A stretch of DNA of 64,000 nucleotides from an uncultured Anaerolineae bacterium (GTDB lineage Bacteria > Chloroflexota > Anaerolineae > Anaerolineales > Villigracilaceae). The position numbers were made by a program, and so were the translations under genes. The notes under the pieces were generated by a model. That model was not told where the DNA came from. It worked only from the letters and a program-made list of their open reading frames with translations, and ran no database searches. The stretch covers positions 62,001 to 126,000 of the forward strand of contig CAIQVH010000019.1 in NCBI GenBank assembly GCA_903875215.1. Direction: 5' to 3'. Of the stretch, positions 1-64,000 are shown one piece after another. The stretch's first letter is position 1. Each line of letters opens with the position of its first letter.

Positions 1-1938
1 GACGGCGGTGCCGCGCGGGTTGTGGACGACTTCCCACATGGCTTTCCGCAGGGCTTCCAGGTTTTCGGGTTTGATGGGCAGGGTGCCGCGCGCTTCGGGT
101 TTGAACAGCGTGGTTTCGGTGCCGTCAGCGGCGATGATTTTTTCGACGAGTTGCGGGCGGTAGAGGGTGCCGCCGTTGCCAATGGCGGCCATGAAGTCGG
201 CGACTTGCAGGGGGGTGACGAGCACGTCGCCCTGGCCGATGGCCTGGTTGACGGCTTCGACTTCTCCGGCGGGGTTGAGAATTTGCCCGGTGCCTTCGGG
301 GATTTGGGCGAGGCCGGTGGGTTGGCCAAGGCCGAAGGCGCGGGCCATGTCGGCGATGGCGTTGACGCGGCCCTGGCGGTACAGGTCTAGGCCGATGTGC
401 CAGAACCAGGGGTTGCAGGAGCGCATCAGGCCCTCGGAGAGGGTCAGTTCGCCGGATGGCCGGGTTTTGCCTTCGCCGGTGGCGGCCAGTTCCTGCTGGA
501 AGTGTTCCCAGGTCCAGTCGTGGCGGACTTTGTCGGGGAGTTCGGTCCAGTCGTAGCCGCATTGCAGTTTGAGATCGGGGGTGTAGGTGCCGCTTTCGAG
601 GGCGGCGACGTAGGTGATGACTTTGAAGACCGAGCCGAGTGGGTATTGTCCCTGGGTGGCGCGGTTGACGAGCGGTTGGTTGGGGTTGTTGAAGAGTTCG
701 CCGATGCCGTCGGCGCTGTTCTGGTTTTGGGGTTCAAACAGGTTGGGGTCGTATTGGGGCGAGGAGACCATGGCCAGGACGCGGCCGGTGTCGCGTTCGA
801 TCACGACGATCGAGCCGCGGAATCCGGCGATGGCTTCCTGGGCCTGTATTTGGAGGGTTTTGTCGAGGGTGAGCTGCAGGTTGGCGGCGGGTTGGGAGGC
901 GGTGCTGGCCTGTTGGGTCAGGGTGCCGTCGGTTTTACTCAGGTAGAGCGTGCCGCCGGCCCGGCCGGCCAGGTATTGTTCGGCCCATTGTTCGAGGCCG
1001 GCGCGGCCAACGCGCGCGTCGCGCGAGTAGCCGGCGCGCGCGTACAGGTCTTCTTCTTCTTTGGGGATGGGCGAGACGTAGCCGACGGTTTGGGGTGCGA
1101 TGCCGTTTTGATAGTAGAAGCGCGAGGTATAGGGGGTCAGTACCAGGCCGCCCAGGCTGGAGAGCAGGTTCCAGCGCTGGTTGACCGCTTCGGCGGTGGC
1201 TTCGCCGATGGGCAGGTACCAGTAGACGTCGCGCCGGTCATTGTACAGGGCAATGGCTTGCGAGGGGCTGATGTTTAGCAGGCGGCTGAGCTCGCCAACC
1301 AGGGTGTCTTCCTGCTCTGCGACGATGTTGGTGGGCACCAGGCCGAGGGCGTAGGCATCGGTTTGGGTGACGAGTGGTTGGCCGGTGCGGTCGAGGATGA
1401 TGCCGCGTGCCGGGGTCTGGTAATCAATGGTCAGTGAGTTTCCGCCGCTCAGTTCGGGCAGCACCAGGCTTTCGTTCCAGTTCAATGTCCAGGCGCTGGC
1501 GTGTTTTTCCAGCCGGGCACTCATCTCGCGCTGCAGTTCGCCGAACAGGTTGGTGGTGTACGTTACGCGGAAGTTGACCTGTGCGGCGGCGGGATCGGTG
1601 GTCTGCGAGAGGATTTCGTAGCTGAGTTGTTTCAGGGTCAGGGCGTTCATGGTATTGCGGTAGCGCGCGGCAAAATCGTCGGCGCTGATGGCCTGCTGGC
1701 TGGCGGGGGTCAGCATGGCGTACATGCTGGGGTAATCATCGTTCTGCCAGGCGGTCAGGTAGGCCTGCATCAACGCTGCGCCGTCTGCGGCTGGGGCGCT
1801 GGTGACGCGCACTTCCGGTGCCGGCAGGCTGGTTGGCGTGCTTTTGGGGCTGGCCGCGAAGGGCAATGAACAACCGCTCAGCAGGGCCAGGGCCAGCAGC
1901 AGGTTCAGCAGGCGGAGGAATTTCTTTTTGGTTTTCAT
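1..1938 (-). CDS. Penicillin-binding protein (class B transpeptidase lipoprotein), 3' end cut by window
   Basis: Cross-links peptidoglycan outside the membrane. The frame is open from ATG at 1938 to base 1 (646 codons, no stop), so the C-terminus lies outside the window. The N-terminus is a lipoprotein signal with an LLSGC lipobox (Cys about residue 23). An NTF2-like MecA_N-type region follows (about 40-150), then the PBP dimerisation region, then the transpeptidase domain. Visible active-site motifs are SVFK (Ser436, Lys439; the SxxK motif) and SCN (507-509; SxN). The expected KTG motif would lie just beyond the cut, after the GTA near the end. The gene follows maf by 9 bp on the same strand, so the two are probably co-transcribed. 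The family call is firm; the substrate or beta-lactam phenotype cannot be read. Confidence 0.9.
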   Translation of the reverse strand, partial: MKTKKKFLRLLNLLLALALLSGCSLPFAASPKSTPTSLPAPEVRVTSAPAADGAALMQAYLTAWQNDDYPSMYAMLTPASQQAISADDFAARYRNTMNALTLKQLSYEILSQTTDPAAAQVNFRVTYTTNLFGELQREMSARLEKHASAWTLNWNESLVLPELSGGNSLTIDYQTPARGIILDRTGQPLVTQTDAYALGLVPTNIVAEQEDTLVGELSRLLNISPSQAIALYNDRRDVYWYLPIGEATAEAVNQRWNLLSSLGGLVLTPYTSRFYYQNGIAPQTVGYVSPIPKEEEDLYARAGYSRDARVGRAGLEQWAEQYLAGRAGGTLYLSKTDGTLTQQASTASQPAANLQLTLDKTLQIQAQEAIAGFRGSIVVIERDTGRVLAMVSSPQYDPNLFEPQNQNSADGIGELFNNPNQPLVNRATQGQYPLGSVFKVITYVAALESGTYTPDLKLQCGYDWTELPDKVRHDWTWEHFQQELAATGEGKTRPSGELTLSEGLMRSCNPWFWHIGLDLYRQGRVNAIADMARAFGLGQPTGLAQIPEGTGQILNPAGEVEAVNQAIGQGDVLVTPLQVADFMAAIGNGGTLYRPQLVEKIIAADGTETTLFKPEARGTLPIKPENLEALRKAMWEVVHNPRGTAV

Positions 1939-1947
1939 GGTCAACCT

Positions 1948-2625
1948 TTAATGGTCGTGTAAAAATGTCCCGGCGGTGATCGAGCGCCAGACGGGGCAGG
2001 CATAATTCAGCGCAGACTGGCAGTTTTCGGCCAGGCCTGGTTGGCCAGGCAAGGCCATTTCTCGCAGCAAGACACCCAGGTGACAGAGCGGCAGCCCCAT
2101 GACCGAGGCATAGCAGCCGGCCATGTGCGCCACCGGTTGGAAGGCGGGATTCTGAATGCCGTAGGCTCCGGCCTTATCCAGCGCATCCCCGGTCAACAGG
2201 TATTGCTCAATCTCCTCGTCGCTGTAAGGACGCATGGGCACGTCGGTGATGACGAGGGTGCTGAGCGCCGGGCCGCCGGCGCGCACTGCGGCCACCCCGG
2301 TGAAGACCTGGTGGGTGCGTCCGCGCAGGCGGGTCAGCATCTGGCGCGCGTGGTCGCTGTCGGCGGGCTTGCCGAGGATCTCGCCGTCGATGACGACCGA
2401 CGTATCGGCGCCGAGGATGACCTGGCCGGGCTGTGCGTGTGATTCGACCGCGCGGGCTTTTTCCAGCGCCAGGCGGCGCACATACGCGCCGGGCGCCTCG
2501 CCTGGCAGTAAAGATTCATCCAGGTTGGAAGCCTGTATCCCAAACGGCCAGCCGCCCAGGGCCAGTAATTCCCTGCGGCGTGGAGAATTGGAAGCGAGCA
2601 AAAGTTCAGGTGGACGATTCATCAT
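1948..2625 (-). CDS. maf: Maf-like nucleoside triphosphate pyrophosphatase
   Basis: Maf proteins hydrolyse non-canonical or modified nucleoside triphosphates to monophosphates in the cytoplasm, and some act in septum formation. The start LLLASNSPRRRELL is the family's substrate/phosphate loop. GADTSVVIDGEILGKP carries the conserved catalytic Asp region, followed by LRGRTHQVFTGV and the DKAGAYGIQ motif. Length (225 aa) is slightly above the usual ~200, with a C-terminal tail of unknown role. There are two adjacent ATG codons (2625, 2622) and no strong Shine-Dalgarno sequence, so the exact start is uncertain. It is divergent from xpt across the palindrome at 2712-2749 and precedes the PBP gene. 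Confidence 0.92.
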   Translation of the reverse strand: MMNRPPELLLASNSPRRRELLALGGWPFGIQASNLDESLLPGEAPGAYVRRLALEKARAVESHAQPGQVILGADTSVVIDGEILGKPADSDHARQMLTRLRGRTHQVFTGVAAVRAGGPALSTLVITDVPMRPYSDEEIEQYLLTGDALDKAGAYGIQNPAFQPVAHMAGCYASVMGLPLCHLGVLLREMALPGQPGLAENCQSALNYACPVWRSITAGTFLHDH

Positions 2626-2711
2626 AACAGGTCAGGATTCTAACACACCCGGCGGATTGGTTTTGCGGCACACCCGGCTGCCGGGTCATTCCACCGTTAT
2701 TCCCTCTGGAA

Positions 2712-2749
2712 GGTTTGTTTTTCTCATTGTACAATGAGAAAAACAAACC
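2712..2749. promoter_or_regulatory. Perfect 38-bp palindrome between maf and xpt
   Basis: Arms of 19 bp pair without a mismatch and without a loop; the centre is TTGTACAA. ATTGTACAAT at the centre contains a TACAAT hexamer on both strands, so it could hold back-to-back -10 elements for the divergent maf and xpt units, or be an operator for a dimeric regulator. No convincing -35 was seen on either strand. The ATG at 2734 lies inside the palindrome and is probably not the xpt start. A regulatory function is inference; the symmetry is direct observation. Confidence 0.6.
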
Positions 2750-2781
2750 CGACTAGACAAATTATCTTCAAGGAGCGGAAT

Positions 2782-3351
2782 GTGGACGAATTACAGCAAC
2801 GAATTCTCAAAGAAGGCAAGAACCTCGGCAATGGCATTCTAAAGGTTGATTCTTTCATTAATCACCAGGTCGATCCGATGTTGATGGATGCCTGCGGGCG
2901 TGAATTTGCGCGTTTTTTTTCGGGTCTGGGCGCCACCAAGATCCTGACCGCTGAAATTTCGGGCATTGCCCCGGCCCTGACCACCGCGCTGCACCTCGGC
3001 CTGCCGGTCGTCTATGCCCGCAAAACCAAGCCCGTCACCATGCCCGATCAGGTCTTCCTGACCCTGGCGCCCTCGCACACCAAGGGCCGCATGGTTGAGC
3101 TGATTGTCTCGCCCGAATACCTGGCAGGCGGCGAAAAAATCCTGATCATAGACGACTTCCTGGCATCCGGCTCCACCATTCACGGCCTGGTGCGCCTGGC
3201 TCAAACCGCTGGCTCGCGCGTCGTCGGCATCGGTACACTGATCGAAAAATCTTTCGAAGGCGGCCGGGCGGCCCTTGCTCCGCTGGGCGTGCCGGTTTTC
3301 TCGCTGGCCGTCATCAGTGCAATGGAAGATGACCACATCACCTTTGCCTGA
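2782..3351 (+). CDS. xpt: Xanthine phosphoribosyltransferase
   Basis: Converts xanthine plus PRPP to XMP in purine salvage, feeding GMP synthase two genes downstream. The type I PRTase fold is clear: ILIIDDFLASGSTIHG is the PRPP-binding loop, and LKVDSFINHQVDP and EISGIAPA match the Xpt family. I chose GTG 2782 because AAGGAG (2770-2775) sits 6 nt before it and the protein then begins at the family's usual position (189 aa). An upstream in-frame ATG at 2734 lies within the palindrome and would add 16 atypical residues. The 3' end overlaps the HIT gene. No purine riboswitch could be recognised upstream. Confidence 0.92.
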   Translation: MDELQQRILKEGKNLGNGILKVDSFINHQVDPMLMDACGREFARFFSGLGATKILTAEISGIAPALTTALHLGLPVVYARKTKPVTMPDQVFLTLAPSHTKGRMVELIVSPEYLAGGEKILIIDDFLASGSTIHGLVRLAQTAGSRVVGIGTLIEKSFEGGRAALAPLGVPVFSLAVISAMEDDHITFA

Positions 3352-3733
3352 CCTGTTGCGCGTTGCCCGCTGGGTGGCGGCACGCAACCCACTTCTGCTC
3401 TCCTGGATTTTACGATCCATGTCCTTCGCCCTGCCTTTGAACCGTTTACGGGATACTCCCACGCTGCTGGCCTTTCACCACCCGACTCCTGCTTACCCGG
3501 TACATGTCTTGCTCGTTCCGAAAAAGCCGATCGCCACCCTGAGCGATCTCGATCCCGTTGCCGACAGCGATTTCCTGAGTGATCTATATGCCACCGTCCA
3601 AAAACTGGTCAATCAACTCGATCTGGCTGAAGACGGTTATCGCTTGATCGTCAACGGCGGCAAATACCAGGATTTCCCATACCTGCATTTTCACCTGGTC
3701 TCCGACCAGGTCAAAGGTCCCCGCCAACCATGA
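3329..3733 (+). CDS. HIT-domain protein (histidine-triad nucleotide hydrolase/transferase family)
   Basis: HIT proteins hydrolyse or transfer nucleoside monophosphate groups. The core is [22 protein letters not shown] followed by the C-terminal motif YLHFHLV. The first histidine of the usual H-x-H-x-H-x-x triad is Tyr, while the second (nucleophilic in the family) and third are present. I chose ATG 3329, which overlaps xpt by 23 bp; an internal ATG at 3419 (MSFALPL) is an alternative, and a longer frame back to 3275 is less likely. The stop overlaps the guaA start by 4 bp, so translation is probably coupled. The position between xpt and guaA suggests a purine nucleotide role, which is inference. 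Confidence 0.8.
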
Positions 3734-5268
3734 AAAACTCCATCGCCATCCTCGATTTCGGCTCCCAATACGCCCAGCTGATTGCGCGCCGCGTGCGCGA
3801 GGCGCATGTTTACTGCGAACTGTTTCCCTGGGATGCGCCGCAGGAAGAGATCCTCGCCATTCAGCCGCAGGCTTTCATCCTGTCAGGCGGGCCGAATTCG
3901 GTCTATGAGCCGGGCGCGCCGATCATTCAGCCCTTTATCCTTGATTCAAAACTACCCATCCTGGGAATTTGTTATGGCATGCAGGCCCTGACGCATGCCC
4001 TGGGGGGACAGGTCGACCCGTCTGCCCAGCGTGAGTATGGTCAGGCCGAAATCCAGCCGCTGATGCCGGGTACGATGCTGGACGAGATCTCCAAAGTCTG
4101 GATGTCACACGGTGACCGGGTCACGCAGCTTCCGCCCGGCTTTGTGGCGTTGGCCACCTCGGGGAGCAGCCCTTATGCCGCGATGGGCGATTTTTCACGC
4201 AAATATTTTGCCCTGCAATTCCATCCAGAAGTCAACCATACGCCCGGCGGGGCGGCGCTGATCGAACATTTCGTGGTCGATATTTGCGGCCTGCGCCCCG
4301 ATTGGACGCCGCAGTCGATCATTGACCAGTCGATAGCGCGCATCCGCCAACAGGTGGGGAAAAACCGGGTGCTGGCAGCGGTCTCCGGCGGCGTGGATTC
4401 ATCCGTCGCGGCGGCGCTGGTGCATCGCGCGATTGGTGATCAGTTGGTGGCGGTTTTTGTCGATACCGGCCTGCTGCGGAGAAATGAGCCTGAGCAGGTG
4501 GTGATCGCCTTCCGCGAGATGTTGGGCGTGGAATTGGTGGCGATCAATGCCGCGGACGAGTATTTCGCAGCGCTCCAGGGTGAAACCGACCCGGAGAAAA
4601 AGCGCAAAATCGTCGGGGAGAAGTTTATTCGCATCTTTGAGCAGCAGGCCAAAAGCCTCGGACAGCCCCAATTCCTGGTGCAGGGCACCATTTATCCCGA
4701 TGTGGTTGAGTCGTCCGCGCCGGATCGCAATAAAGCTGAAAAAATCAAAACGCATCACAACGTGGGCGGCCTGCCGGACGATATGACTTTCACGCTGGTC
4801 GAGCCGCTGCGCTATCTGTTCAAGGACGAGGTGCGGGCGGTGGGTGAAGCGCTTGGGCTGCCGCTGGAGATGGTTTGGCGGCAGCCGTTTCCGGGTCCGG
4901 GGTTGACGGTGCGCTGCCTGGGCGAGGTCACGCCCGAAAGAGCGGAGCGTCTGCGCGCCGCGGATGCCATCCTGATCGAAGAATTAACCGCCGCTGGCCT
5001 GCTCGGAAAAGGTGCCGGGACGAGTCAGGCCTTTGCGGTGCTTTTGCCGGTGCGCTCGGTGGGCGTGATGGGCGATCAGCGCACTTATCAGGAGGCCTGC
5101 GCCATCCGCGCGGTGCTGACCGACGATTTTATGACGGCCGATTGGGTGCGCCTGCCGTATGAGGTGCTGGCCAGAGTCTCCACGCGGATTGTGAACGAGG
5201 TGCGCGGCATCAACCGCGTGGTCTACGACATCACCAGCAAACCGCCCGCGACGATTGAGTGGGAGTGA
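3730..5268 (+). CDS. guaA: GMP synthase (glutamine-hydrolysing)
   Basis: Converts XMP, glutamine and ATP to GMP in the cytoplasm. An N-terminal class I glutamine amidotransferase domain has nucleophile Cys81 in GICYGMQ and a later FHPEVNHT His/Glu pair. It is followed by the ATP pyrophosphatase domain with the P-loop SGGVDS at 219-224, and a C-terminal dimerisation domain with PFPGPGL and the ending KPPATIEWE typical of GuaA. The length of 512 aa is normal. The start overlaps the HIT stop (ATGA). It is the last gene of the xpt-HIT-guaA operon, which together turns xanthine into GMP. Confidence 0.97.
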
Positions 5269-5322
5269 GCTGCAACCACACGCGCGGCTGGACGTATAGT
5301 ATGCATAGGAAAGGGAAAACTC

Positions 5323-6360
5323 ATGAAAATTAACCTTAATCTTACTGAATTGTTGACCAAGGCCTGGAAGATTACCTGGAAATTCAAGGTTTTGTGGATC
5401 TTTGGCATCCTGGCCGGCTGCGCCAACAGCAATAACGGAAATTTCAATTTTAATAACAGCAATTGGAATTCCAACAACGACCTGCCTGGCTCCAGCGGTC
5501 AGTTGCCTGACTGGCTGCGGAAATTTCAAGACCTGCGCCCCGAACAGGCCCTGCGCTCTGCGTTGGATCAGTACGCCGTTCTGATTGTGGGCGTTCTGCT
5601 GGCGCTTTGCGTGCTCTGGCTGGTTTTCTTTTGCCTGGGCATGATTGGCCGGGCCGGCCTGATCAAGGGCGCGGCCAGCGCCGATTCTGGCACAGAAAGC
5701 CTGACATTTGGCGGGTTGTGGTCTGAAAGCCTGCCGTATTTCTGGCGGCTATTGGGGATTTCGCTGCTGGTTGGGTTGCCATTCTTCGTCATGGGCCTGT
5801 TGCTGCTGGTTGTGCTTGGCCTGGGCGTGTTCACAGCCCTGCAGGGAGGTGATCTGGGCAGCGGCGGGGTCACCGCGCTGATAGTGGGACTGGGCGGCGT
5901 TCTTATGCTGCTGCTGTGCGTCATTGGGCTGCTGGGTATCCTCGTCGGTCTGATCGTGGAGCAGGCGCAGAACGCGCTCGTGCTCGAAAACCTGGGCGTG
6001 CTGCCCGGACTGCTGCGCGGCTGGCAGGTCTTCCGCCAGAACTGGCTGACGGTGGTCGTGGTTGGAATCCTCCAGGGTGTGATGCGCGCCTTGCTTGGCC
6101 TGGTCGTTGCCCTGCCGCTCGTACTGGCGCTGATTCCCGTCGTGGCGGGCGCGGCAGCCGCGGCGGCTTTCCAGCAGTGGATTCTGCTGGCCGTGTTGAT
6201 TTGCGGCTGTCTGCTCGTCTGGCTGCCCGTCAGTCTGCTGATCGGCGGCGTGGGAAACACGTATTTCCAAACGCTGTGGACCCTGGCTTATCTACGCCTG
6301 ACGGCCGTTCCAGCGAATCTGCCGCCAGCCGCTGCCATTGAAAGCGCGGAACCGCAGTAA
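5323..6360 (+). CDS. Polytopic membrane protein of unknown function
   Basis: I do not recognise a characterised function. A short amphipathic start (LTKAWKITWKFKVLWIFGILAG) is followed by an Asn/Ser-rich polar stretch (about residues 33-60) and then about six hydrophobic segments to the C-terminus, with Gly/Leu/Val-rich helices. The layout resembles uncharacterised membrane proteins seen in Chloroflexota and Firmicutes genomes (from memory, not a search). AGGAAAGGG precedes the ATG at 5323. It is probably a separate unit from guaA (54-bp gap) and ends 23 bp before a strong terminator. Confidence 0.7.
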   Translation: MKINLNLTELLTKAWKITWKFKVLWIFGILAGCANSNNGNFNFNNSNWNSNNDLPGSSGQLPDWLRKFQDLRPEQALRSALDQYAVLIVGVLLALCVLWLVFFCLGMIGRAGLIKGAASADSGTESLTFGGLWSESLPYFWRLLGISLLVGLPFFVMGLLLLVVLGLGVFTALQGGDLGSGGVTALIVGLGGVLMLLLCVIGLLGILVGLIVEQAQNALVLENLGVLPGLLRGWQVFRQNWLTVVVVGILQGVMRALLGLVVALPLVLALIPVVAGAAAAAAFQQWILLAVLICGCLLVWLPVSLLIGGVGNTYFQTLWTLAYLRLTAVPANLPPAAAIESAEPQ

Positions 6361-6383
6361 AATAGAAACAATGCTGTCTTCCT

Positions 6384-6418
6384 GGCCGCCAGCAGCGCCC
6401 CTGCTGGCGGCCTTTTTT
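6384..6418 (+). terminator. Intrinsic terminator after 5323-6360 gene
   Basis: A 12-bp perfect GC-rich stem (6384-6395 with 6401-6412) and a 5-nt loop are followed by six T residues. Confidence 0.92.
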
Positions 6419-6455
6419 CTCTCTCTTTCCACAACCTGAAAAAGGTGGCCGCCTG

Positions 6456-8366
6456 TTGAAGCCCCCGCACTTCCGCCAGATCCAAAAAACCCTGCTTCTG
6501 TGCCTTGCGCTCGCCCTGTGCGTGCCGCCTGCCCTGGTGCGCGCCCAGGGCCAGGCCGCGGTGACGATCTTCGAGCCGCAGCTGGCCGATTTTCCGAAAA
6601 TCAGCGTGCTGATGGATGCCTTCGACGAGCAGGGCGGCTTCCTCTCCGGGCTGGCCGCGGATAATCTCTCGGTGCTGGAAGACGGCCAGCTGACCGCGCC
6701 CCAGGCCCTCGAAGAACTCGATGCGCCCCTTTCCCTGGCTGTGGCCGTCAACTCTGGTCTGGCACTGGCCGTGCGTGATGGCATGGGCTTCTCACGTTAC
6801 GACAAATTAAGCGCCGTCCTGAAAAACTGGGCAGCCGCGCGCCCCGCCTCCAGCAGCGACCAGCTCGCCCTGGTCTGGAATGGCGGCATCCTGGCCTCGC
6901 AGGTTTCCCCGGCCGACTGGCTGACACGCCTGCAGGCCTTTGACCTGGCCGCCCGCACCAGCACCCCGGGATTCGAAACCCTGGCCTTTGCCCTGGATGT
7001 TACCCAGCAAACCTCCCTGCCGCCCGGCGGCAAAAAAGCCATCCTACTTATCACCCCGCACCTCGATCTACGCACCACCGCAGCCCTGCCCGATCTGCTG
7101 GACCGCGCCCGCCAGGCGAATGTCCGCGTTTTCATCTGGCTGGTGGATTCAAGCGCTTACTTTCAGCACGAAAGCAGCCTGGCTTTGCAGGATCTGGCCC
7201 TGAAGACGGGCGGCCGCTTTCTGACCTTCAGCGGAATGGAAACCCTGCCTGACCCCGAAGAATGGATCGCCAGCCTGCGGCACGTCTACCGCTTTACCTA
7301 CACCTCCGCCGCCCGGGAATCCGGCCCGCACAGCCTCAGCGTGCAGCTAACCGCCCGCGACCTGCTGCTTTCCAGCAACCTGATCACCTACCCGCTCGAA
7401 CTCCAGCCGCCCAGCCCGACCCTGCTCTCCCCACCGTTTCAGATCGTCCGCCAAAACCCCGATGCTCCCTTCGACATCGAAAACTTCCTCCCAAAAACAC
7501 AGGTCATCACCGCCCTGATCGAATTCACCGACCCGGTCAAACGCGACCTGGTGCGCACCACCCTCTACGTCGACGGCGAAATGGCGGCCGAAAACACCAC
7601 CGCCCCCTTCGACAAATTCACCTGGGACGTGAGTGGCTACCTTGCCACCGGCGAACACTCCCTTCAGATCGAAGCCGTCGATGAACTTGGCCTGTCCCAG
7701 AAAAGCGTGGCCGTCCCGGTCCAGGTAACCGTCATCCAGCCGCCCGGCGGCCTGCTTGGCCTGGTTCTGCGCAACAAAGTCGCCCTGACCATGGCCGTCA
7801 TCATCCTGGCCGGGCTGATCCTGATCGGCATCCTGTTCTTCGGGGGTCGCAAAACCCTCGCCATGTTTGCCGAACTGCGCCGCCGGCGTGCCATGCACCT
7901 CGATCCACTCACACAGCCCGTCAGCGCCATGCGGACGTCCCCGCGCGCGCCTCAATCCAACGCTTTCCCCTGGCTGCGCCGCAAAGCCCCGCCCGCCCTG
8001 GCCTATTTTGTCAGGCTCACACCGGATGGACAGCCCGCGCCAGGGGAGCCAATCCTCCTGACCGGGCGAGAACTGACCTTTGGCACTGATCCCACCCAGG
8101 CCAGCCTCGTGCTCGATCATGCCTCCGTTTCGCCGCTGCATGCCCGCCTGCGCAAGGCTGACCTGACCGCCCCCTTCATCCTTCACGACCAGAACTCCGT
8201 CGCCGGCACCTGGGTCAACCTCGAGCCCTGCCCCCGTGAGGGTAGCGCCCTTAACCACGGGGACATCATCCACTTTGGCGAGCTGACTTACCGTTTCGTG
8301 CTGGCCAAACCACCTGCCGTTCCAAAACCCATTGTTACCCCGCTTCCCACGGATGATCCGCACTGA
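6456..8366 (+). CDS. Secreted VWA-like domain protein with transmembrane helix and C-terminal FHA domain
   Basis: The start is TTG 6456 with GGTGG upstream. Residues 1-31 form a signal peptide (LLLCLALALCV... AQG). A VWA-type fold region covers roughly 45-300 (KISVLMDAFDEQ; later GGKKAILLITPHLD and VRVFIWLVD). An extracellular beta-rich part contains YVDGEMAAENTTAPFD and ends at a single helix at 441-463. The cytosolic tail has an FHA domain (about 520-625: LTFGTDP, VSPLHARL, DQNSVAGTWVN, HGDIIHFGELTYRF), a phosphothreonine-binding module. The downstream PP2C phosphatase overlaps, so the pair may carry an outside signal to Ser/Thr phosphorylation inside. The cognate kinase is not in the window. 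The domain order is seen; the signalling role is inferred. Confidence 0.82.
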   Translation: MKPPHFRQIQKTLLLCLALALCVPPALVRAQGQAAVTIFEPQLADFPKISVLMDAFDEQGGFLSGLAADNLSVLEDGQLTAPQALEELDAPLSLAVAVNSGLALAVRDGMGFSRYDKLSAVLKNWAAARPASSSDQLALVWNGGILASQVSPADWLTRLQAFDLAARTSTPGFETLAFALDVTQQTSLPPGGKKAILLITPHLDLRTTAALPDLLDRARQANVRVFIWLVDSSAYFQHESSLALQDLALKTGGRFLTFSGMETLPDPEEWIASLRHVYRFTYTSAARESGPHSLSVQLTARDLLLSSNLITYPLELQPPSPTLLSPPFQIVRQNPDAPFDIENFLPKTQVITALIEFTDPVKRDLVRTTLYVDGEMAAENTTAPFDKFTWDVSGYLATGEHSLQIEAVDELGLSQKSVAVPVQVTVIQPPGGLLGLVLRNKVALTMAVIILAGLILIGILFFGGRKTLAMFAELRRRRAMHLDPLTQPVSAMRTSPRAPQSNAFPWLRRKAPPALAYFVRLTPDGQPAPGEPILLTGRELTFGTDPTQASLVLDHASVSPLHARLRKADLTAPFILHDQNSVAGTWVNLEPCPREGSALNHGDIIHFGELTYRFVLAKPPAVPKPIVTPLPTDDPH

Positions 8367-9174
8367 CCAATCTCACCTCTACGTCGCCGCAAAAACCCAC
8401 CCAGGGCTGAGCGGCAAAAATAACGAAGACAATTACGCGGTTTCGGCTTATCTCATCAGCAAGATGAATCCGACGCCGTCTGTTTTCGCAGTCGTCTCTG
8501 ATGGCATTGGCGGTCATCGTGCTGGCGAAGTGGCCTCCGAATTGGCGGTCAACCTGCTCAGCCAGGCCGTAGAAAAGCGCGAAGGCGGGCACCCTCTGGC
8601 CGTATTCCAGAACAGCTTTTATCGCACCAGCGAATCCATCTACACCAGGGCCGAAAGCAATTCTGCATACAAAGGCATGGGCGCCACCGTTGCCTGCGCC
8701 TGGGTGATCGGCTTCCAGCTGTACATCGCCTACGCCGGCGATTCACGCATCTACCTGGCCCGGCGCAACCAGATCCTCCAAATCTCACGGGACCATACCT
8801 GGGTGCAGGAAGCCCTCGAGCGGGGCGTCATCGACCGCTCCAGATTGAAAAATCACCCCAATCTGCACGTCATCCGCCGCTACCTGGGCTCCCCCCAGCC
8901 TCCCGAACCGGATCTGCGCCTGTTCCTGACCGGCGCCGAGACGGACGCGCAGGCCAAAGCCAACCAGGGCCTGCTACTCGAGCCCGGCGACGTGGTTTTG
9001 CTCTGCTCTGACGGCTTGACCGACCTGGTCAGCAATGCCGAGATCGGCGCGGCACTCTCTGGCCGCACCCTGCCCCAGGCCGCCGAGACATTGGTTGCCC
9101 TGGCCAACGAGCGCGGCGGACACGATAACATCACGGTGGTGCTGCTCGGGGTGCCTGCCGGCCCAAAACCTTAA
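8353..9174 (+). CDS. PP2C-family serine/threonine protein phosphatase
   Basis: Metal-dependent phosphatase removing phosphate from Ser/Thr residues in the cytoplasm. Motifs in order: GKNNEDNYAV (metal-site Asp/Glu), VVSDGIGGHRAGEVAS, YAGDSRIYL, LCSDGLTDLVSN and GGHDNITVVLLG. This is the complete PP2C set. I chose ATG 8353; a TTG at 8332 would add seven residues. The gene overlaps the end of the FHA gene by 14 bp, so translation is likely coupled and the two probably work in one pathway. A strong hairpin at 9196-9242 ends the unit. Confidence 0.92.
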   Translation: MIRTDQSHLYVAAKTHPGLSGKNNEDNYAVSAYLISKMNPTPSVFAVVSDGIGGHRAGEVASELAVNLLSQAVEKREGGHPLAVFQNSFYRTSESIYTRAESNSAYKGMGATVACAWVIGFQLYIAYAGDSRIYLARRNQILQISRDHTWVQEALERGVIDRSRLKNHPNLHVIRRYLGSPQPPEPDLRLFLTGAETDAQAKANQGLLLEPGDVVLLCSDGLTDLVSNAEIGAALSGRTLPQAAETLVALANERGGHDNITVVLLGVPAGPKP

Positions 9175-9195
9175 CCCCGCCAGTTTTGCCTGAAA

Positions 9196-9242
9196 CCATA
9201 CAAAAATGCCAGAAAGTGATCTTTTCTGGCATTTTTGTATGG
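9196..9242 (+). terminator. Long hairpin terminator after PP2C gene
   Basis: A perfect 20-bp stem (9196-9215 with 9223-9242) closes a 7-nt loop. The stem includes A5 and T5 tracts, so it could terminate from either side. The rest of the 413-bp gap up to 9588 holds no gene that I can support; a TATAAT at 9296-9301 has no matching -35. Confidence 0.8.
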
Positions 9243-9587
9243 CCAGCTGCCCCCCGATTAACCGAAATGTAAAGGTGCGAGCCCCATCCCCCTTGTATAA
9301 TTTTGCTCGACAATCCAAGTGTTCGCAGGACATCACCCCGTCGAGTTTGCCAAAAACTCCACCTTCCTTCTCTGTGATCCGGACAAAAGTTGTCCACAAT
9401 CTCTGGCAAATCGCAAACCAGAATTGCAGCCAGATGTAGTGTCCAAAAACTGTTCGCCCGATCAAGAGTTCCTGAGAAAACTGACCCGATCCAGCACATT
9501 TCTAGCAGCAAGTTTTATCAGTAACTCGCCACCCCATGCGGTTCTTATCTACCCGCCGCATGGCAGCCGCGAAAGGAAGTAAAACCG

Positions 9588-10823
9588 ATGTTGAAACTGA
9601 CCCGATTTATCTCGCTCGTCTCTGTCCTGGCCTTACTGTTGGGGACATTTATCACTGCCCAGGCCGCCCCTGCCGCCCAGACTCGCACCCTGCTCTGGGG
9701 TGACGAATTCAACGGCTCCAGCCTGTCTTCTGCCTGGGTCACCTGCCACTGGTGGTCCAATCTCTATTGCACATCACAACCCAATAATGAACTGCAACTC
9801 TACGCTCCAGAGAGCGTACTCGTTGGCGGCGGATATTTGAACCTGCATGCCGACAAGCTGACCACGCCGATCAATTACTGCGACCGTGACTGCCGGGATT
9901 ACTACTACACCTCCGGCCTGGTCCAGTCTGGCGGAAACGACCGCGGTGCCGCACCCGGCTTCACTTTTACCTACGGATACGCCGAAGCCCGCATCAAGAT
10001 CCCCACCGGTCGCGGCACCTTCCCGGCTTTCTGGCTGTGGCCCGCCAACCGCCAGGACCCGCCCGAAATCGACATCATGGAAGTGCTCGGGCAGGAACCC
10101 TACAAAATGTACATGACCTACCACCCGCCCGCCGGAGCCGACCTGCAAGGCATTTCGGATGGCGTCGATCTATCGCAGGATTTCCACGTCTTTGCCGTGG
10201 ACTGGCAGCCCAACCTGATCATCTGGTACCTCGACGGCGTGGAAAAATACCGTTATGCCGGCGTTACCCCCAACACCCCGATGTACCCGATCTTGAACCT
10301 GGCTATCGGCGGGAACTGGGCCGGCGCCCCGGATGCAAACACGGTTTTCCCGGCTACCATGCTGGTGGATTATGTCCGCGTCTACGCCAATGACTATTCG
10401 GTCGGCCTGCCAACCCCCACCCCGACCCAGCTGCCTCCCACCTCCACGCCCGCCAGTCTCGTCAAAGTGACCTACGACCAGGCTAACCCGGCGTTTGTCT
10501 ACTCTACCGGTTGGAAGGATGTCAGCTCGAAGAAGGCCCTGGGAGGCAGTTACAAACAGACCTCCCTGCGCAATGCCACCGCCATTTTCACCTTTACCGG
10601 TGTGGGGTTTGAAATCCTGTACACCTCCGCTTCCAATTTTGGCAGCCTGGATGTCTACCTGGATGGTGCCAAGGTTGGCACACTCAGCGAAAAAACCTCG
10701 CTTACCCGCTATCAACAGGTGTGGAGCTATCCCAGCCGCCTTGCAGCCGGCCGGCATGAAATAAAACTGATTGCCGTTGGAACGGCCTCGGTTACCCTCG
10801 ATGGGGTTAATATCATCCAGTAG
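9588..10823 (+). CDS. Secreted glycoside hydrolase family 16 (beta-glucanase-type) with C-terminal accessory domain
   Basis: Hydrolyses beta-1,3 or mixed-linkage glucans or related polysaccharides outside the cell; the exact substrate cannot be read. Signal peptide at 1-26 (LALLLGTFITAQA). The GH16 domain spans about 35-265: DEFNGSSL, PNNELQLY, YGYAEARIKIP and the catalytic EIDIME motif (nucleophile and acid/base glutamates). A Thr/Pro linker (TPTPTQLPPTSTPAS) leads to a beta-rich C-terminal domain of about 125 residues (FTGVGFEILYTSASNFGSLDVYLDG) that resembles carbohydrate-binding accessory modules. AAGGAAG lies upstream of ATG 9588. Monocistronic, with a terminator at 10846. Confidence 0.9.
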   Translation: MLKLTRFISLVSVLALLLGTFITAQAAPAAQTRTLLWGDEFNGSSLSSAWVTCHWWSNLYCTSQPNNELQLYAPESVLVGGGYLNLHADKLTTPINYCDRDCRDYYYTSGLVQSGGNDRGAAPGFTFTYGYAEARIKIPTGRGTFPAFWLWPANRQDPPEIDIMEVLGQEPYKMYMTYHPPAGADLQGISDGVDLSQDFHVFAVDWQPNLIIWYLDGVEKYRYAGVTPNTPMYPILNLAIGGNWAGAPDANTVFPATMLVDYVRVYANDYSVGLPTPTPTQLPPTSTPASLVKVTYDQANPAFVYSTGWKDVSSKKALGGSYKQTSLRNATAIFTFTGVGFEILYTSASNFGSLDVYLDGAKVGTLSEKTSLTRYQQVWSYPSRLAAGRHEIKLIAVGTASVTLDGVNIIQ

Positions 10824-10845
10824 GCAGTTGGTCTCGATTAACGGA

Positions 10846-10882
10846 ACAAAGCGCCAGTATCGGAAAGGGACTGGCGCTTTGT
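10846..10882 (+). terminator. Hairpin terminator after GH16 gene
   Basis: A 13-bp perfect stem (10846-10858 with 10870-10882) has an 11-nt loop. There is only a short T-containing tail. Confidence 0.7.
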
Positions 10883-10957
10883 ATTTAACGGGGAAATGCT
10901 GCCGGGTTCCGCTCGTCAGAGTTTTGTCAGAATCCAGCCTGCGGATGAATTTTCGGC

Positions 10958-10986
10958 TTGACAAAGTCTGTGGCGCGGGATATATT
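10958..10986 (+). promoter_or_regulatory. Near-consensus sigma-70 promoter of marR-ABC operon
   Basis: TTGACA (10958-10963), a 17-nt spacer and TATATT (10981-10986) place a start site near 10993. The leader contains two copies of GCTTAACTA (10994-11002 and 11011-11019) spaced 17 bp apart, the second running into the start codon. They are candidate sites for the MarR protein, which is inference. Confidence 0.8.
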
Positions 10987-11018
10987 TCAGCCCGCTTAAC
11001 TAATAGGCAGGCTTAACT

Positions 11019-11531
11019 ATGACTGATATTCTCCAATTAACCCAAACCGTCCGCCTCGGCATGGACCTGATCACGCACCGCGCCTTTCGCGAGCAGGCCC
11101 GTTTCGTCAAATCCACCGGGTTGACGATGCCGCAGTTTGGTATTTTGATGCAGCTCCATTATCGTCAACGCTGCGGAATTTCGGATATCAGCAATCACAT
11201 GGACATCACCATCGCCGCCGCCAGCCAACTGGTCGAGAAACTCGTCCAGGGTGAACTGCTCGAACGCACCGAAGACCCCTCCGACCGGAGGGCGAAGCTT
11301 CTCAAACTCACGCCCAAAGGCCAGGCGCTGATCGAAGGCGGGCTGGCGGCGCGCCATCGCTGGGTGGATGCATTCATCGCCCGGTTGGAGCCGGCCGAAC
11401 GAGAGAAATTCGGCGAAGTGCTGGCCATGATGACCCACACGCTTCGGCAGGTGCAGGAACAGGAACGAGCTGCTGAATCACCACACGAACAAGCCCGAAG
11501 CAATCCCACCTTCCCTCGTGGGGAAAGCTAA
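11019..11531 (+). CDS. MarR-family transcriptional regulator
   Basis: Winged-helix dimer that usually represses a neighbouring transporter or stress operon until a ligand binds. The helix-turn-helix and wing are visible: ISDISNHMDITIAAASQLVEKLVQGELLERTEDPSDRRAKLLKLTPKG split into recognition helix (about 58-78) and wing (about 85-98, DPSDRR). Length 170 aa with a charged, low-complexity tail. It is the first gene of an operon with two ABC exporter genes (24-bp gap), which points to control of drug or lipid export. A strong promoter lies directly upstream. Confidence 0.9.
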   Translation: MTDILQLTQTVRLGMDLITHRAFREQARFVKSTGLTMPQFGILMQLHYRQRCGISDISNHMDITIAAASQLVEKLVQGELLERTEDPSDRRAKLLKLTPKGQALIEGGLAARHRWVDAFIARLEPAEREKFGEVLAMMTHTLRQVQEQERAAESPHEQARSNPTFPRGES

Positions 11532-11554
11532 TTTTCTGAGGAGTAAACTCAACC

Positions 11555-13852
11555 ATGCTGAAACTGGCAAAATATACAAAACCCTACCTGCTGATGCTCC
11601 TGCTCGCCATCGCGTTGTTGTTTGCCCAGGCAAACTTCGACCTGGCGCTGCCGGACTACCTCAGCCGCATCGTCAACACCGGCATCCAGCAGGGCGGTGT
11701 GGAAAATGCCGTCCCGGTCGCCATCCGTCAAAGCGAGATGAACCGCCTGGAGATCTTCATGAGCGCGGCAGATAGGGATACCGTCCTTGCCCACTATACC
11801 CTGGTGGATAAAAATTCCCCGGACTACGAGAAGTACCTCGCAGAATACCCCGCCCTGGAAACAGGTCCCGTTTACGTACTGAATTCATCTGCCCCGGATG
11901 GTTCCGCCGGGGTCGACCAGGCGGGAATCGACCTGCTGAACCCGATCATGGCGAAGGCCTTGCTCCCGGTTTATGGCATCGAGCAAGCCCTGGCCGACCC
12001 GGCCAAAGCCGCAGAAATGGGTAAACAATTCGGCGGAGGCAAGTTCGACCTTTCGAAGCTCCCCCCCGGTATGGATCTGTTCACGGTCCTTGGCAAACTG
12101 CCCCCCGAGCAAATTACAAAGATGAGCCAGGGCTTCTCAGATAAATTTAGCGCCCTCGGCGACAAGATGATCATCCAGGCGGCGGTTGGCGCCGTCAAAG
12201 CCGAATACGCTGCCCTGGGCATGGATAACGATAAACTCCAGAGCAACTATATTCTGACCGCTGGCGGCTGGATGCTTGGGCTGACCCTGCTCTCCGTGAT
12301 CTGCACCATCATCGTCGGCTTCCTGTCGGCCAAAATCGCCGCCGGCATGGCGCGAGATATTCGCCGCGAAGTCTTCAAAACCGTCGAAAGCTACTCCAAT
12401 ACCGAATTCGATAAATTTTCAACTGCCTCGCTGATCACCCGCTCTACCAACGACGTTACCCAGATCCAGATGGTGGTCATCATGATGGTGCGCATGGTCT
12501 TTTACGCCCCGCTGATCGGAATCGGCGGCCTGATCAAAGTCCTCGCCAAAGATTCGCCGCTCTCGTGGCTGATCGGCCTGGCCGTGCTGGTGCTCATCAG
12601 CCTGATCATCGTTATCTTTTCGGTGGCCCTGCCGCGCTTCAAAGTCATTCAAAAGCTGGTTGACCGCATCAACCTGGTGGCGCGCGAAAACCTGACCGGC
12701 ATGATGGTCATACGCGCTTTCAACATGCAGACCTTTGAAGAAAAGCGCTTCGACAAGGCCAACCAGGACCTGACTGCCAACAGCCTGTTCATCAACCGTA
12801 TCATGGTCATCATGATGCCGCTGATGATGCTCATCATGAACCTGTTGATGGTCGGCATCATCTGGTTTGGTGCCAAACAGGTGGCCGATGCCAACATGCA
12901 GGTCGGCGACATGCTGGCCTTCATGCAATATGCCATGCAGATTGTCATGTCATTCCTGATGCTGTCCTTCATGTTCATCATCATCCCGCGCGCCTCGGTT
13001 TCGGCGGATCGTATTGCCGAAGTGCTGAATACCGAGCCGAACATTCACGATCCCAAAGAACCCAAAAAATTCTCCACGCCCTTCCAGGGTACGGTTGAGT
13101 TCCGCAACGTAACATTCCGCTACCCCGGCGGTGACATTGACGCGCTCGAAAATATCAGCTTCACCGCCAAACCCGGCCAGATGACGGCCTTTATCGGCTC
13201 GACCGGCGCCGGGAAATCCACCATCGTCAACCTGATTCCGCGCTTCTACGAAGTGACCGGCGGCGCGATTTTGATCGACGGCGTGGATATTCGCGAGGTG
13301 ACTCAGCACGATCTGCGCGAGAAAATTGGCTACGTGCCGCAGAAAAGCTCGCTGTTCTCGGGCAGCATTGAGAGCAACCTGCGCTACGCCGATCAGCACG
13401 CCACCGGCGATATGCTGCAAGCCGCCATTGAAATTGCCCAGGCCAAAGAGTTCGTGGATTCAAAACCCGAAGGACTGGCCGCCGAAATCTCCCAGGGCGG
13501 GCAGAACGTCTCCGGCGGGCAGAAGCAGCGCCTGTCCATCGCCCGCGCCATCGTCAAGAAACCACCGATTTACATCCTCGATGACAGCTTCTCGGCCCTC
13601 GATTTCAAAACCGACGCTGCCCTGCGCCGCGCCTTCAAAGAAAAAGCCGCCGAAAGCACCCTGTTGATCGTCACCCAGCGCGTTTCAACCATTAAAAATG
13701 CTGAACAGATCATCGTCCTCGACGACGGCCGCATTGTCGGCAAGGGCACCCACAACGAATTGATGGAAACCTGCGAAACCTATCGTGAAATCGCTACTTC
13801 GCAGTTGACTGATATCCCGGATGATTCTGCCGGGAAGGAGGAATTACTATGA
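11555..13852 (+). CDS. ABC exporter half-transporter, subunit with degenerate ATP site
   Basis: Fused permease/ATPase half-transporter of the multidrug/lipid exporter type. TM1 is at about 10-30, then an unusually long extracytoplasmic insertion (about 195 residues) before TM2 (about 235-260), then four more helices. The nucleotide-binding domain has Walker A GSTGAGKS at 548-555, signature VSGGQ at about 652 and Walker B ILDDS at about 675. Asp replaces the catalytic Glu after Walker B. Its intact signature would serve the good site with the next gene's Walker motifs. GAGGAGTAAAC precedes ATG 11555. The stop overlaps the partner's start by 4 bp. Confidence 0.92.
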   Translation: MLKLAKYTKPYLLMLLLAIALLFAQANFDLALPDYLSRIVNTGIQQGGVENAVPVAIRQSEMNRLEIFMSAADRDTVLAHYTLVDKNSPDYEKYLAEYPALETGPVYVLNSSAPDGSAGVDQAGIDLLNPIMAKALLPVYGIEQALADPAKAAEMGKQFGGGKFDLSKLPPGMDLFTVLGKLPPEQITKMSQGFSDKFSALGDKMIIQAAVGAVKAEYAALGMDNDKLQSNYILTAGGWMLGLTLLSVICTIIVGFLSAKIAAGMARDIRREVFKTVESYSNTEFDKFSTASLITRSTNDVTQIQMVVIMMVRMVFYAPLIGIGGLIKVLAKDSPLSWLIGLAVLVLISLIIVIFSVALPRFKVIQKLVDRINLVARENLTGMMVIRAFNMQTFEEKRFDKANQDLTANSLFINRIMVIMMPLMMLIMNLLMVGIIWFGAKQVADANMQVGDMLAFMQYAMQIVMSFLMLSFMFIIIPRASVSADRIAEVLNTEPNIHDPKEPKKFSTPFQGTVEFRNVTFRYPGGDIDALENISFTAKPGQMTAFIGSTGAGKSTIVNLIPRFYEVTGGAILIDGVDIREVTQHDLREKIGYVPQKSSLFSGSIESNLRYADQHATGDMLQAAIEIAQAKEFVDSKPEGLAAEISQGGQNVSGGQKQRLSIARAIVKKPPIYILDDSFSALDFKTDAALRRAFKEKAAESTLLIVTQRVSTIKNAEQIIVLDDGRIVGKGTHNELMETCETYREIATSQLTDIPDDSAGKEELL

Positions 13853-15708
13853 TGCACGGAGGACCCGCAGGAGGCCGCGGAGGCGGCCCAGGCCGCCCTG
13901 GCGGCCCCATGGGCGCGATGATGCCCGGTGACAAAGCCCGCGACTTCAGGGGCACGATGGGCAAGCTGGTGGCTTACCTGGGCGAATATAAACTTTTGAT
14001 CGTGGTGGTCTTTTTGTTCGCAATCGCCTCCACCGCGGCCAACATTGCCGGCCCCAAAATCCTCGGCAATGCCACCACCAAACTGTTTGAAGGGGTCATG
14101 GCGCAGTTGAGCGGCACCGGCGGCATTGATTTTGACTACATCGGGAATATCATCCTGATGACCCTCGGCCTGTACCTTGTTTCAACGCTCTTCGGTTACA
14201 CCCAGGGCTGGATCATGGCCAACATCTCCACCAATATCGCCTACCGCTTCCGCCGCGATATTTCTGAGAAAATGAACCGCATGCCGCTGCGCTATTTTGA
14301 CGGCACCACGCACGGCGAAGTGCTCTCGCGAATCACCAACGATGTGGATACCGTCAACCAGACTCTCAGCCAGAGCATGACGCAGATCATTACCTCGCTG
14401 GTAACGGTCGTCGGCGTGCTCGGCATGATGCTCTCCATCAGCTGGCAGATGACGCTGGTGGCCCTGACCATTCTCCCGCTCTCGATGATCGTGGTCATGC
14501 TGATCGTCAAGCAGTCGCAGAAATACTTCAAGCAGCAGCAGGAATACATCGGCCACGTCAACGGCCACGTCGAAGAAATGTACAGCGGCCACATTGTCAT
14601 GAAGGCCTTCAATGGCGAAGAAGAAAGCATCCAGAAGTTTGACGGTTCGAACGACAAACTCTACGATGTCGCCTGGAAATCGCAGTTCTTCTCCGGCCTG
14701 ATGATGCCGATCATGACCTTTATCGGCAACCTGGGCTATGTCGCTGTTGCCATTCTGGGCGGTTATCTCGCCATTCGGGGTACCATCACCGTGGGCGATA
14801 TCCAGGCCTTCATCCAGTATGTGCGCTCCTTCACCCAGCCGATCACCCAGCTGGCGAACATTTCTAATGTCCTGCAACAGACTGCCGCGGCGGCGGAGCG
14901 TGTGTTCGAGTTCCTGAACGAGGCGGAAGAAATCTCCGAAACGGCGACCCCGATCAAGGTGGATGAGGTCGAAGGGCACGTCGAATTTCAGGATGTGCAC
15001 TTCGGCTACCGCGAAGACAAAATCATCATCAACGATTTCTCCGCAGAAGCCGAACCCGGCCACAAAATCGCCATCGTCGGCCCGACCGGGGCGGGCAAGA
15101 CCACCATGGTCAAGCTGCTGATGCGCTTCTACGATGTCAACAGTGGCAAAATCCTGATCGACGGCCACGAAATCCGCGATTTTACCCGTTTTGACCTGCG
15201 CAAGCTGTTCGGGATGGTCTTGCAGGATACCTGGCTGTACAACGGCTCCATTATGGAAAACATCCGCTACGGGCGGCCGACCGCCACCGACGAGGAAGTT
15301 TACGCCGCTGCCAGGATGGCGCACGTCGACCACTTTGTCCACACCCTGCCGGATGGCTACAACATGGTGCTGAACGAGGAAACCACCAACATCTCGCAAG
15401 GCCAGATGCAGCTGCTGACCATCGCCCGCGCCTTCCTGGCCGACCCGAAGATTCTGATCCTTGACGAGGCCACCAGCTCGGTCGACACCCGCACCGAAAT
15501 CCTGATCCAGCGCGCCATGGACAACCTGATGAAGAATCGCACCAGCTTCGTTATTGCCCACCGCCTGAGCACCATCCGCGACGCCGACCTGATCCTGGTG
15601 ATGAACCACGGCGACATCGTCGAGCAGGGCACGCACGAAGAACTGCTGGCCAAAGGCGGCTTCTACGCGGAGCTGCATAACAGCCAGTTTGAAGTGGCAG
15701 CAGGTTAA
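13849..15708 (+). CDS. ABC exporter half-transporter, subunit with catalytic Glu
   Basis: Partner of the preceding gene. A Gly/Pro/Met-rich cytosolic N-terminus (residues 1-27) precedes six helices. The ATPase domain has Walker A GPTGAGKT (about 411-418), signature ISQGQ (degenerate; normal is LSGGQ) at about 515, and Walker B ILDEATSS with the catalytic Glu at about 540. The complementary defects in the two subunits are typical of heterodimeric exporters of the TM287/288 or BmrCD type, with one active and one degenerate site. AAGGAGGAATTACT precedes the overlapping ATG. The substrate is unknown; MarR control suggests a toxic compound. Confidence 0.93.
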   Translation: MMHGGPAGGRGGGPGRPGGPMGAMMPGDKARDFRGTMGKLVAYLGEYKLLIVVVFLFAIASTAANIAGPKILGNATTKLFEGVMAQLSGTGGIDFDYIGNIILMTLGLYLVSTLFGYTQGWIMANISTNIAYRFRRDISEKMNRMPLRYFDGTTHGEVLSRITNDVDTVNQTLSQSMTQIITSLVTVVGVLGMMLSISWQMTLVALTILPLSMIVVMLIVKQSQKYFKQQQEYIGHVNGHVEEMYSGHIVMKAFNGEEESIQKFDGSNDKLYDVAWKSQFFSGLMMPIMTFIGNLGYVAVAILGGYLAIRGTITVGDIQAFIQYVRSFTQPITQLANISNVLQQTAAAAERVFEFLNEAEEISETATPIKVDEVEGHVEFQDVHFGYREDKIIINDFSAEAEPGHKIAIVGPTGAGKTTMVKLLMRFYDVNSGKILIDGHEIRDFTRFDLRKLFGMVLQDTWLYNGSIMENIRYGRPTATDEEVYAAARMAHVDHFVHTLPDGYNMVLNEETTNISQGQMQLLTIARAFLADPKILILDEATSSVDTRTEILIQRAMDNLMKNRTSFVIAHRLSTIRDADLILVMNHGDIVEQGTHEELLAKGGFYAELHNSQFEVAAG

Positions 15709-15714
15709 AAAACC

Positions 15715-15752
15715 AAACGTTGCGAAGGTTCGAAACCTTCGCAACGTTTTTT
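15715..15752 (+). terminator. Intrinsic terminator of marR-ABC operon
   Basis: A 16-bp perfect stem (15715-15730 with 15734-15749) has a 3-nt loop and a run of T residues to 15752. Confidence 0.92.
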
Positions 15753-15776
15753 GATGGTAGTTGGTGATAAGTTATG

Positions 15777-15812
15777 CCATCCCGCTGGGTTTGAGCTGGC
15801 GGGATGGTTTTT
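15777..15812 (+). terminator. Second hairpin terminator
   Basis: A 9-bp GC-rich stem (15777-15785 with 15799-15807) is followed by TTTTT. It backs up the terminator 25 bp upstream. Confidence 0.75.
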
Positions 15813-15837
15813 ATTGGCGGACAGGCGGGATTTATTG

Positions 15838-15866
15838 TTGAAAAGCGTCAGTTTTGGTTGTATAGT
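15838..15866 (+). promoter_or_regulatory. Sigma-70-type promoter of the small membrane protein gene
   Basis: TTGAAA (15838-15843), a 17-nt spacer and TATAGT (15861-15866). The predicted leader is about 80 nt before ATG 15954. Confidence 0.65.
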
Positions 15867-15953
15867 GTTTGTAGGGATGGAAATGGTTCCTGCACACGGA
15901 TTGCAGAAATAAAATCAAGGGTTCTCCCTTTTTCAACAAGAAAGGAGAAAAGT

Positions 15954-16337
15954 ATGAAACTCAGTTCCCTGATGGCCCTCAAAACGGTTGTTGTTGCCGT
16001 TTTTGGCATCAGTTTTCTGTTTGTTCCAACAACTGTCATGTCATTCTTTGGCGTCACGCTGGATCCAGGCGGCAGATTCATGGCACAACTTTTTGGAGCC
16101 TCATTCATCCTCCTGGGGATGATCCTGTGGTTCGCCAAAAATGCGCCCAGGTCCGAGGTGGCCTTACGTGCCATCGTGCTGGCTGTCTTCGTCGGTGATG
16201 TGATTGGATTCGTCGTTTCCCTTCTGACTCAGCTGGCTGGTTTAACCAATGCGCTGGGTTGGAGCGTTGTTGCGCTTTATCTACTGCTGGCATTGGGATT
16301 CGGATACTTCCAGTTTTTCAAGCCAGCCAGTTCCTGA
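15954..16337 (+). CDS. Small four-helix membrane protein, unknown function
   Basis: 127 aa with four predicted membrane helices (about 5-27, 42-62, 70-92, 98-118) and short polar loops; FFGVTLDPGGRFMAQLFGAS lies in the first loop region. The architecture resembles small DUF4345-like membrane proteins, but I cannot assign it. AAGAAAGGAGAAAAGT precedes ATG 15954; the frame is open back to 15804, but that extension lies over the promoter and is rejected. It is flanked by its own promoter and by the next gene 123 bp downstream. Confidence 0.7.
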   Translation: MKLSSLMALKTVVVAVFGISFLFVPTTVMSFFGVTLDPGGRFMAQLFGASFILLGMILWFAKNAPRSEVALRAIVLAVFVGDVIGFVVSLLTQLAGLTNALGWSVVALYLLLALGFGYFQFFKPASS

Positions 16338-16460
16338 GCTGGCTCCAGGTTTCGCCTTCCGTCGCAAAGCAGGTCCATCCCGCAAATTTCAGGCCTGCGG
16401 GAGCCCGATTTTCCCGCAGGCCGATTGCGCTCTGAAAAAAACCGCGCATGGAGTTGGGTG

Positions 16461-16964
16461 ATGGATTTTGGAAAGACTGGCAAATTTCCCACCAAGAGCG
16501 CATTGCACGAACACGTGCGCCAGATGGTCCTGTTGGAGCGCCTGTGCGCCCGCTTTCCGCTGGTTGTGCGTGCGCTGCAGGCGCAGCGCGAACCTTTCCG
16601 CGTGGCCGACGAGGCCGATCTGGGCGCGTTGCTCGGCGCGCTGTTGACGCTCGACCACGACGAAATCCGCCCTCTCAGCGCGGCGCCGGGCATTGGCGGC
16701 ATGCCCCGTACCGGTTTTTTTCTCCCCTTTGAGAAGATCGTCGTTGTGGCGCACCTGGCGGGCGCAGGCTTCACGCCTGCTGACTTGCAGGCGCAGCTCA
16801 ACGCTGCTCTGCAGATATACAAACAGCGCCCGGAATGCCGGACGCTGGTATTTTTTGTCTATGACCCTGACGGCTGTCTGCCACAGCCGCGCACACTTGA
16901 AGCGGACTTGAGCCGCGATACGGATGCGCTGACCGTGCGCGTTTACATTACTCCCAGGCACTGA
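16461..16964 (+). CDS. PD-(D/E)XK nuclease-like protein with catalytic residues apparently lost
   Basis: The C-terminal half fits a restriction-endonuclease-like family often found at the end of larger defence or hypothetical proteins. Shared landmarks are ALLTLDHDEIRP, TLVFFVYDPDG, PRTLEADLS and the terminal VRVYITP. In that family the core normally reads (M/T)DF ... V(E)(V/I)K; here the equivalent positions read TGF and VVVAH, so Asp, Glu and Lys are all replaced. Predicted to be a non-catalytic binding or scaffold protein, or a decaying gene. The start is uncertain: ATG 16461 is used, ATG 16425 is upstream in frame. It converges on the Nudix gene. The family assignment is from memory of motif patterns. 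Confidence 0.6.
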   Translation: MDFGKTGKFPTKSALHEHVRQMVLLERLCARFPLVVRALQAQREPFRVADEADLGALLGALLTLDHDEIRPLSAAPGIGGMPRTGFFLPFEKIVVVAHLAGAGFTPADLQAQLNAALQIYKQRPECRTLVFFVYDPDGCLPQPRTLEADLSRDTDALTVRVYITPRH

Positions 16965-16979
16965 TCAGCCGCCGAGGCC

Positions 16980-17426
16980 TCAGGCTGCGTCCTCGTTTTT
17001 TTCCAGCAACCCTGGCAGAGTGGAGGGGTAAAGCGGAACTCCATCCGGGCTGGGGTTTTTCCAATCCACCCAGACTGCCCGCAGCGGCGCAGATTGCTCA
17101 ACGCCCTGGATGATTTCCTTGTTGTAGAGGTTCTCTTCCACAAAACGGGCATCATAAACCTGGACGATCTCGTGGCCCTTCTGGCCTTCATAAACGAAAA
17201 TATTTTCCAGCGTGCCCAGGTAGCGCAGCTTGGTGATTTCTGCGTCAATTTCTTCCCGCATTTCGCGGATCACGGAAGCCTCCGAACGCTCGCCGAACTC
17301 CACCGTTCCGCCCAGCGGGCGCCGGAAAAGTTTTTGGGTGACCGCGTCATAATACTCAGCCGCCAGGATACGGTTGCCGTTGCGAAACACGCAAATGGCG
17401 ATCACGCGAATTCGATCAGGTTTCAT
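16980..17426 (-). CDS. Nudix hydrolase
   Basis: Cleaves a nucleoside diphosphate linked to another moiety; the substrate is not readable. The Nudix box is GGTVEFGERSEASVIREMREE (about 39-59), with the REMREE helix supplying metal-binding glutamates; the Gly usually following is Asp. The preceding FRRPLGG fits the family. 148 aa, a single domain. It lies 11 bp downstream of miaB on the same strand and may be co-transcribed. Confidence 0.88.
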   Translation of the reverse strand: MKPDRIRVIAICVFRNGNRILAAEYYDAVTQKLFRRPLGGTVEFGERSEASVIREMREEIDAEITKLRYLGTLENIFVYEGQKGHEIVQVYDARFVEENLYNKEIIQGVEQSAPLRAVWVDWKNPSPDGVPLYPSTLPGLLEKNEDAA

Positions 17427-17437
17427 AATCTCTCCAG

Positions 17438-18775
17438 TTAAAAAGAAAGCAGCGCAGCCTGGCGCTGAAGGGTGGCCTGCATACTCCAGGGGCCGGTCCA
17501 GGTGATGGTGGCGGGCAGGATTTTGCCCCGCAGGTCAGAGTCACTCTCGACAAAGACCAGCTTGTTCGTCGGCGTGCGCCCCTTCCAACGCCCCTTCACC
17601 TTTTCTTCGAACAAAACGGGCACACTCTCGCCGAGATATTTCCCGTTAATCTCCGCGACCACGTTCTCCTGCAACTCTTCCAGCAGTCTGAACCGGCGCA
17701 TTTTTTCCTCGTCTGAGACATCATCCACCATGCGGCGCGTTGCCACTGTTCCGGCGCGCATCGAATAGCGCGCCAGGTGCGCCACGTCCAGCTTCAAATC
17801 GGCCAGCACCTGGAAGGTCTGCATGAACTGCGCCTCCGTCTCACCCGGGAACCCGACGATGATATCCGTCGCAATCGAACAATCCGGGATCCGGGCGCGA
17901 ATTTTTTCCACCAGGCGGCGATAATCCTGCTGGGTGTAACCGCGGCGCATATTTTCCAGCACCGTGTCATCCCCGGCCTGAATCGGGATCTCAAAATGGG
18001 GCATGACCTTCGGCAGTTCCGCAACCGCCTCCAGCAAATCCTCGCCAAAATAGTTCGGATGCGAGGTCAAGAAGCGCAGGCGCTCAATTCCATCCACCTC
18101 ATGGGCCAGGCGCAGCAGCCCGGCCAGGTTGGGGCCATCGGCAATATCCTTGCCGTACCGGTCCACGATCTGCCCGAGCAGGGTGATTTCTTTAACACCC
18201 TGGGCCGCCAGCGAGCGGATCTCGGCGATGATATCGCCCACCGGGCGCGAGCGTTCGATGCCGCGCTGGTAGGGGATGATGCAGTATGTGCAGGCGTGCG
18301 AGCAGCCATAAACGACCGGCACGTGCGCCGAAACCAGTTGGCCGCGCTCACTGACCGGAAGGATCAACTCTTCATCCATGGTGAGGAAGCGGCGGGTCGT
18401 TTCAGCATTTTCCATGGAGCGGATCTCGCCCTGGGTGAGATGCGCAATCAACGGCCCCGGGTCCGAAGGCGGGGAGAAGACATCCACATAAGGGAAACGC
18501 GCTTTGAGCTTCTCATGACCTTTGACGCCCACCAGGCAGCCCATCAGGTTGATGACCAGGCCGGGGTTTTGCTGTTTAAGCGGCCGGAACGAGCTCAGGC
18601 GTCCGTAGGCTTTATCCTCGGCCGACTGGCGCACCACGCAGGTATTCAAGACGATGACATCGGCCTCGGCGGGGATTTCAGTCTGGCTGTAGCCCAAATG
18701 CTCGAGCGCCGACCCCACCCGCTGTGAGTCGGCGACGTTCATCTGACAGCCTTCAGTCCAAATATGATATTTCAT
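17438..18775 (-). CDS. miaB: tRNA-2-methylthio-N6-dimethylallyladenosine synthase (MiaB)
   Basis: Radical-SAM methylthiotransferase that adds a methylthio group to i6A37 of tRNAs reading UNN codons. The N-terminal UPF0004 domain has cluster cysteines in TEGCQMN, LNTCVVR and LMGCLVG. The radical-SAM domain has CSHACTYC (CxxxCxxC) near residue 157. The C-terminal TRAM-like domain covers about 375-440 (VPVLFEEKVKGRWKGRT). The length of 445 aa is normal. An extended -10 lies upstream (18810-18818), and AAGGATGA precedes the ATG. The tRNA-Ser(UGA) encoded next door is a plausible substrate class, since it reads UNN codons. Confidence 0.94.
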   Translation of the reverse strand: MKYHIWTEGCQMNVADSQRVGSALEHLGYSQTEIPAEADVIVLNTCVVRQSAEDKAYGRLSSFRPLKQQNPGLVINLMGCLVGVKGHEKLKARFPYVDVFSPPSDPGPLIAHLTQGEIRSMENAETTRRFLTMDEELILPVSERGQLVSAHVPVVYGCSHACTYCIIPYQRGIERSRPVGDIIAEIRSLAAQGVKEITLLGQIVDRYGKDIADGPNLAGLLRLAHEVDGIERLRFLTSHPNYFGEDLLEAVAELPKVMPHFEIPIQAGDDTVLENMRRGYTQQDYRRLVEKIRARIPDCSIATDIIVGFPGETEAQFMQTFQVLADLKLDVAHLARYSMRAGTVATRRMVDDVSDEEKMRRFRLLEELQENVVAEINGKYLGESVPVLFEEKVKGRWKGRTPTNKLVFVESDSDLRGKILPATITWTGPWSMQATLQRQAALLSF

Positions 18776-18809
18776 GCTTCATCCTTACGGTTAAAAACGT
18801 CAGGCGCGA

Positions 18810-18818
18810 ATTATACCA
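18810..18818 (-). promoter_or_regulatory. Extended -10 promoter element of miaB
   Basis: On the minus strand TGGTATAAT gives a TG-extended -10 about 40 nt before the miaB start. No good -35 was seen. Confidence 0.5.
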
Positions 18819-18892
18819 AGCCTGTCAGGTTTTCGGCCGCCGGCTTTTCAGCCCGGTGAAATGCCCAAGTTATGGTAAAATCGCATGCGCTC

Positions 18893-18980
18893 GGAGGGAT
18901 GGCCGAGCGGCTTAAGGCGCATGTCTTGAAAACATGTTAGGGTAACACCTACGTGGGTTCGAATCCCACTCCCTCCGCCA
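18893..18980 (+). tRNA. tRNA-Ser(UGA), CCA encoded
   Basis: The acceptor stem GGAGGGA (18893-18899) pairs with TCCCTCC (18970-18976). The anticodon loop is CTTGAAA with anticodon TGA at 18927-18929. A long variable arm and GGTTCGAATCC T-arm are typical of class II tRNA-Ser. Discriminator G and a genomic CCA follow at 18977-18980. Confidence 0.96.
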
Positions 18981-19008
18981 TAGCCATCCGGACCAGCAAC
19001 CTGCACCT

Positions 19009-19099
19009 GGGGAGGTGCCAGAGAGGCCGATTGGGCTCGCCTGCTAAGTGAGTACGGGGGCTAAAACCTCCGTCGCGGGTTCGAATCCCGCCCTCCCCG
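19009..19099 (+). tRNA. tRNA-Ser(GCU), CCA not encoded
   Basis: The acceptor stem GGGGAGG (19009-19015) pairs with CCTCCCC (19092-19098). The anticodon loop CTGCTAA has GCT at 19043-19045. A long variable arm and GGTTCGAATCC T-arm are present. The 3' sequence after discriminator G is CTG, so CCA must be added post-transcriptionally, unlike in the neighbouring tRNA 28 bp upstream. Confidence 0.96.
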
Positions 19100-19197
19100 C
19101 TGTTACATGCCCCTTTTTCAGGGGCAACCATGCAAAGCCTTCTCAAAGGCTGAAACGCAAAAATCAGCTCTATAGCGACGGTTGCGTTTGCTTGATA

Positions 19198-19229
19198 CAG
19201 GCTTTTTCGACCCAAGTCGAAGGAGCCTG
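19198..19229. terminator. Hairpin downstream of tRNA-Ser pair
   Basis: A 14-bp stem with two G-T pairs (19198-19211 with 19216-19229) and a 4-nt loop. It shares the core CAGGCTnTTTCGA with the hairpin at 19320-19357. The rest of 19100-19319 holds no gene I can support. Confidence 0.5.
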
Positions 19230-19319
19230 TTGTGTTTAATGGGTTGTGTGGGCGCTCACATAAGATAAGGCCACTGCATCTGCCTCTGGGCGTGGGGTTG
19301 CTTGCCAGGCGTAGAATCT

Positions 19320-19357
19320 CAACAGGCTCTTTCGAGGTCACTCGAAAGAGCCTGTTG
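19320..19357 (-). terminator. Hairpin after the polymer-forming membrane protein gene
   Basis: A 17-bp perfect stem (19320-19336 with 19341-19357) closes a 4-nt loop. It sits 21 bp beyond the stop of the minus-strand gene at 19379. The T-tract on the minus side is weak. Confidence 0.65.
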
Positions 19358-19378
19358 GATGGATGCGGTCTGGAGATT

Positions 19379-20377
19379 TCAGGCGTTTTCAGCCGGGGCG
19401 GATGCAGCAGCCAGGGTCAGGGCGCGTGTCCCGAAGCGTGTCAGGAAGACTGCGCCCAGTGAGGCCAGCCCGAGCAGCAGCGGCACTACCCAGCCTACGC
19501 AGGGGATGAAGCCGATTCCGTTGGCCACAAAGTTGAGCAGGAAGGTGCCCACTGCCGCCGAGAAGGGCAGCGGAAAGTCGGTTTTCAGTGCGGAGGCCAG
19601 GCGCAGGCCAATTTCGGTGCCAAGGCCGATCCAGCCAAAGACTCCGGCCGCCGAGAAGGCCACGGCCAGCAGGATGATCAGCGGGATGGTCAGGATCAGG
19701 GTGATGATCAGGATGCTGAACAAGGCCAGGGCAACGATAGCGGTAATGAAAATCAACACACCGAGTAGCCCGGTTGCGCCAGTGGATCCTGGCTGGGCCG
19801 GGATGGCTTCGCCGACCCGGCGGATTTGTTGGGGCAGGAACAAGACCAGCAGCGCGGCCAGCAGCCCCAGTCCCAGGGATTGGGCGAACAGGCTGAGGCC
19901 GCGATTGAGCATATTGAGGAGCGGGTTGGTGCTGACAGTGGGTGTGGTCTCCACGCCCGGCAGGGTGGGCGGGTTGATGGCTGGCTGGGTGGGATTTTTG
20001 AGCACTTCGCCATCCACGCGTGCGCCTTCGGCGCGATTAACTGGCGCGCCGAGCGTGACCAGGTTGCCGTAAATGTGCGCAGTTTCACCCAGGCTGACTG
20101 CGCCGCCAATGACAACGACATCTTTCTGGCCTTCGCCGGCCATAATCAGGCTGCCGCCGATCAGTACAATTGAGCCGGTGACGGTGGCATTCTGTTCGAT
20201 CGTGATCGAACCGCCCAGGACGACCAGGTCTTCGTTGAGGGTTTCTCCACTTTTGAGAGTGTAGTTGCTGCCAAAAATGGGCCCGGCCAGGTTGTCCAGC
20301 GCGTAGACGCTGCGCAGCGGGATAAAGATCAAGGCTGCGACCAGGGTTAAGATGGAAAGTCTGCTTGCAAGTTTCAT
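19379..20377 (-). CDS. Membrane protein with N-terminal bactofilin-like repeat region
   Basis: A signal-like N-terminus (1-26) is followed by a short beta-repeat region (about 35-125; LNEDLVVLGGSITIEQNATVTGSIVLIGGSL split over two turns, then HIYGNLVTLGAPV). This resembles polymer-forming bactofilin-type proteins. A Pro/Thr linker (about 128-148) and four or five membrane helices (about 160-325) follow. No catalytic motif was seen. It is the third gene of the ECF sigma/anti-sigma unit (16-bp gap), so it may be an envelope effector of that regulon. The role is inferred. Confidence 0.72.
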   Translation of the reverse strand: MKLASRLSILTLVAALIFIPLRSVYALDNLAGPIFGSNYTLKSGETLNEDLVVLGGSITIEQNATVTGSIVLIGGSLIMAGEGQKDVVVIGGAVSLGETAHIYGNLVTLGAPVNRAEGARVDGEVLKNPTQPAINPPTLPGVETTPTVSTNPLLNMLNRGLSLFAQSLGLGLLAALLVLFLPQQIRRVGEAIPAQPGSTGATGLLGVLIFITAIVALALFSILIITLILTIPLIILLAVAFSAAGVFGWIGLGTEIGLRLASALKTDFPLPFSAAVGTFLLNFVANGIGFIPCVGWVVPLLLGLASLGAVFLTRFGTRALTLAAASAPAENA

Positions 20378-20393
20378 TGTGTCCTCCTTCAGC

Positions 20394-20921
20394 CTAGATG
20401 GCTGTTTGCGAAAATTGTTCGTTCCGGCGTACCGAGAAGTTGAGCAGGACCCCCAATCCTGCCAGGAGCGTGAGGAACGATATCAGGGCATAGGCGGGAA
20501 CCAGTGCGCCAGCCACATGGATCAAGGTTAAAGCGATGCTTCCAGCCGTGCGGAACAAAAGCACCAGGTAGATGGCGTGATTAAACCAAAGCGTGAATAG
20601 GGTTTCCGGCGGCAAAGCCAGGTAGCCGAGGTAGGGGTGCAGCAGCCAGGCCAGCAGGCTGGCGCCAGCCAGGGCCAGAAGCAGGCTGCCGATTTGCGCG
20701 CGGCGGTGCTGAAGCTGGCGCTCGGCGGCCAGGCGGGTCTGGAAGCGCTGAGAAAAGCCCTTGGTGGGGGCGGCCACCGGCGCGGCGCGCAGGGCCAGGT
20801 TGGCATGTGCCAGCGCGGCGCAATCTGGACAGGTGCGCAGGTGATTCTGCAGATCCTGCTCCTGGGCCGGGGTCAGACGTTGATCGTCTAGCAGGTAATC
20901 TTCATAGGGCCGGTGATCCAT
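20394..20921 (-). CDS. Anti-sigma factor with zinc-finger motif and membrane helices
   Basis: Partner of the ECF sigma factor encoded just upstream. HLRTCPDC near residue 30 (HxxxCxxC) is the ZAS/zf-HC2 signature that clamps the sigma factor. A cytosolic linker and three hydrophobic segments follow (about 75-95, 105-125, 135-165). I chose ATG 20921, which overlaps the sigma stop by 20 bp; ATG 20954 upstream would lie deeper inside the sigma gene. Likely holds the sigma factor at the membrane until an envelope signal. Confidence 0.83.
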   Translation of the reverse strand: MDHRPYEDYLLDDQRLTPAQEQDLQNHLRTCPDCAALAHANLALRAAPVAAPTKGFSQRFQTRLAAERQLQHRRAQIGSLLLALAGASLLAWLLHPYLGYLALPPETLFTLWFNHAIYLVLLFRTAGSIALTLIHVAGALVPAYALISFLTLLAGLGVLLNFSVRRNEQFSQTAI

Positions 20922-21507
20922 AAGGCATCCTTTCCAGGCGGGTTTCAGGGGCATTTTCTGTCAGCTGGCGGGCGATGGCCTTGCGTGCCCGGTGCAGGCG
21001 GCTTTTGATGGCGCTGACGGTTAAATTCAGGCTTTCGGCGATCTCCACTTCTGAGAAGTCATACCAGTAGCGGAGGACGATTGCGGCGCGATCGGTCGGT
21101 TCCAGGCTTTTGAGAGCTGCCTGCAGGCGGGCCTGTTCCTCGTGGCGGATGGTTTCCTGCTCGGGGTTGGGTGCGTCGTGATCGGGTAGTTCGGTGGGCC
21201 GGTCATCGTCCTCCCGTTCGGCGTCGAGCGAGAAGAGGGTGAAGCGGCGCCGGCGCAGACGGTCGATGCTGTAATGTGCAGCGATGGAGAGCAGCCAGGT
21301 TGCAAAGGGGCGCTGACGGTCGTAGCGGGAGATGTTCTGGTAGGCGCGCAGGAAGCTTTCCTGGGTGGCGTCTTCGGCTGCTTCGGGTTCGCCGAGCATG
21401 CGGTAGCAGAGATTAAAGACCGGGGTCTGGTATTTTTCCACCAGCCGGGTAAATGCCTCGTCATCGCCTTGTTGGGCCTGGAGAATCCAGGCCAGTTCTT
21501 CGTTCAC
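20902..21507 (-). CDS. ECF-family RNA polymerase sigma factor
   Basis: Region 2 is clear (DEAFTRLVEKYQTPVFNLCYRMLG, with DATQESFLRAYQNI and FATWLLSIAAHYSIDRLRRRR). Region 4 is at about 128-180 (LEPTDRAAIVLRYWYDFS, IAESLNLTVSAIKSRLHRARKAI). I chose GTG 21507 because AGGAGA lies just upstream and region 2 then starts at the normal position (201 aa); ATG 21564 is an alternative. First gene of a three-gene unit with its anti-sigma factor and a bactofilin-like membrane protein. Confidence 0.93.
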   Translation of the reverse strand: MNEELAWILQAQQGDDEAFTRLVEKYQTPVFNLCYRMLGEPEAAEDATQESFLRAYQNISRYDRQRPFATWLLSIAAHYSIDRLRRRRFTLFSLDAEREDDDRPTELPDHDAPNPEQETIRHEEQARLQAALKSLEPTDRAAIVLRYWYDFSEVEIAESLNLTVSAIKSRLHRARKAIARQLTENAPETRLERMPYGSPAL

Positions 21508-21669
21508 AAATTCTCCTGTCCGTCGTTCTGCACAATCTACGCAGGGCGGCGGGGAAGGTTGCACGCCGCGGAGTTAGATTGCCTGGGAAAATTTTAATGC
21601 CATTTGGCCCGCCAGGGCGGGTAGATTGGGGGGGAAATGGAGGGCACGGGGGTGTAGTACAATCGCAAT

Positions 21670-23007
21670 ATGGAAACCACTCGCCGTCCCGCCGGTTTTG
21701 CGGCTTTTATGGTCATTTGGGTCACCCAGATTGTTTCGGTGCTGGCTTCGGGGATGACCGGTTTTGCCATGACGATCTGGATGTATCAGAAAACCCAGAG
21801 CGCCACGGCCATGGGGTTGATGCAGGTCTTTTATATTACTCCATTTTTGCTCATGTCGCCGCTGGCCGGGGTGCTGGTGGATCGCTACAGCCGCAAGCGG
21901 ATGATGATGGTCAGCGATATCACCGGTGGGTTGGGGACGCTTTTTGTCCTGCTCATGTATTCCACCGGGCGGTTGGAGTTCTGGCACCTGTACCTGGCAG
22001 CCATCCTGAACGGGATTGGCAATACCTTTCAGTGGCCGGCGTATTCGGCGGCGATCAGTACGATGATCCCCAAGGAGCAGCTTGGCCGGGTCAACGGCCT
22101 GATGTCGCTGATGGAGGCCGGGCCGGGTGTTCTGGCGCCAATTTTGGCCGGGGCGTTGCTGCCGCTGATCAAGTTGCAGGGTATTATGTTGTTTGATGCG
22201 GTCACTTTTTTGGTGGCCATCAGCGGATTGATGTTTGTGGTCATCCCGCAGCCGCGCCAGACTGCGGAAGGGCAGGCGGCCCAGGAGGGGGGGCTCTGGG
22301 GGCAGGCCACGTTCGGGTTCAAATATATTTTTGCCCGCCCCAGCCTGCTGGGCTTGCAGCTGGTTTTTTTTGCTGGGAATCTTTTTTCGGGGGTGAGTTT
22401 TACCGTTTTGGCGCCCATGGTGCTGGCGCGCACCGGCCAGAATAGCGTCATTTTTGGCACGGTGGAGTCGATGTTTGCTGTGGGCGGCATTTTGGGAGGG
22501 GTGCTGATGAGTGCCTGGGGCGGCTTTAAACGGCGCGTGCACGGGGTTTTGCTGGGCTGGATCCTTTCCGGGTTGGGGGTGGCGGCGCTGGGGCTGGGGC
22601 AGAATCTCTCCGGCTGGATTCCGGCGGCGGTGTTTTCGATGCTGGTCACCCCGCTGGTCAATGGTTCGAACCAGGCCATCTGGCAGGCGAAGGTCGCCCC
22701 GGATTTGCAAGGCCGCGTTTTTTCAGCGCGCCGCCTGATTGCCTGGTTCACCAACCCAATCACGCCCATCATTGGCGGTACGCTGGCCGATTATGTGCTC
22801 GAACCGGCCATGCGCGCGCCAGGCGCGCTGACAGATGCCTTCAGCTGGCTGGTGGGATCCGGGCCGGGAGCGGGGATGGGTTTGTTGATGTTTTTGTGCG
22901 GGTTGGGTGCGATGCTGGTTGGCGTGGCGGGATATTTTGTTCCGGCGGTGCGCCGGGCGGAAGATCTGTTGCCCGATCACGATCAGCTGGCCCCGGCGCA
23001 GGTCTGA
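21670..23007 (+). CDS. MFS transporter (DHA3-like efflux family)
   Basis: 445 aa with about 12 hydrophobic helices. The loop 2-3 signature reads GVLVDRYSRKRMMM (about 65-78), as in macrolide/drug efflux MFS proteins. The mid-loop and the second half (GGILGGVLMSAWGG) follow the usual 6+6 layout. TACAAT at 21658-21663 lies only 6 nt before the ATG and no Shine-Dalgarno is visible, so the mRNA may be leaderless. The substrate is unknown. It is divergent from the ECF sigma gene and followed by a flippase-like gene 33 bp downstream. Confidence 0.88.
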   Translation: METTRRPAGFAAFMVIWVTQIVSVLASGMTGFAMTIWMYQKTQSATAMGLMQVFYITPFLLMSPLAGVLVDRYSRKRMMMVSDITGGLGTLFVLLMYSTGRLEFWHLYLAAILNGIGNTFQWPAYSAAISTMIPKEQLGRVNGLMSLMEAGPGVLAPILAGALLPLIKLQGIMLFDAVTFLVAISGLMFVVIPQPRQTAEGQAAQEGGLWGQATFGFKYIFARPSLLGLQLVFFAGNLFSGVSFTVLAPMVLARTGQNSVIFGTVESMFAVGGILGGVLMSAWGGFKRRVHGVLLGWILSGLGVAALGLGQNLSGWIPAAVFSMLVTPLVNGSNQAIWQAKVAPDLQGRVFSARRLIAWFTNPITPIIGGTLADYVLEPAMRAPGALTDAFSWLVGSGPGAGMGLLMFLCGLGAMLVGVAGYFVPAVRRAEDLLPDHDQLAPAQV

Positions 23008-23040
23008 GGCTGGCTGCTCTTTCTGTAACATTACTTCAGT

Positions 23041-24033
23041 ATGAAAAAAATTCTTCCAATTCTTGTTTTTTTTCTCGCCAGTGGCCTGATCGTGCTCAGC
23101 TTTGGCGAGCTGAAAAATACCTGGATTACTCTGCAGCACAGTGATTTTCGCTACATGGGGCTGGCAATTTTATTAATTGCCTTGTGGATCTTAAGCGAAG
23201 CCTGGGGCTATGCCTATCTCTATCACCTGATGGATGTGGAAGAAAGTCTGTGGCGGCTGGTGCTGCTCTCCTCGGCGGCGAATTTTATTAACGTGGTGGC
23301 CCCCAGCGGTGGTTTTGGCGGGTTGGCGGTCTTTATTGAAGATGCCGGGCGGCGCAGATATCCGCGCGGGCTGGCTGCTGCGGCTGGCGCGTTGCACCTG
23401 TTTCTGGAATATGCCGCTTTCATGGTCATTCTTGGGATGGGGTGGGTGGTGCTTATCCGCCGAGATGACCTTAACCCCGGGGAATTTATGGCCTCGATGA
23501 TCCTGTTTGGCATTGTCGTTGCGCTGGGAATTTTGATCTGGATTGGGTCGCGATCCGGCGAACAGCTGGGGCGGGTGCTGGCCTGGATCGCGCGGCAGAC
23601 CAACCGGGTGGCGTGGCCGTTGATCCGTAAGGAATATTTCCGCGAGGTGGCGGCCCGGGAATTCGGTGTTGAAGTGGCTGAGGGGCTGTCTATCTTACGC
23701 GTCAAGCATCGCGGGGCGGTGGTGCCTTTTCTTTTTGCGGTAAGCAGCAAGATCTTGCAGACGGCCATCCTGGCGACGACGTTTCTGGCGTTCGATGTCG
23801 GCTTTTCGTTTGGAACGGTGGTGGCGGGTTTTGCCTCGTGCTATCTGTTTTTGATCGTTTCCCCCACGCCTTCGGGGATTGGGGTGGTTGAAACGCTGCT
23901 GCCACTGACACTGAGTTCGTTAAACATCCCATGGGAACAGGCTGTGGTGGTCACGCTGACGTATCGCGGGTTGACCTTCTGGTTGCCGCTGCTGGTTGGT
24001 GGGCTGGCTTTCAGGGTTTTACAGCGCGAGTAG
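23041..24033 (+). CDS. Lysylphosphatidylglycerol synthase TM region/UPF0104 flippase-like membrane protein
   Basis: 330 aa with about eight membrane helices. Landmarks of the LPG-synthase-TM (YbhN/AglD-like) family are NFINVVAPSGGFGG (about 81-95) and LIVSPTPSGIGVVE (about 276-290). Members translocate or flip lipid-linked molecules, but the substrate is not readable. No synthase domain is attached, so this is the membrane part only. It follows the MFS gene closely and converges on the MEMO1-like gene (14-bp gap). Confidence 0.85.
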   Translation: MKKILPILVFFLASGLIVLSFGELKNTWITLQHSDFRYMGLAILLIALWILSEAWGYAYLYHLMDVEESLWRLVLLSSAANFINVVAPSGGFGGLAVFIEDAGRRRYPRGLAAAAGALHLFLEYAAFMVILGMGWVVLIRRDDLNPGEFMASMILFGIVVALGILIWIGSRSGEQLGRVLAWIARQTNRVAWPLIRKEYFREVAAREFGVEVAEGLSILRVKHRGAVVPFLFAVSSKILQTAILATTFLAFDVGFSFGTVVAGFASCYLFLIVSPTPSGIGVVETLLPLTLSSLNIPWEQAVVVTLTYRGLTFWLPLLVGGLAFRVLQRE

Positions 24034-24047
24034 CCGCACGGCTCCTA

Positions 24048-24890
24048 CTACTTCAGCACTACTGCCGCGCCATACCCGACAACGTTTTCAAAATCTCCGG
24101 TCACCTGGCCGGAAGTGGCATGTTGCAGGACCTGGACGGTTTGCCCCCCGAGCGCCCTGGCCGCCCACAGGACTGCAGCGATGGCGCCCAATCCACAGGC
24201 TTCGCCTTTTCCCTGTTTTTCAAGTTCATATAGTTGTTCAGGATCAAAAGAAGCCACTGCTTTCAGCATGGCGGCATCCATCCGGTTGGCGGTTTTTTCG
24301 TCGTGGAAATGTGACAGGTCGGTGGAGGCGACCAGCAGGGCGTTCTCTCTGGCAAGCGTTTCGGCCAGGGCCTCGCCCAGGGCGCGCGCGGTGCGTATGG
24401 TCTGGCTGCGGAGCATGACCGGCAGCAGGGAGAATGTGGTTTTAACGGCGCGCTGTAAAAAGGGGAGTTCGATTTCGAGGGAATGTTCGGGGTCGTTGGC
24501 GACCGGGGTCAACCCAAAGCCCAGGCGCTGGATCAAGTTTTGGTCCAGCTGATGGAGCAGGTTGCGTTCGACCGGGATTGTCCCGAGCGGCGTGCCATAA
24601 GCAGCGTGTGCCGTTGTGAGCAGCGGGGCGGCGTAGCCGTGGTGCATGGGCGAAATAATGGCAATGACCGCTGGCTCGAGCAGGCGTACCGCGGCGAAGG
24701 CGTAGCCCGCCACCGGGCCGGAATAGCGGTGCCCGGCGTGTGGCGCAATGATGGCCACTGGCTGGCCGGGCAGGTCGGGCAGGATGGCCTTTTGCAGGCA
24801 GGCATCTACCTGGCTGGCCAGCCGCTTGGGGTTGGCTTCATACCAGGTGCCGGCAATGGGAGAAGGGCGGATTTCAGCAAAGGCGGACAT
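24048..24890 (-). CDS. amrB: AmmeMemoRadiSam system protein B (MEMO1 family)
   Basis: Dioxygenase-like MEMO1 fold protein; the family is named for its frequent association with AMMECR1 and a radical-SAM protein, neither of which is in the window. Motifs: SPIAGTWYEA, IIAPHAGHRYSG (metal/active-site His), ISPMHHGYAAP, EHSLEIELPFLQ, STDLSHFHDE and GEACGLGAI. I chose ATG 24890 with AGAGGTG four nt upstream; a GTG at 24896 is possible. An extended -10, TGCTACAAT, is at 24907-24915 on the minus strand. The biochemical role is not established by the sequence. Confidence 0.9.
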   Translation of the reverse strand: MSAFAEIRPSPIAGTWYEANPKRLASQVDACLQKAILPDLPGQPVAIIAPHAGHRYSGPVAGYAFAAVRLLEPAVIAIISPMHHGYAAPLLTTAHAAYGTPLGTIPVERNLLHQLDQNLIQRLGFGLTPVANDPEHSLEIELPFLQRAVKTTFSLLPVMLRSQTIRTARALGEALAETLARENALLVASTDLSHFHDEKTANRMDAAMLKAVASFDPEQLYELEKQGKGEACGLGAIAAVLWAARALGGQTVQVLQHATSGQVTGDFENVVGYGAAVVLK

Positions 24891-24918
24891 GGGCACCTCT
24901 GCAATGATTGTAGCACGT

Positions 24919-25407
24919 CTACCGGGAGATCAGAAGTTCTTTGGTGGATTGGAACGCCAGCCCGGGCAGGCTGCCGCGCTCGAACCAGGCGGCTGCCTCG
25001 GCGTCATCTCCCGCCTGGAGTTCTCCGCCGGTTACCTGGCCGCGGTAAAAGATGACAAAATCGGCGCCGCGCGGGTGTTCGCGCCCGTGGCGGATGGCGA
25101 TAATGGCGTTGATGGCCACTTCCAGGCCGGTTTCTTCGCGGCATTCGCGCACGGCTGCCCGGGCCGGGTCTTCGTCGGCGTCTACAAAACCGGCTGGCAG
25201 GGTCCACAGCCCGCGGAAGGGTTCGTTGGCGCGCCGGACGAGCAGAATGCGCTCTCCGGCTTCGACCAGCACTGCCGCGGCCACTTTTGGGTCGGCAAAG
25301 TGAATCCAGCGGCAGGCCGGGCAGACTGGTCGTTCGCGGCCAAAGCTGATGCGGTGCACCACTGCTGTACCGCAGCGCGGGCAGTATTTGATTTCGTGCG
25401 GGTTCAT
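24919..25407 (-). CDS. Nudix hydrolase with N-terminal zinc ribbon (NADH pyrophosphatase-like)
   Basis: A zinc ribbon CPRC...CPAC (residues about 9-32) precedes a Nudix domain whose box is GFVDADEDPARAAVRECREE followed by TG. The layout matches the NudC-like/ADP-ribose pyrophosphatase class, but the NudC-specific SQPWPFP motif is absent, so the substrate is open. The start overlaps the stop of the anti-sigma gene by 4 bp, making it the third gene of the second ECF sigma unit. Confidence 0.9.
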   Translation of the reverse strand: MNPHEIKYCPRCGTAVVHRISFGRERPVCPACRWIHFADPKVAAAVLVEAGERILLVRRANEPFRGLWTLPAGFVDADEDPARAAVRECREETGLEVAINAIIAIRHGREHPRGADFVIFYRGQVTGGELQAGDDAEAAAWFERGSLPGLAFQSTKELLISR

Positions 25408-26069
25408 TGCGGGTTTTTGCGCGTAAAATCGGCGCTGGCTTTCTGGTGCAGCAGCCAGCCGGCCAGGGCGGTCAGGATGGCGCCTGCCAGCAGGCCGAGC
25501 TGTACCCAGGCAGGAATGAAGCCTGTGAAGCGCGGCGATTCATTCTGGGGGGCCAGTTTGTCGGCAGGTGCGGGATCCATCCGCAGCAGTTCGGGAGTGG
25601 TGGTTGGCGCGGCGGATGCTTCTGGCAGGGCTGGGGCGGCCAGCATGGGGGCGGCGGAGGCTTCGGGCGGCTGGGACTGCTCGAGCGGGGCTTCCATCCC
25701 TGCGGCATTGTAGGCTGTGACGGATGCGGCAGCCATGCTGGGGACGGAGAGTGCGCTCAGGTTGTTGGCGGCGAAGGTCAGCAGGAGCAGCAGGCTGGCG
25801 AGCAGCGAGGCAAAGCGGAAGACGGGCACTGCGCGCGGGGTGGGGGCTTTCAGTCCGGCCATTTTTGGGGTCAGGGTGAAGTTGCGCGGGGCGCGGCGCG
25901 CCGGGAGCTGGCGCAGCAGGTGGCGGGCCTGGCGCAGTTGTTCGTAGACGGCACCCAGCTGCGGGTCAGAGTCGAGTCTTTGTTGCAGGCGCGTGGCGAT
26001 CCCCCGGGGTAGTTGTTCATCCAGGTAGGCAGACAGGTTCTCGGCGTCGCGGAAGGTGGGTGCGGTCAT
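25404..26069 (-). CDS. Putative membrane anti-sigma factor
   Basis: Cytosolic N-terminus with LSAYLDEQLPRG (about 12-23), typical of anti-sigma factors but without the zinc-finger cysteines. A first membrane helix is at about 86-108 and a low-complexity Ala/Pro/Glu stretch at about 110-180. A second helix is at about 185-208. It is co-encoded with the ECF sigma factor (4-bp ATGA overlap), which is the main reason for the call. The Pro/Ala-rich part between the helices would be extracytoplasmic. Confidence 0.75.
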   Translation of the reverse strand: MTAPTFRDAENLSAYLDEQLPRGIATRLQQRLDSDPQLGAVYEQLRQARHLLRQLPARRAPRNFTLTPKMAGLKAPTPRAVPVFRFASLLASLLLLLTFAANNLSALSVPSMAAASVTAYNAAGMEAPLEQSQPPEASAAPMLAAPALPEASAAPTTTPELLRMDPAPADKLAPQNESPRFTGFIPAWVQLGLLAGAILTALAGWLLHQKASADFTRKNPQ

Positions 26070-26698
26070 GCGCGGGATCTCTCAACAGAAGCGATCTCTG
26101 TGTCACTATCGAGACGGAAGGGGGCGGGTAAAAGTTCCCCGAAATCTTGCAAGCAGGCGCGCAGGCGCAGGCGGGCGCGGGCCAGGCGGCTTTTGATGGT
26201 GCCGAGCGGGGTGTGCACGGCGGCGGCGATTTCGGCGTAGTCGAGGCCTTGCAGGTCGGCCAGCACAACGACGGTGCGGAAATCGGCTGGCAGGGCGTTG
26301 AGACAGTGCTGGATGGCGTGTTCCAATTCGGCGGCGGCAAATTGTTCTTCCGGGCCCATGGAGCTGTCGGCCAGCCAGCGCGGGGATTCGAGCGTTTCTT
26401 CGTCGTCGTTTTCGGGTTCGAGCGGGGTGGTGGGGCGGCGTTTCTGGCGGCGCAGTTCGTCGTAGCAGGCATTGGTGACGGTGCGCATCAGCCAGGCTTT
26501 GAAGGATCCGCCGCGGTAGCTGTTCAGGCTGCGAAAGGCGGAGAGGAAGGCTTCCTGTGTGGCGTCGGCGGCGCGGTCTTCGTCGCCCAGGATGCGCAGT
26601 GCGGTGTTGTAAATTGCATCCTGGTAGTGCAATACGAGCCGGTTGAAGGCCTCCAGGTCTCCGCGCTGTGCGTCCTGGATCAGGGCGGTTTCGTTCAT
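26066..26698 (-). CDS. ECF-family RNA polymerase sigma factor
   Basis: Region 2: LEAFNRLVLHYQDAIYNTALRI, DATQEAFLSAFRSLNSY and AWLMRTVTNACYDELRRQKRR. Region 4: LPADFRTVVVLADLQGLDYAEIA with GTIKSRLARARLRLRACL. I chose ATG 26698 because the N-terminus then fits the family; the in-frame extension back to 26806 is Arg/Lys-rich and unlike a sigma factor. TGCTACAAT ends 7 nt before this ATG and no Shine-Dalgarno is visible, suggesting a leaderless mRNA. It heads a unit with an anti-sigma factor and a Nudix hydrolase. Confidence 0.93.
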   Translation of the reverse strand: MNETALIQDAQRGDLEAFNRLVLHYQDAIYNTALRILGDEDRAADATQEAFLSAFRSLNSYRGGSFKAWLMRTVTNACYDELRRQKRRPTTPLEPENDDEETLESPRWLADSSMGPEEQFAAAELEHAIQHCLNALPADFRTVVVLADLQGLDYAEIAAAVHTPLGTIKSRLARARLRLRACLQDFGELLPAPFRLDSDTEIASVERSRA

Positions 26699-26705
26699 AA
26701 AGTTT

Positions 26706-26714
26706 ATTGTAGCA
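26706..26714 (-). promoter_or_regulatory. Extended -10 element just before ECF sigma start
   Basis: On the minus strand TGCTACAAT is followed by 7 nt and then the ATG at 26698, so transcription would begin at or next to the start codon. The same nine bases occur before the MEMO1-like gene (24907-24915). Confidence 0.5.
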
Positions 26715-26732
26715 CAACCCCGTCTGCGACGA

Positions 26733-27131
26733 CTAGCCGAGCGGTTTGCGGCGCGTCTTCTTTTGGGCGGCTTTCTGGCGGGCTTCTTCCACGCGGAAGG
26801 CGACAATTTTGCGGATCAGGTCGAAGGGCAGCGGCTGGTCGAGTGGAAAGCGCACGGCGCCTTTGCTGGTGGTATAGGCGGCCAATTCCTGCTGGAAGGC
26901 CTGCGTGCCCGAGGCGGTGGGATACAGTCCGATGTGAGTTTTCCAGGCGGCAAAGTGCACCAGGTTGCCGTGCAGGGCAAAGGTGGGCATCTGGTAGCTG
27001 ATTTTTTCCTGGGCTTCAGGCGCGGCGGCGCGGATGACGGCGCGCAGTTCCTGTAGAATGGCCTGTGTTTCTGGCGGGAAGCCGGCGATGTATTCGTCTA
27101 TGGTGGTGAAGGGGGCCGGTTTGGGTTCCAT
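26733..27131 (-). CDS. DUF1801 family protein (YdhG-like)
   Basis: 132 aa, single domain. IDEYIAGFPPETQAILQELR and KISYQMPTFALHG, then AWKTHIGLYPT and KGAVRFPLDQPLP, are the DUF1801 landmarks. The function is unknown; the fold is shared with the iron-chaperone-like YdhG group. I chose ATG 27131; the longer frame to 27320 is Arg/Ala-rich and is the shadow of the DUF3054 gene. It is 5 bp downstream of that gene, probably in the same operon with the Gfo/Idh/MocA gene. Confidence 0.85.
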   Translation of the reverse strand: MEPKPAPFTTIDEYIAGFPPETQAILQELRAVIRAAAPEAQEKISYQMPTFALHGNLVHFAAWKTHIGLYPTASGTQAFQQELAAYTTSKGAVRFPLDQPLPFDLIRKIVAFRVEEARQKAAQKKTRRKPLG

Positions 27132-27136
27132 GCGGG

Positions 27137-27523
27137 TCAGGGCCTGGGGGTTTTTCTGGCCTGCGCGATTCTCCACAGGGCGCGCCAGAGCGCCAGCCCG
27201 AGGCCGGATGTGCCGCTTAAGACGATGACGAAGCTGGGAATCACCGGTGTCTGGAGCAGTTGCGCGCGCAGCAGCACGGCCAGCGGCCCGGCCGCCAGCA
27301 TGGCGACCACAGGCCGCCATGCCTGGCGTGGGTTGGAAATGACTTCAGGGTTGAACAGGCCGCACAATGGCGCAATGCAGCTCCAGCCGAGCGCCAGCGG
27401 GCCGAGGCTGGCCAGCAAGCGCGGCAGCAGCGCCAGTCCATTCTCGCCGTGTGTGGCGAAGCCGATCAGCGTGACGAGCGCCAGGGCCAGAAAATCACCG
27501 AGCAGCAGGGGCAGCCATTTCAT
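27137..27523 (-). CDS. DUF3054 family membrane protein
   Basis: 128 aa with four hydrophobic helices. The WLPLLLGDFLALALVTLIG start (helix 1) and the polar FATHGE turn are typical of DUF3054. The function is not known. The start overlaps the stop of the oxidoreductase gene by 4 bp, so translation is likely coupled. Confidence 0.8.
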   Translation of the reverse strand: MKWLPLLLGDFLALALVTLIGFATHGENGLALLPRLLASLGPLALGWSCIAPLCGLFNPEVISNPRQAWRPVVAMLAAGPLAVLLRAQLLQTPVIPSFVIVLSGTSGLGLALWRALWRIAQARKTPRP

Positions 27524-28518
27524 ATGTTGTTTGCAGGCAGGCGCACAGGCCGGCCGGTTTGGGCCGCTTCGAGCAGGGCCACGATGGCGGCCACGTTGGC
27601 GCGGCTGTCAGCCAGGGTCATGCGCGGGGTCTTGCCGGTCAGAATGCAGTCGGCCAGGTCTTCCACTTCGCCAATGTACAGTTCCCGGGCCGGGACACTG
27701 ATTCGTTCCATTTTTTCTTCGCGAACCAGGGTGATGACTTCCTCCAGCCCCGGTTTGAAAGGCGCGGGAATGGTCAGCGTGCCTTCGGAGCCGACAATTT
27801 CGAGGTGGGTGCGGAATGGGGTGCGGAATCCGCTGTCGAACTGGGCGTAGATTCCGCCGGGGAATTTCATCTGCCCGAAGAACGAATCGTCAATGCCAGA
27901 CTCGCCCGTCAGCTGCCAGCCAAATACCTCCAGCGGTTCCGCGCCGATCAGGTGGCGGGCGTAGCTGATCGGGTAACAGCCTACATCCCAAAGGCTGCCG
28001 CCGCCCATCTCCGGGTTGAGACGGATGTTCGTGTCAGTTTTCATGCTAAAGGTAAACGATCCGCGCACCAGTTGGAGCCGGCCAATGGCGCCCTGCTCAA
28101 CCAGGTCGCGGGCCAAAAGCGTTTGCGGATGGTGGCGGTACATAAAAGCCTCGGCCAGCACTTTGCCGTACCGCTGCGCCGCGGCGGCCATTTCATCCAC
28201 CTCGCCGGGCGTCAGGGCGATCGGTTTTTCGCACAGGACGTGCTTCCCGGCGGCCAGCGCCCGGATCGTCCATTCTTTATGCAGGTGATTGGGCAGCGGG
28301 TTGTAGATCACGTCAATTTCCGGGTCGGCCAGCAGGGCTTCATACGAGCCGTGCGCCTTTGGAATGCTCCACTCGCGCGCGTACGCTTCGGCACCGGCCT
28401 GCGAGCGGCTTGCCACGGCAGCCAAATGGTTGCGGGCCGAGGCGCGCAGCGGGGTGATCAGTGCGCGGTTGATCCGGGCAGTGGAGAGCAGGCCCCAATT
28501 TAACGGTTTGATGGTCAT
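27520..28518 (-). CDS. Gfo/Idh/MocA family oxidoreductase
   Basis: NAD(P)-dependent sugar or cyclitol dehydrogenase-type enzyme. The N-terminal Rossmann region has WGLLSTARINR (in place of the usual GxGxxG), NPLPNHLHKEW, and the family motif CEKPIALTP with EKP at about 96-98. The C-terminal half (AEAFMYRHHPQT; GSLWDVGCYPISYARHL) is the substrate domain, with the DxxxH-like pattern DVGCYPISY. The substrate is unknown. It is first in a unit with DUF3054 and DUF1801 genes. Confidence 0.9.
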   Translation of the reverse strand: MTIKPLNWGLLSTARINRALITPLRASARNHLAAVASRSQAGAEAYAREWSIPKAHGSYEALLADPEIDVIYNPLPNHLHKEWTIRALAAGKHVLCEKPIALTPGEVDEMAAAAQRYGKVLAEAFMYRHHPQTLLARDLVEQGAIGRLQLVRGSFTFSMKTDTNIRLNPEMGGGSLWDVGCYPISYARHLIGAEPLEVFGWQLTGESGIDDSFFGQMKFPGGIYAQFDSGFRTPFRTHLEIVGSEGTLTIPAPFKPGLEEVITLVREEKMERISVPARELYIGEVEDLADCILTGKTPRMTLADSRANVAAIVALLEAAQTGRPVRLPANNI

Positions 28519-28555
28519 TATCAGCCTTCCTTGAATTAAAGTGAATGTGTTCGGC

Positions 28556-29965
28556 CTACATCCAGCCGCGCGGATAGTGATTTTTCAGCGTGCCTTGCAC
28601 ACCCTTGCCCCAGCCCAGCGGCCAGCCGTCCGCGCAGACCAGCGTCCAGCCGCGCGCCGGGCTTTCCAGGCTCTCTCCGCGCAGGTAGGCCGCCAGTTCG
28701 CGACTTTCGGCGGGAAAATTGACGCAGTTTTTCGCCTGTCCCGGTTTTAGGAAGAGCGCCAGCGGATGCGCGGGCTCGAACCGTTCCTTTTTGAAGGAAC
28801 CGAGCCAGATTCCGGGGTGGATGATGCGCAGCCGCCCGAAATCGGGCGATTGTTCGGGGAGATAATACAACCGTTCTCCGGCCACCCGCAGCCGTTCTTC
28901 TGCCAAGTTGACATGCAGCGCCTGTGCGGCAAATTCCTGCCACAGGCGCAGATCGGGTTTTTCGGTTTTGCGTCGCGAGGACTGTCCGCGCCCACTGGCC
29001 GCCGGGCGGCGCTCCCGCGCAGAAAATTCTCCGCGCTGCAGCAGGCAGACAAAATGCCCCTCGCCTGGCAGCCGGTGCGGGAACAGTCGCGCCGCCCCGG
29101 CCAGGCTTTTTGGCGTGCCTGGCAGCCATTCCGGCTTGCCGCGCACAAAACCCGGCGCGAGTGGCAATTCCACCACCGAATATTCAGGAAATTCTTCCAT
29201 CAACTGCGCCAGGACGCCCTCGTCTTCCTCCGGGGCAAACGTGCAGGTGGAATAGAGCAGGTATCCGCCGGGCCGCACCAATTGCGCCGCCACGCGCAGG
29301 ATATTGCCCTGACGCACCGCACAGCCTGCCACCATTTCTTCCGACCAATCGGCGCGCGCGCCCAGGTCTTTGCGAAACATGCCCTCGCCCGAGCAGGGCG
29401 CGTCCACCAGCACACGGTCGAAGGTCGGCCCAAAATGATCGGCCAGCCGCTCCGGCGATTCGTTCGTGACGACCACGTTTCCCGCGCCCCAGCGTTCCAC
29501 GTTTTGCGCCAGGTGTCCCACACGCTTGTTCTTGATCTCGTTGGCCACCAGCAGGCCCCGCCCGCCCATCAGCGCCGCCAGGTGTGTGGTCTTGCCGCCC
29601 GGCGCCGCCGAAAGATCGAGGATTTGCTCGCCCTCCCGGAAGGGGTCGGTGAACAATAACTCCGCTGGCGCCATGGCCGAGGGATCCTGCAAATAATACA
29701 GCCCGGCGAGATGATAAGGATGCGTACCGGGTTTGAAATCGGAAGCCGGCAGCAGGCAGGCCGCAGGGCACCACGGCACCGGATCGCCCAATTCGAGCGG
29801 AGTCAGCTCCTGAAATTCCGGCCTGGAAAGTTTCAACGTGTTCACCCGCAGCCCCGAGCGCGGTTCAGCTTGCAGCGCCGTGGCGAAGGCGGGATACTCC
29901 TCGCCCAGGAAACGTTCCATGCGCTCAAGAAACAGGGGGGGCAAGGGCATGGCGGCAGAAGGCAT
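28556..29965 (-). CDS. RsmB/RsmF-type 16S rRNA cytosine-C5 methyltransferase (NOL1/NOP2/sun)
   Basis: Uses SAM to methylate a cytosine in rRNA. N-terminal region at 1-100 (FLERMERFLGEEYPAFATAL, RVNTLK). SAM domain motifs: LDLSAAPGGKTTHLAALM (about 113-130), DRVLVDAPCSGEGMFRKD (PCSG, product-release Cys) and LLYSTCTFAPEEDE (TC, nucleophilic Cys). A C-terminal part (about 300-469) resembles the PUA-like RsmF/YebU extension. ATG 29965 or 29950 fits; the frame continues open to 30805 but that extension runs opposite the creatininase gene and is rejected. RsmF is likelier than RsmB from the C-terminal extension. Confidence 0.9.
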   Translation of the reverse strand: MPSAAMPLPPLFLERMERFLGEEYPAFATALQAEPRSGLRVNTLKLSRPEFQELTPLELGDPVPWCPAACLLPASDFKPGTHPYHLAGLYYLQDPSAMAPAELLFTDPFREGEQILDLSAAPGGKTTHLAALMGGRGLLVANEIKNKRVGHLAQNVERWGAGNVVVTNESPERLADHFGPTFDRVLVDAPCSGEGMFRKDLGARADWSEEMVAGCAVRQGNILRVAAQLVRPGGYLLYSTCTFAPEEDEGVLAQLMEEFPEYSVVELPLAPGFVRGKPEWLPGTPKSLAGAARLFPHRLPGEGHFVCLLQRGEFSARERRPAASGRGQSSRRKTEKPDLRLWQEFAAQALHVNLAEERLRVAGERLYYLPEQSPDFGRLRIIHPGIWLGSFKKERFEPAHPLALFLKPGQAKNCVNFPAESRELAAYLRGESLESPARGWTLVCADGWPLGWGKGVQGTLKNHYPRGWM

Positions 29966-30025
29966 GGCGGTATTATAAGGTGTAAAATACCCGCAACCGA
30001 TTCTCAATTTTCGAGGAACCCGCTG

Positions 30026-30709
30026 ATGCGTCTTGAACAACTTAACTGGATGGATGTCGAATCCTACCTTGCGCACGATGACCGGCTGATCCTGGTCACC
30101 GGCGCCACCGAACAGCATGCCCACCTCTCGCTGCTGACCGATATCAAGATTCCGTTGGCCCTGGCCGATGCCGCCAGCCAAAAAACTGACGTACTCGTCG
30201 CGCCGCCGCTCAACTTCGGCTGTTCGCCGTACTTCCTGGCTTACCCCGGCACGCTCAGCCTGCGCGCCTCCACGCTGATGGACGTGGTCGAAGACCTGGT
30301 GCGTTCCGCCGTCCAGACCGGTTTTCGCCGACTGCTGGTGCTCAACGGCCATGGCGGCAACACCCCGGCTCGCGTCCGCCTGCGCGAGGTGATTAACACG
30401 CTGCCCGGCGTGCGGCTGAGCTGGTACGACTGGTGGACTTCGCACTCGGTTGAAGCCATCGCCCAGAAACATGCTCTCAAACCGGCTCACGCCAACTGGC
30501 TGGAAGCCTTCCCCTTCACCCTCGTCAGCGACCTGCCCGGGCGAGATAAAATCCCGCCCAAAGCGCCCGACCTGCTCGATGCCGCCGCCACCCGCCAGCT
30601 CTACGGCGACGGCTCCTTCGGCGGCCCCTACCAGGCCAGCGACCAGGTCATGAACGAGATGTTCGCCGCCTGCCTCGAAGATATTTTGCAGCTGTTGAAG
30701 TTTGAATAG
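30026..30709 (+). CDS. Creatininase/creatinine amidohydrolase family protein
   Basis: Metal-dependent amidohydrolase family; members act on creatinine, mycofactocin precursor or pterin-like amides, and the substrate here is not readable. Motifs: VTGATEQHAHLSLLTD (metal ligands Glu and His; usual form is GSTEQHGPHLP) at about 24-39, APPLNFGCSPYF, and LNGHGGN at about 107-113. GAGGAACCC precedes ATG 30026. 227 aa. Divergent from the rRNA methyltransferase (60-bp gap). Confidence 0.88.
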   Translation: MRLEQLNWMDVESYLAHDDRLILVTGATEQHAHLSLLTDIKIPLALADAASQKTDVLVAPPLNFGCSPYFLAYPGTLSLRASTLMDVVEDLVRSAVQTGFRRLLVLNGHGGNTPARVRLREVINTLPGVRLSWYDWWTSHSVEAIAQKHALKPAHANWLEAFPFTLVSDLPGRDKIPPKAPDLLDAAATRQLYGDGSFGGPYQASDQVMNEMFAACLEDILQLLKFE

Positions 30710-30733
30710 CGATTGGCAACGATTGTCGAGTAG

Positions 30734-30824
30734 GTAGCGCGGCTTCGACACCTGCACCGCACTGCGTTTGGTACAGTGCAGGTGTACGCACAGAACGCTA
30801 CTCAACCGCCGCCGTATCGAGACC
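30734..30824. repeat. Intergenic palindromic repeat cluster
   Basis: Between the creatininase gene and purA. ACACCTGCAC (30748-30757) pairs with GTGCAGGTGT (30776-30785), and outer GTAGCG (30734-30739) pairs with CGCTAC (30796-30801). The stretch CTACTCAACC...TATCGAGACC (30799-30824) resembles a widely dispersed bacterial intergenic repeat. It may also act as a terminator for the creatininase gene. Confidence 0.45.
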
Positions 30825-30850
30825 CCGCCTTCTCGACCATCACTTTGCTG

Positions 30851-30856
30851 TATAAT
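30851..30856 (+). promoter_or_regulatory. Candidate -10 of purA
   Basis: TATAAT lies about 30 nt before the purA ATG; no good -35 at 16-18 nt was seen. Confidence 0.4.
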
Positions 30857-30886
30857 CCCTCAGTTATCACATTTTCGGAGGCAATC

Positions 30887-32176
30887 ATGCCGCTTCAAAT
30901 CATCGTTGGCGCCCAATGGGGCGACGAAGGCAAAGGCCGCATCGTAGATTGGTTCGCCGCCCAGGCCGACGTAGTGGCCCGCTACAACGGCGGCGACAAC
31001 GCCGGCCATTCCGTCACCGTTGGGACGCAGCTCTTCAAACTGCACCTCGTCCCCTCTGGCATTATCCACTCCAGGCCGGTTGCAGTTTTGGGGAATGGAA
31101 TGGTGATCAACCCTGAATCCTTGCTCAAGGAAATGGACATGCTCCAGGCCCTGGGCGTGGAAATTTCTCCCCGCCGCATCCGCCTCTCGCACGCCGCGCA
31201 TTTAATCACCCCCGCGCACCGCGCCCTGGATGCCGCCCTGGAAGCCCGGCGCGGCAAAGGCAACATCGGCACCACCGGGCGCGGCATCGGCCCGGCCTAC
31301 ACCGATAAAGCCGCCCGCACCAACCTGCGCATCGCCGACCTGCTCGCCCCCGACTTTGCCGGGCGTCTCGCCAGTCACATCGCAGCCGCCAACAACACCC
31401 TGCAATCGCTCGATGCCCCCGCGCTCGAAATCCAGCCGGTTCTCGACCAATTCGCCGAATACGTCCGCCGCCTGACGCCCTTCATCGCCGATACCTCCGC
31501 CGAAACCTGTGAAGTGCTCGCCCGCGGCGGCTACGTCCTGGCCGAAGGCGCCCAGGGCACCCTGCTCGATCTTGACCACGGCACCTATCCCTTCGTCACC
31601 TCCTCGGCGACGATCGCCGCTGGCGTCTTCAGCGGCCTGGGGATCGGCATCACCGCCGCCCGCGACGCGGTCGTCACCGGCGTCTGCAAATCCTTCCAGA
31701 CCCGCGTCGGCAGCGGCCCCTTCCCAACCGAAGTGTTCGATGACCTGGCCCTGCGTCTGCGCGGCACCGGCGCCAACCCCTGGGACGAGTACGGCACCAC
31801 CACCGGGCGCGCGCGCCGCGTCGGCTGGTTGGATGGCGTCCTGCTGCGCTACGCCACGCGCATCAACGGTTTCACCGAACTGGTCATCACCAAAATGGAC
31901 ATTCTCTCCGGTTTCGAGACGCTCAAGCTGTGCGTTGCCTACACCAAAGACGGACAGACAACCCCCGACCTGCCCTTCGGCCCGACTGAACTCGAAGGCT
32001 ACGAGCCGGTCTACGAGACGTTTCCCGGCTGGAGCGAAGATGTCAGCAACCTGCGCAACTGGGACGATCTGCCCCTTGCCGCCCGCGATTATCTGGCTGC
32101 CATCAGCCGGCTGGCCGGAGTTCCGGTGCGGCTCGTCAGCGTCGGCCCAGAGCGCGAACAGATTGTGCCGCGTTAA
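30887..32176 (+). CDS. purA: Adenylosuccinate synthetase
   Basis: Converts IMP, aspartate and GTP to adenylosuccinate, the first step from IMP to AMP. The N-terminus IIVGAQWGDEGKGRIVD is the GTP P-loop with catalytic Asp and the family's GDEGKG. YNGGDNAGH, GRGIGPAYTDKAAR, EGAQGTLLDLDHGTYPFVTSS (broken at LLDLD) and GVCKSFQTRVGSGPFPTE are all family landmarks, as is TTTGRARRVGWLD near the C-terminus. Length 429 aa is normal. I chose ATG 30887 with GGAGG six nt upstream. A 62-aa gene follows, 28 bp downstream. Confidence 0.97.
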   Translation: MPLQIIVGAQWGDEGKGRIVDWFAAQADVVARYNGGDNAGHSVTVGTQLFKLHLVPSGIIHSRPVAVLGNGMVINPESLLKEMDMLQALGVEISPRRIRLSHAAHLITPAHRALDAALEARRGKGNIGTTGRGIGPAYTDKAARTNLRIADLLAPDFAGRLASHIAAANNTLQSLDAPALEIQPVLDQFAEYVRRLTPFIADTSAETCEVLARGGYVLAEGAQGTLLDLDHGTYPFVTSSATIAAGVFSGLGIGITAARDAVVTGVCKSFQTRVGSGPFPTEVFDDLALRLRGTGANPWDEYGTTTGRARRVGWLDGVLLRYATRINGFTELVITKMDILSGFETLKLCVAYTKDGQTTPDLPFGPTELEGYEPVYETFPGWSEDVSNLRNWDDLPLAARDYLAAISRLAGVPVRLVSVGPEREQIVPR

Positions 32177-32204
32177 CCAAGGGTTTCATAAAAAGGAGTT
32201 TGTG

Positions 32205-32393
32205 ATGCTTACTGTTGAAATCAAATCAGAAGGTAATATCGTTGGCAGTTTAATGGCCGAAGAAAAGGTCTTCAAAACCGGGTCGCGAGGTTTCTTTGGG
32301 ATGGGCAAAATTACCATCCAGGAGAAACGCTACCAGGTGCAGGTGCAGCTGGTCGAGATTGGGTCCAAACCGGCGGCCGAAACCAAAGCCTGA
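32205..32393 (+). CDS. Conserved-looking small protein, 62 aa
   Basis: Short ORF with a very good ribosome site (AAGGAG, 32193-32198, seven nt before ATG 32205) and 28 bp after purA, so probably translated. It contains MLTVEIKSEGNIVGSLMAEE, then FKTGSRGFFGMGKI and YQVQVQLVEIGSK. This is a small mixed beta fold with no membrane segment or cysteine. I do not recognise a function. The longer frame starting at 31509 is a purA shadow; only this 3' portion is the gene. Confidence 0.7.
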   Translation: MLTVEIKSEGNIVGSLMAEEKVFKTGSRGFFGMGKITIQEKRYQVQVQLVEIGSKPAAETKA

Positions 32394-32449
32394 ACGGGTG
32401 GGTTGAGTTCGCATCCAGAAACAAGTCCCATGCAAGTTTGAGCGGTCAG

Positions 32450-34297
32450 TCATGACAGGCCGCCGCATTTGTAAAGCGCCCGGAAAAGCTGATCGCGCGG
32501 GCCGCCGGTTTTTTGCTGTGTGGTGGAAACCGTTCCCGGCACCTCCACCACCTGGCAGTTAGCCTCAACCCAGGCGGCGATTTCCGGTTTCCTGCTCAAA
32601 TTGTTGTTGTCGAGCACATAACGCAGCGTGCCAGCTTCCACCAGCGTTTGCAGCCCGTCGGCATCGATCACACTATCGCTGCCGACGTAGCCGCCAAAGG
32701 TGAAGACCGGGCGGCCCGTCGCCAGGATGGAGGCGGATGCGCCGTGCGAATCCAGCGTGGCGAACAGGTACGAACCCGGCTCGGTGTTGGCGAGCACGTA
32801 AGCGAGGATTTTCTGCTGGTTGGCGCTCAGCGTGGAATCACCCGCCGGCCCGGCATCCGGCCCGGCGCGGGGCAGGTCAACATCGGGCTGGGGGTTGAAG
32901 GCGGTCAATCCAGACCAGAGCAGCGGCCCAATCAGCAGGCTCAAAAGCACCAGTCCCGGCACCCAGGCAGCAGGGCGGAGTTTTAGCAGCGCAATCCCCA
33001 CCAGCCACGTAAAAATCATCAAAATGGATGTCGCGGCGAGGTAGGTGGGATGCGCCATCAGGATGAAAATCTCAAACCCGAGCGTGATCCCGCTTAACAA
33101 GGCGATCAAACCCCACCCGAAGCTGCCTTGCCGATCCATCAACTGCTCAAACGCCCAGACTGTCGCCCCAACGAGCGCCGCCAGCGCCGGCCCAAGCATG
33201 ATCAGGTAATAGGCGTGCCACAAGCCGCTGGTGAAGGTGAAGTAAAACGCGATCGGTAACAGCCAGCCAGCCCAAAGTAACAGCGCCAGGTGTTTGTCGG
33301 TCAGTTTTTTGCTTCCAAGCAGCGCCAGGGCGAGCGCGCCGCCCATCAGCGCCAGCGGCAGTAACCAGGAGGCCTGCGCCGCCAGCGGGTCGGTGAACAG
33401 GCGCAAAATGCCCGCATTGCCCACTTCCTGCGTCAGGTTGCTGCTGCTTCCGTTGCCGTTGAGCAGGCTGCTGCCCGCCAGCGTGGAGGCACCCAACAGC
33501 CGCCGGATGCCGTTGTGCCCGATGATCAGCTCGGTGACGGTGTTGTCGGTGCTGGAGCCGATGAACGGGCGGGCGGCGGCAGGCGTGGCATCCACGATCA
33601 ACGCCCAGGAGAGTGAAACGGCCAAAAGCAGGGCGGTGGCGAGCGCCAGGTGAGTGATGCGTTTGCCCCAGCTGTGTTTTGCACCGAAGAAGTACAGAGC
33701 ATACAGCGCGGGCAGGATCATGTAGGCTTGCAGCATCTTGATGTTGAACCCCAGCCCCACGATGAACGCGCCCAGCAGCAAATAGCGGAACTGGCCGCTT
33801 TCCACCGACTTCCAGACCGCCCAGGCCGCCAGTAGCAGCGCAAAGACCAGCATCCCGTCCATGGTGTTGTTGCGTTCCGCCGCAATGGTGATCGGGGTAA
33901 CGGCCAGCGCCAGCGCCGCCGACAGCCCGGCCAACGTCCCGAACTGTTTCCTGACCATTGAGTACAGCAGCGGGATGGAGAGCACACCCGCCAGCGCATT
34001 CGGGAAGGCCAGCGCGAATCCGTTCAACCCGAACAGCGCCGCGGAGGCCGCTTCCAGCCACAATCCCAGCGGCGGTTTATCCACCGAAATGGAGCCGCCC
34101 GGCTCGTAAGCCACAAAAAAGAAGTTGTGCCACGAGGTCAGCATGGATTTGACGGCAGCGGCGTAGTATTCGTTGCCCACGCCGGTCGCGCCGAGGTTGT
34201 AGAAGCGCAAAAAGGCCGCCAGCAAAATAATTGCCGTCAAGCTGAGCGCGGTGAGAGCTTTGGTTCGGGAAAAAGCCTGGATTTTTTGTGTAAACAT
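32450..34297 (-). CDS. GT39-type (ArnT/PMT-like) membrane glycosyltransferase
   Basis: Transfers a sugar from a polyprenyl-phosphate donor at the outer face of the membrane. The first loop after TM1 has AAFLRFYNLGATGVGNEYYAAAV with the acidic catalytic-type residue replaced by NE near position 42. VDKPPLGLWLEA in the second loop is the family signature. About 11-12 helices follow, then a C-terminal extracytoplasmic domain (about 485-615) with GRPVFTFGGYVGSD. I chose ATG 34297 with CGGAGATGG upstream; ATG 34333 is in frame. Acceptor and sugar are unknown. Divergent from the TolB-like gene. Confidence 0.85.
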   Translation of the reverse strand: MFTQKIQAFSRTKALTALSLTAIILLAAFLRFYNLGATGVGNEYYAAAVKSMLTSWHNFFFVAYEPGGSISVDKPPLGLWLEAASAALFGLNGFALAFPNALAGVLSIPLLYSMVRKQFGTLAGLSAALALAVTPITIAAERNNTMDGMLVFALLLAAWAVWKSVESGQFRYLLLGAFIVGLGFNIKMLQAYMILPALYALYFFGAKHSWGKRITHLALATALLLAVSLSWALIVDATPAAARPFIGSSTDNTVTELIIGHNGIRRLLGASTLAGSSLLNGNGSSSNLTQEVGNAGILRLFTDPLAAQASWLLPLALMGGALALALLGSKKLTDKHLALLLWAGWLLPIAFYFTFTSGLWHAYYLIMLGPALAALVGATVWAFEQLMDRQGSFGWGLIALLSGITLGFEIFILMAHPTYLAATSILMIFTWLVGIALLKLRPAAWVPGLVLLSLLIGPLLWSGLTAFNPQPDVDLPRAGPDAGPAGDSTLSANQQKILAYVLANTEPGSYLFATLDSHGASASILATGRPVFTFGGYVGSDSVIDADGLQTLVEAGTLRYVLDNNNLSRKPEIAAWVEANCQVVEVPGTVSTTQQKTGGPRDQLFRALYKCGGLS

Positions 34298-34517
34298 TTG
34301 CCATCTCCGTTTGGAATGCTCACAGGATAGCAAAAAGATGTTCAGGAGTTATTTAGAATTGCCGATGGTCTTGTTAGGCACCTATCCCAATTTTCGTGGC
34401 GAAATGCGCGCATTGCGAGAAAATCAGGAACCATTCCGGGCCAGCCATCGTCCTGATAAAGGTGAACAAACACCCATTATCGCTGCCCCATGAAGACAGC
34501 AGAAAGCGATCACACAA

Positions 34518-36281
34518 GTGAAAATCAGAATTTTGACGTTTTGTATGCTCCTTCTGGCGCTGAGCGCTTGCGGGACAGCAACCGTTTTGCCTGCACCTGC
34601 CACCGCCCTGCCAGTTGCTCCTGTTTCCCCAACAGAAGCTCCCACGCTGGCGCTTTTCTCCGACCCGTATGCCTATTGCGCCGCCGTCGGCCAGATCGAC
34701 GTCCCCGACGCGCGCTACACCGGCCCCAAAATGGACGATGCCCTGTTCAAGGATTACCTGGCCGCGGCCAAACTGGATGTTAACGGCGATTTCCCCGATA
34801 CCTTCAAGCAAATGACCGTCTGGCGCTGCATGGAGAGCAAGGTTTATGCCTGTAATTTTGGCGCCAACATCCCGTGCGACTCCAAAGCCAACACCGACAA
34901 GATGCCCACCCAGGAGATGAAAGATTTCTGCGCGCAAAACCAGAGCGCCGATTTTATCCCCATGGCAGTTACCGGCCACAATGTCATTTACAGCTGGCAT
35001 TGCGTCAACGGCACGCCCGAAATTCTGCAACAAATTGACACGGTCGATGCCGCCGGGTACCAGTCCAGCTTTTGGGTGGCGCTGACGCCTTCTGGAGGGC
35101 AGAGCGCGCCAGCAACAGGCGGCCAGGAGCAGATTGTGTTCTACTCCAACCGCGATGGCGGTGTCAACCACATCTATCTTTTGGATGGAACCCAATCCAC
35201 GCTGACGCCGCTCACCCTGGGGGACGAGAGCGCCTTCTCCGGGCCATTTTCCCCCGATTCTACCCGTATCCTGTTTACCGGCTTCGGGCTGACTCATAGC
35301 TACGTCGGCAGGATGAATGCCGATGGCAGCAATCCAGTCAACCTGACCAACCAGCCAAACTCTGACGATGGCTTCCCAGCCTGGTCGCCGGATGGCCGCC
35401 AGGTGGCCTTCACCTCCCGCCGCGATGGCAACAACGAAATTTATATAGTGAATGCGGATGGCTCCAACCCCAAACGCCTGACCAACAACCCCAGCGACGA
35501 TTTCGCTCCCGCCTGGTCGCCGGATGGCCGCCAACTGGCCTTTGTCTCCGACCGGGACAACGCCACCGGCATCTACTCGATTTACCTGATGAACGCCGAC
35601 GGTTCCAGCGCCAAACGGCTGACCAACGACCCGGGCAGCGACTACACCCCGGCATGGTCGCCGGATGGCCGCCAGATTGCCTTCCGTTCGGCGCAAAACG
35701 GCCAATCTGACATCTATCTCGTCAACGCGGATGGCAGCGGACTGGTCAACCTGACGAACACCCCGGCGGAGGATTGGTCCCCGGCCTGGTCACCCGATGG
35801 AACCCAAATCGCCTTCCAGACCAACCGCGACGGCAACTGGGAGATTTACACCATGCAGGCCGATGGCAGCAACCCCGTCAACCTGACCAACAACCCGGCG
35901 GATGACCAGCTCCCCTTCTGGGCCCCGGCGGCGCAACCCATCATCGGCATGGCCAACCCGGCATCGGTCAACTGCACTGAAAAGGGCGGCACGCTGAACA
36001 TCGAACAGCGCGGCGATCTGGGCCAAATCGGCGTGTGCTACTTCGAGGACAACCGCCAGTGCGAGGAATGGGCGCTCTTTAACGGAGCCTGCCCGGTCGG
36101 CGGGCTGAAAGTTACGGGCTACACCACCGAAGCGGCGCGTTTCTGCGCGATTACCGGCGGCCAGTATGCCATTACCGGCAACAGCGGCGCAGCGGATGAG
36201 CAGGGAACCTGCACTTTCTCCGCCGGCAAAAACTGCAATGTCTGGGATTATTACAACGGGACTTGTGTGCCCAGCCAATAA
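34518..36281 (+). CDS. Lipoprotein with WD40-like beta-propeller and two DUF333 domains
   Basis: GTG start. Lipoprotein signal peptide with LALSAC lipobox (Cys about 18) and a Pro/Ala/Thr-rich linker (about 20-45). A Cys-containing N-terminal region spans about 50-190. Six TolB-like PD40 repeats follow (about 205-475), each carrying a variant of AWSPDGRQ(I/V/L)AF and (I/L)YxxNADGS. At the C-terminus two Cys-rich DUF333 domains (about 477-530 and 540-587) share CT(E/A)KGG-like starts and (E/N)xWxxxNG(A/T)C endings. Exported and membrane-anchored. The exact function is unknown; the propeller probably mediates protein or ligand binding. The terminator follows 19 bp later. Confidence 0.82.
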   Translation: MKIRILTFCMLLLALSACGTATVLPAPATALPVAPVSPTEAPTLALFSDPYAYCAAVGQIDVPDARYTGPKMDDALFKDYLAAAKLDVNGDFPDTFKQMTVWRCMESKVYACNFGANIPCDSKANTDKMPTQEMKDFCAQNQSADFIPMAVTGHNVIYSWHCVNGTPEILQQIDTVDAAGYQSSFWVALTPSGGQSAPATGGQEQIVFYSNRDGGVNHIYLLDGTQSTLTPLTLGDESAFSGPFSPDSTRILFTGFGLTHSYVGRMNADGSNPVNLTNQPNSDDGFPAWSPDGRQVAFTSRRDGNNEIYIVNADGSNPKRLTNNPSDDFAPAWSPDGRQLAFVSDRDNATGIYSIYLMNADGSSAKRLTNDPGSDYTPAWSPDGRQIAFRSAQNGQSDIYLVNADGSGLVNLTNTPAEDWSPAWSPDGTQIAFQTNRDGNWEIYTMQADGSNPVNLTNNPADDQLPFWAPAAQPIIGMANPASVNCTEKGGTLNIEQRGDLGQIGVCYFEDNRQCEEWALFNGACPVGGLKVTGYTTEAARFCAITGGQYAITGNSGAADEQGTCTFSAGKNCNVWDYYNGTCVPSQ

Positions 36282-36299
36282 CCCACACAGTATCAATTA

Positions 36300-36335
36300 C
36301 GGTAGCTCTCGCTTCAAGCGAGAGCTACCGTTTTT
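36300..36335 (+). terminator. Intrinsic terminator of the TolB-like lipoprotein gene
   Basis: A 13-bp perfect stem (36300-36312 with 36318-36330; two extra A-T pairs possible) is followed by TTTTT. Confidence 0.93.
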
Positions 36336-36480
36336 ATTTGATGGTGTAACTAAAATCCACCTGCCCGCCCCCCGAGCGGACATAATCCACCTTCACCGCA
36401 TCCGGCCCGACGATAACGCGGATATGGCCGGGGCCGCCGAGAATGTCGTCAGTGGCGTCGGACTGGGTTAGGGATTCAGC
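36334..36480 (-). pseudogene. C-terminal remnant, possibly of a metallophosphoesterase-type secreted protein
   Basis: On the minus strand, right after and partly overlapping the lutC stop in another frame, about 45 codons read LGGPGHIRVIVGPDAVKVDY... and end with TAA at 36334. GHIRVxVGPDxVxVDYVR resembles the last strand pair of calcineurin-like phosphoesterase domain proteins. There is no start codon and no upstream domain, so it looks like a decayed gene end. It could also be chance. Confidence 0.35.
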
Positions 36481-37100
36481 ATCCAGACGTGCAGACTCTT
36501 CGGGCCGTGCACGCCGAGCGTGACGGTCAGTTCAATGTCCGCGGTGCGGCTGGGGCCGGTGATGAAGACCAGGTAGTTTCTATCTTTGGCTTCGGCAAAG
36601 ACCTGGTGCAAATCCGGGCGCAGCATCTCAGGGCGGACGATGGCCAGATGAATGCGCGGCAGGAGCGAGACGGCGCGCGGTTTTTCGGCGGAGGATGTCA
36701 GAACCAGCGTGCCGGTTTCGGGGAGAAGATAATCGGCTTCGGTGATGCCCAGGTCGCAGAGCGCCATCTCGTGCTTATCGGCGGTCGGGGAAACCAGCTC
36801 AACGCCCAAAGAAGCGAGTAAATTGGTAATTTGTAATTGACGAAGGGTTGGGGTATTCCAGACGGTGGCTTTGCGGATGTTTTGTTCGGCGACGAGAGAC
36901 TTCAGGGCATCTGAAACTGAATCCGGGCTGAGTTGTTGGGCCACACCGGAGAGTTTACGGACTTCTTCGAGGAAGTGCCCGGTTTCAGAATCCACCGATT
37001 CAGCGAGGCGGGATGCATAGATGGCGGGACGCGGGCTGAGGGGAGTCTCTGCGGTGCGCCCGAGGGAACGGCGAATGTTATCTATAACGGGATTAGTCAT
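36468..37100 (-). CDS. lutC: LutC-type LUD-domain protein (lactate utilisation)
   Basis: LutC is the small LUD-domain subunit of the LutABC L-lactate oxidation system. 210 aa with a LUD domain in the C-terminal two thirds: EADYLLPETGTLVLTSS, LPRIHLAIVRPEML, and the ending FITGPSRTADIELTVTLGVHGPK (read in two parts) is the family signature. The start overlaps lutB's stop by 4 bp, so translation is coupled. Last gene of the deoR-rhaB-rhaD-lutA-lutB-lutC run. Confidence 0.92.
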   Translation of the reverse strand: MTNPVIDNIRRSLGRTAETPLSPRPAIYASRLAESVDSETGHFLEEVRKLSGVAQQLSPDSVSDALKSLVAEQNIRKATVWNTPTLRQLQITNLLASLGVELVSPTADKHEMALCDLGITEADYLLPETGTLVLTSSAEKPRAVSLLPRIHLAIVRPEMLRPDLHQVFAEAKDRNYLVFITGPSRTADIELTVTLGVHGPKSLHVWMLNP

Positions 37101-38536
37101 CGAAGATTATCCTTCCCTTTGGCGGTGCGCACATTCCACCAACTTCTGAAACTGGCGGTGAAAGGCGGTAGGGGGCGCGCGGTTGTCCAGCGGCTGAGCG
37201 GATAAGGAGCCCACGGAATCCAGCCGTCGCGTTTGAAAATGCTCATAAAGAACGGCAGCAGACGCGTGCCGAAGCGATAAATCCAGTTTTGGGCGAGGGC
37301 CAGCGAGGCCAGACCGGCCATCGCACCCATTGGCGCAGGCATGGTCGTAGCGGCGAAATCGTCGCCCTGGGCCACGCGGCGGCGCAGATGGCGCAGAATG
37401 GTCGGGATGGGAATTTTGACCGGACAGACGTCGGCGCAGGCTCCGCACAGCGTGGAGGCGTAGGGCAGTTCGCGGGCGGTCGGCGTGCCGAGCATCTGCG
37501 GGGCGAAAATGGCGCCGATCGGGCCGGAGATAAACCAGCCGTAGGCGAAACCGCCGACGTTTTTATAGACCGGGCAGACGTTGGCGCAAGCGCCGCAGCG
37601 GATGCACTTGAAGACTTCGCGTCCGATCGGGTCGTTGAGAATGTCCGAGCGGCCGTTATCGAGCAGGACGAGGTGGAATTCCTTGGGGCCGAACTCGCCT
37701 TCTTCGCGGCGCGGGCCGGTAATGAACTGGGTGTAGGTGGACAGTTTTTGCCCGGTGGCGGAGCGCGCCAGCAGTTTCAGGAAAACCGTCAGCGACTCCC
37801 AATCGGGGATAACCTTGTCGATGCCGACCACGGCGACATGCAGGTCGGGCATGGTGGTGCACATGCGCCCGTTGCCTTCGTTGGTGACCATGACCAGCGT
37901 GCCGGTTTCAGCGACCAGGAAATTCGCACCGGAGACGCCCATTTGAGCGTTGAGAAACTTCTCGCGCAGGATTTCGCGGGCGATGCGGGTCAGTTCGATC
38001 GGGTCGGCGGGCGCGTCCATGTGGAGTTTTTCGCTGAACAACGCGGCGATTTCCTCCTTTTTGAGATGCACCGCCGGGACGATGATGTGCGAGGGGCCGG
38101 TTCCGGCCAGCTGGATGATGTACTCGCCCAGGTCGGTCTCCAGCGCTTCGATCCCCGCCGCTTCGAGGGCATGATTCAGCCCGATTTCTTCGGTCGCCAT
38201 CGACTTGGCTTTGACCACCAGTTTGACATCATGCTCCCTGGCGATTTGCAGCACGATCTGACGCGCATCTTCAGCAGTCCTGGCCCAGTGAACGTGACCA
38301 CCGGCGGCGGTGACCTTTTCTTCCAGGCGCGTGAGGTAGACATCCATGTTCTCAATGGTGTGCAGGCGGATATCCGAGGCGATCTGTCGCAGCTGCTCGA
38401 AATGCGGCAGTTCCGCCACGCGCGTGGCGCGCAGCCCGGCGAATTTCCCGGTGGCTTGCTGCACGGCGGAGGGAATGCTGGGCGGGATGTGCTCGGTATA
38501 GGCTTCGAAGCCGATGTAGGAAGGGGTTTCACTCAT
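37097..38536 (-). CDS. lutB: LutB-type iron-sulfur LUD protein
   Basis: Electron-transfer/catalytic subunit of LutABC. The N-terminal LUD domain (about 60-295) has AKSMATEEIGLN, VSGANFLVAETGTLVMVTNEGN (split at VAETG) and FITGPRREEGEFGP. Two [4Fe-4S] motifs follow: CIRCGACANVCPVY (about 310-325) and CGACADVCPVKIP (about 360-372). A C-terminal part of about 90 residues is basic and aromatic. I chose ATG 38536; upstream codons to 38716 lie over the repeat at 38548-38616. 479 aa is normal. Confidence 0.94.
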   Translation of the reverse strand: MSETPSYIGFEAYTEHIPPSIPSAVQQATGKFAGLRATRVAELPHFEQLRQIASDIRLHTIENMDVYLTRLEEKVTAAGGHVHWARTAEDARQIVLQIAREHDVKLVVKAKSMATEEIGLNHALEAAGIEALETDLGEYIIQLAGTGPSHIIVPAVHLKKEEIAALFSEKLHMDAPADPIELTRIAREILREKFLNAQMGVSGANFLVAETGTLVMVTNEGNGRMCTTMPDLHVAVVGIDKVIPDWESLTVFLKLLARSATGQKLSTYTQFITGPRREEGEFGPKEFHLVLLDNGRSDILNDPIGREVFKCIRCGACANVCPVYKNVGGFAYGWFISGPIGAIFAPQMLGTPTARELPYASTLCGACADVCPVKIPIPTILRHLRRRVAQGDDFAATTMPAPMGAMAGLASLALAQNWIYRFGTRLLPFFMSIFKRDGWIPWAPYPLSRWTTARPLPPFTASFRSWWNVRTAKGKDNLR

Positions 38537-38547
38537 GGGAAATCCTG

Positions 38548-38616
38548 TTAACCACAAAGTCACCAAGAAAGACAAAAGATGAAAGAAAACTTTGTGGCTT
38601 TGTGCCTTCGTGGTAA
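38548..38616. repeat. Intergenic CACAAAG/CTTTGTG repeat, copy 1
   Basis: Imperfect palindrome: ACCACAAAGTCACCAAG on one side and CTTTGTGCCTTCGTGGT on the other. It fills the gap between lutB and lutA and abuts the lutA stop. Same family as copies at 48333, 48890 and 62092. Confidence 0.8.
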
Positions 38617-39342
38617 TCATTTTGATGCCAATAAATCGATGATGTGCATGGCTTTGATGTTCGAACCGGCCTTGTGCAAGCCGCCCGCCACGTTCATCAG
38701 GCAGCCGGGTTCGCACATCACCACCGTGTCGGCGCCGCTGGCGAGGATGTTTTTGACCTTGTTTTCCATCATCGAACGGCTGACTTCGGGATAGGTGACG
38801 GTGAACGCGCCGCCAAAGCCGCAGCAGGTCTCCTCCTCGTTGAGCGGGATGAATTCCAGGCCTTTGACCGCATTCAACAGGGTTTTGGCTTCAGTTTTCA
38901 ATCCCATCTCGCGCAGATAATGGCAGGAGGCGTGATACGTGACCTTATGCGGATACACCGCCCCGACATCCGTCACTTTGAGCTCGTTGACCAGATATTC
39001 GGTGAACTCAAAGGTGCGGGAGGAAATCTCCGCCGCGAGATCGTGTTCGGGCGTCCCGATAGGAAAGAGGCCCGGGTAGTGGTGCTTGACCATGCTGACG
39101 CACGAACCGGACGGACCGATGATCGGCGCGTCGCTGCGGCCAAAGGCGTGGAGGAAGTTCCGGGCCACTTCCCGCGCCTGGGATTCGAATCCGTTGTTGA
39201 AGTGCGGCTGTCCGCAGCAGGTTTGCTCGGGCGGGAAACTCAGTTCCACGCCCAGGTGCTCCAGCAGTTGAGTCATGTTCTGGAGCGTTTGGGTATAGAA
39301 CTGGTCGCCAAGACAGGTGATAAATAATTGGGCTTTTGGCAT
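38617..39342 (-). CDS. lutA: LutA-type CCG-domain iron-sulfur protein
   Basis: 241 aa with two CCG domains: TCCGQPHFNNG (about 41-51) and TCCGFGGAF (about 172-180). Further cysteines are in HASCHYLRE and CEPGCLMN. This is the heterodisulfide-reductase-like subunit of L-lactate oxidation. It is encoded with lutB and lutC. The upstream neighbour is rhaD, separated by 188 bp that includes the palindromic repeat at 39482-39530, so lutABC might also have its own promoter. Confidence 0.93.
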   Translation of the reverse strand: MPKAQLFITCLGDQFYTQTLQNMTQLLEHLGVELSFPPEQTCCGQPHFNNGFESQAREVARNFLHAFGRSDAPIIGPSGSCVSMVKHHYPGLFPIGTPEHDLAAEISSRTFEFTEYLVNELKVTDVGAVYPHKVTYHASCHYLREMGLKTEAKTLLNAVKGLEFIPLNEEETCCGFGGAFTVTYPEVSRSMMENKVKNILASGADTVVMCEPGCLMNVAGGLHKAGSNIKAMHIIDLLASK

Positions 39343-39481
39343 GGGAAAATACCAGATGTCAGGTGCGGGCTGTCAGATGAGAAATTGCAGACTTCCGTTT
39401 TTCGTAATTCTTCACCACGCCTGGGCCTGGTCGTAGGCAGGTTGGATTTGGGTTTCACAGTGGGCACCAGGGCTCCTGTTT

Positions 39482-39530
39482 CCCTCACCGCCAACCCCTC
39501 GCCCGGTGGGGGAAGGGCCGGGAATGAGGG
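39482..39530. repeat. GC-rich palindromic repeat abutting the rhaD stop
   Basis: CCCTCACCGCCAACCCCTCG...TGAGGG: outer CCCTCA pairs with TGAGGG and inner CCCCTCGCCC is opposite GGTGGGGGAAGGGCC. It resembles the widespread bacterial CCCTCACCCC-type intergenic repeat. Possibly terminates rhaD transcription. Confidence 0.6.
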
Positions 39531-40352
39531 CTAAAAAATATCCTGCTTGATATCGAAGGTCTTGCAAATGGCGCGGATTTCATCCGTGCTCAAGCCGGCG
39601 CCAATTTCACCAATGGACAGGTTGAGATATTCGTATTTTGCGGCAGTTTCGGCATATTCCACCCGATCGGCGGCGCGTTTGATGGAAATATCGGAGCGTG
39701 CCATGACGCCGTGTTTGGCCCAGATGACGATGCGATGCTTGTGCAAAGCCGCGACATTGCCCGCCATCAATTCTGGCGAGCTGGGCACGGCAAACGGAAT
39801 AAAGCCGATCCCTTCCGGCAGATTGATGATGGTCTCCGGCTGCCAGCGCAGCAGGTGCGTGTTGAGATACTGCACATCCTGGTAGCGCGGGATGTGGCTC
39901 AGGTAGGTAATGTGCAGCGGCTGACCATGAATCACGGCATGGAAATTGGTGCCGCTGGACAGAATCTGGTCATAGTGGACGGCCAGATGCGAGTTGAATT
40001 CGCTGGTGACACGTTCGAAACGGCGATGATACGAGGTGTAGAGTTGGCCGGTGCGCCCGCCTTCGTTGACCACGATACAGGCGATATTGGCGGTCGGATC
40101 GTCGATAATTTCGCGCAAGCGGCGTCCGGAACCGCTGACCAGGAAGGTCGCGCCCGCCAGTTCGGGGACGGGCTGGGGCAGTTCGATCTCTTCCAGCAAT
40201 GGAAAGCGGGAACGCGGCTCGATCGGCCAGCGGATGCAAACAGAAATATTTCCTGCCGCGCCTTCGCTGGCTTCAATATCGGCAAGATGTTTGCCTGCTT
40301 CGCCCATCATGTGGAGCAAATCATCAAGTTCGGGATACGGAGGGTTTACCAT
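39531..40352 (-). CDS. rhaD: Rhamnulose-1-phosphate aldolase (class II aldolase)
   Basis: Splits L-rhamnulose 1-phosphate to DHAP and L-lactaldehyde using zinc. 273 aa, class II aldolase/adducin fold. GAAGNISVCI (about 30-39) is near the phosphate site; SGTNFHAVIHGQPLH (HxH-type zinc ligands, about 131-145) and AKHGVMAR supply the third His region. The context next to rhamnulokinase supports rhaD over fucA. It lies 3 bp from the kinase gene. Confidence 0.88.
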   Translation of the reverse strand: MVNPPYPELDDLLHMMGEAGKHLADIEASEGAAGNISVCIRWPIEPRSRFPLLEEIELPQPVPELAGATFLVSGSGRRLREIIDDPTANIACIVVNEGGRTGQLYTSYHRRFERVTSEFNSHLAVHYDQILSSGTNFHAVIHGQPLHITYLSHIPRYQDVQYLNTHLLRWQPETIINLPEGIGFIPFAVPSSPELMAGNVAALHKHRIVIWAKHGVMARSDISIKRAADRVEYAETAAKYEYLNLSIGEIGAGLSTDEIRAICKTFDIKQDIF

Positions 40353-40355
40353 GCT

Positions 40356-41825
40356 TTATCCTTTTGCCATTTCTACAAATTTTGCATAGGCTGCATCCCA
40401 GCCAGCCGGGCGGCCGGGATGGTAACTTTCAACTTCAAACGAGTTGCGCACCACGGCGCGGGCGGCGCTGAGATCCTCCAGTTGCCCGAGCGCAATGGCT
40501 TGCATCAGCACATTTCCAATCGCGGTAGCCTCAATCGGACCGGTCACCACCCTCCGCCCGCTGCAATCAGCGCTAAACTGATTTAGCAAGCGATTCCTGC
40601 TCCCGCCGCCGATAATGTGGATCGGGTCAAGGCGTTTGCCGGTCAGTTCTTCCAGCCGCTCGAGCGTCAGACGATATTTTAAGGCCAGGCTTTCCAGTGC
40701 AACGCGCACAATTTCACCTTTGGTTTGCGGCACACGCTGCTGCGTCTTTGTGCAGAATTCGCAGATGCGGGCAGGCATATCGCCGGGGTGGAAAAACAGT
40801 TCATCGTCCGGGTCAATCACCGCCAGGAAAGGCTGCGCTTCGGCGGCGAGACGTGTAATTTCATCATAGCTCAAATCCGCACCTTGCGCCTGCCAGGTGC
40901 GGCGACATTCCTGCACCAGCCACAACCCCGTAATATTCTTGGATAAGCGCCAGGTGCCAAACACACCCCCTTCGTTGGTGAAATTGTAGGTCAGGGCTTT
41001 TTCACCCACAACCGGGTGGATGACCTCCGCTCCCATGATTGACCACGTTCCGGAGCTGATCCAGGCGAAATCCTGATTCTGCGCCGGAACAGCGACCACC
41101 GCCGAACCCGTATCATGGCAGGCCGGGATAACGACTTTGGCCTCCCCGGCGCCAGTTTCCTCGGCGATAGCCGGCAGCAAAGGCCCGAGCACGGTGCCCG
41201 GCTGAGAAACGGGTCCGAACAATCGGGATGGGATTCCCAGGGTGTCGAGCAGGCTCCTGGCCCAGTCACCAGTTTGCGGGTTGTAGCATTGCGTCGTGGT
41301 GCAGTTGGTAAACTCGTTGGTGATCTTCCCGCTTAACCAGTAATTGAACAAATCTGGCAGGGTGACGAAGGTTTGGGCCACATCAAACAACGGGGATTTT
41401 GCCAGGGACATGGAATACAGCTGATAGAGGGTGTTCAATTGCATGAACTGGACGCCGGTCTGCGAGAAAATTTTGGCGCGCGAGACACGCTTAAAGGCTT
41501 CTTCCACCACGCCGTCGGTGCGGGCGTCGCGATAGTGGTAGGGGTTTCCGAGCAGGGCGCCGTTTTGATCCAGCAGGGCAAAATCCACGCCCCAGGTGTC
41601 GAGGCCAATTCCAGCGGGGTTGGCTCCGCTTTTGATGGCGGAGGTGATGCCAGCTTTGATTTCGCTCCATAAGCGGAGTACGTCCCAGTGCAGGCCGTCT
41701 GGCAGGCGCACCGGGCCGTTGCCAAAACGGTGGACTTCGCGGAGGGCCAGGTGTTTGTCTTTCAGCGTGGCGTGGATGGTGCGCCCACTTTCAGCGCCGA
41801 GGTCGATGGCAAGGTAGTCGGTCAT
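40356..41825 (-). CDS. rhaB: Rhamnulokinase (FGGY family)
   Basis: Phosphorylates L-rhamnulose with ATP. The N-terminal FGGY domain starts LAIDLGAESGRTIHATL (ATP phosphate loop) and has GLDTWGVDFALLD, the rhamnulokinase-typical catalytic Asp. The second domain has CHDTGSAVVAVPAQ, SSGTWSIMG and IGGGSRNRLLNQ near the C-terminus. 489 aa is normal. No rhamnose isomerase (rhaA) is in the window, so the first step must be encoded elsewhere. It lies 4 bp downstream of the DeoR regulator, and so in the same transcript. Confidence 0.94.
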   Translation of the reverse strand: MTDYLAIDLGAESGRTIHATLKDKHLALREVHRFGNGPVRLPDGLHWDVLRLWSEIKAGITSAIKSGANPAGIGLDTWGVDFALLDQNGALLGNPYHYRDARTDGVVEEAFKRVSRAKIFSQTGVQFMQLNTLYQLYSMSLAKSPLFDVAQTFVTLPDLFNYWLSGKITNEFTNCTTTQCYNPQTGDWARSLLDTLGIPSRLFGPVSQPGTVLGPLLPAIAEETGAGEAKVVIPACHDTGSAVVAVPAQNQDFAWISSGTWSIMGAEVIHPVVGEKALTYNFTNEGGVFGTWRLSKNITGLWLVQECRRTWQAQGADLSYDEITRLAAEAQPFLAVIDPDDELFFHPGDMPARICEFCTKTQQRVPQTKGEIVRVALESLALKYRLTLERLEELTGKRLDPIHIIGGGSRNRLLNQFSADCSGRRVVTGPIEATAIGNVLMQAIALGQLEDLSAARAVVRNSFEVESYHPGRPAGWDAAYAKFVEMAKG

Positions 41826-41829
41826 AAGA

Positions 41830-42600
41830 TTACTCGCAGCACACTGTAAACGGTATGTTGGCCCAATTCAGGCGGGCTTGCCATTCCTCGGTAATGCCAG
41901 AATCAGTGAATAAGTGCGTAATTTGCAGCGGCCGCGCAAAAGGCGTCAGGTCTTCGTGGCCCATTTTGCTTGAATCGACCAGCGCAAAGACTTGTTTTGC
42001 CGCTTCGATGGCCTTGCGCTTCAACTGCGCCTCATCCAGGTGGACTTCTGTTAAACCGCTTTCAACGCTGAAACCGCTGCAGGAAACAAACGCTTTCTGG
42101 ATGTGCAACTCGGCGATGATCTGCTCACTCAACAGCCCGGTCACGGAGGAGCCATCGGGGTTGACCACGCCGCCGATCAGGATGACCGTGTTCGAGGGAT
42201 TTTGCGCCAGCAGCCGGGCAACTTCAATGCCATTGGTGACCACGCGCAGGCGATTCCGTTCCTTCAGGTTCAACGCCAGGTAATAGACCGTGCTGCTGGC
42301 ATCCAACAAAATCGAATCCCCGTCGTTTACCAGCGTTGCCGCTCCTGCCCCAATGAAATTTTTCTCGCGGGTATGTTCCAGATGCCGCACGCCAAACGCG
42401 GCATTGACCATCTGCGCTGTCGTGTTTATAACCGCGCCGCCATGCACGCGAGTCAGGTGGCCCTCGTTTTCCAGCGCATTCAGGTCGTTCCGAACCGTGC
42501 CTTCGGAAATATCCAGAACCTGCGCAATTTCAGGCACTCGCAACCCGGGCTGCTTGCGTAACAATTCCAGTAAAGATTGGCGGCGCTCGTAAGTGGTCAA
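41830..42600 (-). CDS. DeoR-family transcriptional regulator
   Basis: 256 aa. The N-terminal winged helix (residues 1-58) has RVPEIAQVLDISEGTVRNDLNALE (recognition helix around residues 29-44) and the DeoR-typical LTRVHGGAV. The C-terminal sugar-phosphate-sensing domain (about 75-250) has LDASSTVYYLA and VFVDSSKMG-like DSSKMGHEDL. First gene of the rha-lut unit, with the promoter and a perfect inverted repeat directly upstream, so it probably autoregulates the operon with rhamnulose 1-phosphate or a related ligand. The ligand is inference. Confidence 0.92.
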   Translation of the reverse strand: MTTYERRQSLLELLRKQPGLRVPEIAQVLDISEGTVRNDLNALENEGHLTRVHGGAVINTTAQMVNAAFGVRHLEHTREKNFIGAGAATLVNDGDSILLDASSTVYYLALNLKERNRLRVVTNGIEVARLLAQNPSNTVILIGGVVNPDGSSVTGLLSEQIIAELHIQKAFVSCSGFSVESGLTEVHLDEAQLKRKAIEAAKQVFALVDSSKMGHEDLTPFARPLQITHLFTDSGITEEWQARLNWANIPFTVCCE

Positions 42601-42652
42601 ATCAGACCATCCTTATCCAATGTTGTTGACTTTTGATGATATCAGCAAGAAT

Positions 42653-42681
42653 ATAATACGTCGCTTGTTGTTATTTGTCAA
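42653..42681 (-). promoter_or_regulatory. Sigma-70 promoter of the deoR-rha-lut unit
   Basis: On the minus strand TTGACA (42681-42676), a 17-nt spacer and TATTAT (42658-42653) form a near-consensus promoter about 45 nt before the DeoR ATG. The -35 lies inside the left arm of the inverted repeat at 42665-42711. Confidence 0.82.
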
Positions 42682-42711
42682 TAATATTTAGTTGTTGACA
42701 AATAACAACAA
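42665..42711. promoter_or_regulatory. Candidate DeoR operator: perfect 17-bp inverted repeat
   Basis: TTGTTGTTATTTGTCAA (42665-42681) pairs perfectly with 42695-42711 across a 13-bp spacer. It overlaps the -35 and spacer of the rha promoter, which is where a repressor would block it. Another TGTTGTTGAC stretch occurs at 42621-42630. Confidence 0.75.
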
Positions 42712-42841
42712 TTCCCCCGGAGAGTGGGGGCATTCGAAGATGTAAATTGATGTGAATAACAGCCTGACCAGACACCCGGCCAGCGGTCCGGGTAGTCTCG
42801 TCGGTGCGGAACGCAAGAAGCGCACCGCCAGCATCCAGCGA

Positions 42842-43624
42842 CTACTTTCCCAGCACCAGCCCGGTGGGGTCGATCTCGCGTAAAATCCGCTGCTCGGTGA
42901 TTGACGGGGGCTCAGTCACCGGAATTTCATCCGGAATCAGGATTTCGAAATCGCTGTTGGCCTGTACCTCGTCCACCGTGACGCCCGGATGCAGGCTGAG
43001 CAGCGTCAGTCGTTTGGTTTGCTCGTCGAAGCCATACACGCCCAATTGGGTGATGACGCGATACGGGCCGCACCCGGCGGGAAGTCCAGCGGCTTCGCGC
43101 GCGCCGTTACCGGTCAGCCAGCCGGGGGTGGTCAGGAATTCCAGCTTTTTCATGAAGGTGCGCTGGCTCTGGTTGCGCATGATATACAGCGTGCGCCAGC
43201 AAAGCGACCCGAGATCATTGGCGCCGCCCGAGCCGGGCAGGCGCACTTTGGGCTGCTCCCAATCGCCGATGACGGTCGTGTTCAGGTTGCCGTAGGTATC
43301 CATGGCGGCCGCGCCCAGGAAGGCGTAATCGACAAATCCGGCCTGCGCGGCTGACATGACATCGTGCATCGATGAAGCCGCCATGGCGCGGTAGAAGGTG
43401 CGCGAGTCGCCCACCGAGATGGGCAGCACCGGCACCTGCGGGCCGATGCCCCCGGCCTCGAAAATGATCAAAATATTGGGCGCGTGGGTGCGCTGGGCCA
43501 GCATGGTGGAAATCATCGGCAGGCCGGTGCCCACAAAGACCGCCTTGTTATCCTCCAACAAGCGCGAAGCCACGCACGCCAGGAGTTCCGATAAACTGTA
43601 ATTGCTCGATAGAGATTGGCTCAT
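42842..43624 (-). CDS. CoA-transferase subunit B (glutaconate CoA-transferase-like)
   Basis: Family I CoA-transferase small subunit. 260 aa; VFVGTGLPMISTMLAQ near the start and IIFEAGGIGPQ (about 49-59) carry the conserved Glu that forms the glutamyl-CoA thioester in this family. SFxALGAAAMDxxGNLNTT-like FLGAAAMDTYGNLN follows. I chose ATG 43624 with CGGAG eight nt upstream; ATG 43642 is in frame. Last gene of the 21-kb acyl-CoA cluster. The CoA acceptor cannot be read; acetoacetate from the neighbouring BKACE enzyme is a candidate. Confidence 0.87.
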   Translation of the reverse strand: MSQSLSSNYSLSELLACVASRLLEDNKAVFVGTGLPMISTMLAQRTHAPNILIIFEAGGIGPQVPVLPISVGDSRTFYRAMAASSMHDVMSAAQAGFVDYAFLGAAAMDTYGNLNTTVIGDWEQPKVRLPGSGGANDLGSLCWRTLYIMRNQSQRTFMKKLEFLTTPGWLTGNGAREAAGLPAGCGPYRVITQLGVYGFDEQTKRLTLLSLHPGVTVDEVQANSDFEILIPDEIPVTEPPSITEQRILREIDPTGLVLGK

Positions 43625-43638
43625 GGGGAAAACTCCGA

Positions 43639-44658
43639 TCACGATTCTGAGTCTGGCAGGGGGGCGCGCAAATTTTCCACTTGCTTGAGCTGAGACATGG
43701 TTCTCAAGCCGCCAACTTTCTCGAGATATTCTTCAAAATCGGCCACGCCGAAGACATATTTCTCGAAATATTGCTGCGCTCCCTCGACAGTCTTGGCAAG
43801 AGTCAGCCACTCGCGGATGTGCTTTTCGTCAAAATAGTATTGATACGGCATCAAGCTGGGATGCGCGCCATACGGCACCTCGCAGACAGCGTCCACCACA
43901 TAAAACGGGATGGCGGTCCGGTCCGGTTCGCGGCGGATTTCGTCGTTGTCGACGATTTCCTCGGTCGTGATAATCACCCGGCGGGCGGCGCGGGCCAATT
44001 CAAAATCCTCCACCAGGATGCCGTCAATTTGAGCGTTGCCGTACTGATCACAGCGCGGCACATGGAAGAGCGCCACATCTGGATAAGCCGCCGGGACCAG
44101 CGTGACGGGTTTGCCGCTCCAGGGATCGCGGATCTGCTTGGCGGAGCTTTTCTCAAAAGTATCCGTCCCGGCCAGGTTGCGGGTCGGGATGAAAGGAATG
44201 CCCATCATCCCGGCCAGAAAACGCCACTGGTAGCCGCCATTGGAAATTTCAGCCGCCACCTTGACCTGTCCGCTTTCGACGGCGCGCCGCCCGGCCGGGG
44301 ATAGCCCGCGCAGTTCGTGCCCGAAGGAGTAGGCGCATTCGACCTTGCTGACGCAGCCTGCCCCAATCAGCAAGTCGATATCATGGACGGCGGTTTTTCC
44401 CGCCATGACCAGATCGCGACGTTGCTGCCGGATGATTTCATAGACAATCGACATTGGCACGCGCACATGTCCAAAGCCGCCGATCGCCATGTAATCTCCA
44501 TCGCGCACAAAGCGCTTGACGGCTTGCTGGACACTCATGCGCTTGTCGATCAGGCCGCGCGACTTATGCTCGCGCACCCAGGCGCGGTTATCGTCCGGGT
44601 CGTGCCAGCCGATCAGTTCGCCTTTTCCTTCTGCCAGTATTTCAATCGTCTTTGCCAT
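43639..44658 (-). CDS. CoA-transferase subunit A (glutaconate CoA-transferase-like)
   Basis: 339 aa. GDYMAIGGFGHVRVPMSIVYEI is the CoA-transferase GxGx(G/V)P-type loop; SFGHELRGLSP and VPAAYPDVALFHVPRCDQYGNAQI (in parts) fit GctA-like subunits. I chose ATG 44658 with AAGGAACAAA upstream; the frame to 44757 is the shadow of the BKACE gene. Encoded 11 bp downstream of the BKACE gene and 14 bp upstream of subunit B. Confidence 0.88.
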   Translation of the reverse strand: MAKTIEILAEGKGELIGWHDPDDNRAWVREHKSRGLIDKRMSVQQAVKRFVRDGDYMAIGGFGHVRVPMSIVYEIIRQQRRDLVMAGKTAVHDIDLLIGAGCVSKVECAYSFGHELRGLSPAGRRAVESGQVKVAAEISNGGYQWRFLAGMMGIPFIPTRNLAGTDTFEKSSAKQIRDPWSGKPVTLVPAAYPDVALFHVPRCDQYGNAQIDGILVEDFELARAARRVIITTEEIVDNDEIRREPDRTAIPFYVVDAVCEVPYGAHPSLMPYQYYFDEKHIREWLTLAKTVEGAQQYFEKYVFGVADFEEYLEKVGGLRTMSQLKQVENLRAPLPDSES

Positions 44659-44669
44659 TTTGTTCCTTA

Positions 44670-45533
44670 TTACCGTTTTCTCAATCCCATGATTTCGCGC
44701 GCCTCGTCGGGCGTGGCCGGTTCGCGGCCGTTGATCTGCGCCACGCGCACCGCCCACTCCACCAGCTCGGCGTTACTGCGCGCCAACTCGCCGTTGGGGA
44801 TGCGAGCGTTATCCTCCAGCCCGACGCGCATGTGTCCGCCCATCAGGCAGGACTGCATAATGGACGAGAATTCGTCGCGCCCGACGCCGCAGGTGGTGAA
44901 ATTGGCTTTCGGCGGCAGGGCATGCACCAGCGCGACAAAGGCCTCGGGCCGGAAGCGCTGTCCGCCTGCCACGCTCCAGACAAAATTGAAATTCATCGGC
45001 TCAGAGAAAATGCCCTGTTTCATCAGCAACAGGATATTATCCAGCCCGCCGAAATCGTAGACTTCGATCTCGGGCTTGACGCCGTTGCTTTCCATCGCAA
45101 TCGCAAAGTCGCGGATCATGGTGAAGCTGTTGTCAAAGATATAGTCGACGATGATTTTACCGGTTTTGCGATCCGCCGCGGCGAAGTTCATGGAATTGGT
45201 GTTGAGCGAGGCCATTTCGGGCTTGATCGCCACAATCTGGGCGATGCGCTGCTCGGGCGTTTTCCCCATCCCCACCGCGGAAGTCAGGTTGATAAGCACC
45301 TGTGGGCATTTCTGTTGGATGGCGTCGTAGGTGGCGCGGATGCGCTCGATTTCGTGCGTGGGCGTGCCGTCGTCCAGCCGGGCGTGGATATGCACCATCG
45401 CGGCCCCGGCCTGATAGGCCTGCAGCGCTTCTTCTGCAAACTCGGCCGGGGTGTAGGGCACTGCCGGGTTATGCTGGCGGTAGGTTCCCGAGCCGGATAA
45501 CGCCGCTGTGATGATGACCTTGTCATTCGCCAT
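44670..45533 (-). CDS. BKACE-family beta-keto acid cleavage enzyme (DUF849)
   Basis: The family condenses a beta-keto acid with acetyl-CoA to release acetoacetate and a new acyl-CoA; the founding member is 3-keto-5-aminohexanoate cleavage enzyme (Kce). TIM barrel of 287 aa. MVHIHAR (about 46-52) carries two zinc-ligand His; VINLTSAVG, MASLNTNSMNF, and VGLEDN near residue 242 match the family. The substrate cannot be assigned, and lysine fermentation partners (kdd, kal) are absent. The neighbouring CoA-transferase could activate the acetoacetate. Confidence 0.9.
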   Translation of the reverse strand: MANDKVIITAALSGSGTYRQHNPAVPYTPAEFAEEALQAYQAGAAMVHIHARLDDGTPTHEIERIRATYDAIQQKCPQVLINLTSAVGMGKTPEQRIAQIVAIKPEMASLNTNSMNFAAADRKTGKIIVDYIFDNSFTMIRDFAIAMESNGVKPEIEVYDFGGLDNILLLMKQGIFSEPMNFNFVWSVAGGQRFRPEAFVALVHALPPKANFTTCGVGRDEFSSIMQSCLMGGHMRVGLEDNARIPNGELARSNAELVEWAVRVAQINGREPATPDEAREIMGLRKR

Positions 45534-46008
45534 GTTTCACCTCAATGATCTCAAAATGACGGATATCCTGAATGTTCCCTTGCATCTCTGCCGCGGGTTT
45601 GAAGACCGCCCGCACGCGCATGCCAACCTTGATGCGGGTTTCGTCCGTTTCGTTGATGATGTGGGAGAAAATATTATCCGCGCCATCCAGCTGGATGTAG
45701 CCATAGGTGTATGGAACCGGGCGCTCGAGGCCGGTGGCCGGGTCAATGAACGGGTAGTTGACAATCGTAAAGGCGATGATCGTGCCGGTCGGCGGGAGCG
45801 GCACCAGTTCGTCCAGCTCGCGGAAGCAGGTTCCGCAGACACGCCGCGGCGGGACGCGCACCTTGCCGCACTGCGGACAGCGAATCCCGACGAAGCGCTG
45901 GTGGGCGCGGATTTCCTGAAAGAACTTGCTGCCATAAATCCCAATTGACCATTCGTAGGGCATGCCCACGTCAGGAGAAGTCATCGTCAAAAGTTCGGGG
46001 GCGCTCAT
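45523..46008 (-). CDS. DUF35 OB-fold/zinc-ribbon acyl-CoA-associated protein (module 1)
   Basis: 161 aa. The rubredoxin-like zinc ribbon RCPQCGKVRVPPRRVCGTCF (about 43-62) is followed by the OB-fold (about 65-145) with YGYIQLDGADN and GMRVRAVF. DUF35 proteins pair with thiolase-superfamily enzymes (ChsH2 with Ltp2; BbsA with BbsB; the archaeal thiolase/HMG-CoA synthase complex) and supply part of the acyl-CoA channel. The start overlaps the thiolase-A stop by 4 bp and the stop overlaps the BKACE start by 11 bp. Confidence 0.9.
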   Translation of the reverse strand: MSAPELLTMTSPDVGMPYEWSIGIYGSKFFQEIRAHQRFVGIRCPQCGKVRVPPRRVCGTCFRELDELVPLPPTGTIIAFTIVNYPFIDPATGLERPVPYTYGYIQLDGADNIFSHIINETDETRIKVGMRVRAVFKPAAEMQGNIQDIRHFEIIEVKHGE

Positions 46009-47168
46009 GCAGGTTTCTCCTTCCCCAAAATAACCACGTCCGACCACCAGCAGCCGCCAAAGCCGGTCGCCAGCGCGGTTTTGACATCCGGCACCTGGCG
46101 CGCGCCGCCCTTGCCCATCACCTGGATGGCGGCCTCCGCCACGCGCAGCAAGGCCGTCGCGCCGATGCAGTTGGTGGACATCACTCCGCCCGATGGGTTG
46201 ACCGGGATTTTCCCGCCCATGTCGGTGTGACCGTCCCAGATAAACTGCGGGCCCTGGCCGGGGCCGCAAAAACCCAGGGATTCGATCCACTTCAGCCCGG
46301 CGTAGGAATAGGGCAGGTACAACTCGGCCACGTCGAAATCCTCGGCGGGATTCTTGATTCCGGCGGCGGCGTAGGCTTCCCGCGCGGCGCGCTCAAGTGA
46401 CTCCAGCCCGGTGCGCTGGTCGACATCCCCAAACCAGGAGTAGGTGTGCCGCACGGCGGTCGCTTTGATCCAGGCCGGGCGCGGTGCGAGTTTTTCGGCC
46501 ACGTCCTCGGCGGCGAAGACAACCGCCGCAGCGCCATCGGTGCGCGGGCAGATGTCGCCCAGTTTGATGGGATACGCCAGCATGGGCGAATCCAGTATCT
46601 CGTCCAGGGTGAGCGGTCGGCCGTGCATGTGGGCGTAGGGATTGTTCTGGGCGTGGGTGCGTTCGCGCAGCGCCACGCGGGCGGCGTCCCTTTGGGTGGC
46701 GCCGTATTTTTCCATGTAGGCCGAGGCCTCGGTCGCCAGGCTGGGGATCGCCCCGGAGTAGGAGTAGCGGTCCCAGATCGGGTCGCTGCAGGTCACGATC
46801 GCGCCGGTGGTGTCGCTTTCCGAGTTCTTTTCCCAGCCGATCGCCAGCACTTTGTCAAACATGCCCGAAGCGACGTGATAATAGGCGGCGATGGCCACCG
46901 ACGTGCCGGTCGTGCCGCCGGTGGTGACCTTCATGATCGGCTTCATCACGCCGCCCGAGCCTTCCACGCTCCAGGTGTCAACCGAGTTGATCGCTTCAAA
47001 GTGATCCATGTTGCCGATCACGACTGCGTCAATGTCGCGCATGGTCAACTCGCAATCGGCCAGGGCGCGCTGCACGGCTTCATGGATCATTTCGCGGCCG
47101 TTGACATCGCGCCGCTGGCTGCGGTGGTGGGTTTGGCCGGTTCCGATAATTGCAACTCGTCTCGCCAT
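46005..47168 (-). CDS. Thiolase-superfamily protein, type A, nucleophilic Cys replaced (module 1)
   Basis: 387 aa, SCP-x/lipid-transfer-type thiolase fold. IIGTGQTHHRS start, NPYAHMHG, and VNPSGGVMSTNCIGATAL near the C-terminus. Where biosynthetic and degradative thiolases have CxSG, this protein reads TTGGTTG (82-88), so no nucleophilic Cys; the usual GHP is TNC. A thiolytic Claisen reaction is therefore unlikely; aldol/retro-aldol chemistry, as in Ltp2, or a structural role fits better. Directly followed by a DUF35 gene and preceded by type B (2-bp gap). Module 2 has a paralogue at 59709-60881 with the same substitutions at the same positions. Confidence 0.85.
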   Translation of the reverse strand: MARRVAIIGTGQTHHRSQRRDVNGREMIHEAVQRALADCELTMRDIDAVVIGNMDHFEAINSVDTWSVEGSGGVMKPIMKVTTGGTTGTSVAIAAYYHVASGMFDKVLAIGWEKNSESDTTGAIVTCSDPIWDRYSYSGAIPSLATEASAYMEKYGATQRDAARVALRERTHAQNNPYAHMHGRPLTLDEILDSPMLAYPIKLGDICPRTDGAAAVVFAAEDVAEKLAPRPAWIKATAVRHTYSWFGDVDQRTGLESLERAAREAYAAAGIKNPAEDFDVAELYLPYSYAGLKWIESLGFCGPGQGPQFIWDGHTDMGGKIPVNPSGGVMSTNCIGATALLRVAEAAIQVMGKGGARQVPDVKTALATGFGGCWWSDVVILGKEKPA

Positions 47169-47170
47169 GA

Positions 47171-48310
47171 TTAACTTTCTCCCAAAATCCAGATGCAGTG
47201 ACTTTGTCCGCAGGGACCGTGGGTGCCATGCGCCAGCGCGGTTTTCACGCCAGGGATTTGATGCGCCCCCGCTTCACCCCGGATCTGTAAACTGGCCTCG
47301 ATTAAGCGGGCCAACCCGGCCACCAGCAGCGCGTGCGCGGATAAAACTCCGCCGGATGGATTGACCGGCAAAGCGCCGTTCATGGCGGTCAAGCCTGATT
47401 CCGTTAATTGCCCACCCTGACCGGGATCGCACAGCCCCAGGCCTTCCAGCCAGAGCGGCTCCATGTAACTGAAGGCGTCATACACTTCCGCCACGTCGAT
47501 TTCGCGGCGTGGATCGCGGATACCCGCCATCTGGTAGGCCCGTTTCGCCGCATCGCGCAAGGCTTTGGGGTTTGCCAAATCCCTGTCGCCGAGAAAATAT
47601 TCTTCGGCGCAGTGCGCCACGCCCTTGACCCAGGCAGGCTTCGTCTTTGCCTTGCGCGCAATCTCTTCATTGCCAATGATGAGCGCCGCCGCGCCGTCGC
47701 TGACCGGGCTGCAATCCAGCAGCTTGAGCGGGTCGGCAACTTTGGGCGAGCGCAGTACCTCCTCCACGGAAATTTCCAGCGGCTGGTGGGCCAGGGGATT
47801 GTGGCGGGCGTTGCCGTGGTTCTTGACCGCAACCTGCGCGCACTGTTCCTCGGTAATGCCATAGCGCGTCAGATACGCATTGGCCTGCAGTGCGGCGGCG
47901 CTGGTGGTGTCCAATCCGAGCGGGCGGTGGTAGATCGGGTCGAACATGGCGTTGGAGATGAACTGCGGGTTGCCTTCGCTGCCCTTCGAGTGCGCCACGA
48001 CCAGCGTGCTGCGAAATCCGCCCAGCACGCGCATGGCGCCATAAAATGCGCCGAAGGTGCCGTCGCCTTCCACGGTCGAGATGTTCTTGTCGTGCGCCCC
48101 GGCGGCCTCGCCGACCGCCATGCTGGAAATCGTTCGCCCATCCAGAAAATCGTTCGAGACGGTGATGATGTTGTCAATATCCGCCAGAGTCAGACCGGCA
48201 TCCTCCAGCGCGGCAGTGGTCACGTCGAACACCATGTCGTAGAAGGTTTGATCTGCCTTCCGGCTCTCGTATTTTGTTTGTGCTGCGCCAACGATGGCTA
48301 TTTTTTCCAT
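47171..48310 (-). CDS. Thiolase-superfamily protein, type B, nucleophilic Cys replaced (module 1)
   Basis: 379 aa, thiolase fold: IVGAAQTKYESRKADQ start, DFLDGRTIS, and VNPSGGVLSAHALLVAGL. At the nucleophile position the sequence reads VEGDGTFGA with Asp83. A C-terminal HGPCGQSHCIWILG replaces the CGGxG motif. It is related to but distinct from type A. The best relative in the window is 60878-62062 (VNPSGGLLGG, GFCGQHQCVIVLG). It probably forms a heteromer with type A and DUF35. A repeat (48333-48397) separates it from the upstream DUF35 gene. Confidence 0.84.
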   Translation of the reverse strand: MEKIAIVGAAQTKYESRKADQTFYDMVFDVTTAALEDAGLTLADIDNIITVSNDFLDGRTISSMAVGEAAGAHDKNISTVEGDGTFGAFYGAMRVLGGFRSTLVVAHSKGSEGNPQFISNAMFDPIYHRPLGLDTTSAAALQANAYLTRYGITEEQCAQVAVKNHGNARHNPLAHQPLEISVEEVLRSPKVADPLKLLDCSPVSDGAAALIIGNEEIARKAKTKPAWVKGVAHCAEEYFLGDRDLANPKALRDAAKRAYQMAGIRDPRREIDVAEVYDAFSYMEPLWLEGLGLCDPGQGGQLTESGLTAMNGALPVNPSGGVLSAHALLVAGLARLIEASLQIRGEAGAHQIPGVKTALAHGTHGPCGQSHCIWILGES

Positions 48311-48332
48311 AAACTATTCCTAAACCTGTTGT

Positions 48333-48397
48333 AAACACAAAGTTCACCAAGTAAGCTAAAGGTTTTCCTTTGTGCCCCTTTGCGACCTTCGTGTTTA
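48333..48397. repeat. Intergenic CACAAAG/CTTTGTG repeat, copy 2
   Basis: AAACACAAAGTTCACCAAG...CTTTGTGCCCC...CTTCGTGTTTA. Between the DUF35 gene at 48411 and the type B thiolase gene. Confidence 0.78.
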
Positions 48398-48410
48398 ATG
48401 GGTTTGACTT

Positions 48411-48875
48411 TCAAGTCAGGATTTCAAACCCATCAATATCCAAAATCCGTCCATTGCGCTCAATACCAAATTTAGCCCGCACGCGCACACCATTTTTCAA
48501 CCGATCCCATCCGTCTTTCAGGATGTGGACGAAACCCACATCCGCGCCATCCAGTTGGATGATGGCATAGGCAAAAGGGGTCGCAAGCGGCTGCAAAGGG
48601 TGGGCCTGATGGATGATAGTGAACGCTGTTACCACGCCTTCCGGGCCGACCTCCAGCCAATCATCCGTGCCGATATCGGCAAAACACGTCCCGCAGTTTT
48701 TGCGCGGCGGAACGTAGACCGTGCCACAGAGCGGACAGCGGTTCGCCAGGATTTTCTGCTCATCGCGCAGCGCCACCAAAAAGCGGCTGCCCGTCTCGCC
48801 GACTGACCAGGTATAGGGCATTTTGATCTGCCCTTTGAGCGTTAGCGCTTCGACTTCATCTCTCCAATCACTCAT
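48411..48875 (-). CDS. DUF35 OB-fold/zinc-ribbon protein (module 1, second copy)
   Basis: 154 aa. Zinc ribbon RCPLCGTVYVPPRKNCGTCF (about 41-60), then the OB-fold with FAYAIIQLDGADVGFVHIL and GVRVRAKFG. The N-terminal YTWSVGETGSRFLVALRDEQKIL is shared with the DUF35 protein at 58760-59239 (SRFFIALRDEQKIL), so those two are the closer paralogues. It is bracketed by repeat copies 2 and 3, i.e. it sits in a small isolated segment of the operon. Confidence 0.88.
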   Translation of the reverse strand: MSDWRDEVEALTLKGQIKMPYTWSVGETGSRFLVALRDEQKILANRCPLCGTVYVPPRKNCGTCFADIGTDDWLEVGPEGVVTAFTIIHQAHPLQPLATPFAYAIIQLDGADVGFVHILKDGWDRLKNGVRVRAKFGIERNGRILDIDGFEILT

Positions 48876-48889
48876 CGTTTCACCTTTTC

Positions 48890-48967
48890 AAACACAAAGG
48901 GCACGAAGTACACAAAGGTAAGTAAAAAGGCGATTTTCCTTCGTGACCTTTGTGTACTGCGTGTTTA
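48890..48967. repeat. Intergenic CACAAAG/CTTTGTG repeat, copy 3
   Basis: AAACACAAAGGGCACGAAGTACACAAAGG...CCTTCGTGACCTTTGTG...GTGTTTA; about 78 bp, the longest copy. Overlaps the 3' end region of the thiolase gene at 48965. Confidence 0.8.
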
Positions 48968-50224
48968 GTCTCTTTCCACTTTCACCAAAATCGCTTCACC
49001 CTGCGAGAGACCGCCGCAAATGGCGGCCACGCCGGTTCCGCCGCCGCGCCGCATCAACTCGTACATCAGGGTCATGGTGATGCGCGCGCCGCTGGCGCCG
49101 ACCGGGTGCCCGATGGCGATCGCGCCGCCGTTGACGTTGGTTTTGGCCTGCAAAGCCTGGAATTTTTCCGGGTCGTTTTCAGCCAGCAGCTTGAGCGAGA
49201 CCAGAGTCACAGCGGCGAAAGCTTCGTTGATCTCGATCAAGTCCACGTCGGCGAGTGAGCGCTGATTCTTTTCCAGCAGAGTCTGGATGGTGCGGGCTGG
49301 AATTTCCGCCATATATTTGGGCACCCCGGCGGCGGCCTGACAGGCCTCGATCGTGGCGAGGGGCTTCAGGCCCAGGCTTTCGGCCCGGTCGCGCCGCATG
49401 ATGACCATGGCCGACGCGCCGGAATTCAGGCCGGGCGCGTTGCCCGCCGTCACGGTGGGACTGCCGTAGATTGGGCGCAGCTTCGCCATTTTCTCCAGCG
49501 AGAGATTATCCCGCGGCGGTTCGTCTTTTTCCAGCACGAGCGGCTCGCCTTTGCGTTGGGGAACCTCGACCGCCATCAACTCCTCGCCGATTTTGAATTT
49601 CCCCGCCTGATAAGCCTCGAACCAGCGCGCGTGACTGTTCAGCGCCCACGCATCCTGCATTTCACGCGTGACGCCATGCTCCACCGCCACTTCGCCGGAT
49701 TCGGTGGCTACGGGCGCAAACCCTTTGCGCCCGTAGCCCAATTCAAACAGGACATCTTCCAATTCGATGTGTCCCAGGCGGTTGCCCCAGCGGACTTTTT
49801 CGGCGCTGGCGATGAGCGGCGTGTTGCCCATGCTTTCCGCGCCCGCTGCGATGACCACGTCCGCGTCACCGGCTTTGATGGCGCGGAAGCCCTGTCGCAG
49901 GGCGGTCATCGATGAGCAGCAGGCACGGTCAATCGTCAGCGAGATGGTCTCGGGCGGGAATCCCGCCAGCAGGGTGATCTGTCGCGCCGGGACGTTGGTG
50001 TAGAGGGCGTATTCAGCCGGGATGCAGGTGCCGTAATAGACTTCGTCCACAGCTCCCGGTTCCAGGTTGATGCGGCGGATAACTTCCTTCAGCGCCAACA
50101 CGCCCAGGTCGATGCTGGATGTGGTTTTCAGCGCCCCGTCAAAATTGCCAAACGGCGTACGCACCGCGCTGACGATGACAACATCGTCCCGTGCAGAAAC
50201 CGGGATTACCTCGTGTGAGTCCAT
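48965..50224 (-). CDS. Acetyl-CoA acyltransferase (canonical thiolase)
   Basis: 419 aa with a full catalytic set: RACCSSMTA (nucleophile Cys103), NEAFAAV, NVNGGAIAIGHPVGASG (His) and ICGGLSQGEA (second Cys). It thiolytically cleaves 3-ketoacyl-CoA or condenses acyl-CoAs. This contrasts with the four Cys-less homologues around it. It lies 2 bp from the acyl-CoA synthetase gene. Specificity is unreadable. Confidence 0.95.
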   Translation of the reverse strand: MDSHEVIPVSARDDVVIVSAVRTPFGNFDGALKTTSSIDLGVLALKEVIRRINLEPGAVDEVYYGTCIPAEYALYTNVPARQITLLAGFPPETISLTIDRACCSSMTALRQGFRAIKAGDADVVIAAGAESMGNTPLIASAEKVRWGNRLGHIELEDVLFELGYGRKGFAPVATESGEVAVEHGVTREMQDAWALNSHARWFEAYQAGKFKIGEELMAVEVPQRKGEPLVLEKDEPPRDNLSLEKMAKLRPIYGSPTVTAGNAPGLNSGASAMVIMRRDRAESLGLKPLATIEACQAAAGVPKYMAEIPARTIQTLLEKNQRSLADVDLIEINEAFAAVTLVSLKLLAENDPEKFQALQAKTNVNGGAIAIGHPVGASGARITMTLMYELMRRGGGTGVAAICGGLSQGEAILVKVERD

Positions 50225-50226
50225 GG

Positions 50227-52074
50227 TTACTCCTGATACAGAGCCTCTACCTGCGCTCCATATTTTTTGTAGACTTCCTTACGTTTGACTTTTGCCGTCG
50301 GCGTGAGTTCTCCGGCTTCGATGGAAAAATCATGATCGAGAATGATGAATTTCTTAATGGTTTCGTAACTCGCCAGTTCCTGATTTTTCAACCTGACGAT
50401 GTCTTCAACTTCCGCCCGGATCTGGGACTCGGCCGCCAGTTGCTGATAACTGCCCGCCAGCCCAAGCTTTTCCGCCCGCGCTTTGAGTTCGTCTGCGTCG
50501 AGCGTGATGATCGCTGTCAGGTATTTTTTGCGGTCCCCGTAGACGACCACCTGGCTGATGAGCGGATCTTCCTTTAGCAGGCCTTCAATGTGGATGGGCG
50601 CCACGTTCTTGCCACCGGCTGTAATCAGGATATCCTTCATGCGGTCGGTGATGGTGATGTAGCCGTCCTCGTCAAGTCGGGCCACATCCCCCGAATGCAG
50701 CCAGCCGTCGCGGATGGCCTCGGCGGTTTCCTCGGGCTTGTTGTGATAGCGCAGCATCACATTCGGCCCCTTGACCAAAATCTCGCCTTCGGGTGAGAGA
50801 TCAAACTGGCATTGGTCGCCGGGCCAATCGTAATTCGGCCAGGGCTGTCCGACCGTTCCGATGCGGGTGTGACCGGGCAGGTTGGTCGTTGCGCCGCCTG
50901 CCTCGGTCATGCCGTATAGTTCGTAGACCGGCAGGCCAAGTTTCCAGAAGAATTCGTTAATCTCCTTCGAGAGCGGCGCGCCGCCGGTCACCATGAATTG
51001 CAGATGTCCGCCAAAGACTAGCTTCTTGAGATGCTCAAAATTGTTCTCTTCCAGTTCGTGCAATTGACGGCGATCATTCTCGGTGACGGCTTGCCCGGCG
51101 ATGTCGCCCGCCACCCGTACCCTGCCACCAATTTCCAGCGCTTTGTGCATGCCATCAGGGGTCAGGTGCGCCAGGATATCGGACTTGCTCCAGATGGTGG
51201 AGTAGACTTTTTCGAGCAGGCGCGGCACGACGCGGATGAAGCTCGGTTTGATAAAGCCGAAATCCTTGGAGACTTTATCCAAACTGCGGGCAAAAGCAAC
51301 GGTCACATCGCCGCGGTAGATGTCCAGCAGCGCACCGGCGAACTGCTCGAAGATGTGCGCCATCGGCAGAAAGGCCAGGTCAATCGAGCCGGGCTCGATC
51401 GGCAGCCATTTTGCGCCGGTGTATATGGTGTAGGTCATTGCCAGATGGTTATGAACCGCGCCTTTGGGGATGCCGGTTGTGCCGGAAGTGTAGATGTACG
51501 AGGCGATGTCGCTCAACTGCCCGGCGGCGACGGCGTCTTCAAAAGTGGCGGTCACCTGGCTGTTTTGAGCCGCGCCGAGCGCGATCAGGTCATCGAATGA
51601 CATGCAGAGCGGGTCCTCCCCCGGCTCGCATCCAATCGTGATGATCTTTTCCAGCTGCGGGCTGCTTTCTTTGCGCTTCAGGAACGCGTTGCGCTGCCAG
51701 GTTTCTTCCACGAACACGAAGCGGGAGTTCAGGTCATTCAGGATGTATTGCGCCTGTGACGCCACGTTGTTGGGGTAGATGCTGCCGGTGGCCGCGCCAA
51801 TGGAGAGCAGTCCCAGGTCTGCCAGGGCCCATTCCATGCGGGTGGCGGACATGATCGAGATGGGTTCCCCTTTTTTTGCGCCCAGCGCCAGCAGCCCCTG
51901 ACCGATGTTTTTGACCACTTCCCCGGCGCGGTTCCAACTCATCGTGCGGAATTTCCCTTTGCGGGTAAAGGGTGGAAAATCCCCTGGTTCATGATAGATG
52001 AACAGGGGTTTGTCGCCTTTTTGTTCCACGCGCTCCCAAAAGATTTGCGCGATGGTTTTCTCCGTATCCTTCAT
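50227..52074 (-). CDS. Long-chain acyl-CoA synthetase (AMP-forming)
   Basis: Activates a carboxylic acid to acyl-CoA. ANL-superfamily motifs: YTSGTTGIPKGAVHNH (P-loop, about 192-207), YGMTEAGG (about 388-395), WLHSGDVARLDEDGY and the catalytic C-terminal Lys region (TPTAKVKRKEVYKKY, near 595-608). The length of 615 aa fits the FAA1/FadD long-chain group. The position after the SCP2-like gene and before the canonical thiolase fits beta-oxidation of a hydrophobic acid. The acid itself cannot be read. Confidence 0.94.
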   Translation of the reverse strand: MKDTEKTIAQIFWERVEQKGDKPLFIYHEPGDFPPFTRKGKFRTMSWNRAGEVVKNIGQGLLALGAKKGEPISIMSATRMEWALADLGLLSIGAATGSIYPNNVASQAQYILNDLNSRFVFVEETWQRNAFLKRKESSPQLEKIITIGCEPGEDPLCMSFDDLIALGAAQNSQVTATFEDAVAAGQLSDIASYIYTSGTTGIPKGAVHNHLAMTYTIYTGAKWLPIEPGSIDLAFLPMAHIFEQFAGALLDIYRGDVTVAFARSLDKVSKDFGFIKPSFIRVVPRLLEKVYSTIWSKSDILAHLTPDGMHKALEIGGRVRVAGDIAGQAVTENDRRQLHELEENNFEHLKKLVFGGHLQFMVTGGAPLSKEINEFFWKLGLPVYELYGMTEAGGATTNLPGHTRIGTVGQPWPNYDWPGDQCQFDLSPEGEILVKGPNVMLRYHNKPEETAEAIRDGWLHSGDVARLDEDGYITITDRMKDILITAGGKNVAPIHIEGLLKEDPLISQVVVYGDRKKYLTAIITLDADELKARAEKLGLAGSYQQLAAESQIRAEVEDIVRLKNQELASYETIKKFIILDHDFSIEAGELTPTAKVKRKEVYKKYGAQVEALYQE

Positions 52075-52143
52075 AGGCTCTCCTTGCCCGCGCCACCCGG
52101 GCGGAGGACGCAGTCAACGCCTCCGCCCGGATATATTGATCGT

Positions 52144-52611
52144 TCAGGCAGTTTTGTTGCCATCCGCATCGGTGGCGGTGAAGTTGTAGTCGCATTCCAC
52201 CAGGGCGTTGGTGTTGTTCCAGGATGTGATGCCCTGCATCATCTTGAAGACCAGCACCTTTTTGCCTTCGAGCTTGTAATCGGGCGAGGAGAGCGCTTTT
52301 AACGGGCTGATTTCGCCGCGATTGAGCGCCGCCATCATGTTGAAGGGGCTGGAGAAGCGGCCGATGCCATCGTCGGGCACGGCCATTTCGCGCAGTTCCT
52401 TCCAGGGAGCGGGGCGGGCTTCGAACTCGACGCTGGTGCAGGAGCCGTCCTGAAAGGTCCAGATACCCGAGCGGTCTTTGCCATCCGGGCCGTCAAAAAG
52501 GCGGAATAACCACTTCCCGTTCAGCTGGCGGGCTTTTTTGAGATGATCCTGCGAAGTGTTCATTTTGTCCTTGCAGGCTTCCATCCAGGCCTTGCTGTAG
52601 TACGTAATCAT
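52144..52611 (-). CDS. SCP2-like sterol/lipid-binding domain protein
   Basis: 155 aa, no catalytic motif. MEACKDKMNTSQDHLKKARQLNGKW at the start and PDGKDRSGIWTFQDGSC (about 42-58), then PFNMMAALNRGEISPLKAL (about 88-106), resemble single-domain SCP2/YhbT-like proteins. SCP2 domains bind fatty acyl-CoA or sterol; in eukaryotic SCP-x the domain is fused to a thiolase. The assignment is moderate and should be tested by structure prediction. Confidence 0.6.
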   Translation of the reverse strand: MITYYSKAWMEACKDKMNTSQDHLKKARQLNGKWLFRLFDGPDGKDRSGIWTFQDGSCTSVEFEARPAPWKELREMAVPDDGIGRFSSPFNMMAALNRGEISPLKALSSPDYKLEGKKVLVFKMMQGITSWNNTNALVECDYNFTATDADGNKTA

Positions 52612-52650
52612 TGCTCTCTCCTTTGGTGGGTAAATCAGGGTTGATACGAA

Positions 52651-52893
52651 TTAACCGCCTGCCGCCAGTGGAAGTATTCTGACGTTATCGCCAGCCTCCA
52701 ATACGGTTTCCAGCGTGGCCAGCTGGCGGTTGATGACCAAAATATGGGCGCGTTCATAGGTGATGCCGTAATAATCCAACAGGTCGGCGACTTTCGAGCC
52801 GGTCGCAAGCTCGACCTGCTCCATGCGGGCCGAGGGCGTGGTCTTGTAGGCGTTGCGCAGCAGGCCGGATAACCTGACCGTGACCGTGATCAT
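52651..52893 (-). CDS. MoaD/ThiS-family sulfur-carrier-like protein
   Basis: 80 aa beta-grasp protein ending in AAGG, the C-terminal Gly-Gly that is thiocarboxylated in MoaD/ThiS. VTVRLSGLLRNAY at the start and VLEAGDNVRILPLAAGG at the end. Start and stop are coupled to the AOR gene (4-bp overlap), as often seen for AOR operons, so it probably serves tungsten/molybdenum pterin cofactor assembly for the AOR. Confidence 0.87.
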   Translation of the reverse strand: MITVTVRLSGLLRNAYKTTPSARMEQVELATGSKVADLLDYYGITYERAHILVINRQLATLETVLEAGDNVRILPLAAGG

Positions 52894-54755
52894 GCCAGTC
52901 CCAGTTCCTTGAGCTTTTCGGGGGTGGGAATGCCGTCCGCGCTCCAGCCGCGCAGGGCGTAGTATTCATCCAGCATGAGTTGCAAGGGCACCACGTTGCC
53001 TTCCCCATGACCTTCCGGGTGGGGTTCCTCCGTCAGGCGTGGCGGCAGGTAATCGTCTTTGCGGGAAAATCCCAGCCGGGCGTTGAACATGCGCTCCAGG
53101 TTGAAAATCCGCTCGCCCATGCGGTAGGTCTCTTCGAGCGTGTATTTTTCTCCAATCACGGCGTTGTAGAAATCGGTGAAGACTTCCAGCCCGTTTTCGA
53201 GGAACATGTAGGGGAAAACGCACAGTCCCAAGGATTCGATGAAGGCGGTCTCATCCTGATTTTTCTTGACCAGAGCGGGTTTGCCCTCGGGCGTGAGCGG
53301 ATCCATCGGTTCGGGGATGCCGTTGATTTCGCGCTGGATGGTGTTGCCGGTGGTGTGGTTGCCGCCTTCCGGCGAGGTGGCGAACAGCAGTCCCTGCCCG
53401 ACCATGGCGCGCGGATGGTAGGCGGAGAAGCCCTGGCCCTTGGAACCCATGAAAACCTGCGGCGCGCCGTATTTTTCGGCCAGATAGCGGCCGCCGCGGC
53501 CGGCCTCCTTGCCGAATCCCTCTGCGTGGGCGATCATTTCGAGCAGGCGGATGCTGGCGTCAGCGTCGCGCCACTCCAGCGGGAAGCCAATTTCCTTTTC
53601 GGTGATCAGTCCCATCTCGTACAGTTCCATCAACGCGCTGAGAGTCACGCCCGCGTCGATGGTGTCCATGCCCATTTCGTTGCAGATGTAGTTCATCTTG
53701 GTGACGGCGTCGATATCGTTGATGAGCAGGTTCGAGCCGAAAGAGTACAGCGACTCGTATTCGGGCCCGTCGCCGTGCCCCTTATATTTCGAGTCGGAGG
53801 GCAGGCGCGTGTTGCGGGCGCAGTTCAGGGCGCAAGCCACGCAGCCTTTTTTGCGAATGATGGTGCGGTCATACATGGCCGCGCCGCTGATCAAGTCACC
53901 GTCTTCAAAAAAACCAGCCCTGAAATTCTGGGTGGGCATGGCGTTGACCGCGCCGAGCACGTCCACAAAGAGCGGGGTGCCAAATTCTTCGAAGACGAGC
54001 CCCAGGTCCATCGTTTTGATGTGATCCGCGATGACGTTGGAGCGTAGAACTTCTTCCGGCTCGGCAATCTTGATGCCCTGCGTGCCGCGCATAACGATGG
54101 CCTTGAGATTCTTGGAGCCCATCACCGCGCCGACGCCCGAGCGGGCGGCGAGACGATGCCCGTCGTTGGCAATCCCGGCAAAACGGACCAGGTTTTCTCC
54201 CGCCGGGCCGATGCAACTGGTTTTGGTTTCCGAACGCTGCCGCGGATTGACGGTCTGCTTGAGGGCGTGATCGGTTTCGACGCAGCTCAATCCCCAGTAG
54301 GGGGTGGCATCTTTCAGCTGGACTTTATCATCGTTGATTGACAGGTAGACTGGCGAAGCGGCTTTTCCGGTGAAGATGATAGCATCGTACCCGGCGGTTT
54401 TGAATGCCGCCGGGAAGTAGCCACCGGCATTCGAGGAGCAGACTGTGCCCGTCAGCGGGCTCTTGGTGATGACCGTGTTGCGGCCTGAGCTCAGTCCAAG
54501 CGTCATCGAGAGCGGGCCGTTGATGAAGATCAGCATGTTTTCCGGGCTGAGCGGGTCGCAGTGGATGTCCAGCTCGTCGTAGAGAATTTTGGTGCCAAGT
54601 CCGCGCGCGCCAATGTACATGCGCGCCAGCTCCGGGTTAAGCGCTTCGCGTTTGATCTCGCCAGTGGTGAGATTGACACGCAGGATGGTGCCCATCCAAC
54701 CGTACACTGCTGAGCTTGTCGAAGGAGCCAGCCCTGAGCTTGTCGAAGGGTTCAT
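52890..54755 (-). CDS. Aldehyde:ferredoxin oxidoreductase (AOR family)
   Basis: Tungsten/molybdenum-bispterin enzyme oxidising aldehydes to acids with ferredoxin. 621 aa. GWMGTILRVNLTTGEI, GPLSMTLGLSSGRNT, SNAGGYFPAAFKTAGYDAI, ARSGVGAVMGSKNLKAIV are all AOR landmarks; CVACALNCARN (about 305-315) is the cluster-binding CxxCxxxC, with the last Cys at C518-type LCVFPYMF. The start ATG 54755 overlaps the ferredoxin stop and has AGAGGTG upstream. A translated DNA repeat gives the odd N-terminal STSSGLAPSTSSA; an in-frame GTG at 54707 would remove it but has no ribosome site. Confidence 0.93.
   Translation of the reverse strand: MNPSTSSGLAPSTSSAVYGWMGTILRVNLTTGEIKREALNPELARMYIGARGLGTKILYDELDIHCDPLSPENMLIFINGPLSMTLGLSSGRNTVITKSPLTGTVCSSNAGGYFPAAFKTAGYDAIIFTGKAASPVYLSINDDKVQLKDATPYWGLSCVETDHALKQTVNPRQRSETKTSCIGPAGENLVRFAGIANDGHRLAARSGVGAVMGSKNLKAIVMRGTQGIKIAEPEEVLRSNVIADHIKTMDLGLVFEEFGTPLFVDVLGAVNAMPTQNFRAGFFEDGDLISGAAMYDRTIIRKKGCVACALNCARNTRLPSDSKYKGHGDGPEYESLYSFGSNLLINDIDAVTKMNYICNEMGMDTIDAGVTLSALMELYEMGLITEKEIGFPLEWRDADASIRLLEMIAHAEGFGKEAGRGGRYLAEKYGAPQVFMGSKGQGFSAYHPRAMVGQGLLFATSPEGGNHTTGNTIQREINGIPEPMDPLTPEGKPALVKKNQDETAFIESLGLCVFPYMFLENGLEVFTDFYNAVIGEKYTLEETYRMGERIFNLERMFNARLGFSRKDDYLPPRLTEEPHPEGHGEGNVVPLQLMLDEYYALRGWSADGIPTPEKLKELGLA
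54711..54750. repeat. Two copies of a CTTCGACAAGCTCAG-type repeat inside the AOR start
   Basis: TGAGCTTGTCGAAGG occurs at 54711-54725 and again at 54735-54749 (plus strand). It is the well-known dispersed bacterial CCTTCGACAAGCTCAGG repeat. Both copies are read through in frame as STSSG... at the N-terminus of the AOR. Confidence 0.8.
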
Positions 54756-55219
54756 AGCCGCACCTCTTTGTAGAGTTGAGCGATTTTTTCAAGATATTCT
54801 TCATCGGCTTCCGCCAGCGTCAGGGCCTGCGCTGCGCAGGCCTTGACGCACAGCGGATCTTCGCAGACTTCGCACTTGACCGCTTTTCCATCCACCAGGA
54901 AAACGGCCTGGTATTCGCAGGCCCGCACGCACTTGCCGCAGCCAATGCAGGTTTCTTCGTTGATTTCAACGATATTCGTCTGCGGGTTGCGGGAGATGCA
55001 GCTTTCCACGGGGCAGGCGACCATGCAGGACGCCGCTTGACATTGGAAGCAGACATGTGCGGCATACAGGGTATCGTCTTCGTTTTGCGCTACGCGGATG
55101 CGGGCAATCGATGGGCGCGCTTCCACCACGCCGCCTTTGCTAAAGGTCAGCGAGCAGTAGAGAGTGCAAAGATGGCAAAACGTGCAACGCTCTTGTTCGA
55201 AAACGATGATACGACTCAA
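54752..55219 (-). CDS. Polyferredoxin-like 4Fe-4S protein
   Basis: 155 aa, HycB/PorD-like. Cys motifs in order: CTFCHLCTLYC (about 12-22), CFQCQAASCMVACP (about 57-70), CIGCGKCVRACEY (about 91-103) and CEVCEDPLCVKAC (about 115-127). This is enough for four [4Fe-4S] clusters. Encoded directly before the AOR (4-bp overlap), it is the likely electron acceptor or relay of that enzyme. Confidence 0.9.
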   Translation of the reverse strand: MSRIIVFEQERCTFCHLCTLYCSLTFSKGGVVEARPSIARIRVAQNEDDTLYAAHVCFQCQAASCMVACPVESCISRNPQTNIVEINEETCIGCGKCVRACEYQAVFLVDGKAVKCEVCEDPLCVKACAAQALTLAEADEEYLEKIAQLYKEVRL

Positions 55220-55222
55220 GGT

Positions 55223-56440
55223 TCACACTCCCACGCAGTTTTTGATCAGGCGTTCAAATTCGGGTGTGCGGCTGACGGAAACGGGATTGAAGACCATCGT
55301 GCCATCTTCCATGCTTTGTTCAGTGAGTTGGTCGATGGTGGCGTCGTCGGTGGGGAAGCCATATTCCTTATAGGTATGCTTCACGCTGACTTTGGTATAG
55401 AGTTCCCTGAGCGCTTCGATGGCGCGGCGCCCCATCACTTCATCGGATGCGCCGTCATCCTTGACGCCCAACGCGCGCGCCACACTGGCATAGAGATGCG
55501 GAACTGCCTGCATGTTGTATTCCATCACATAGAGATTGGCGATGGCGACTGCCACACCGTGGTGGATGTGATGCAGAGCGCCCGCCGTGTGACCGATGCC
55601 ATGATCGGCGCCGGGCAGCGCAGTTTGGAAAGCAATGCCGCCCATGTTGGCCGCGATCAGCAGCTTGGAACGCGCTTCGAGTTCGTTGGAATTATCGTGA
55701 TAAGCGGCTTCGATGTTGTCTGCCACCATTTCAATCGCCCGCAGCGAAATCGCGCCTGAGATATCCTGCCGCTGGTCGGAGACGAAACTCCCGATGCAGT
55801 GCGTCATCGCATCCAGCGCGGTGCCCGCCACGATGTGCGCTGGCAGCGTGCGCGTACATTCAGGGTCAAGCACCGCCACGCGCGGGATAAATTTATAGTC
55901 GCCGCAGATGATTTTCTTTTTCTTCACCCGATCCATGATGACCGCGCCCCACGTCACTTCGGAGCCTGTGCCGCAAGTGGTGGGAATGCAGATGATGGGC
56001 TTGGTTTCCTTCTGCACCATGTAGAAACCTTCGTAGTCCTCGACCTGTCCGCCCTCAGATTCGATGACCGCTGCCATCTTCGTCACGTCAATGACCGAGC
56101 CGCCGCCCAGCGCGATCCAAAAATCAATTTTGGCCTCGCTGGCGATTTTGGCAATCTCGTAAACCTGCTCCTTGTCCGATTCGGGCAGGACGCTATCGAA
56201 GACCGCCACCACTTCACGCGACGAACCTTTGAGCGCGTCGAGCAGATAATCCAGCACGCCCGCGCTTTTGACGCCCGCGTCAGTGATGACCATGACTCTA
56301 TCCTTGCCCTCGAACTTCCAGTCCAGGTCCAGGTCATCAGGCAGATCCTTGACCTTCCCATTTCCGAATACGATGCGTGTTGGATTCCACCACTGGAATT
56401 CAGCACTGTGCACGGGCACATTACGATTGATCAGACCCAT
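55223..56440 (-). CDS. Iron-containing alcohol dehydrogenase (group III)
   Basis: 405 aa. NAD-binding region LGGGSVIDVTKMAA (GGGS, about 111-124); metal site in ALDAMTHCIGSFVS and GADHGIGHTAGALHHIHHGVAVAIANLYVMEYN (given in parts). Interconverts an alcohol and an aldehyde or ketone. I chose ATG 56440 because AAGGAGG lies six nt upstream; the longer frame to 56494 is less likely. Encoded between the ferredoxin/AOR and the acyl-CoA dehydrogenase, consistent with handling a carbonyl product made by the cluster. Confidence 0.92.
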   Translation of the reverse strand: MGLINRNVPVHSAEFQWWNPTRIVFGNGKVKDLPDDLDLDWKFEGKDRVMVITDAGVKSAGVLDYLLDALKGSSREVVAVFDSVLPESDKEQVYEIAKIASEAKIDFWIALGGGSVIDVTKMAAVIESEGGQVEDYEGFYMVQKETKPIICIPTTCGTGSEVTWGAVIMDRVKKKKIICGDYKFIPRVAVLDPECTRTLPAHIVAGTALDAMTHCIGSFVSDQRQDISGAISLRAIEMVADNIEAAYHDNSNELEARSKLLIAANMGGIAFQTALPGADHGIGHTAGALHHIHHGVAVAIANLYVMEYNMQAVPHLYASVARALGVKDDGASDEVMGRRAIEALRELYTKVSVKHTYKEYGFPTDDATIDQLTEQSMEDGTMVFNPVSVSRTPEFERLIKNCVGV

Positions 56441-56490
56441 CCTCCGCCTCCTTTTGAAATCCTTTGGAAAAAAAATTTGTTTGATGCCGG

Positions 56491-58287
56491 TCATCCCAAA
56501 AATTTTGTATCCAGTTCAACCGTCAAACTGGATGTGTCCATCAAGATACTTGTCAACCCCAGGGTCTTGGGCAACTCATAGCGGAAAAAATATCTCAGTG
56601 TGTGAAGTTTTCCCTGGTAGAACTCCGCTTCCGCCGGGGATTTTTCCAGCGCACCGTGAGCGCTGAGGCCCTGAATCAGCCACTGCCAGGCCATCGTGAT
56701 GACGCCAAACAGCTCCAGATAAAGCGTGGCATCGGCGAGGAAATGTTCCGTCCCGGCGGATTGCGACAGGCCGATTAGATGGGTGGTGACCTGCTCCAGG
56801 CTGGTCAGCGCCGCTTCGAGCTGGTTGGCCAGCGGCTGGAAGGTCGAAATCTCCCGGGCGTGCTCCAGCGTCTGACGGATTTCTGCCAGGTAAAGCTGGA
56901 AGGCCGCCCCGTTTTTGATGGTCACTTTGCGGCCCAATAAATCCATGCCATGAATGCCGGTCGTGCCTTCGTGGATGGGATGGATGCGCGCGTCGCGGTA
57001 ATACTGCTCGATGGGGAAATCATCGCAGTAGCCGTATCCGCCCAGGCATTGCAGACTCTGGCTGACGGATTGAATGCCCATCTCGGACGGGTATGTCTTG
57101 GCAATCGGAGTCAGCAGGTCGAGCAGGAGTTCGTAGCGGCGCTTTTCGTCGCCATCCGGCAGCACCTTGACCAGGTCGGCGTAGTATGAGCACTGCATCA
57201 ACAAGGAGAGCGAACCTTCGACAACGGCTTTCTGGAACAACAGCATGCGCTTGACATCGGCGTGTTCGATGATGGGCGTCTGCGGCCTGGACGGGTCTTT
57301 TTCGGTCGGTTTGCGGCCTTGCAGACGCTGGCGGGTGTAATCCAGCGCGGTGTAATAGGCCGCGGAGGCAATCGCCGCCGCGCCCATGCCGACTCCCAGG
57401 CGGGCTTCGTTCATCATCTGGAACATGTAACGCAGTCCCTGGTGTGCTTCGCCGACCAGGTAGCCGCGGCAGTCGTTGTTCTCGCCGATGCTCAGCCCCA
57501 GGATGGGCGCGCCGCGATAGCCCATCTTGTGATAAACCTCGCTGGCGGCAACATCGTTTGAGACGAGTTTGCCGTTTTCGATGCGTTTCTTCGGCACCAC
57601 AAACAGCGAAATGCCTTTCACGCCGGGCGGCCCGCCGGGGATTTTGGCCAGCATCAGGTGGATGATGTTATCCACACCGTCATGCTCTCCGGCGGAAGTG
57701 AAAATCTTGCGACCACGCATTTTGTAGTAGCCGTCGGCGGTCGGTTCGGCGGTCGTTGTCAGGTCGGTCAGGGAGCTGCCCGCCTGCGGTTCCGTCAGGG
57801 CCATGGTGCCCTGCCATTCGCCGCTCAGCAGTTTGGGCACGTAGGCCTCGATCAATTCCTGTGAGCCGAAGTTGATAATCAGGCCCGCCGCGCCTTTGGA
57901 AAGTCCCGGATAGACAATCGCGGAGTAATTTGCGGCGGAAAAGACAAAGCTGCAGGCGTTATCCAGCATCAACGGAAGCTGGAAGCCGCCGACAGATTCG
58001 GGGTGAATCGACCCAATCCAGCCGCCTTCGCCAAAGTCGCGCAGAATCTTGCGTACCGCGGGATGTACTTTGACGGTACTCCCGGCCAGTTCCGGCGGCT
58101 GACGATCCATCTCCGCCAGGATGGGCAGGAAGGTTTCCTCGGCCATTTTCAGGCTGGTCTCCAGCACCATCGTGAACATCTGCCGGTCATGTTCGCGGTA
58201 ATAGGCGTGTTTCGTCAGGGAGAGCAGATCGAACACTTCGTAGAGCAGAAATTCCAGGTTGCGTTTGCTGACAAATCTGGCGGTCAT
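56491..58287 (-). CDS. Acyl-CoA dehydrogenase with extended C-terminus (about 600 aa, DmdC/FadE5-like)
   Basis: FAD enzyme for alpha,beta-dehydrogenation of acyl-CoA. FAD/substrate region TMALTEPQAGSSLTDL (about 165-180), then KIFTSAGEHD and MGYRGAPILGLSIGE. RDARIHPIHEGTTGIHGMDLLGRK (given in part) carries the base-position Glu at about 440. The extra N- and C-terminal helices fit the 600-aa class acting on bulky or short-chain thioesters. The gene stop/start overlaps MaoC by 4 bp. Confidence 0.94.
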   Translation of the reverse strand: MTARFVSKRNLEFLLYEVFDLLSLTKHAYYREHDRQMFTMVLETSLKMAEETFLPILAEMDRQPPELAGSTVKVHPAVRKILRDFGEGGWIGSIHPESVGGFQLPLMLDNACSFVFSAANYSAIVYPGLSKGAAGLIINFGSQELIEAYVPKLLSGEWQGTMALTEPQAGSSLTDLTTTAEPTADGYYKMRGRKIFTSAGEHDGVDNIIHLMLAKIPGGPPGVKGISLFVVPKKRIENGKLVSNDVAASEVYHKMGYRGAPILGLSIGENNDCRGYLVGEAHQGLRYMFQMMNEARLGVGMGAAAIASAAYYTALDYTRQRLQGRKPTEKDPSRPQTPIIEHADVKRMLLFQKAVVEGSLSLLMQCSYYADLVKVLPDGDEKRRYELLLDLLTPIAKTYPSEMGIQSVSQSLQCLGGYGYCDDFPIEQYYRDARIHPIHEGTTGIHGMDLLGRKVTIKNGAAFQLYLAEIRQTLEHAREISTFQPLANQLEAALTSLEQVTTHLIGLSQSAGTEHFLADATLYLELFGVITMAWQWLIQGLSAHGALEKSPAEAEFYQGKLHTLRYFFRYELPKTLGLTSILMDTSSLTVELDTKFLG

Positions 58288-58763
58288 GCTTGGGGCTCCT
58301 GAGTGGGTCTTCTTCCAGCCAGCGCGCGGGCGGTAAAAACGACAACGTCTTCGTTCCTTTGATTTTGAATCTTGTAGACAGCGGAAATCACGCCGCGCGC
58401 CTCATCTTTGATATCCAGCGCGGAGATTTCCATTGCACAGTGGATGGTATCGCCGATTTTGACGGGGTTGTAAAAGCGGACGCTGTCCATGCCGTAAAAG
58501 GCGATGAAGGATTTCGGCAGGTGGACGTGTTCTCCGAGCCGAAAAAGCAGCGCCGTGCCGATGGCGAGAGTCAACATGCCGTGCGCGATGCGCTCGCCAA
58601 ACGGCGTGGATTTGGCGTACTCAACGTCGGTGTGCAGCGGATGCCAGTCGCCCGTCAGCGACGCGAAGTTGACAATATCCGCTTCGGTGATGGTGCGGGC
58701 CGGGGAGACAAAGCGCTCGCCCAGGGTGTAATCCTCGAAATAGAGTTTTTCCACGCCGCTCAC
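58284..58763 (-). CDS. MaoC-like (R)-specific enoyl-CoA hydratase
   Basis: Hotdog-fold hydratase. LTGDWHPLHTDVEYAK (about 36-51) carries the catalytic Asp/His motif, and ERIAHGMLTLAIG is the following helix. 159 aa. It overlaps the upstream DUF35 gene and the downstream acyl-CoA dehydrogenase gene by 4 bp each. In ChsH1/ChsH2 a MaoC hydratase and DUF35 domain cooperate with the Ltp2 aldolase; here they are separate genes joined by ATGA. Confidence 0.92.
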   Translation of the reverse strand: MSGVEKLYFEDYTLGERFVSPARTITEADIVNFASLTGDWHPLHTDVEYAKSTPFGERIAHGMLTLAIGTALLFRLGEHVHLPKSFIAFYGMDSVRFYNPVKIGDTIHCAMEISALDIKDEARGVISAVYKIQNQRNEDVVVFTARALAGRRPTQEPQA

Positions 58764-59239
58764 TCCTCCGCTGGTTTGAAATATCGAATCGCCAGGATAT
58801 TCGCTGCGGGCGCTTCGGCAAAGACGGGCTGCATACGCATGCCGATTTTCAAATTTTCAAAATCGACCTCGCCAAGCAGGTGCGCCATGCCTGTGTCCGC
58901 GCCGTCGAGCTTGATGATGCCGTAGAGCACCGGCGCGGCCGGAACCGGTTGGGGCGGGGTGTAGTTCGGGCGGGTGAAGGTTTCCAGCGTGCCGAGCGGC
59001 CCGATTTCCAGCAGGTCACTCTCCGAAAGCTGGGAAAAACAGCGTCCGCAGGTGTTGCGCGGCGGCCAGTAGGTCAGGTTGCATTTCGGGCAGTGACTGC
59101 CCAGGATTTTTTGCTCGTCGCGCAGGGCAATGAAAAAGCGGCTGCCAACTCTCCCGGCGTAGTAGCGGCTGGAAGCGGTGATGTGCTGATCCACTTCGAA
59201 GTAGTCCCGGTTCTCGGACGGGGCGAAAATGTCGGTCAT
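58760..59239 (-). CDS. DUF35 OB-fold/zinc-ribbon protein (module 2)
   Basis: 159 aa. Zinc ribbon HCPKCNLTYWPPRNTCGRCF (about 49-68), OB-fold with YGIIKLDGADTGMAHL and GMRMQPVFA. The N-terminal SRFFIALRDEQKIL matches the DUF35 protein of module 1 at 48411. Both ends overlap neighbours by 4 bp (DUF35 upstream, MaoC downstream), so all are probably made in one ratio. Confidence 0.9.
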   Translation of the reverse strand: MTDIFAPSENRDYFEVDQHITASSRYYAGRVGSRFFIALRDEQKILGSHCPKCNLTYWPPRNTCGRCFSQLSESDLLEIGPLGTLETFTRPNYTPPQPVPAAPVLYGIIKLDGADTGMAHLLGEVDFENLKIGMRMQPVFAEAPAANILAIRYFKPAEE

Positions 59240-59709
59240 GCTTCACCTATCGGCGCGAAGTGCAGGATGTCGTTCAGATCGCCGGTGCGTTCTTCCCGTG
59301 GACGCAGGATGGCGCGCACGCGCATGCCCACCCGCACCTTTTGAATGTCGGGTTCGACATCAATAAAATGTTCGATGGTCGAGTAGGCGCCGTCGAGCCG
59401 TACGATGCCGTAGGTGTAGGGCGTTTTGTGCGGCAGGCCCGTGGTCGGGTCGGTCAGCGGCAGGTGGACGATGCTGAAACCCATCAGCGTGCCTGTGGGG
59501 CTGAGTTCAATCCACTCGCCATTTTTGATATGGCAGGCGGCGCAGACGATGCGCGGCGGCATTTGCACGCGTCCGCAACTGGGACATTGGATGCCGAAGA
59601 ATTTTCCGTTATCGCGCAGTTCGATCAGGAAGCGCGCCATGTAACTGCCCGCTGCAAAGCGATAGGGCACATCCACCACCATGGGAATGTTGACAAATTC
59701 TATTTCCAT
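59236..59709 (-). CDS. DUF35 OB-fold/zinc-ribbon protein (module 2, second copy)
   Basis: 157 aa. Zinc ribbon QCPSCGRVQMPPRIVCAACH (about 41-60), OB-fold with YTYGIVRLDGAY and GMRVRAIL. It pairs by sequence with the module 1 DUF35 protein at 45523 (both have TIxxFxxVxxPxxDPxTGL-type IVHLPLTDPTTGL). ATG 59709 overlaps the type A thiolase stop (TGATG). Confidence 0.9.
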   Translation of the reverse strand: MEIEFVNIPMVVDVPYRFAAGSYMARFLIELRDNGKFFGIQCPSCGRVQMPPRIVCAACHIKNGEWIELSPTGTLMGFSIVHLPLTDPTTGLPHKTPYTYGIVRLDGAYSTIEHFIDVEPDIQKVRVGMRVRAILRPREERTGDLNDILHFAPIGEA

Positions 59710-60881
59710 CAGCTGTCCTCCCACTTTTTCGAAAGCGCCGTCATGACGGTCCAATTGGTGCCGCCATAGGCCGTGGTCAGCGCCCAGTTGATATCCTTCG
59801 GAACCTGGTGCTCGCCCGCGTCGTTGCGGATTTGCAGGGCCGCTTCCCAGATGCGCAGCATGGCCGAGGCGCCGATGCAGTTGGTCGAAAGCACGCCGCC
59901 CGAAGGGTTGACCGGGATCGGTCCGTTGATTTCGGTCTGGCCTTCTTCGATCAGGTGGAAACCTTCGCCGCGTTTGCACAAGCCCAAATCCTCGTACCAG
60001 ACCAGTTCCGCCCAGGTGGCGGGTTCGTAGACTTCAAAGACATCGAAAAATGTGGCGGGATTTTCCACGCCCAATTTTTTGTAGAGTTTTTCGGCGCAGA
60101 CCCGCGAGAAAATCGGCCGGGTGTTGGTCACATCGCGCCAGTTGAGTTCGAACTGTTCGTTGTGCGCCGTCTCCGTCGCTCGGATCCAGACGGGCTTTTC
60201 GCAGCGTTCGCGGGCGGTTTTCTCGTCGGCCAGGATCATGGCGCAGGCGCCGTTGGAAGTCGGGCACATATCCAGCAGGCGGATGGGATAGGCCAGCATC
60301 TTTGAGTCGAACACGTCCTGGATGGTGATATCCAGCTTCAGGTGGGCGTACGGATTTTTGCGCGCATTCTGCCGCGCCTTGACCGCCACCATGGCCGAAT
60401 GTTCTTCGCGCGCGCCGAAGGCCTGCATGTACGAGGCGCCCATCATGGCGAAATAGCCCACCGCCGCGCCCGCCAGCGAGCGCCCGTACAGCGGATGCGC
60501 CACGCCGCTCAGGATGGCGCTGCTGTCGCCTTCTTCCTGTTTTTCAAAACCGATGCACAGCACCCGGTCGAACAGACCACTGGCGATGTGATGCGCGCCC
60601 GCCACAATCGTGGTCGCGCCGACCGTGCCGCCGGTGGTGATTTTCAGGCCGGGTTTGCCATACGCGCCGGTCGCATCCGCCAGCCAGCAGTCGGTCAGGT
60701 GACAGCCTTCGAAAAATTCCATGTTGCCCAACAGCACCGCGTCGATGTCATCCATCGTCATACGCCCATCCGCCAGCGCGGCCCGCACCGCTTCGTTGAC
60801 CATCTCGCCCTGGTTGACGTCATGCCGGCGCGAGGCGTGAACGGTCTGCCCGCCGCCGATGATTGCCACTTTTCTTTTCAT
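59709..60881 (-). CDS. Thiolase-superfamily protein, type A, nucleophilic Cys replaced (module 2)
   Basis: 390 aa. IIGGGQTVHASRRHDVN start, NPYAHLKLD, VNPSGGVLSTNCIGASAM. The nucleophile position reads TTGGTVG (82-88), the same place and nearly the same residues as the module 1 type A protein; GHP is again TNC. I chose ATG 60881 with GGAAGGTCAAG upstream; the frame to 60956 overlaps type B. Likely aldolase-type or structural partner of type B and DUF35, not a thiolase in the usual sense. Confidence 0.85.
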   Translation of the reverse strand: MKRKVAIIGGGQTVHASRRHDVNQGEMVNEAVRAALADGRMTMDDIDAVLLGNMEFFEGCHLTDCWLADATGAYGKPGLKITTGGTVGATTIVAGAHHIASGLFDRVLCIGFEKQEEGDSSAILSGVAHPLYGRSLAGAAVGYFAMMGASYMQAFGAREEHSAMVAVKARQNARKNPYAHLKLDITIQDVFDSKMLAYPIRLLDMCPTSNGACAMILADEKTARERCEKPVWIRATETAHNEQFELNWRDVTNTRPIFSRVCAEKLYKKLGVENPATFFDVFEVYEPATWAELVWYEDLGLCKRGEGFHLIEEGQTEINGPIPVNPSGGVLSTNCIGASAMLRIWEAALQIRNDAGEHQVPKDINWALTTAYGGTNWTVMTALSKKWEDS

Positions 60882-62062
60882 CTTGACCTTCCCGCGCTTG
60901 CGCTGAGACTGCGCGGTTCGCGTCCCAACACGATGACGCATTGATGCTGGCCGCAAAATCCGCTGTGACCTTGCGCCACGGCGATCTCCACATCTTTGAT
61001 TTGAACTTCCCCGGCCCGCCCCATGACCTGGTTGGCGGCTTCCGCCACCCGGTTCAGCCCCGCCACGTTGGCCGGGACTCCGCCCAGCAAGCCCCCCGAA
61101 GGATTGACCGGCAGTTCACCGGAACGGGCGGTCAATCCTTCGGCAGTGATGCAGCCTGCTTCCCCGCGTTTGCACAGGCCCAAACCTTCCAGCCAGAGCA
61201 GTTCCTGGTAGGAGAATTCATCCCCCAGTTCCACCAAATCCACCTGGCGGCGCGGATCGTTGATTCCGGCCATGCGGTAGGCCATTGCGGCGGCTTTTTC
61301 CAGCGCCATGCAATCCGCCAAATCCCTGTCGCCGAGATAGTGCGCGTCGTAACAGGAGCCGATGCCCAAAATCCAGGCGGGGTGGTCGGTGATTTGTTTG
61401 GCGCGTTCTTCGGATGCCATAATCAGGGCCACAGCGCCATCGCTATCGGGAGCAAGATCCAGCGCGCGCAGTGGGTCGGCGATCAGCGGCGCCGCCAGGA
61501 TTTCATCGAGCGACAAATCCCTGCCGTTGTGCATGACCGGGTTGAGTCGCGCGTTGGAGAGATTTTTCAGCACCACGCGCGCCACCTGTTCTTCAGTAAT
61601 TCCATACACTGACATGTAGCGCCGCGCCTGCAGCGCTGCCGCCGTGGTGAAATCAAATCCCAACATGCGCGTGTAGATCGGGTCGAAGGCGGTGTTGTTG
61701 ACGATGTTGCGATCCGTTTGTGACATCTTGGTGTGCGCCAGCAGCAGCGTGCAATCGAACTCGCCCGATAGAATGCCGATGGTCGCGTAATAGGCGGCGG
61801 TTGAGCCGTCCATCGCCATTTTTTCTTCGTTGCGCAAATGCCCGCCGATCACGTCGGTGATGCCGATGTCGGAGATGGTTTGCCCGTCCCAGATGTCGTG
61901 CGAACAACTGATGCTGTTATCGATGTCGCGCCCGATTTCAAGTCCCGTTTGCTGCAGGACTTGTTCGATGGCTTCATACGCCAGTTCGCCAACATTGACG
62001 TCGGCGCGCTTCGGGCTGAAACGAGTCTGGGCCACACCTACAATCGCCACACGGTCTGTCAT
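60878..62062 (-). CDS. Thiolase-superfamily protein, type B, nucleophilic Cys replaced (module 2)
   Basis: 394 aa. IVGVAQTRFSPKRADVN start, DIWDGQTISDIG, MDGSTAAYYA at the nucleophile position (Asp85 in place of Cys), VNPSGGLLGGVPANVAGL (His of GHP absent) and GFCGQHQCVIVLG near the C-terminus. A short Ser/Arg tail ends the protein. Overlaps the type A start by 4 bp. First member of the module, separated from the canonical thiolase by repeat copy 4. Confidence 0.84.
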   Translation of the reverse strand: MTDRVAIVGVAQTRFSPKRADVNVGELAYEAIEQVLQQTGLEIGRDIDNSISCSHDIWDGQTISDIGITDVIGGHLRNEEKMAMDGSTAAYYATIGILSGEFDCTLLLAHTKMSQTDRNIVNNTAFDPIYTRMLGFDFTTAAALQARRYMSVYGITEEQVARVVLKNLSNARLNPVMHNGRDLSLDEILAAPLIADPLRALDLAPDSDGAVALIMASEERAKQITDHPAWILGIGSCYDAHYLGDRDLADCMALEKAAAMAYRMAGINDPRRQVDLVELGDEFSYQELLWLEGLGLCKRGEAGCITAEGLTARSGELPVNPSGGLLGGVPANVAGLNRVAEAANQVMGRAGEVQIKDVEIAVAQGHSGFCGQHQCVIVLGREPRSLSASAGRSR

Positions 62063-62091
62063 CTAGTCTCCAGTTTGTAGTTCGATTCTTT

Positions 62092-62150
62092 CACCGCAAA
62101 GGCACAAAGTCTCAAAGAAAAAACTTTGTGGCCTTGGTGTCTTTGTGGTT
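62092..62150. repeat. Intergenic CACAAAG/CTTTGTG repeat, copy 4
   Basis: ACCGCAAAGGCACAAAGTC...ACTTTGTGGCC...CTTTGTGGTT; about 59 bp. Lies between the canonical thiolase and the type B thiolase genes. Confidence 0.8.
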
Positions 62151-62160
62151 TGTTTGTTGA

Positions 62161-63345
62161 TTACATTCTTTCAAAAATCGTCGCAATGCCCTGACCGCCG
62201 CCGATGCACAGGGTCGCAAGCCCATAGCGTCCGCCAGTTCGTTTCAGTTGATGCATGACCGCCAGCGCCAGCCGTCCGCCCGTCATGCCGTTGGGATGAC
62301 CGAAGGCAATCGCGCCGCCGTTGGGATTCCACTTTTCCGGGTCAACAGCGTGACCATCATTCGCCAAAATTTTCATCACTGCCAGAGTCTGCGAAGCAAA
62401 CGCTTCGTTGCATTCGACGACATCCATCTCCGCCAGCGTCAATCCTGTTTTCGCCAGAACCGCCTTGACCGCGTCCACCGGCGCGATGCCCATGTATTTC
62501 GGCTCGCGCGCCGTCACGGCGCAGCCGACAAAGCGTGCCAGCGGCTGATAGCCCAATTCGTCCGCTTTTTCTTTCGATATCAGCAAAACCGCCACGCCGC
62601 CATCGTTGAGTCCGGAGGACGAACCCGCCGTCACGGTGCCGTCTTTTTTGAAGGATGGACGCAGGCTGGCCAGTTTTTCGAGACTGGTGGCGCGTGGATG
62701 TTCATCCCGCGCGAAGATGAGCGCTTCGCCCTTCGGCTGCGGCACCGTTACTGGAACAATTTCCTCGCTGAAAAATCCCGCTTCGATGGCGGCGATGGCG
62801 CGTTCCTGGCTGCGCAGGCTGAACCGGTCCTGCTCTTCGCGCGTGATGTGGAACTCCTCCGCCAGCCCTTCGGCGATGGTCCCCATCGGGACGTCGGTAT
62901 CCGCATCCGGGCCGACTTCGCGCGTGATCCAGGCATTCGGAGTCAGCGAGAAGGGCGTTTTCTGGCGCTGCATCAGGTGCGGTTGAGTGCTCCAGCTTTC
63001 GCAGCCGCCTGCAATGTAGATATCCCCAAAATCGGCGCGGATGAAGGCTGCCGCGGTGTTGATGGTCTGCAGCGCGGAGCCGCACTGCCGCTCGACAGTC
63101 TGCGCGGGCACCGAGAGCGGAAATCCGGCCTTGAGCGCCGCCCAGCGCCCGATGTTGACCGCCGCGTTATTGGTGCAGGCGTGACCGATCAGAATGTCGT
63201 TCACCATCTCAGGGTTGAGTCTGGTTTTATCGAGCAAACCTTTCAGGGCAAAGGCCGCCAACTCCTCCGGGCGGAAGGACGATAAGGAGCCGCCCATCCG
63301 TCCAATGGCTGTCCGTGCGCCGTCAATGATGACCACTTCTTTCAT
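62161..63345 (-). CDS. Acetyl-CoA acyltransferase (canonical thiolase)
   Basis: 394 aa with the full set: VERQCGSALQTI (nucleophile Cys88), NEAFASQ, GGAIAFGHPNGMTGG (His) and LCIGGGQG (second Cys). Thiolytic step of beta-oxidation or its reverse. It is preceded by the enoyl-CoA hydratase gene 11 bp upstream. With the dehydrogenase and hydratase it gives an almost complete beta-oxidation set; a 3-hydroxyacyl-CoA dehydrogenase was not seen in the window. Confidence 0.95.
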   Translation of the reverse strand: MKEVVIIDGARTAIGRMGGSLSSFRPEELAAFALKGLLDKTRLNPEMVNDILIGHACTNNAAVNIGRWAALKAGFPLSVPAQTVERQCGSALQTINTAAAFIRADFGDIYIAGGCESWSTQPHLMQRQKTPFSLTPNAWITREVGPDADTDVPMGTIAEGLAEEFHITREEQDRFSLRSQERAIAAIEAGFFSEEIVPVTVPQPKGEALIFARDEHPRATSLEKLASLRPSFKKDGTVTAGSSSGLNDGGVAVLLISKEKADELGYQPLARFVGCAVTAREPKYMGIAPVDAVKAVLAKTGLTLAEMDVVECNEAFASQTLAVMKILANDGHAVDPEKWNPNGGAIAFGHPNGMTGGRLALAVMHQLKRTGGRYGLATLCIGGGQGIATIFERM

Positions 63346-63356
63346 GGCAACTCCGT

Positions 63357-64000
63357 TTATTTTCCTTTGAAGTCTGGCTTCCGTTTTTCCAGAAACGCGT
63401 TCATGCCTTCGACGCGATCCTGGGTGCCAAAACAGAGTGAAAAGCAGCGTGCTTCGATCTCGAGCGCCGTCCGCAGGTCGGCCTGCGCGCCGTTATTGAG
63501 CGCAACTTTGGCCATGTGCAGCGCCACCGGGCCTCGGGCGGCAATCTTCTGACAGATTTTTTCGACGGCGGCATCCAGCTGCTCGGGCGCTACCACCTGG
63601 TTGACCAGCCCGATATTCAGCGCTTCCTGCGCGGAGATGGGATCGCCGGTGAAAATCAGTTCCTTGGCTTTGCCCATCCCAACCAAACGCGGCAGGCGCT
63701 GAGTCCCGCCGTAGCCGGGGATAATTCCCAGCTTGATTTCGGGCAGCCCCAAAATGGCGGTTTCCGCCGCGATGCGGATGTCGCAGCTCAGGGCTATTTC
63801 CGTCCCGCCACCCAGCGCAATCCCGTTAATGCGGGCGATGACCGGCTTGGGAAAATTCTCAATCTCGGAACAAATCGCCTGGCCCTTGGGGACTTCCGTC
63901 AACGTCTCGATGTAGCCCTGCCCGCGCGCCATGATGGAGATGTCGCCGCCGGAGATGAAGGCTTTCTCGCCCGCGCCGGTCAAGACCACCACCCGGATGC
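63357..64000 (-). CDS. Enoyl-CoA hydratase/isomerase family (crotonase), 5' end cut by window
   Basis: The frame is open to base 64000, so the true start lies outside. Crotonase motifs: KAFISGGDISIM (oxyanion hole region), ARINGIALGGGTEIALSCDIRIA (second oxyanion-hole Gly; split here), and PEIKLGIIPGYGGTQRLPRLVG with the catalytic Glu in PE. The C-terminus EKRKPDFKGK is typical of the family. Probably the first or an early gene of the acyl-CoA catabolic operon as seen in this window. Confidence 0.93.
   Translation of the reverse strand, partial: IRVVVLTGAGEKAFISGGDISIMARGQGYIETLTEVPKGQAICSEIENFPKPVIARINGIALGGGTEIALSCDIRIAAETAILGLPEIKLGIIPGYGGTQRLPRLVGMGKAKELIFTGDPISAQEALNIGLVNQVVAPEQLDAAVEKICQKIAARGPVALHMAKVALNNGAQADLRTALEIEARCFSLCFGTQDRVEGMNAFLEKRKPDFKGK

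What the first reader, a model, noticed from the sequence alone, without database searches (positions are those of the whole stretch)
52651..56440. ADH, polyferredoxin, AOR and MoaD-like genes inside a beta-oxidation cluster
An aldehyde- or alcohol-handling set with tungsten/molybdenum cofactor supply sits between the acyl-CoA dehydrogenase and the acyl-CoA synthetase. A retro-aldol step yields a carbonyl. Oxidation to an acid by AOR and re-activation by the acyl-CoA synthetase would close a logical loop that also feeds ferredoxin. The link is inference.
Basis: inference. Interest (0 to 1): 0.52.

Follow-up and report, generated by a model that had tools for sequence, protein, structure and literature searches.

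The report
Transferable tungsten alcohol-to-acyl-CoA gene cassette
A six-gene set that probably turns a greasy alcohol into an aldehyde, then an acid, then an activated acid without oxygen has been joined as a unit to a large breakdown operon in an uncultured Anaerolineae bacterium; the chemistry is known, the combination looks new.

Summary
Two more genes complete the set: a 155-aa SCP2-type carrier (52144-52611) and the acyl-CoA synthetase.

In a Desulfobacterales MAG the same six genes stand together (56-71% identity; contig ends in the synthetase) behind a sigma-54 regulator gene and an IS110-type transposase gene. No close SCP2-thiolase relative was found in that MAG. In three Anaerolineae genomes the two are joined.

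Best reading: a transferable cassette for alcohol -> aldehyde -> acid -> acyl-CoA with ferredoxin reduction, working like GeoABC or sterol C26 oxidation. It cannot be the cassette's general role, since the cassette occurs apart from those genes. The substrate is unknown; weakly CrtI- and CrtC-like genes upstream hint at an isoprenoid.

Verdict: new variant of a known kind; reader partly supported.

The parts
55223..56440 (-). Iron-dependent alcohol dehydrogenase (Fe-ADH), first gene of the cassette
   Evidence: PF00465 E 2.7e-43; no NCBIfam equivalog over its cut-off; RBS before ATG at 56440; 71% identical in L009
54752..55219 (-). Polyferredoxin small subunit (WorS/AorA type), 16 Cys in four [4Fe-4S] motifs, TTG start
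   Evidence: best PDB matches 8c0z_C and 9mqx_E
52890..54755 (-). Tungsten-type aldehyde:ferredoxin oxidoreductase large subunit (WorL)
   Evidence: catalytic and cluster residues kept; clade with L007-L009, support 100/100
52651..52893 (-). MoaD/ThiS-like protein ending in GG (WorX-like), presumed tungstopterin maturation
   Evidence: PF02597 E 2.1e-8; WorX described in PMC13328260
52144..52611 (-).
   Evidence: no Pfam hit itself; profile A1 hits L066:9062-9502 at E 2.1e-7 and that protein is PF02036 SCP2 at 2.3e-12; Foldseek top 5 are SCP2 structures, best E 6e-3, on a low-confidence model
50227..52074 (-). AMP-forming acyl-CoA synthetase, last gene of the cassette
   Evidence: PF00501 E 2.2e-58; 65% identical over 255 aa in L009 up to the contig end
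56491..58287 (-). Acyl-CoA dehydrogenase (598 aa)
   Evidence: PF12806, PF00441
58284..58763 (-). MaoC-type enoyl-CoA hydratase
   Evidence: PF01575 8.8e-31
58760..59239 (-). DUF35 (ChsH2-type zinc ribbon/OB) partner
   Evidence: PF01796, PF12172
59236..59703 (-). DUF35 partner; true start not determined
   Evidence: PF01796, PF12172
59709..60881 (-). SCP2-thiolase-like protein, Gly at the thiolase nucleophile site, YEPA motif: putative aldolase
   Evidence: start ATG 60881 as in the L067 copy, the longer ORF runs to 60956
60878..62062 (-). SCP2-thiolase-like protein, Gly at the nucleophile site, GDEF motif: probable non-catalytic partner
62161..63345 (-). Conventional thiolase (TIGR01930 over its cut-off)
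63357..64000 (-). Enoyl-CoA hydratase; continues past the window, where 3-hydroxyacyl-CoA dehydrogenase, CrtI-like flavoprotein, CrtC/AttH-like protein and MerR regulator follow (L040)
   Evidence: MerR
48965..50224 (-). Second conventional thiolase (TIGR01930 over its cut-off)
48411..48875 (-). DUF35 partner
   Evidence: PF01796 1.4e-11, PF12172 1.6e-7; orthologues 45-82% in L007, L008, L080-L082, L084-L091
47171..48310 (-). SCP2-thiolase-like protein, Gly at the nucleophile site, YDAF motif
46005..47168 (-). SCP2-thiolase-like protein, Gly at the nucleophile site, YLPY motif
45523..45948 (-). DUF35 partner; true start not determined
   Evidence: PF01796 1.6e-16, PF12172 8.2e-10
44670..45533 (-). 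BKACE-type beta-keto acid cleavage enzyme
   Evidence: PF05853 8.7e-95; NF052387 1.6e-81, below its cut-off
42842..44757 (-). Two-subunit CoA transferase/hydrolase (43639-44757 and 42842-43642)
   Evidence: PF01144 for both; A subunit nearest 1poi_A glutaconate CoA-transferase 6.8e-42, then 5mzw and 6co6

Best explanation
The feature is a self-contained, horizontally moving six-gene cassette: Fe-ADH, WorS, WorL, WorX-like MoaD, SCP2-type carrier, acyl-CoA synthetase. Most likely the Fe-ADH oxidises a hydrophobic (probably isoprenoid, branched or alicyclic) primary alcohol to its aldehyde with NAD+. The tungsten AOR oxidises the aldehyde to the acid, passing electrons through its own polyferredoxin to ferredoxin; the MoaD-like protein helps mature the cofactor. 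The SCP2-type protein holds the poorly soluble intermediate, and the synthetase makes the acyl-CoA. In these Anaerolineae the cassette has been joined to an operon whose core is also found in the phylum of the Desulfobacterales relative; its acyl-CoA dehydrogenase, hydratase and Cys-less thiolase-fold/DUF35 complexes then break the acyl-CoA down, probably by retro-aldol cleavage. Shown by sequence: gene content, order, residues, the separate occurrences and the common AOR clade. Inferred: direction of transfer and of catalysis, substrate, carrier role and retro-aldol chemistry.
For: Same six genes in the same order in L009 (Desulfobacterales) at 71/57/66/56/64/65% identity, with none of the window's beta-oxidation genes in the 8 kb before them; they follow a sigma-54/PAS/GAF activator gene and an IS110-type transposase gene. 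L009's genome G303 has no relative of SCP2-thiolase 46005-47168 at E<=1e-60. AORs of window, L007, L008 and L009 are one clade (100/100), on a branch of 0.98, apart from 39 other rows; in 301 genomes of the own order the nearest other AOR is 49% identical (at most four candidates per genome were scored). Core cluster without ADH, polyferredoxin, AOR, MoaD or carrier in G797 and G905. Catalytic residues complete. SCP2 assignment by a two-step profile match. Precedents seen as passages: Desku_2951 AOR and Desku_2952 ADH are abundant on methanol and ethanol (PMC5770442); GeoA, GeoB and GeoC are proposed to take perillyl alcohol to the aldehyde, acid and CoA ester after a phytoene-dehydrogenase-family limonene dehydrogenase (PMC4109377); sterol C26 alcohol is proposed to pass through ADH, aldehyde dehydrogenase and CoA ligase (PMC11061730). 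The operon carries a CrtI-family-like flavoprotein and a CrtC-like protein.
Against: No substrate is shown. AORs and Fe-ADHs are broad and reversible, so direction is inferred from the synthetase and the catabolic neighbours. L009's contig ends inside the synthetase, so what follows there is unknown, and G303's completeness is not reported. Only one non-Anaerolineae example of the cassette was found. The CrtI-like and CrtC-like assignments are weak (73 bits against a cut-off of 238; PF07143 24.4 bits against 22.5), and nothing shows that the flavoprotein makes an alcohol; PMC11061730 says its sterol desaturase has no similarity to phytoene desaturases. A GeoABC-like route would not need tungsten.
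Confidence: 0.55

Rival explanations
1. One reading: a retro-aldol step by the SCP2-thiolase/DUF35 complexes releases an aldehyde, AOR oxidises it to the acid, and the synthetase re-activates it for the next round, as in the bile-acid Sal -> aldehyde route. The ADH would then be an accessory valve.
For: The four SCP2-thiolase-like proteins and G301's extra copy have Gly at the nucleophile column (5 of 5; 35 of 35 readable rows of 37 in other loci), as stated for CtSal, and Tyr where thiolases have His in 59709, 46005 and 47171 (PMC12329534 passages). A MaoC hydratase and acyl-CoA dehydrogenase precede. AOR and synthetase are in the same operon in 3 of 3 Anaerolineae genomes. In G797 the nearest AOR (C116, 43%) has two weak synthetase-like matches (24 and 28%) within about 5 kb, and the core in G797 has a synthetase-like match (26-51% over parts) beside its end, so a dispersed loop there is not excluded.
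Against: The cassette exists in G303 without close SCP2-thiolase relatives, and the core exists in G797 and G905 without it; no ADH, MoaD or carrier match lies by their nearest AORs (43% and 39%) in the stretches fetched. The loop does not need the ADH that leads the cassette. If the cleaved carbon is tertiary the product is a ketone, which an AOR cannot oxidise (established chemistry). The Cys or His of the known aldolase motifs is Pro or Ala here.
Confidence: 0.25
2. The cassette runs in reverse as an electron sink: acids are reduced by low-potential ferredoxin to aldehydes and by the ADH to alcohols.
For: AORs can reduce acids (PMC6365974 passages; PMC9295118 and PMC10816221, abstract starts in a search listing).
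Against: A co-conserved acyl-CoA synthetase and carrier, and a catabolic operon, fit oxidation better; acid reduction is endergonic with the donors discussed under standard conditions (PMC6365974 passage).
Confidence: 0.1
3. General aldehyde detoxification: the AOR removes reactive aldehydes formed by side reactions of the pathway, with no fixed place in it.
For: Detoxification is the role given for several Class I and IV WORs (PMC13328260).
Against: A dedicated ADH, carrier and synthetase travel with this AOR across phyla, while the five other AFOR-domain loci of G000 have no match to the cassette's ADH, ferredoxin, MoaD, carrier or synthetase at E<=1e-3 in the 20-kb stretches fetched.
Confidence: 0.1

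Closest known systems
Class II tungsten oxidoreductases (WorL + WorS, with WorX) in the scheme of PMC13328260
   Same: Large subunit with the listed active-site residues, small subunit with four [4Fe-4S] motifs, ThiS-like WorX gene, no FAD/NAD subunit recognised in the operon
   Different: Solved relatives include PfAOR (1aor) and, by recall, AaAOR (8c0z), both clade 87 in the paper; the two characterised Class II enzymes are in clades 40 and 20. Joined here with ADH, carrier and synthetase
Aromatoleum AOR operon aorABCDE (PMC6365974)
   Same: AorA-like four-cluster subunit, AorB-like large subunit, MoaD-like gene
   Different: No AorC-like FAD subunit recognised, so ferredoxin rather than NAD+ is the likely acceptor; one MoaD-like gene, not two
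Desulfotomaculum kuznetsovii Desku_2952 ADH + Desku_2951 AOR (PMC5770442)
   Same: ADH and AOR with neighbouring locus tags, proposed for alcohol oxidation on proteomic evidence
   Different: Substrates methanol and ethanol; no synthetase or carrier mentioned in the passages seen
GeoA-GeoB-GeoC of Castellaniella defragrans (PMC4109377) and the sterol C26 route of Sterolibacterium (PMC11061730)
   Same: Works like it: alcohol to aldehyde to acid to CoA ester, on isoprenoid compounds, oxygen-independent, beside a phytoene-dehydrogenase-type flavoprotein in the former
   Different: They use an aldehyde dehydrogenase; here a tungsten-type AOR. No sequence homology was tested
Steroid side-chain aldolases Sal/Shy and Ltp2/ChsH2 (PMC12329534)
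   Same: Thiolase fold + DUF35 partner, Gly for the nucleophilic Cys, Tyr in the motif (three of four proteins)
   Different: YEPA, YLPY and YDAF instead of YDCY or YDHF; arranged as two paralogues plus two DUF35 genes

Membership tests
Class II WOR (WorL+WorS) | Large subunit with both AFOR domains and conserved Thr/Glu/Tyr/His and four cluster Cys | tested here: met
Class II WOR (WorL+WorS) | Small subunit with four [4Fe-4S] clusters encoded next to WorL | tested here: met
   four Cys motifs, gene overlap of 4 bp
Class II WOR (WorL+WorS) | No FAD/NAD (WorN) or bifurcating (WorABC) subunits | tested here: met
   none recognised among the operon genes scanned; a subunit encoded elsewhere is not excluded
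Class II WOR (WorL+WorS) | Tungsten in the active site, ferredoxin as acceptor | not testable with these tools
   needs protein
Iron-containing alcohol dehydrogenase | Fe-ADH N- and C-terminal domains | tested here: met
   PF00465 2.7e-43, PF25137 8.8e-35; no NCBIfam equivalog over its cut-off
SCP2 sterol-carrier domain (155-aa protein) | Direct match to PF02036 over the cut-off | tested here: not met
   0 Pfam families for the window protein; L009 copy E 0.042, below cut-off
SCP2 sterol-carrier domain (155-aa protein) | Homology to a bona fide SCP2 protein through a profile | tested here: met
   A1 hits L066:9062-9502 at E 2.1e-7; that protein scores PF02036 2.3e-12
SCP2 sterol-carrier domain (155-aa protein) | SCP2 fold | tested here: inconclusive
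   top 5 of 336 Foldseek matches are SCP2, best E 6e-3, but mean pLDDT is 50.6
Thiolase (SCP2-thiolase) | Nucleophilic Cys in the N-terminal half | tested here: not met
   Gly in all four SCP2-thiolase-like proteins of the window, though they match thiolase domains
Sal/Ltp2 side-chain aldolase | Gly at the thiolase Cys and Tyr at the catalytic His position | tested here: met
   Gly 4 of 4; Tyr 3 of 4 (60878 has GDEF, not met)
Sal/Ltp2 side-chain aldolase | Second catalytic residue: Cys of YDCY, or Tyr344 of Ltp2 | tested here: inconclusive
   the Cys/His of YDCY/YDHF is Pro or Ala; the Tyr344 column was not checked
Sal/Ltp2 side-chain aldolase | DUF35 partner encoded beside it | tested here: met
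   two DUF35 genes beside 59709/60878 and two around 46005/47171

The most novel reading that the evidence does not exclude
These Anaerolineae and their Desulfobacterota relatives run an undescribed oxygen-independent pathway for an isoprenoid-type lipid. A CrtI/CrtC-like pair functionalises the hydrocarbon, a tungsten-AOR cassette saves the aldehyde-to-acid electrons as reduced ferredoxin instead of losing them to NAD+, and paired Cys-less thiolase-fold/DUF35 complexes cleave the branched chain by retro-aldol. The cassette is a portable part that upgrades the pathway from acids to alcohols or hydrocarbons.
Probability: 0.25. Interest if true: 0.7.

Novelty: new variant of a known kind. Interest (0 to 1): 0.46.

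Why it matters
If right, it gives a gene signature for anaerobes that oxidise hydrophobic alcohols with tungsten and gain reduced ferredoxin from the step, and it puts that ability in Anaerolineae, a group known largely from uncultured genomes. It shows a catabolic operon built from two blocks that also occur apart. It also points to a family of Cys-less thiolase-fold/DUF35 complexes, with relatives in 27 of 390 sampled genomes of the phylum of the Desulfobacterales MAG, whose chemistry I have not seen tested.

Tried and rejected
Naphthalene thn operon as the identity of the surrounding cluster: rejected, because the gene list in PMC12016498 (passages) has AtuA-like lyases, and the word DUF35 does not occur in that text. 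Methanogenic limonene pathway (PMC12583861, passages): a glycine-radical route; 'alcohol dehydrogenase' and 'aldehyde ferredoxin' do not occur in the text, so not this. PMC11748557 on salt-marsh Anaerolineae (passages): terpene synthesis only, no help. AOR_Aa-type NAD-linked enzyme: not supported, as no FAD subunit was recognised. Vertical inheritance within the order: not supported, since in 301 genomes the next best AOR is 48-49% identical, and both same-genus genomes lack a close AOR (best 44%) and any SCP2-thiolase relative at E<=1e-100.

Structure of the 155-aa protein: the single-sequence model was useless (pLDDT 39.8); a four-row alignment raised it only to 50.6. Promoter/terminator scan: counts within the spread of the shuffles. 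A first tblastn run returned nothing, because the loci are stored in shared files; it was repeated. Literature: among the papers listed by searches, none has a title or abstract start that describes this gene set. These listings are capped (for example 12 of 52, 12 of 21, 10 of 52), and the library is open-access papers only. CtmAB and GeoABC sequences were not compared.

Rows and limits: genome searches score only a few best candidates per genome (4, 9), so weaker copies could be missed. In one search hits under 50% identity were dropped before printing; 2 of 37 printed rows had no readable nucleophile column, and one of those (L083 with 47171) is a cross-hit to a paralogue. L084 has LEPF and L081 has CDAF, against the usual motifs. 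In one search several long branches meet and 10 of 39 inner branches are open, so only the four-member clade is used. In G889 the core is broken by contig ends at the very place where the cassette would sit, so it is not counted as lacking it. Names from recall: AaAOR for 8c0z, LutABC, crtC-crtD.

Full report
WHAT IS THERE. The window is part of contig C19 (62001-126000) of a 3.77-Mb, 38-contig genome, 98.64% complete. Its closest named relatives at this locus are two uncultured Anaerolineae MAGs. The ADH most likely starts at 56440, behind an aaaggagg sequence. Genes overlap or are separated by at most 100 bp from the enoyl-CoA hydratase at the window's end to the CoA transferase at 42842. 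Beyond the window the same run continues with 3-hydroxyacyl-CoA dehydrogenase, a CrtI-family-like flavoprotein, a CrtC/AttH-like protein and a MerR-type regulator. In all this is about 26 genes in about 25 kb.

THE ENZYMES. The AOR keeps the active-site residues that PMC13328260 lists for aldehyde-oxidising members (T260, E334, Y446, H467 for PfAOR T243, E313, Y427, H448) and the four cluster cysteines; the polyferredoxin has four [4Fe-4S] motifs. Best solved relatives are 9mqx_D, 1aor, 9g7j and 8c0z for the large subunit and 8c0z_C and 9mqx_E for the small one. With a small subunit, a ThiS-like gene and no FAD/NAD subunit recognised in the operon, it fits Class II of that scheme (WorL, WorS, WorX), which uses ferredoxin. 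The paper was seen as outline with abstract, section 4 part 1, section 9 and passages.

A SIXTH GENE. Between MoaD and the acyl-CoA synthetase lies a 155-aa protein with no direct Pfam match. A profile of four copies (A1) finds L066:9062-9502 at E 2.1e-7, and that protein is a clear SCP2 domain (PF02036, 2.3e-12). Foldseek on a low-confidence model lists SCP2 structures in its first five places (best E 6e-3). It is probably a hydrophobic-ligand carrier; that role is inference.

THE CASSETTE STANDS ALONE. In a Desulfobacterales MAG (L009) the order Fe-ADH, polyferredoxin, AOR, MoaD, 155-aa protein, synthetase recurs at 71, 57, 66, 56, 64 and 65% identity. It lies behind a 667-aa sigma-54 activator gene with PAS and GAF domains and, before that on the other strand, an IS110-type transposase gene (PF02371 1.9e-13). 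No beta-oxidation gene of the window matches in the 8 kb before it. The contig ends inside the synthetase. The genome (G303) has no relative of SCP2-thiolase 46005-47168 at E<=1e-60. The AORs of window, L007, L008 and L009 form one clade (100/100) on a branch of 0.98, apart from 39 other rows. Among 301 genomes of the own order the nearest other AOR is 48-49% identical; the 155-aa protein was found in 1 of 400 genomes of the phylum sample at E<=1e-5 (the window's own); among 85 genomes of the order of G303 only G303 had an AOR match at E<=1e-170.

THE SURROUNDING CLUSTER ALSO STANDS ALONE. SCP2-thiolase 46005-47168 has a relative at E<=1e-100 in 1 of 301 genomes of the own order (its own) but in 27 of 390 genomes of G303's phylum, up to 81% identity. 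I read 12 stretches from 10 of these 27 genomes. In G797 and G905 nearly the whole core is present (3-hydroxyacyl-CoA dehydrogenase, thiolase, two SCP2-thiolase-like and two DUF35 genes, CrtC/AttH-like, second thiolase, DUF35, two more SCP2-thiolase-like, DUF35; enoyl-CoA hydratase and the CrtI-like gene matched in G905 only), at 44-81% identity. Within it there is no match to ADH, polyferredoxin, AOR, MoaD, carrier or synthetase; a distant synthetase-like match (26 and 51% over parts) and a marginal ferredoxin-like one (E 0.001) lie beyond its end in G797. The CrtC/AttH(-CrtI) genes occupy the place where the Anaerolineae have MaoC, acyl-CoA dehydrogenase and the cassette. G889 has both halves on two contigs that end at that place, so it does not count either way. 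The nearest AORs elsewhere in G797 and G905 are 43% and 39% identical; in the stretches fetched they have no ADH, MoaD or carrier match, but a polyferredoxin match in G905 (34%) and two weak synthetase-like matches in G797 (24 and 28%). In the Anaerolineae genomes G000, G301 and G302 cassette and core are joined (in G302 the operon is cut by contig ends within acyl-CoA dehydrogenase and ADH). G301 has one more SCP2-thiolase-like plus DUF35 pair, and G302 one more synthetase.

THE RETRO-ALDOL PREMISE. PMC12329534 (passages) states that SCP-2 thiolases use a nucleophilic Cys, which is Gly in the aldolase CtSal, and that the catalytic motif changes from HDCF (thiolase) to YDCY (CtSal) or YDHF (Ltp2). 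The PDB alignment places Gly110 of the 59709 protein on the Cys of SCP2-thiolase 6hsj. In the window's four SCP2-thiolase-like proteins and G301's extra one that column is Gly in 5 of 5, and in other loci in 35 of 35 readable rows of 37. In those other loci the motif is YEPA (5 of 5 rows), YLPY or YMPY (13 of 13), YDAF or YDAY (12 of 14, the others LEPF and a paralogue cross-hit) and, in the fourth protein, GDEF or CDAF (5 of 5). These proteins are therefore unlikely to be thiolases. They look like aldolases with a partner subunit, but the Cys or His of the known motifs is Pro or Ala, and Ltp2's Tyr344 column was not checked.

HOW IT MOST LIKELY WORKS. Because an ADH leads the cassette and a synthetase ends it in both phyla, the simplest reading is alcohol -> aldehyde -> acid -> acyl-CoA, with ferredoxin reduced at the AOR step. 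Precedents are the ADH/AOR pair of Desulfotomaculum kuznetsovii (PMC5770442, passages), the proposed GeoA/GeoB/GeoC steps in Castellaniella (PMC4109377, passages) and the proposed ADH, aldehyde dehydrogenase and CoA-ligase steps of anaerobic sterol C26 oxidation (PMC11061730, passages). A substrate of isoprenoid type is suggested only by the CrtI-like and CrtC-like genes (weak matches), the SCP2-type protein and the aldolase-like complexes.

LIMITS. All evidence is sequence. One non-Anaerolineae cassette was found; G303's completeness is not reported and its contig ends in the synthetase. Direction of transfer, direction of catalysis and substrate are inferred.

Noticed in passing
L080-L082, L084-L091: A conserved quartet (two Cys-less SCP2-thiolase-like paralogues flanked by two DUF35 genes) recurs in genomes of the phylum of G303; SCP2-thiolase relatives in 27 of 390 genomes. 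It looks like an untested family of heteromeric aldolase-like enzymes.
   Followed up: partly
L040:3111-5746 (beyond the window end): Adjacent CrtI-like flavoprotein and CrtC/AttH-like lipocalin genes head the catabolic operon, resembling a crtC-crtD pair (recalled) in a degradation setting.
   Followed up: partly
window 42842-45533: BKACE enzyme next to a two-subunit CoA transferase related to glutaconate CoA-transferase and to 6co6; whether it transfers CoA or opens a ring was not tested.
   Followed up: no
window 36468-39342: LUD-domain, LUD+ferredoxin and cysteine-rich (CCG) proteins in a row, resembling a lactate-utilisation LutABC set (name recalled).
   Followed up: no
window 39531-42600: Class II aldolase, FGGY sugar kinase and DeoR regulator form a separate small sugar unit after a 241-bp gap from the operon.
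   Followed up: no
L046:1314-3224: G301 carries an additional SCP2-thiolase-like plus DUF35 pair (HDAY motif, Gly at the nucleophile site) between enoyl-CoA hydratase and thiolase; in G000 the thiolase follows the hydratase directly.
   Followed up: partly
L009:4807-5895: IS110-type transposase gene beside the regulator of the stand-alone cassette, a possible vehicle of its movement.
   Followed up: partly
G797, G303, G301, G302: These genomes hold 12, 10, 8 and 8 matches to the window AOR (E<=1e-40 for G797; E<=1e-30 for the others), so such anaerobes are rich in unassigned AORs.
   Followed up: no
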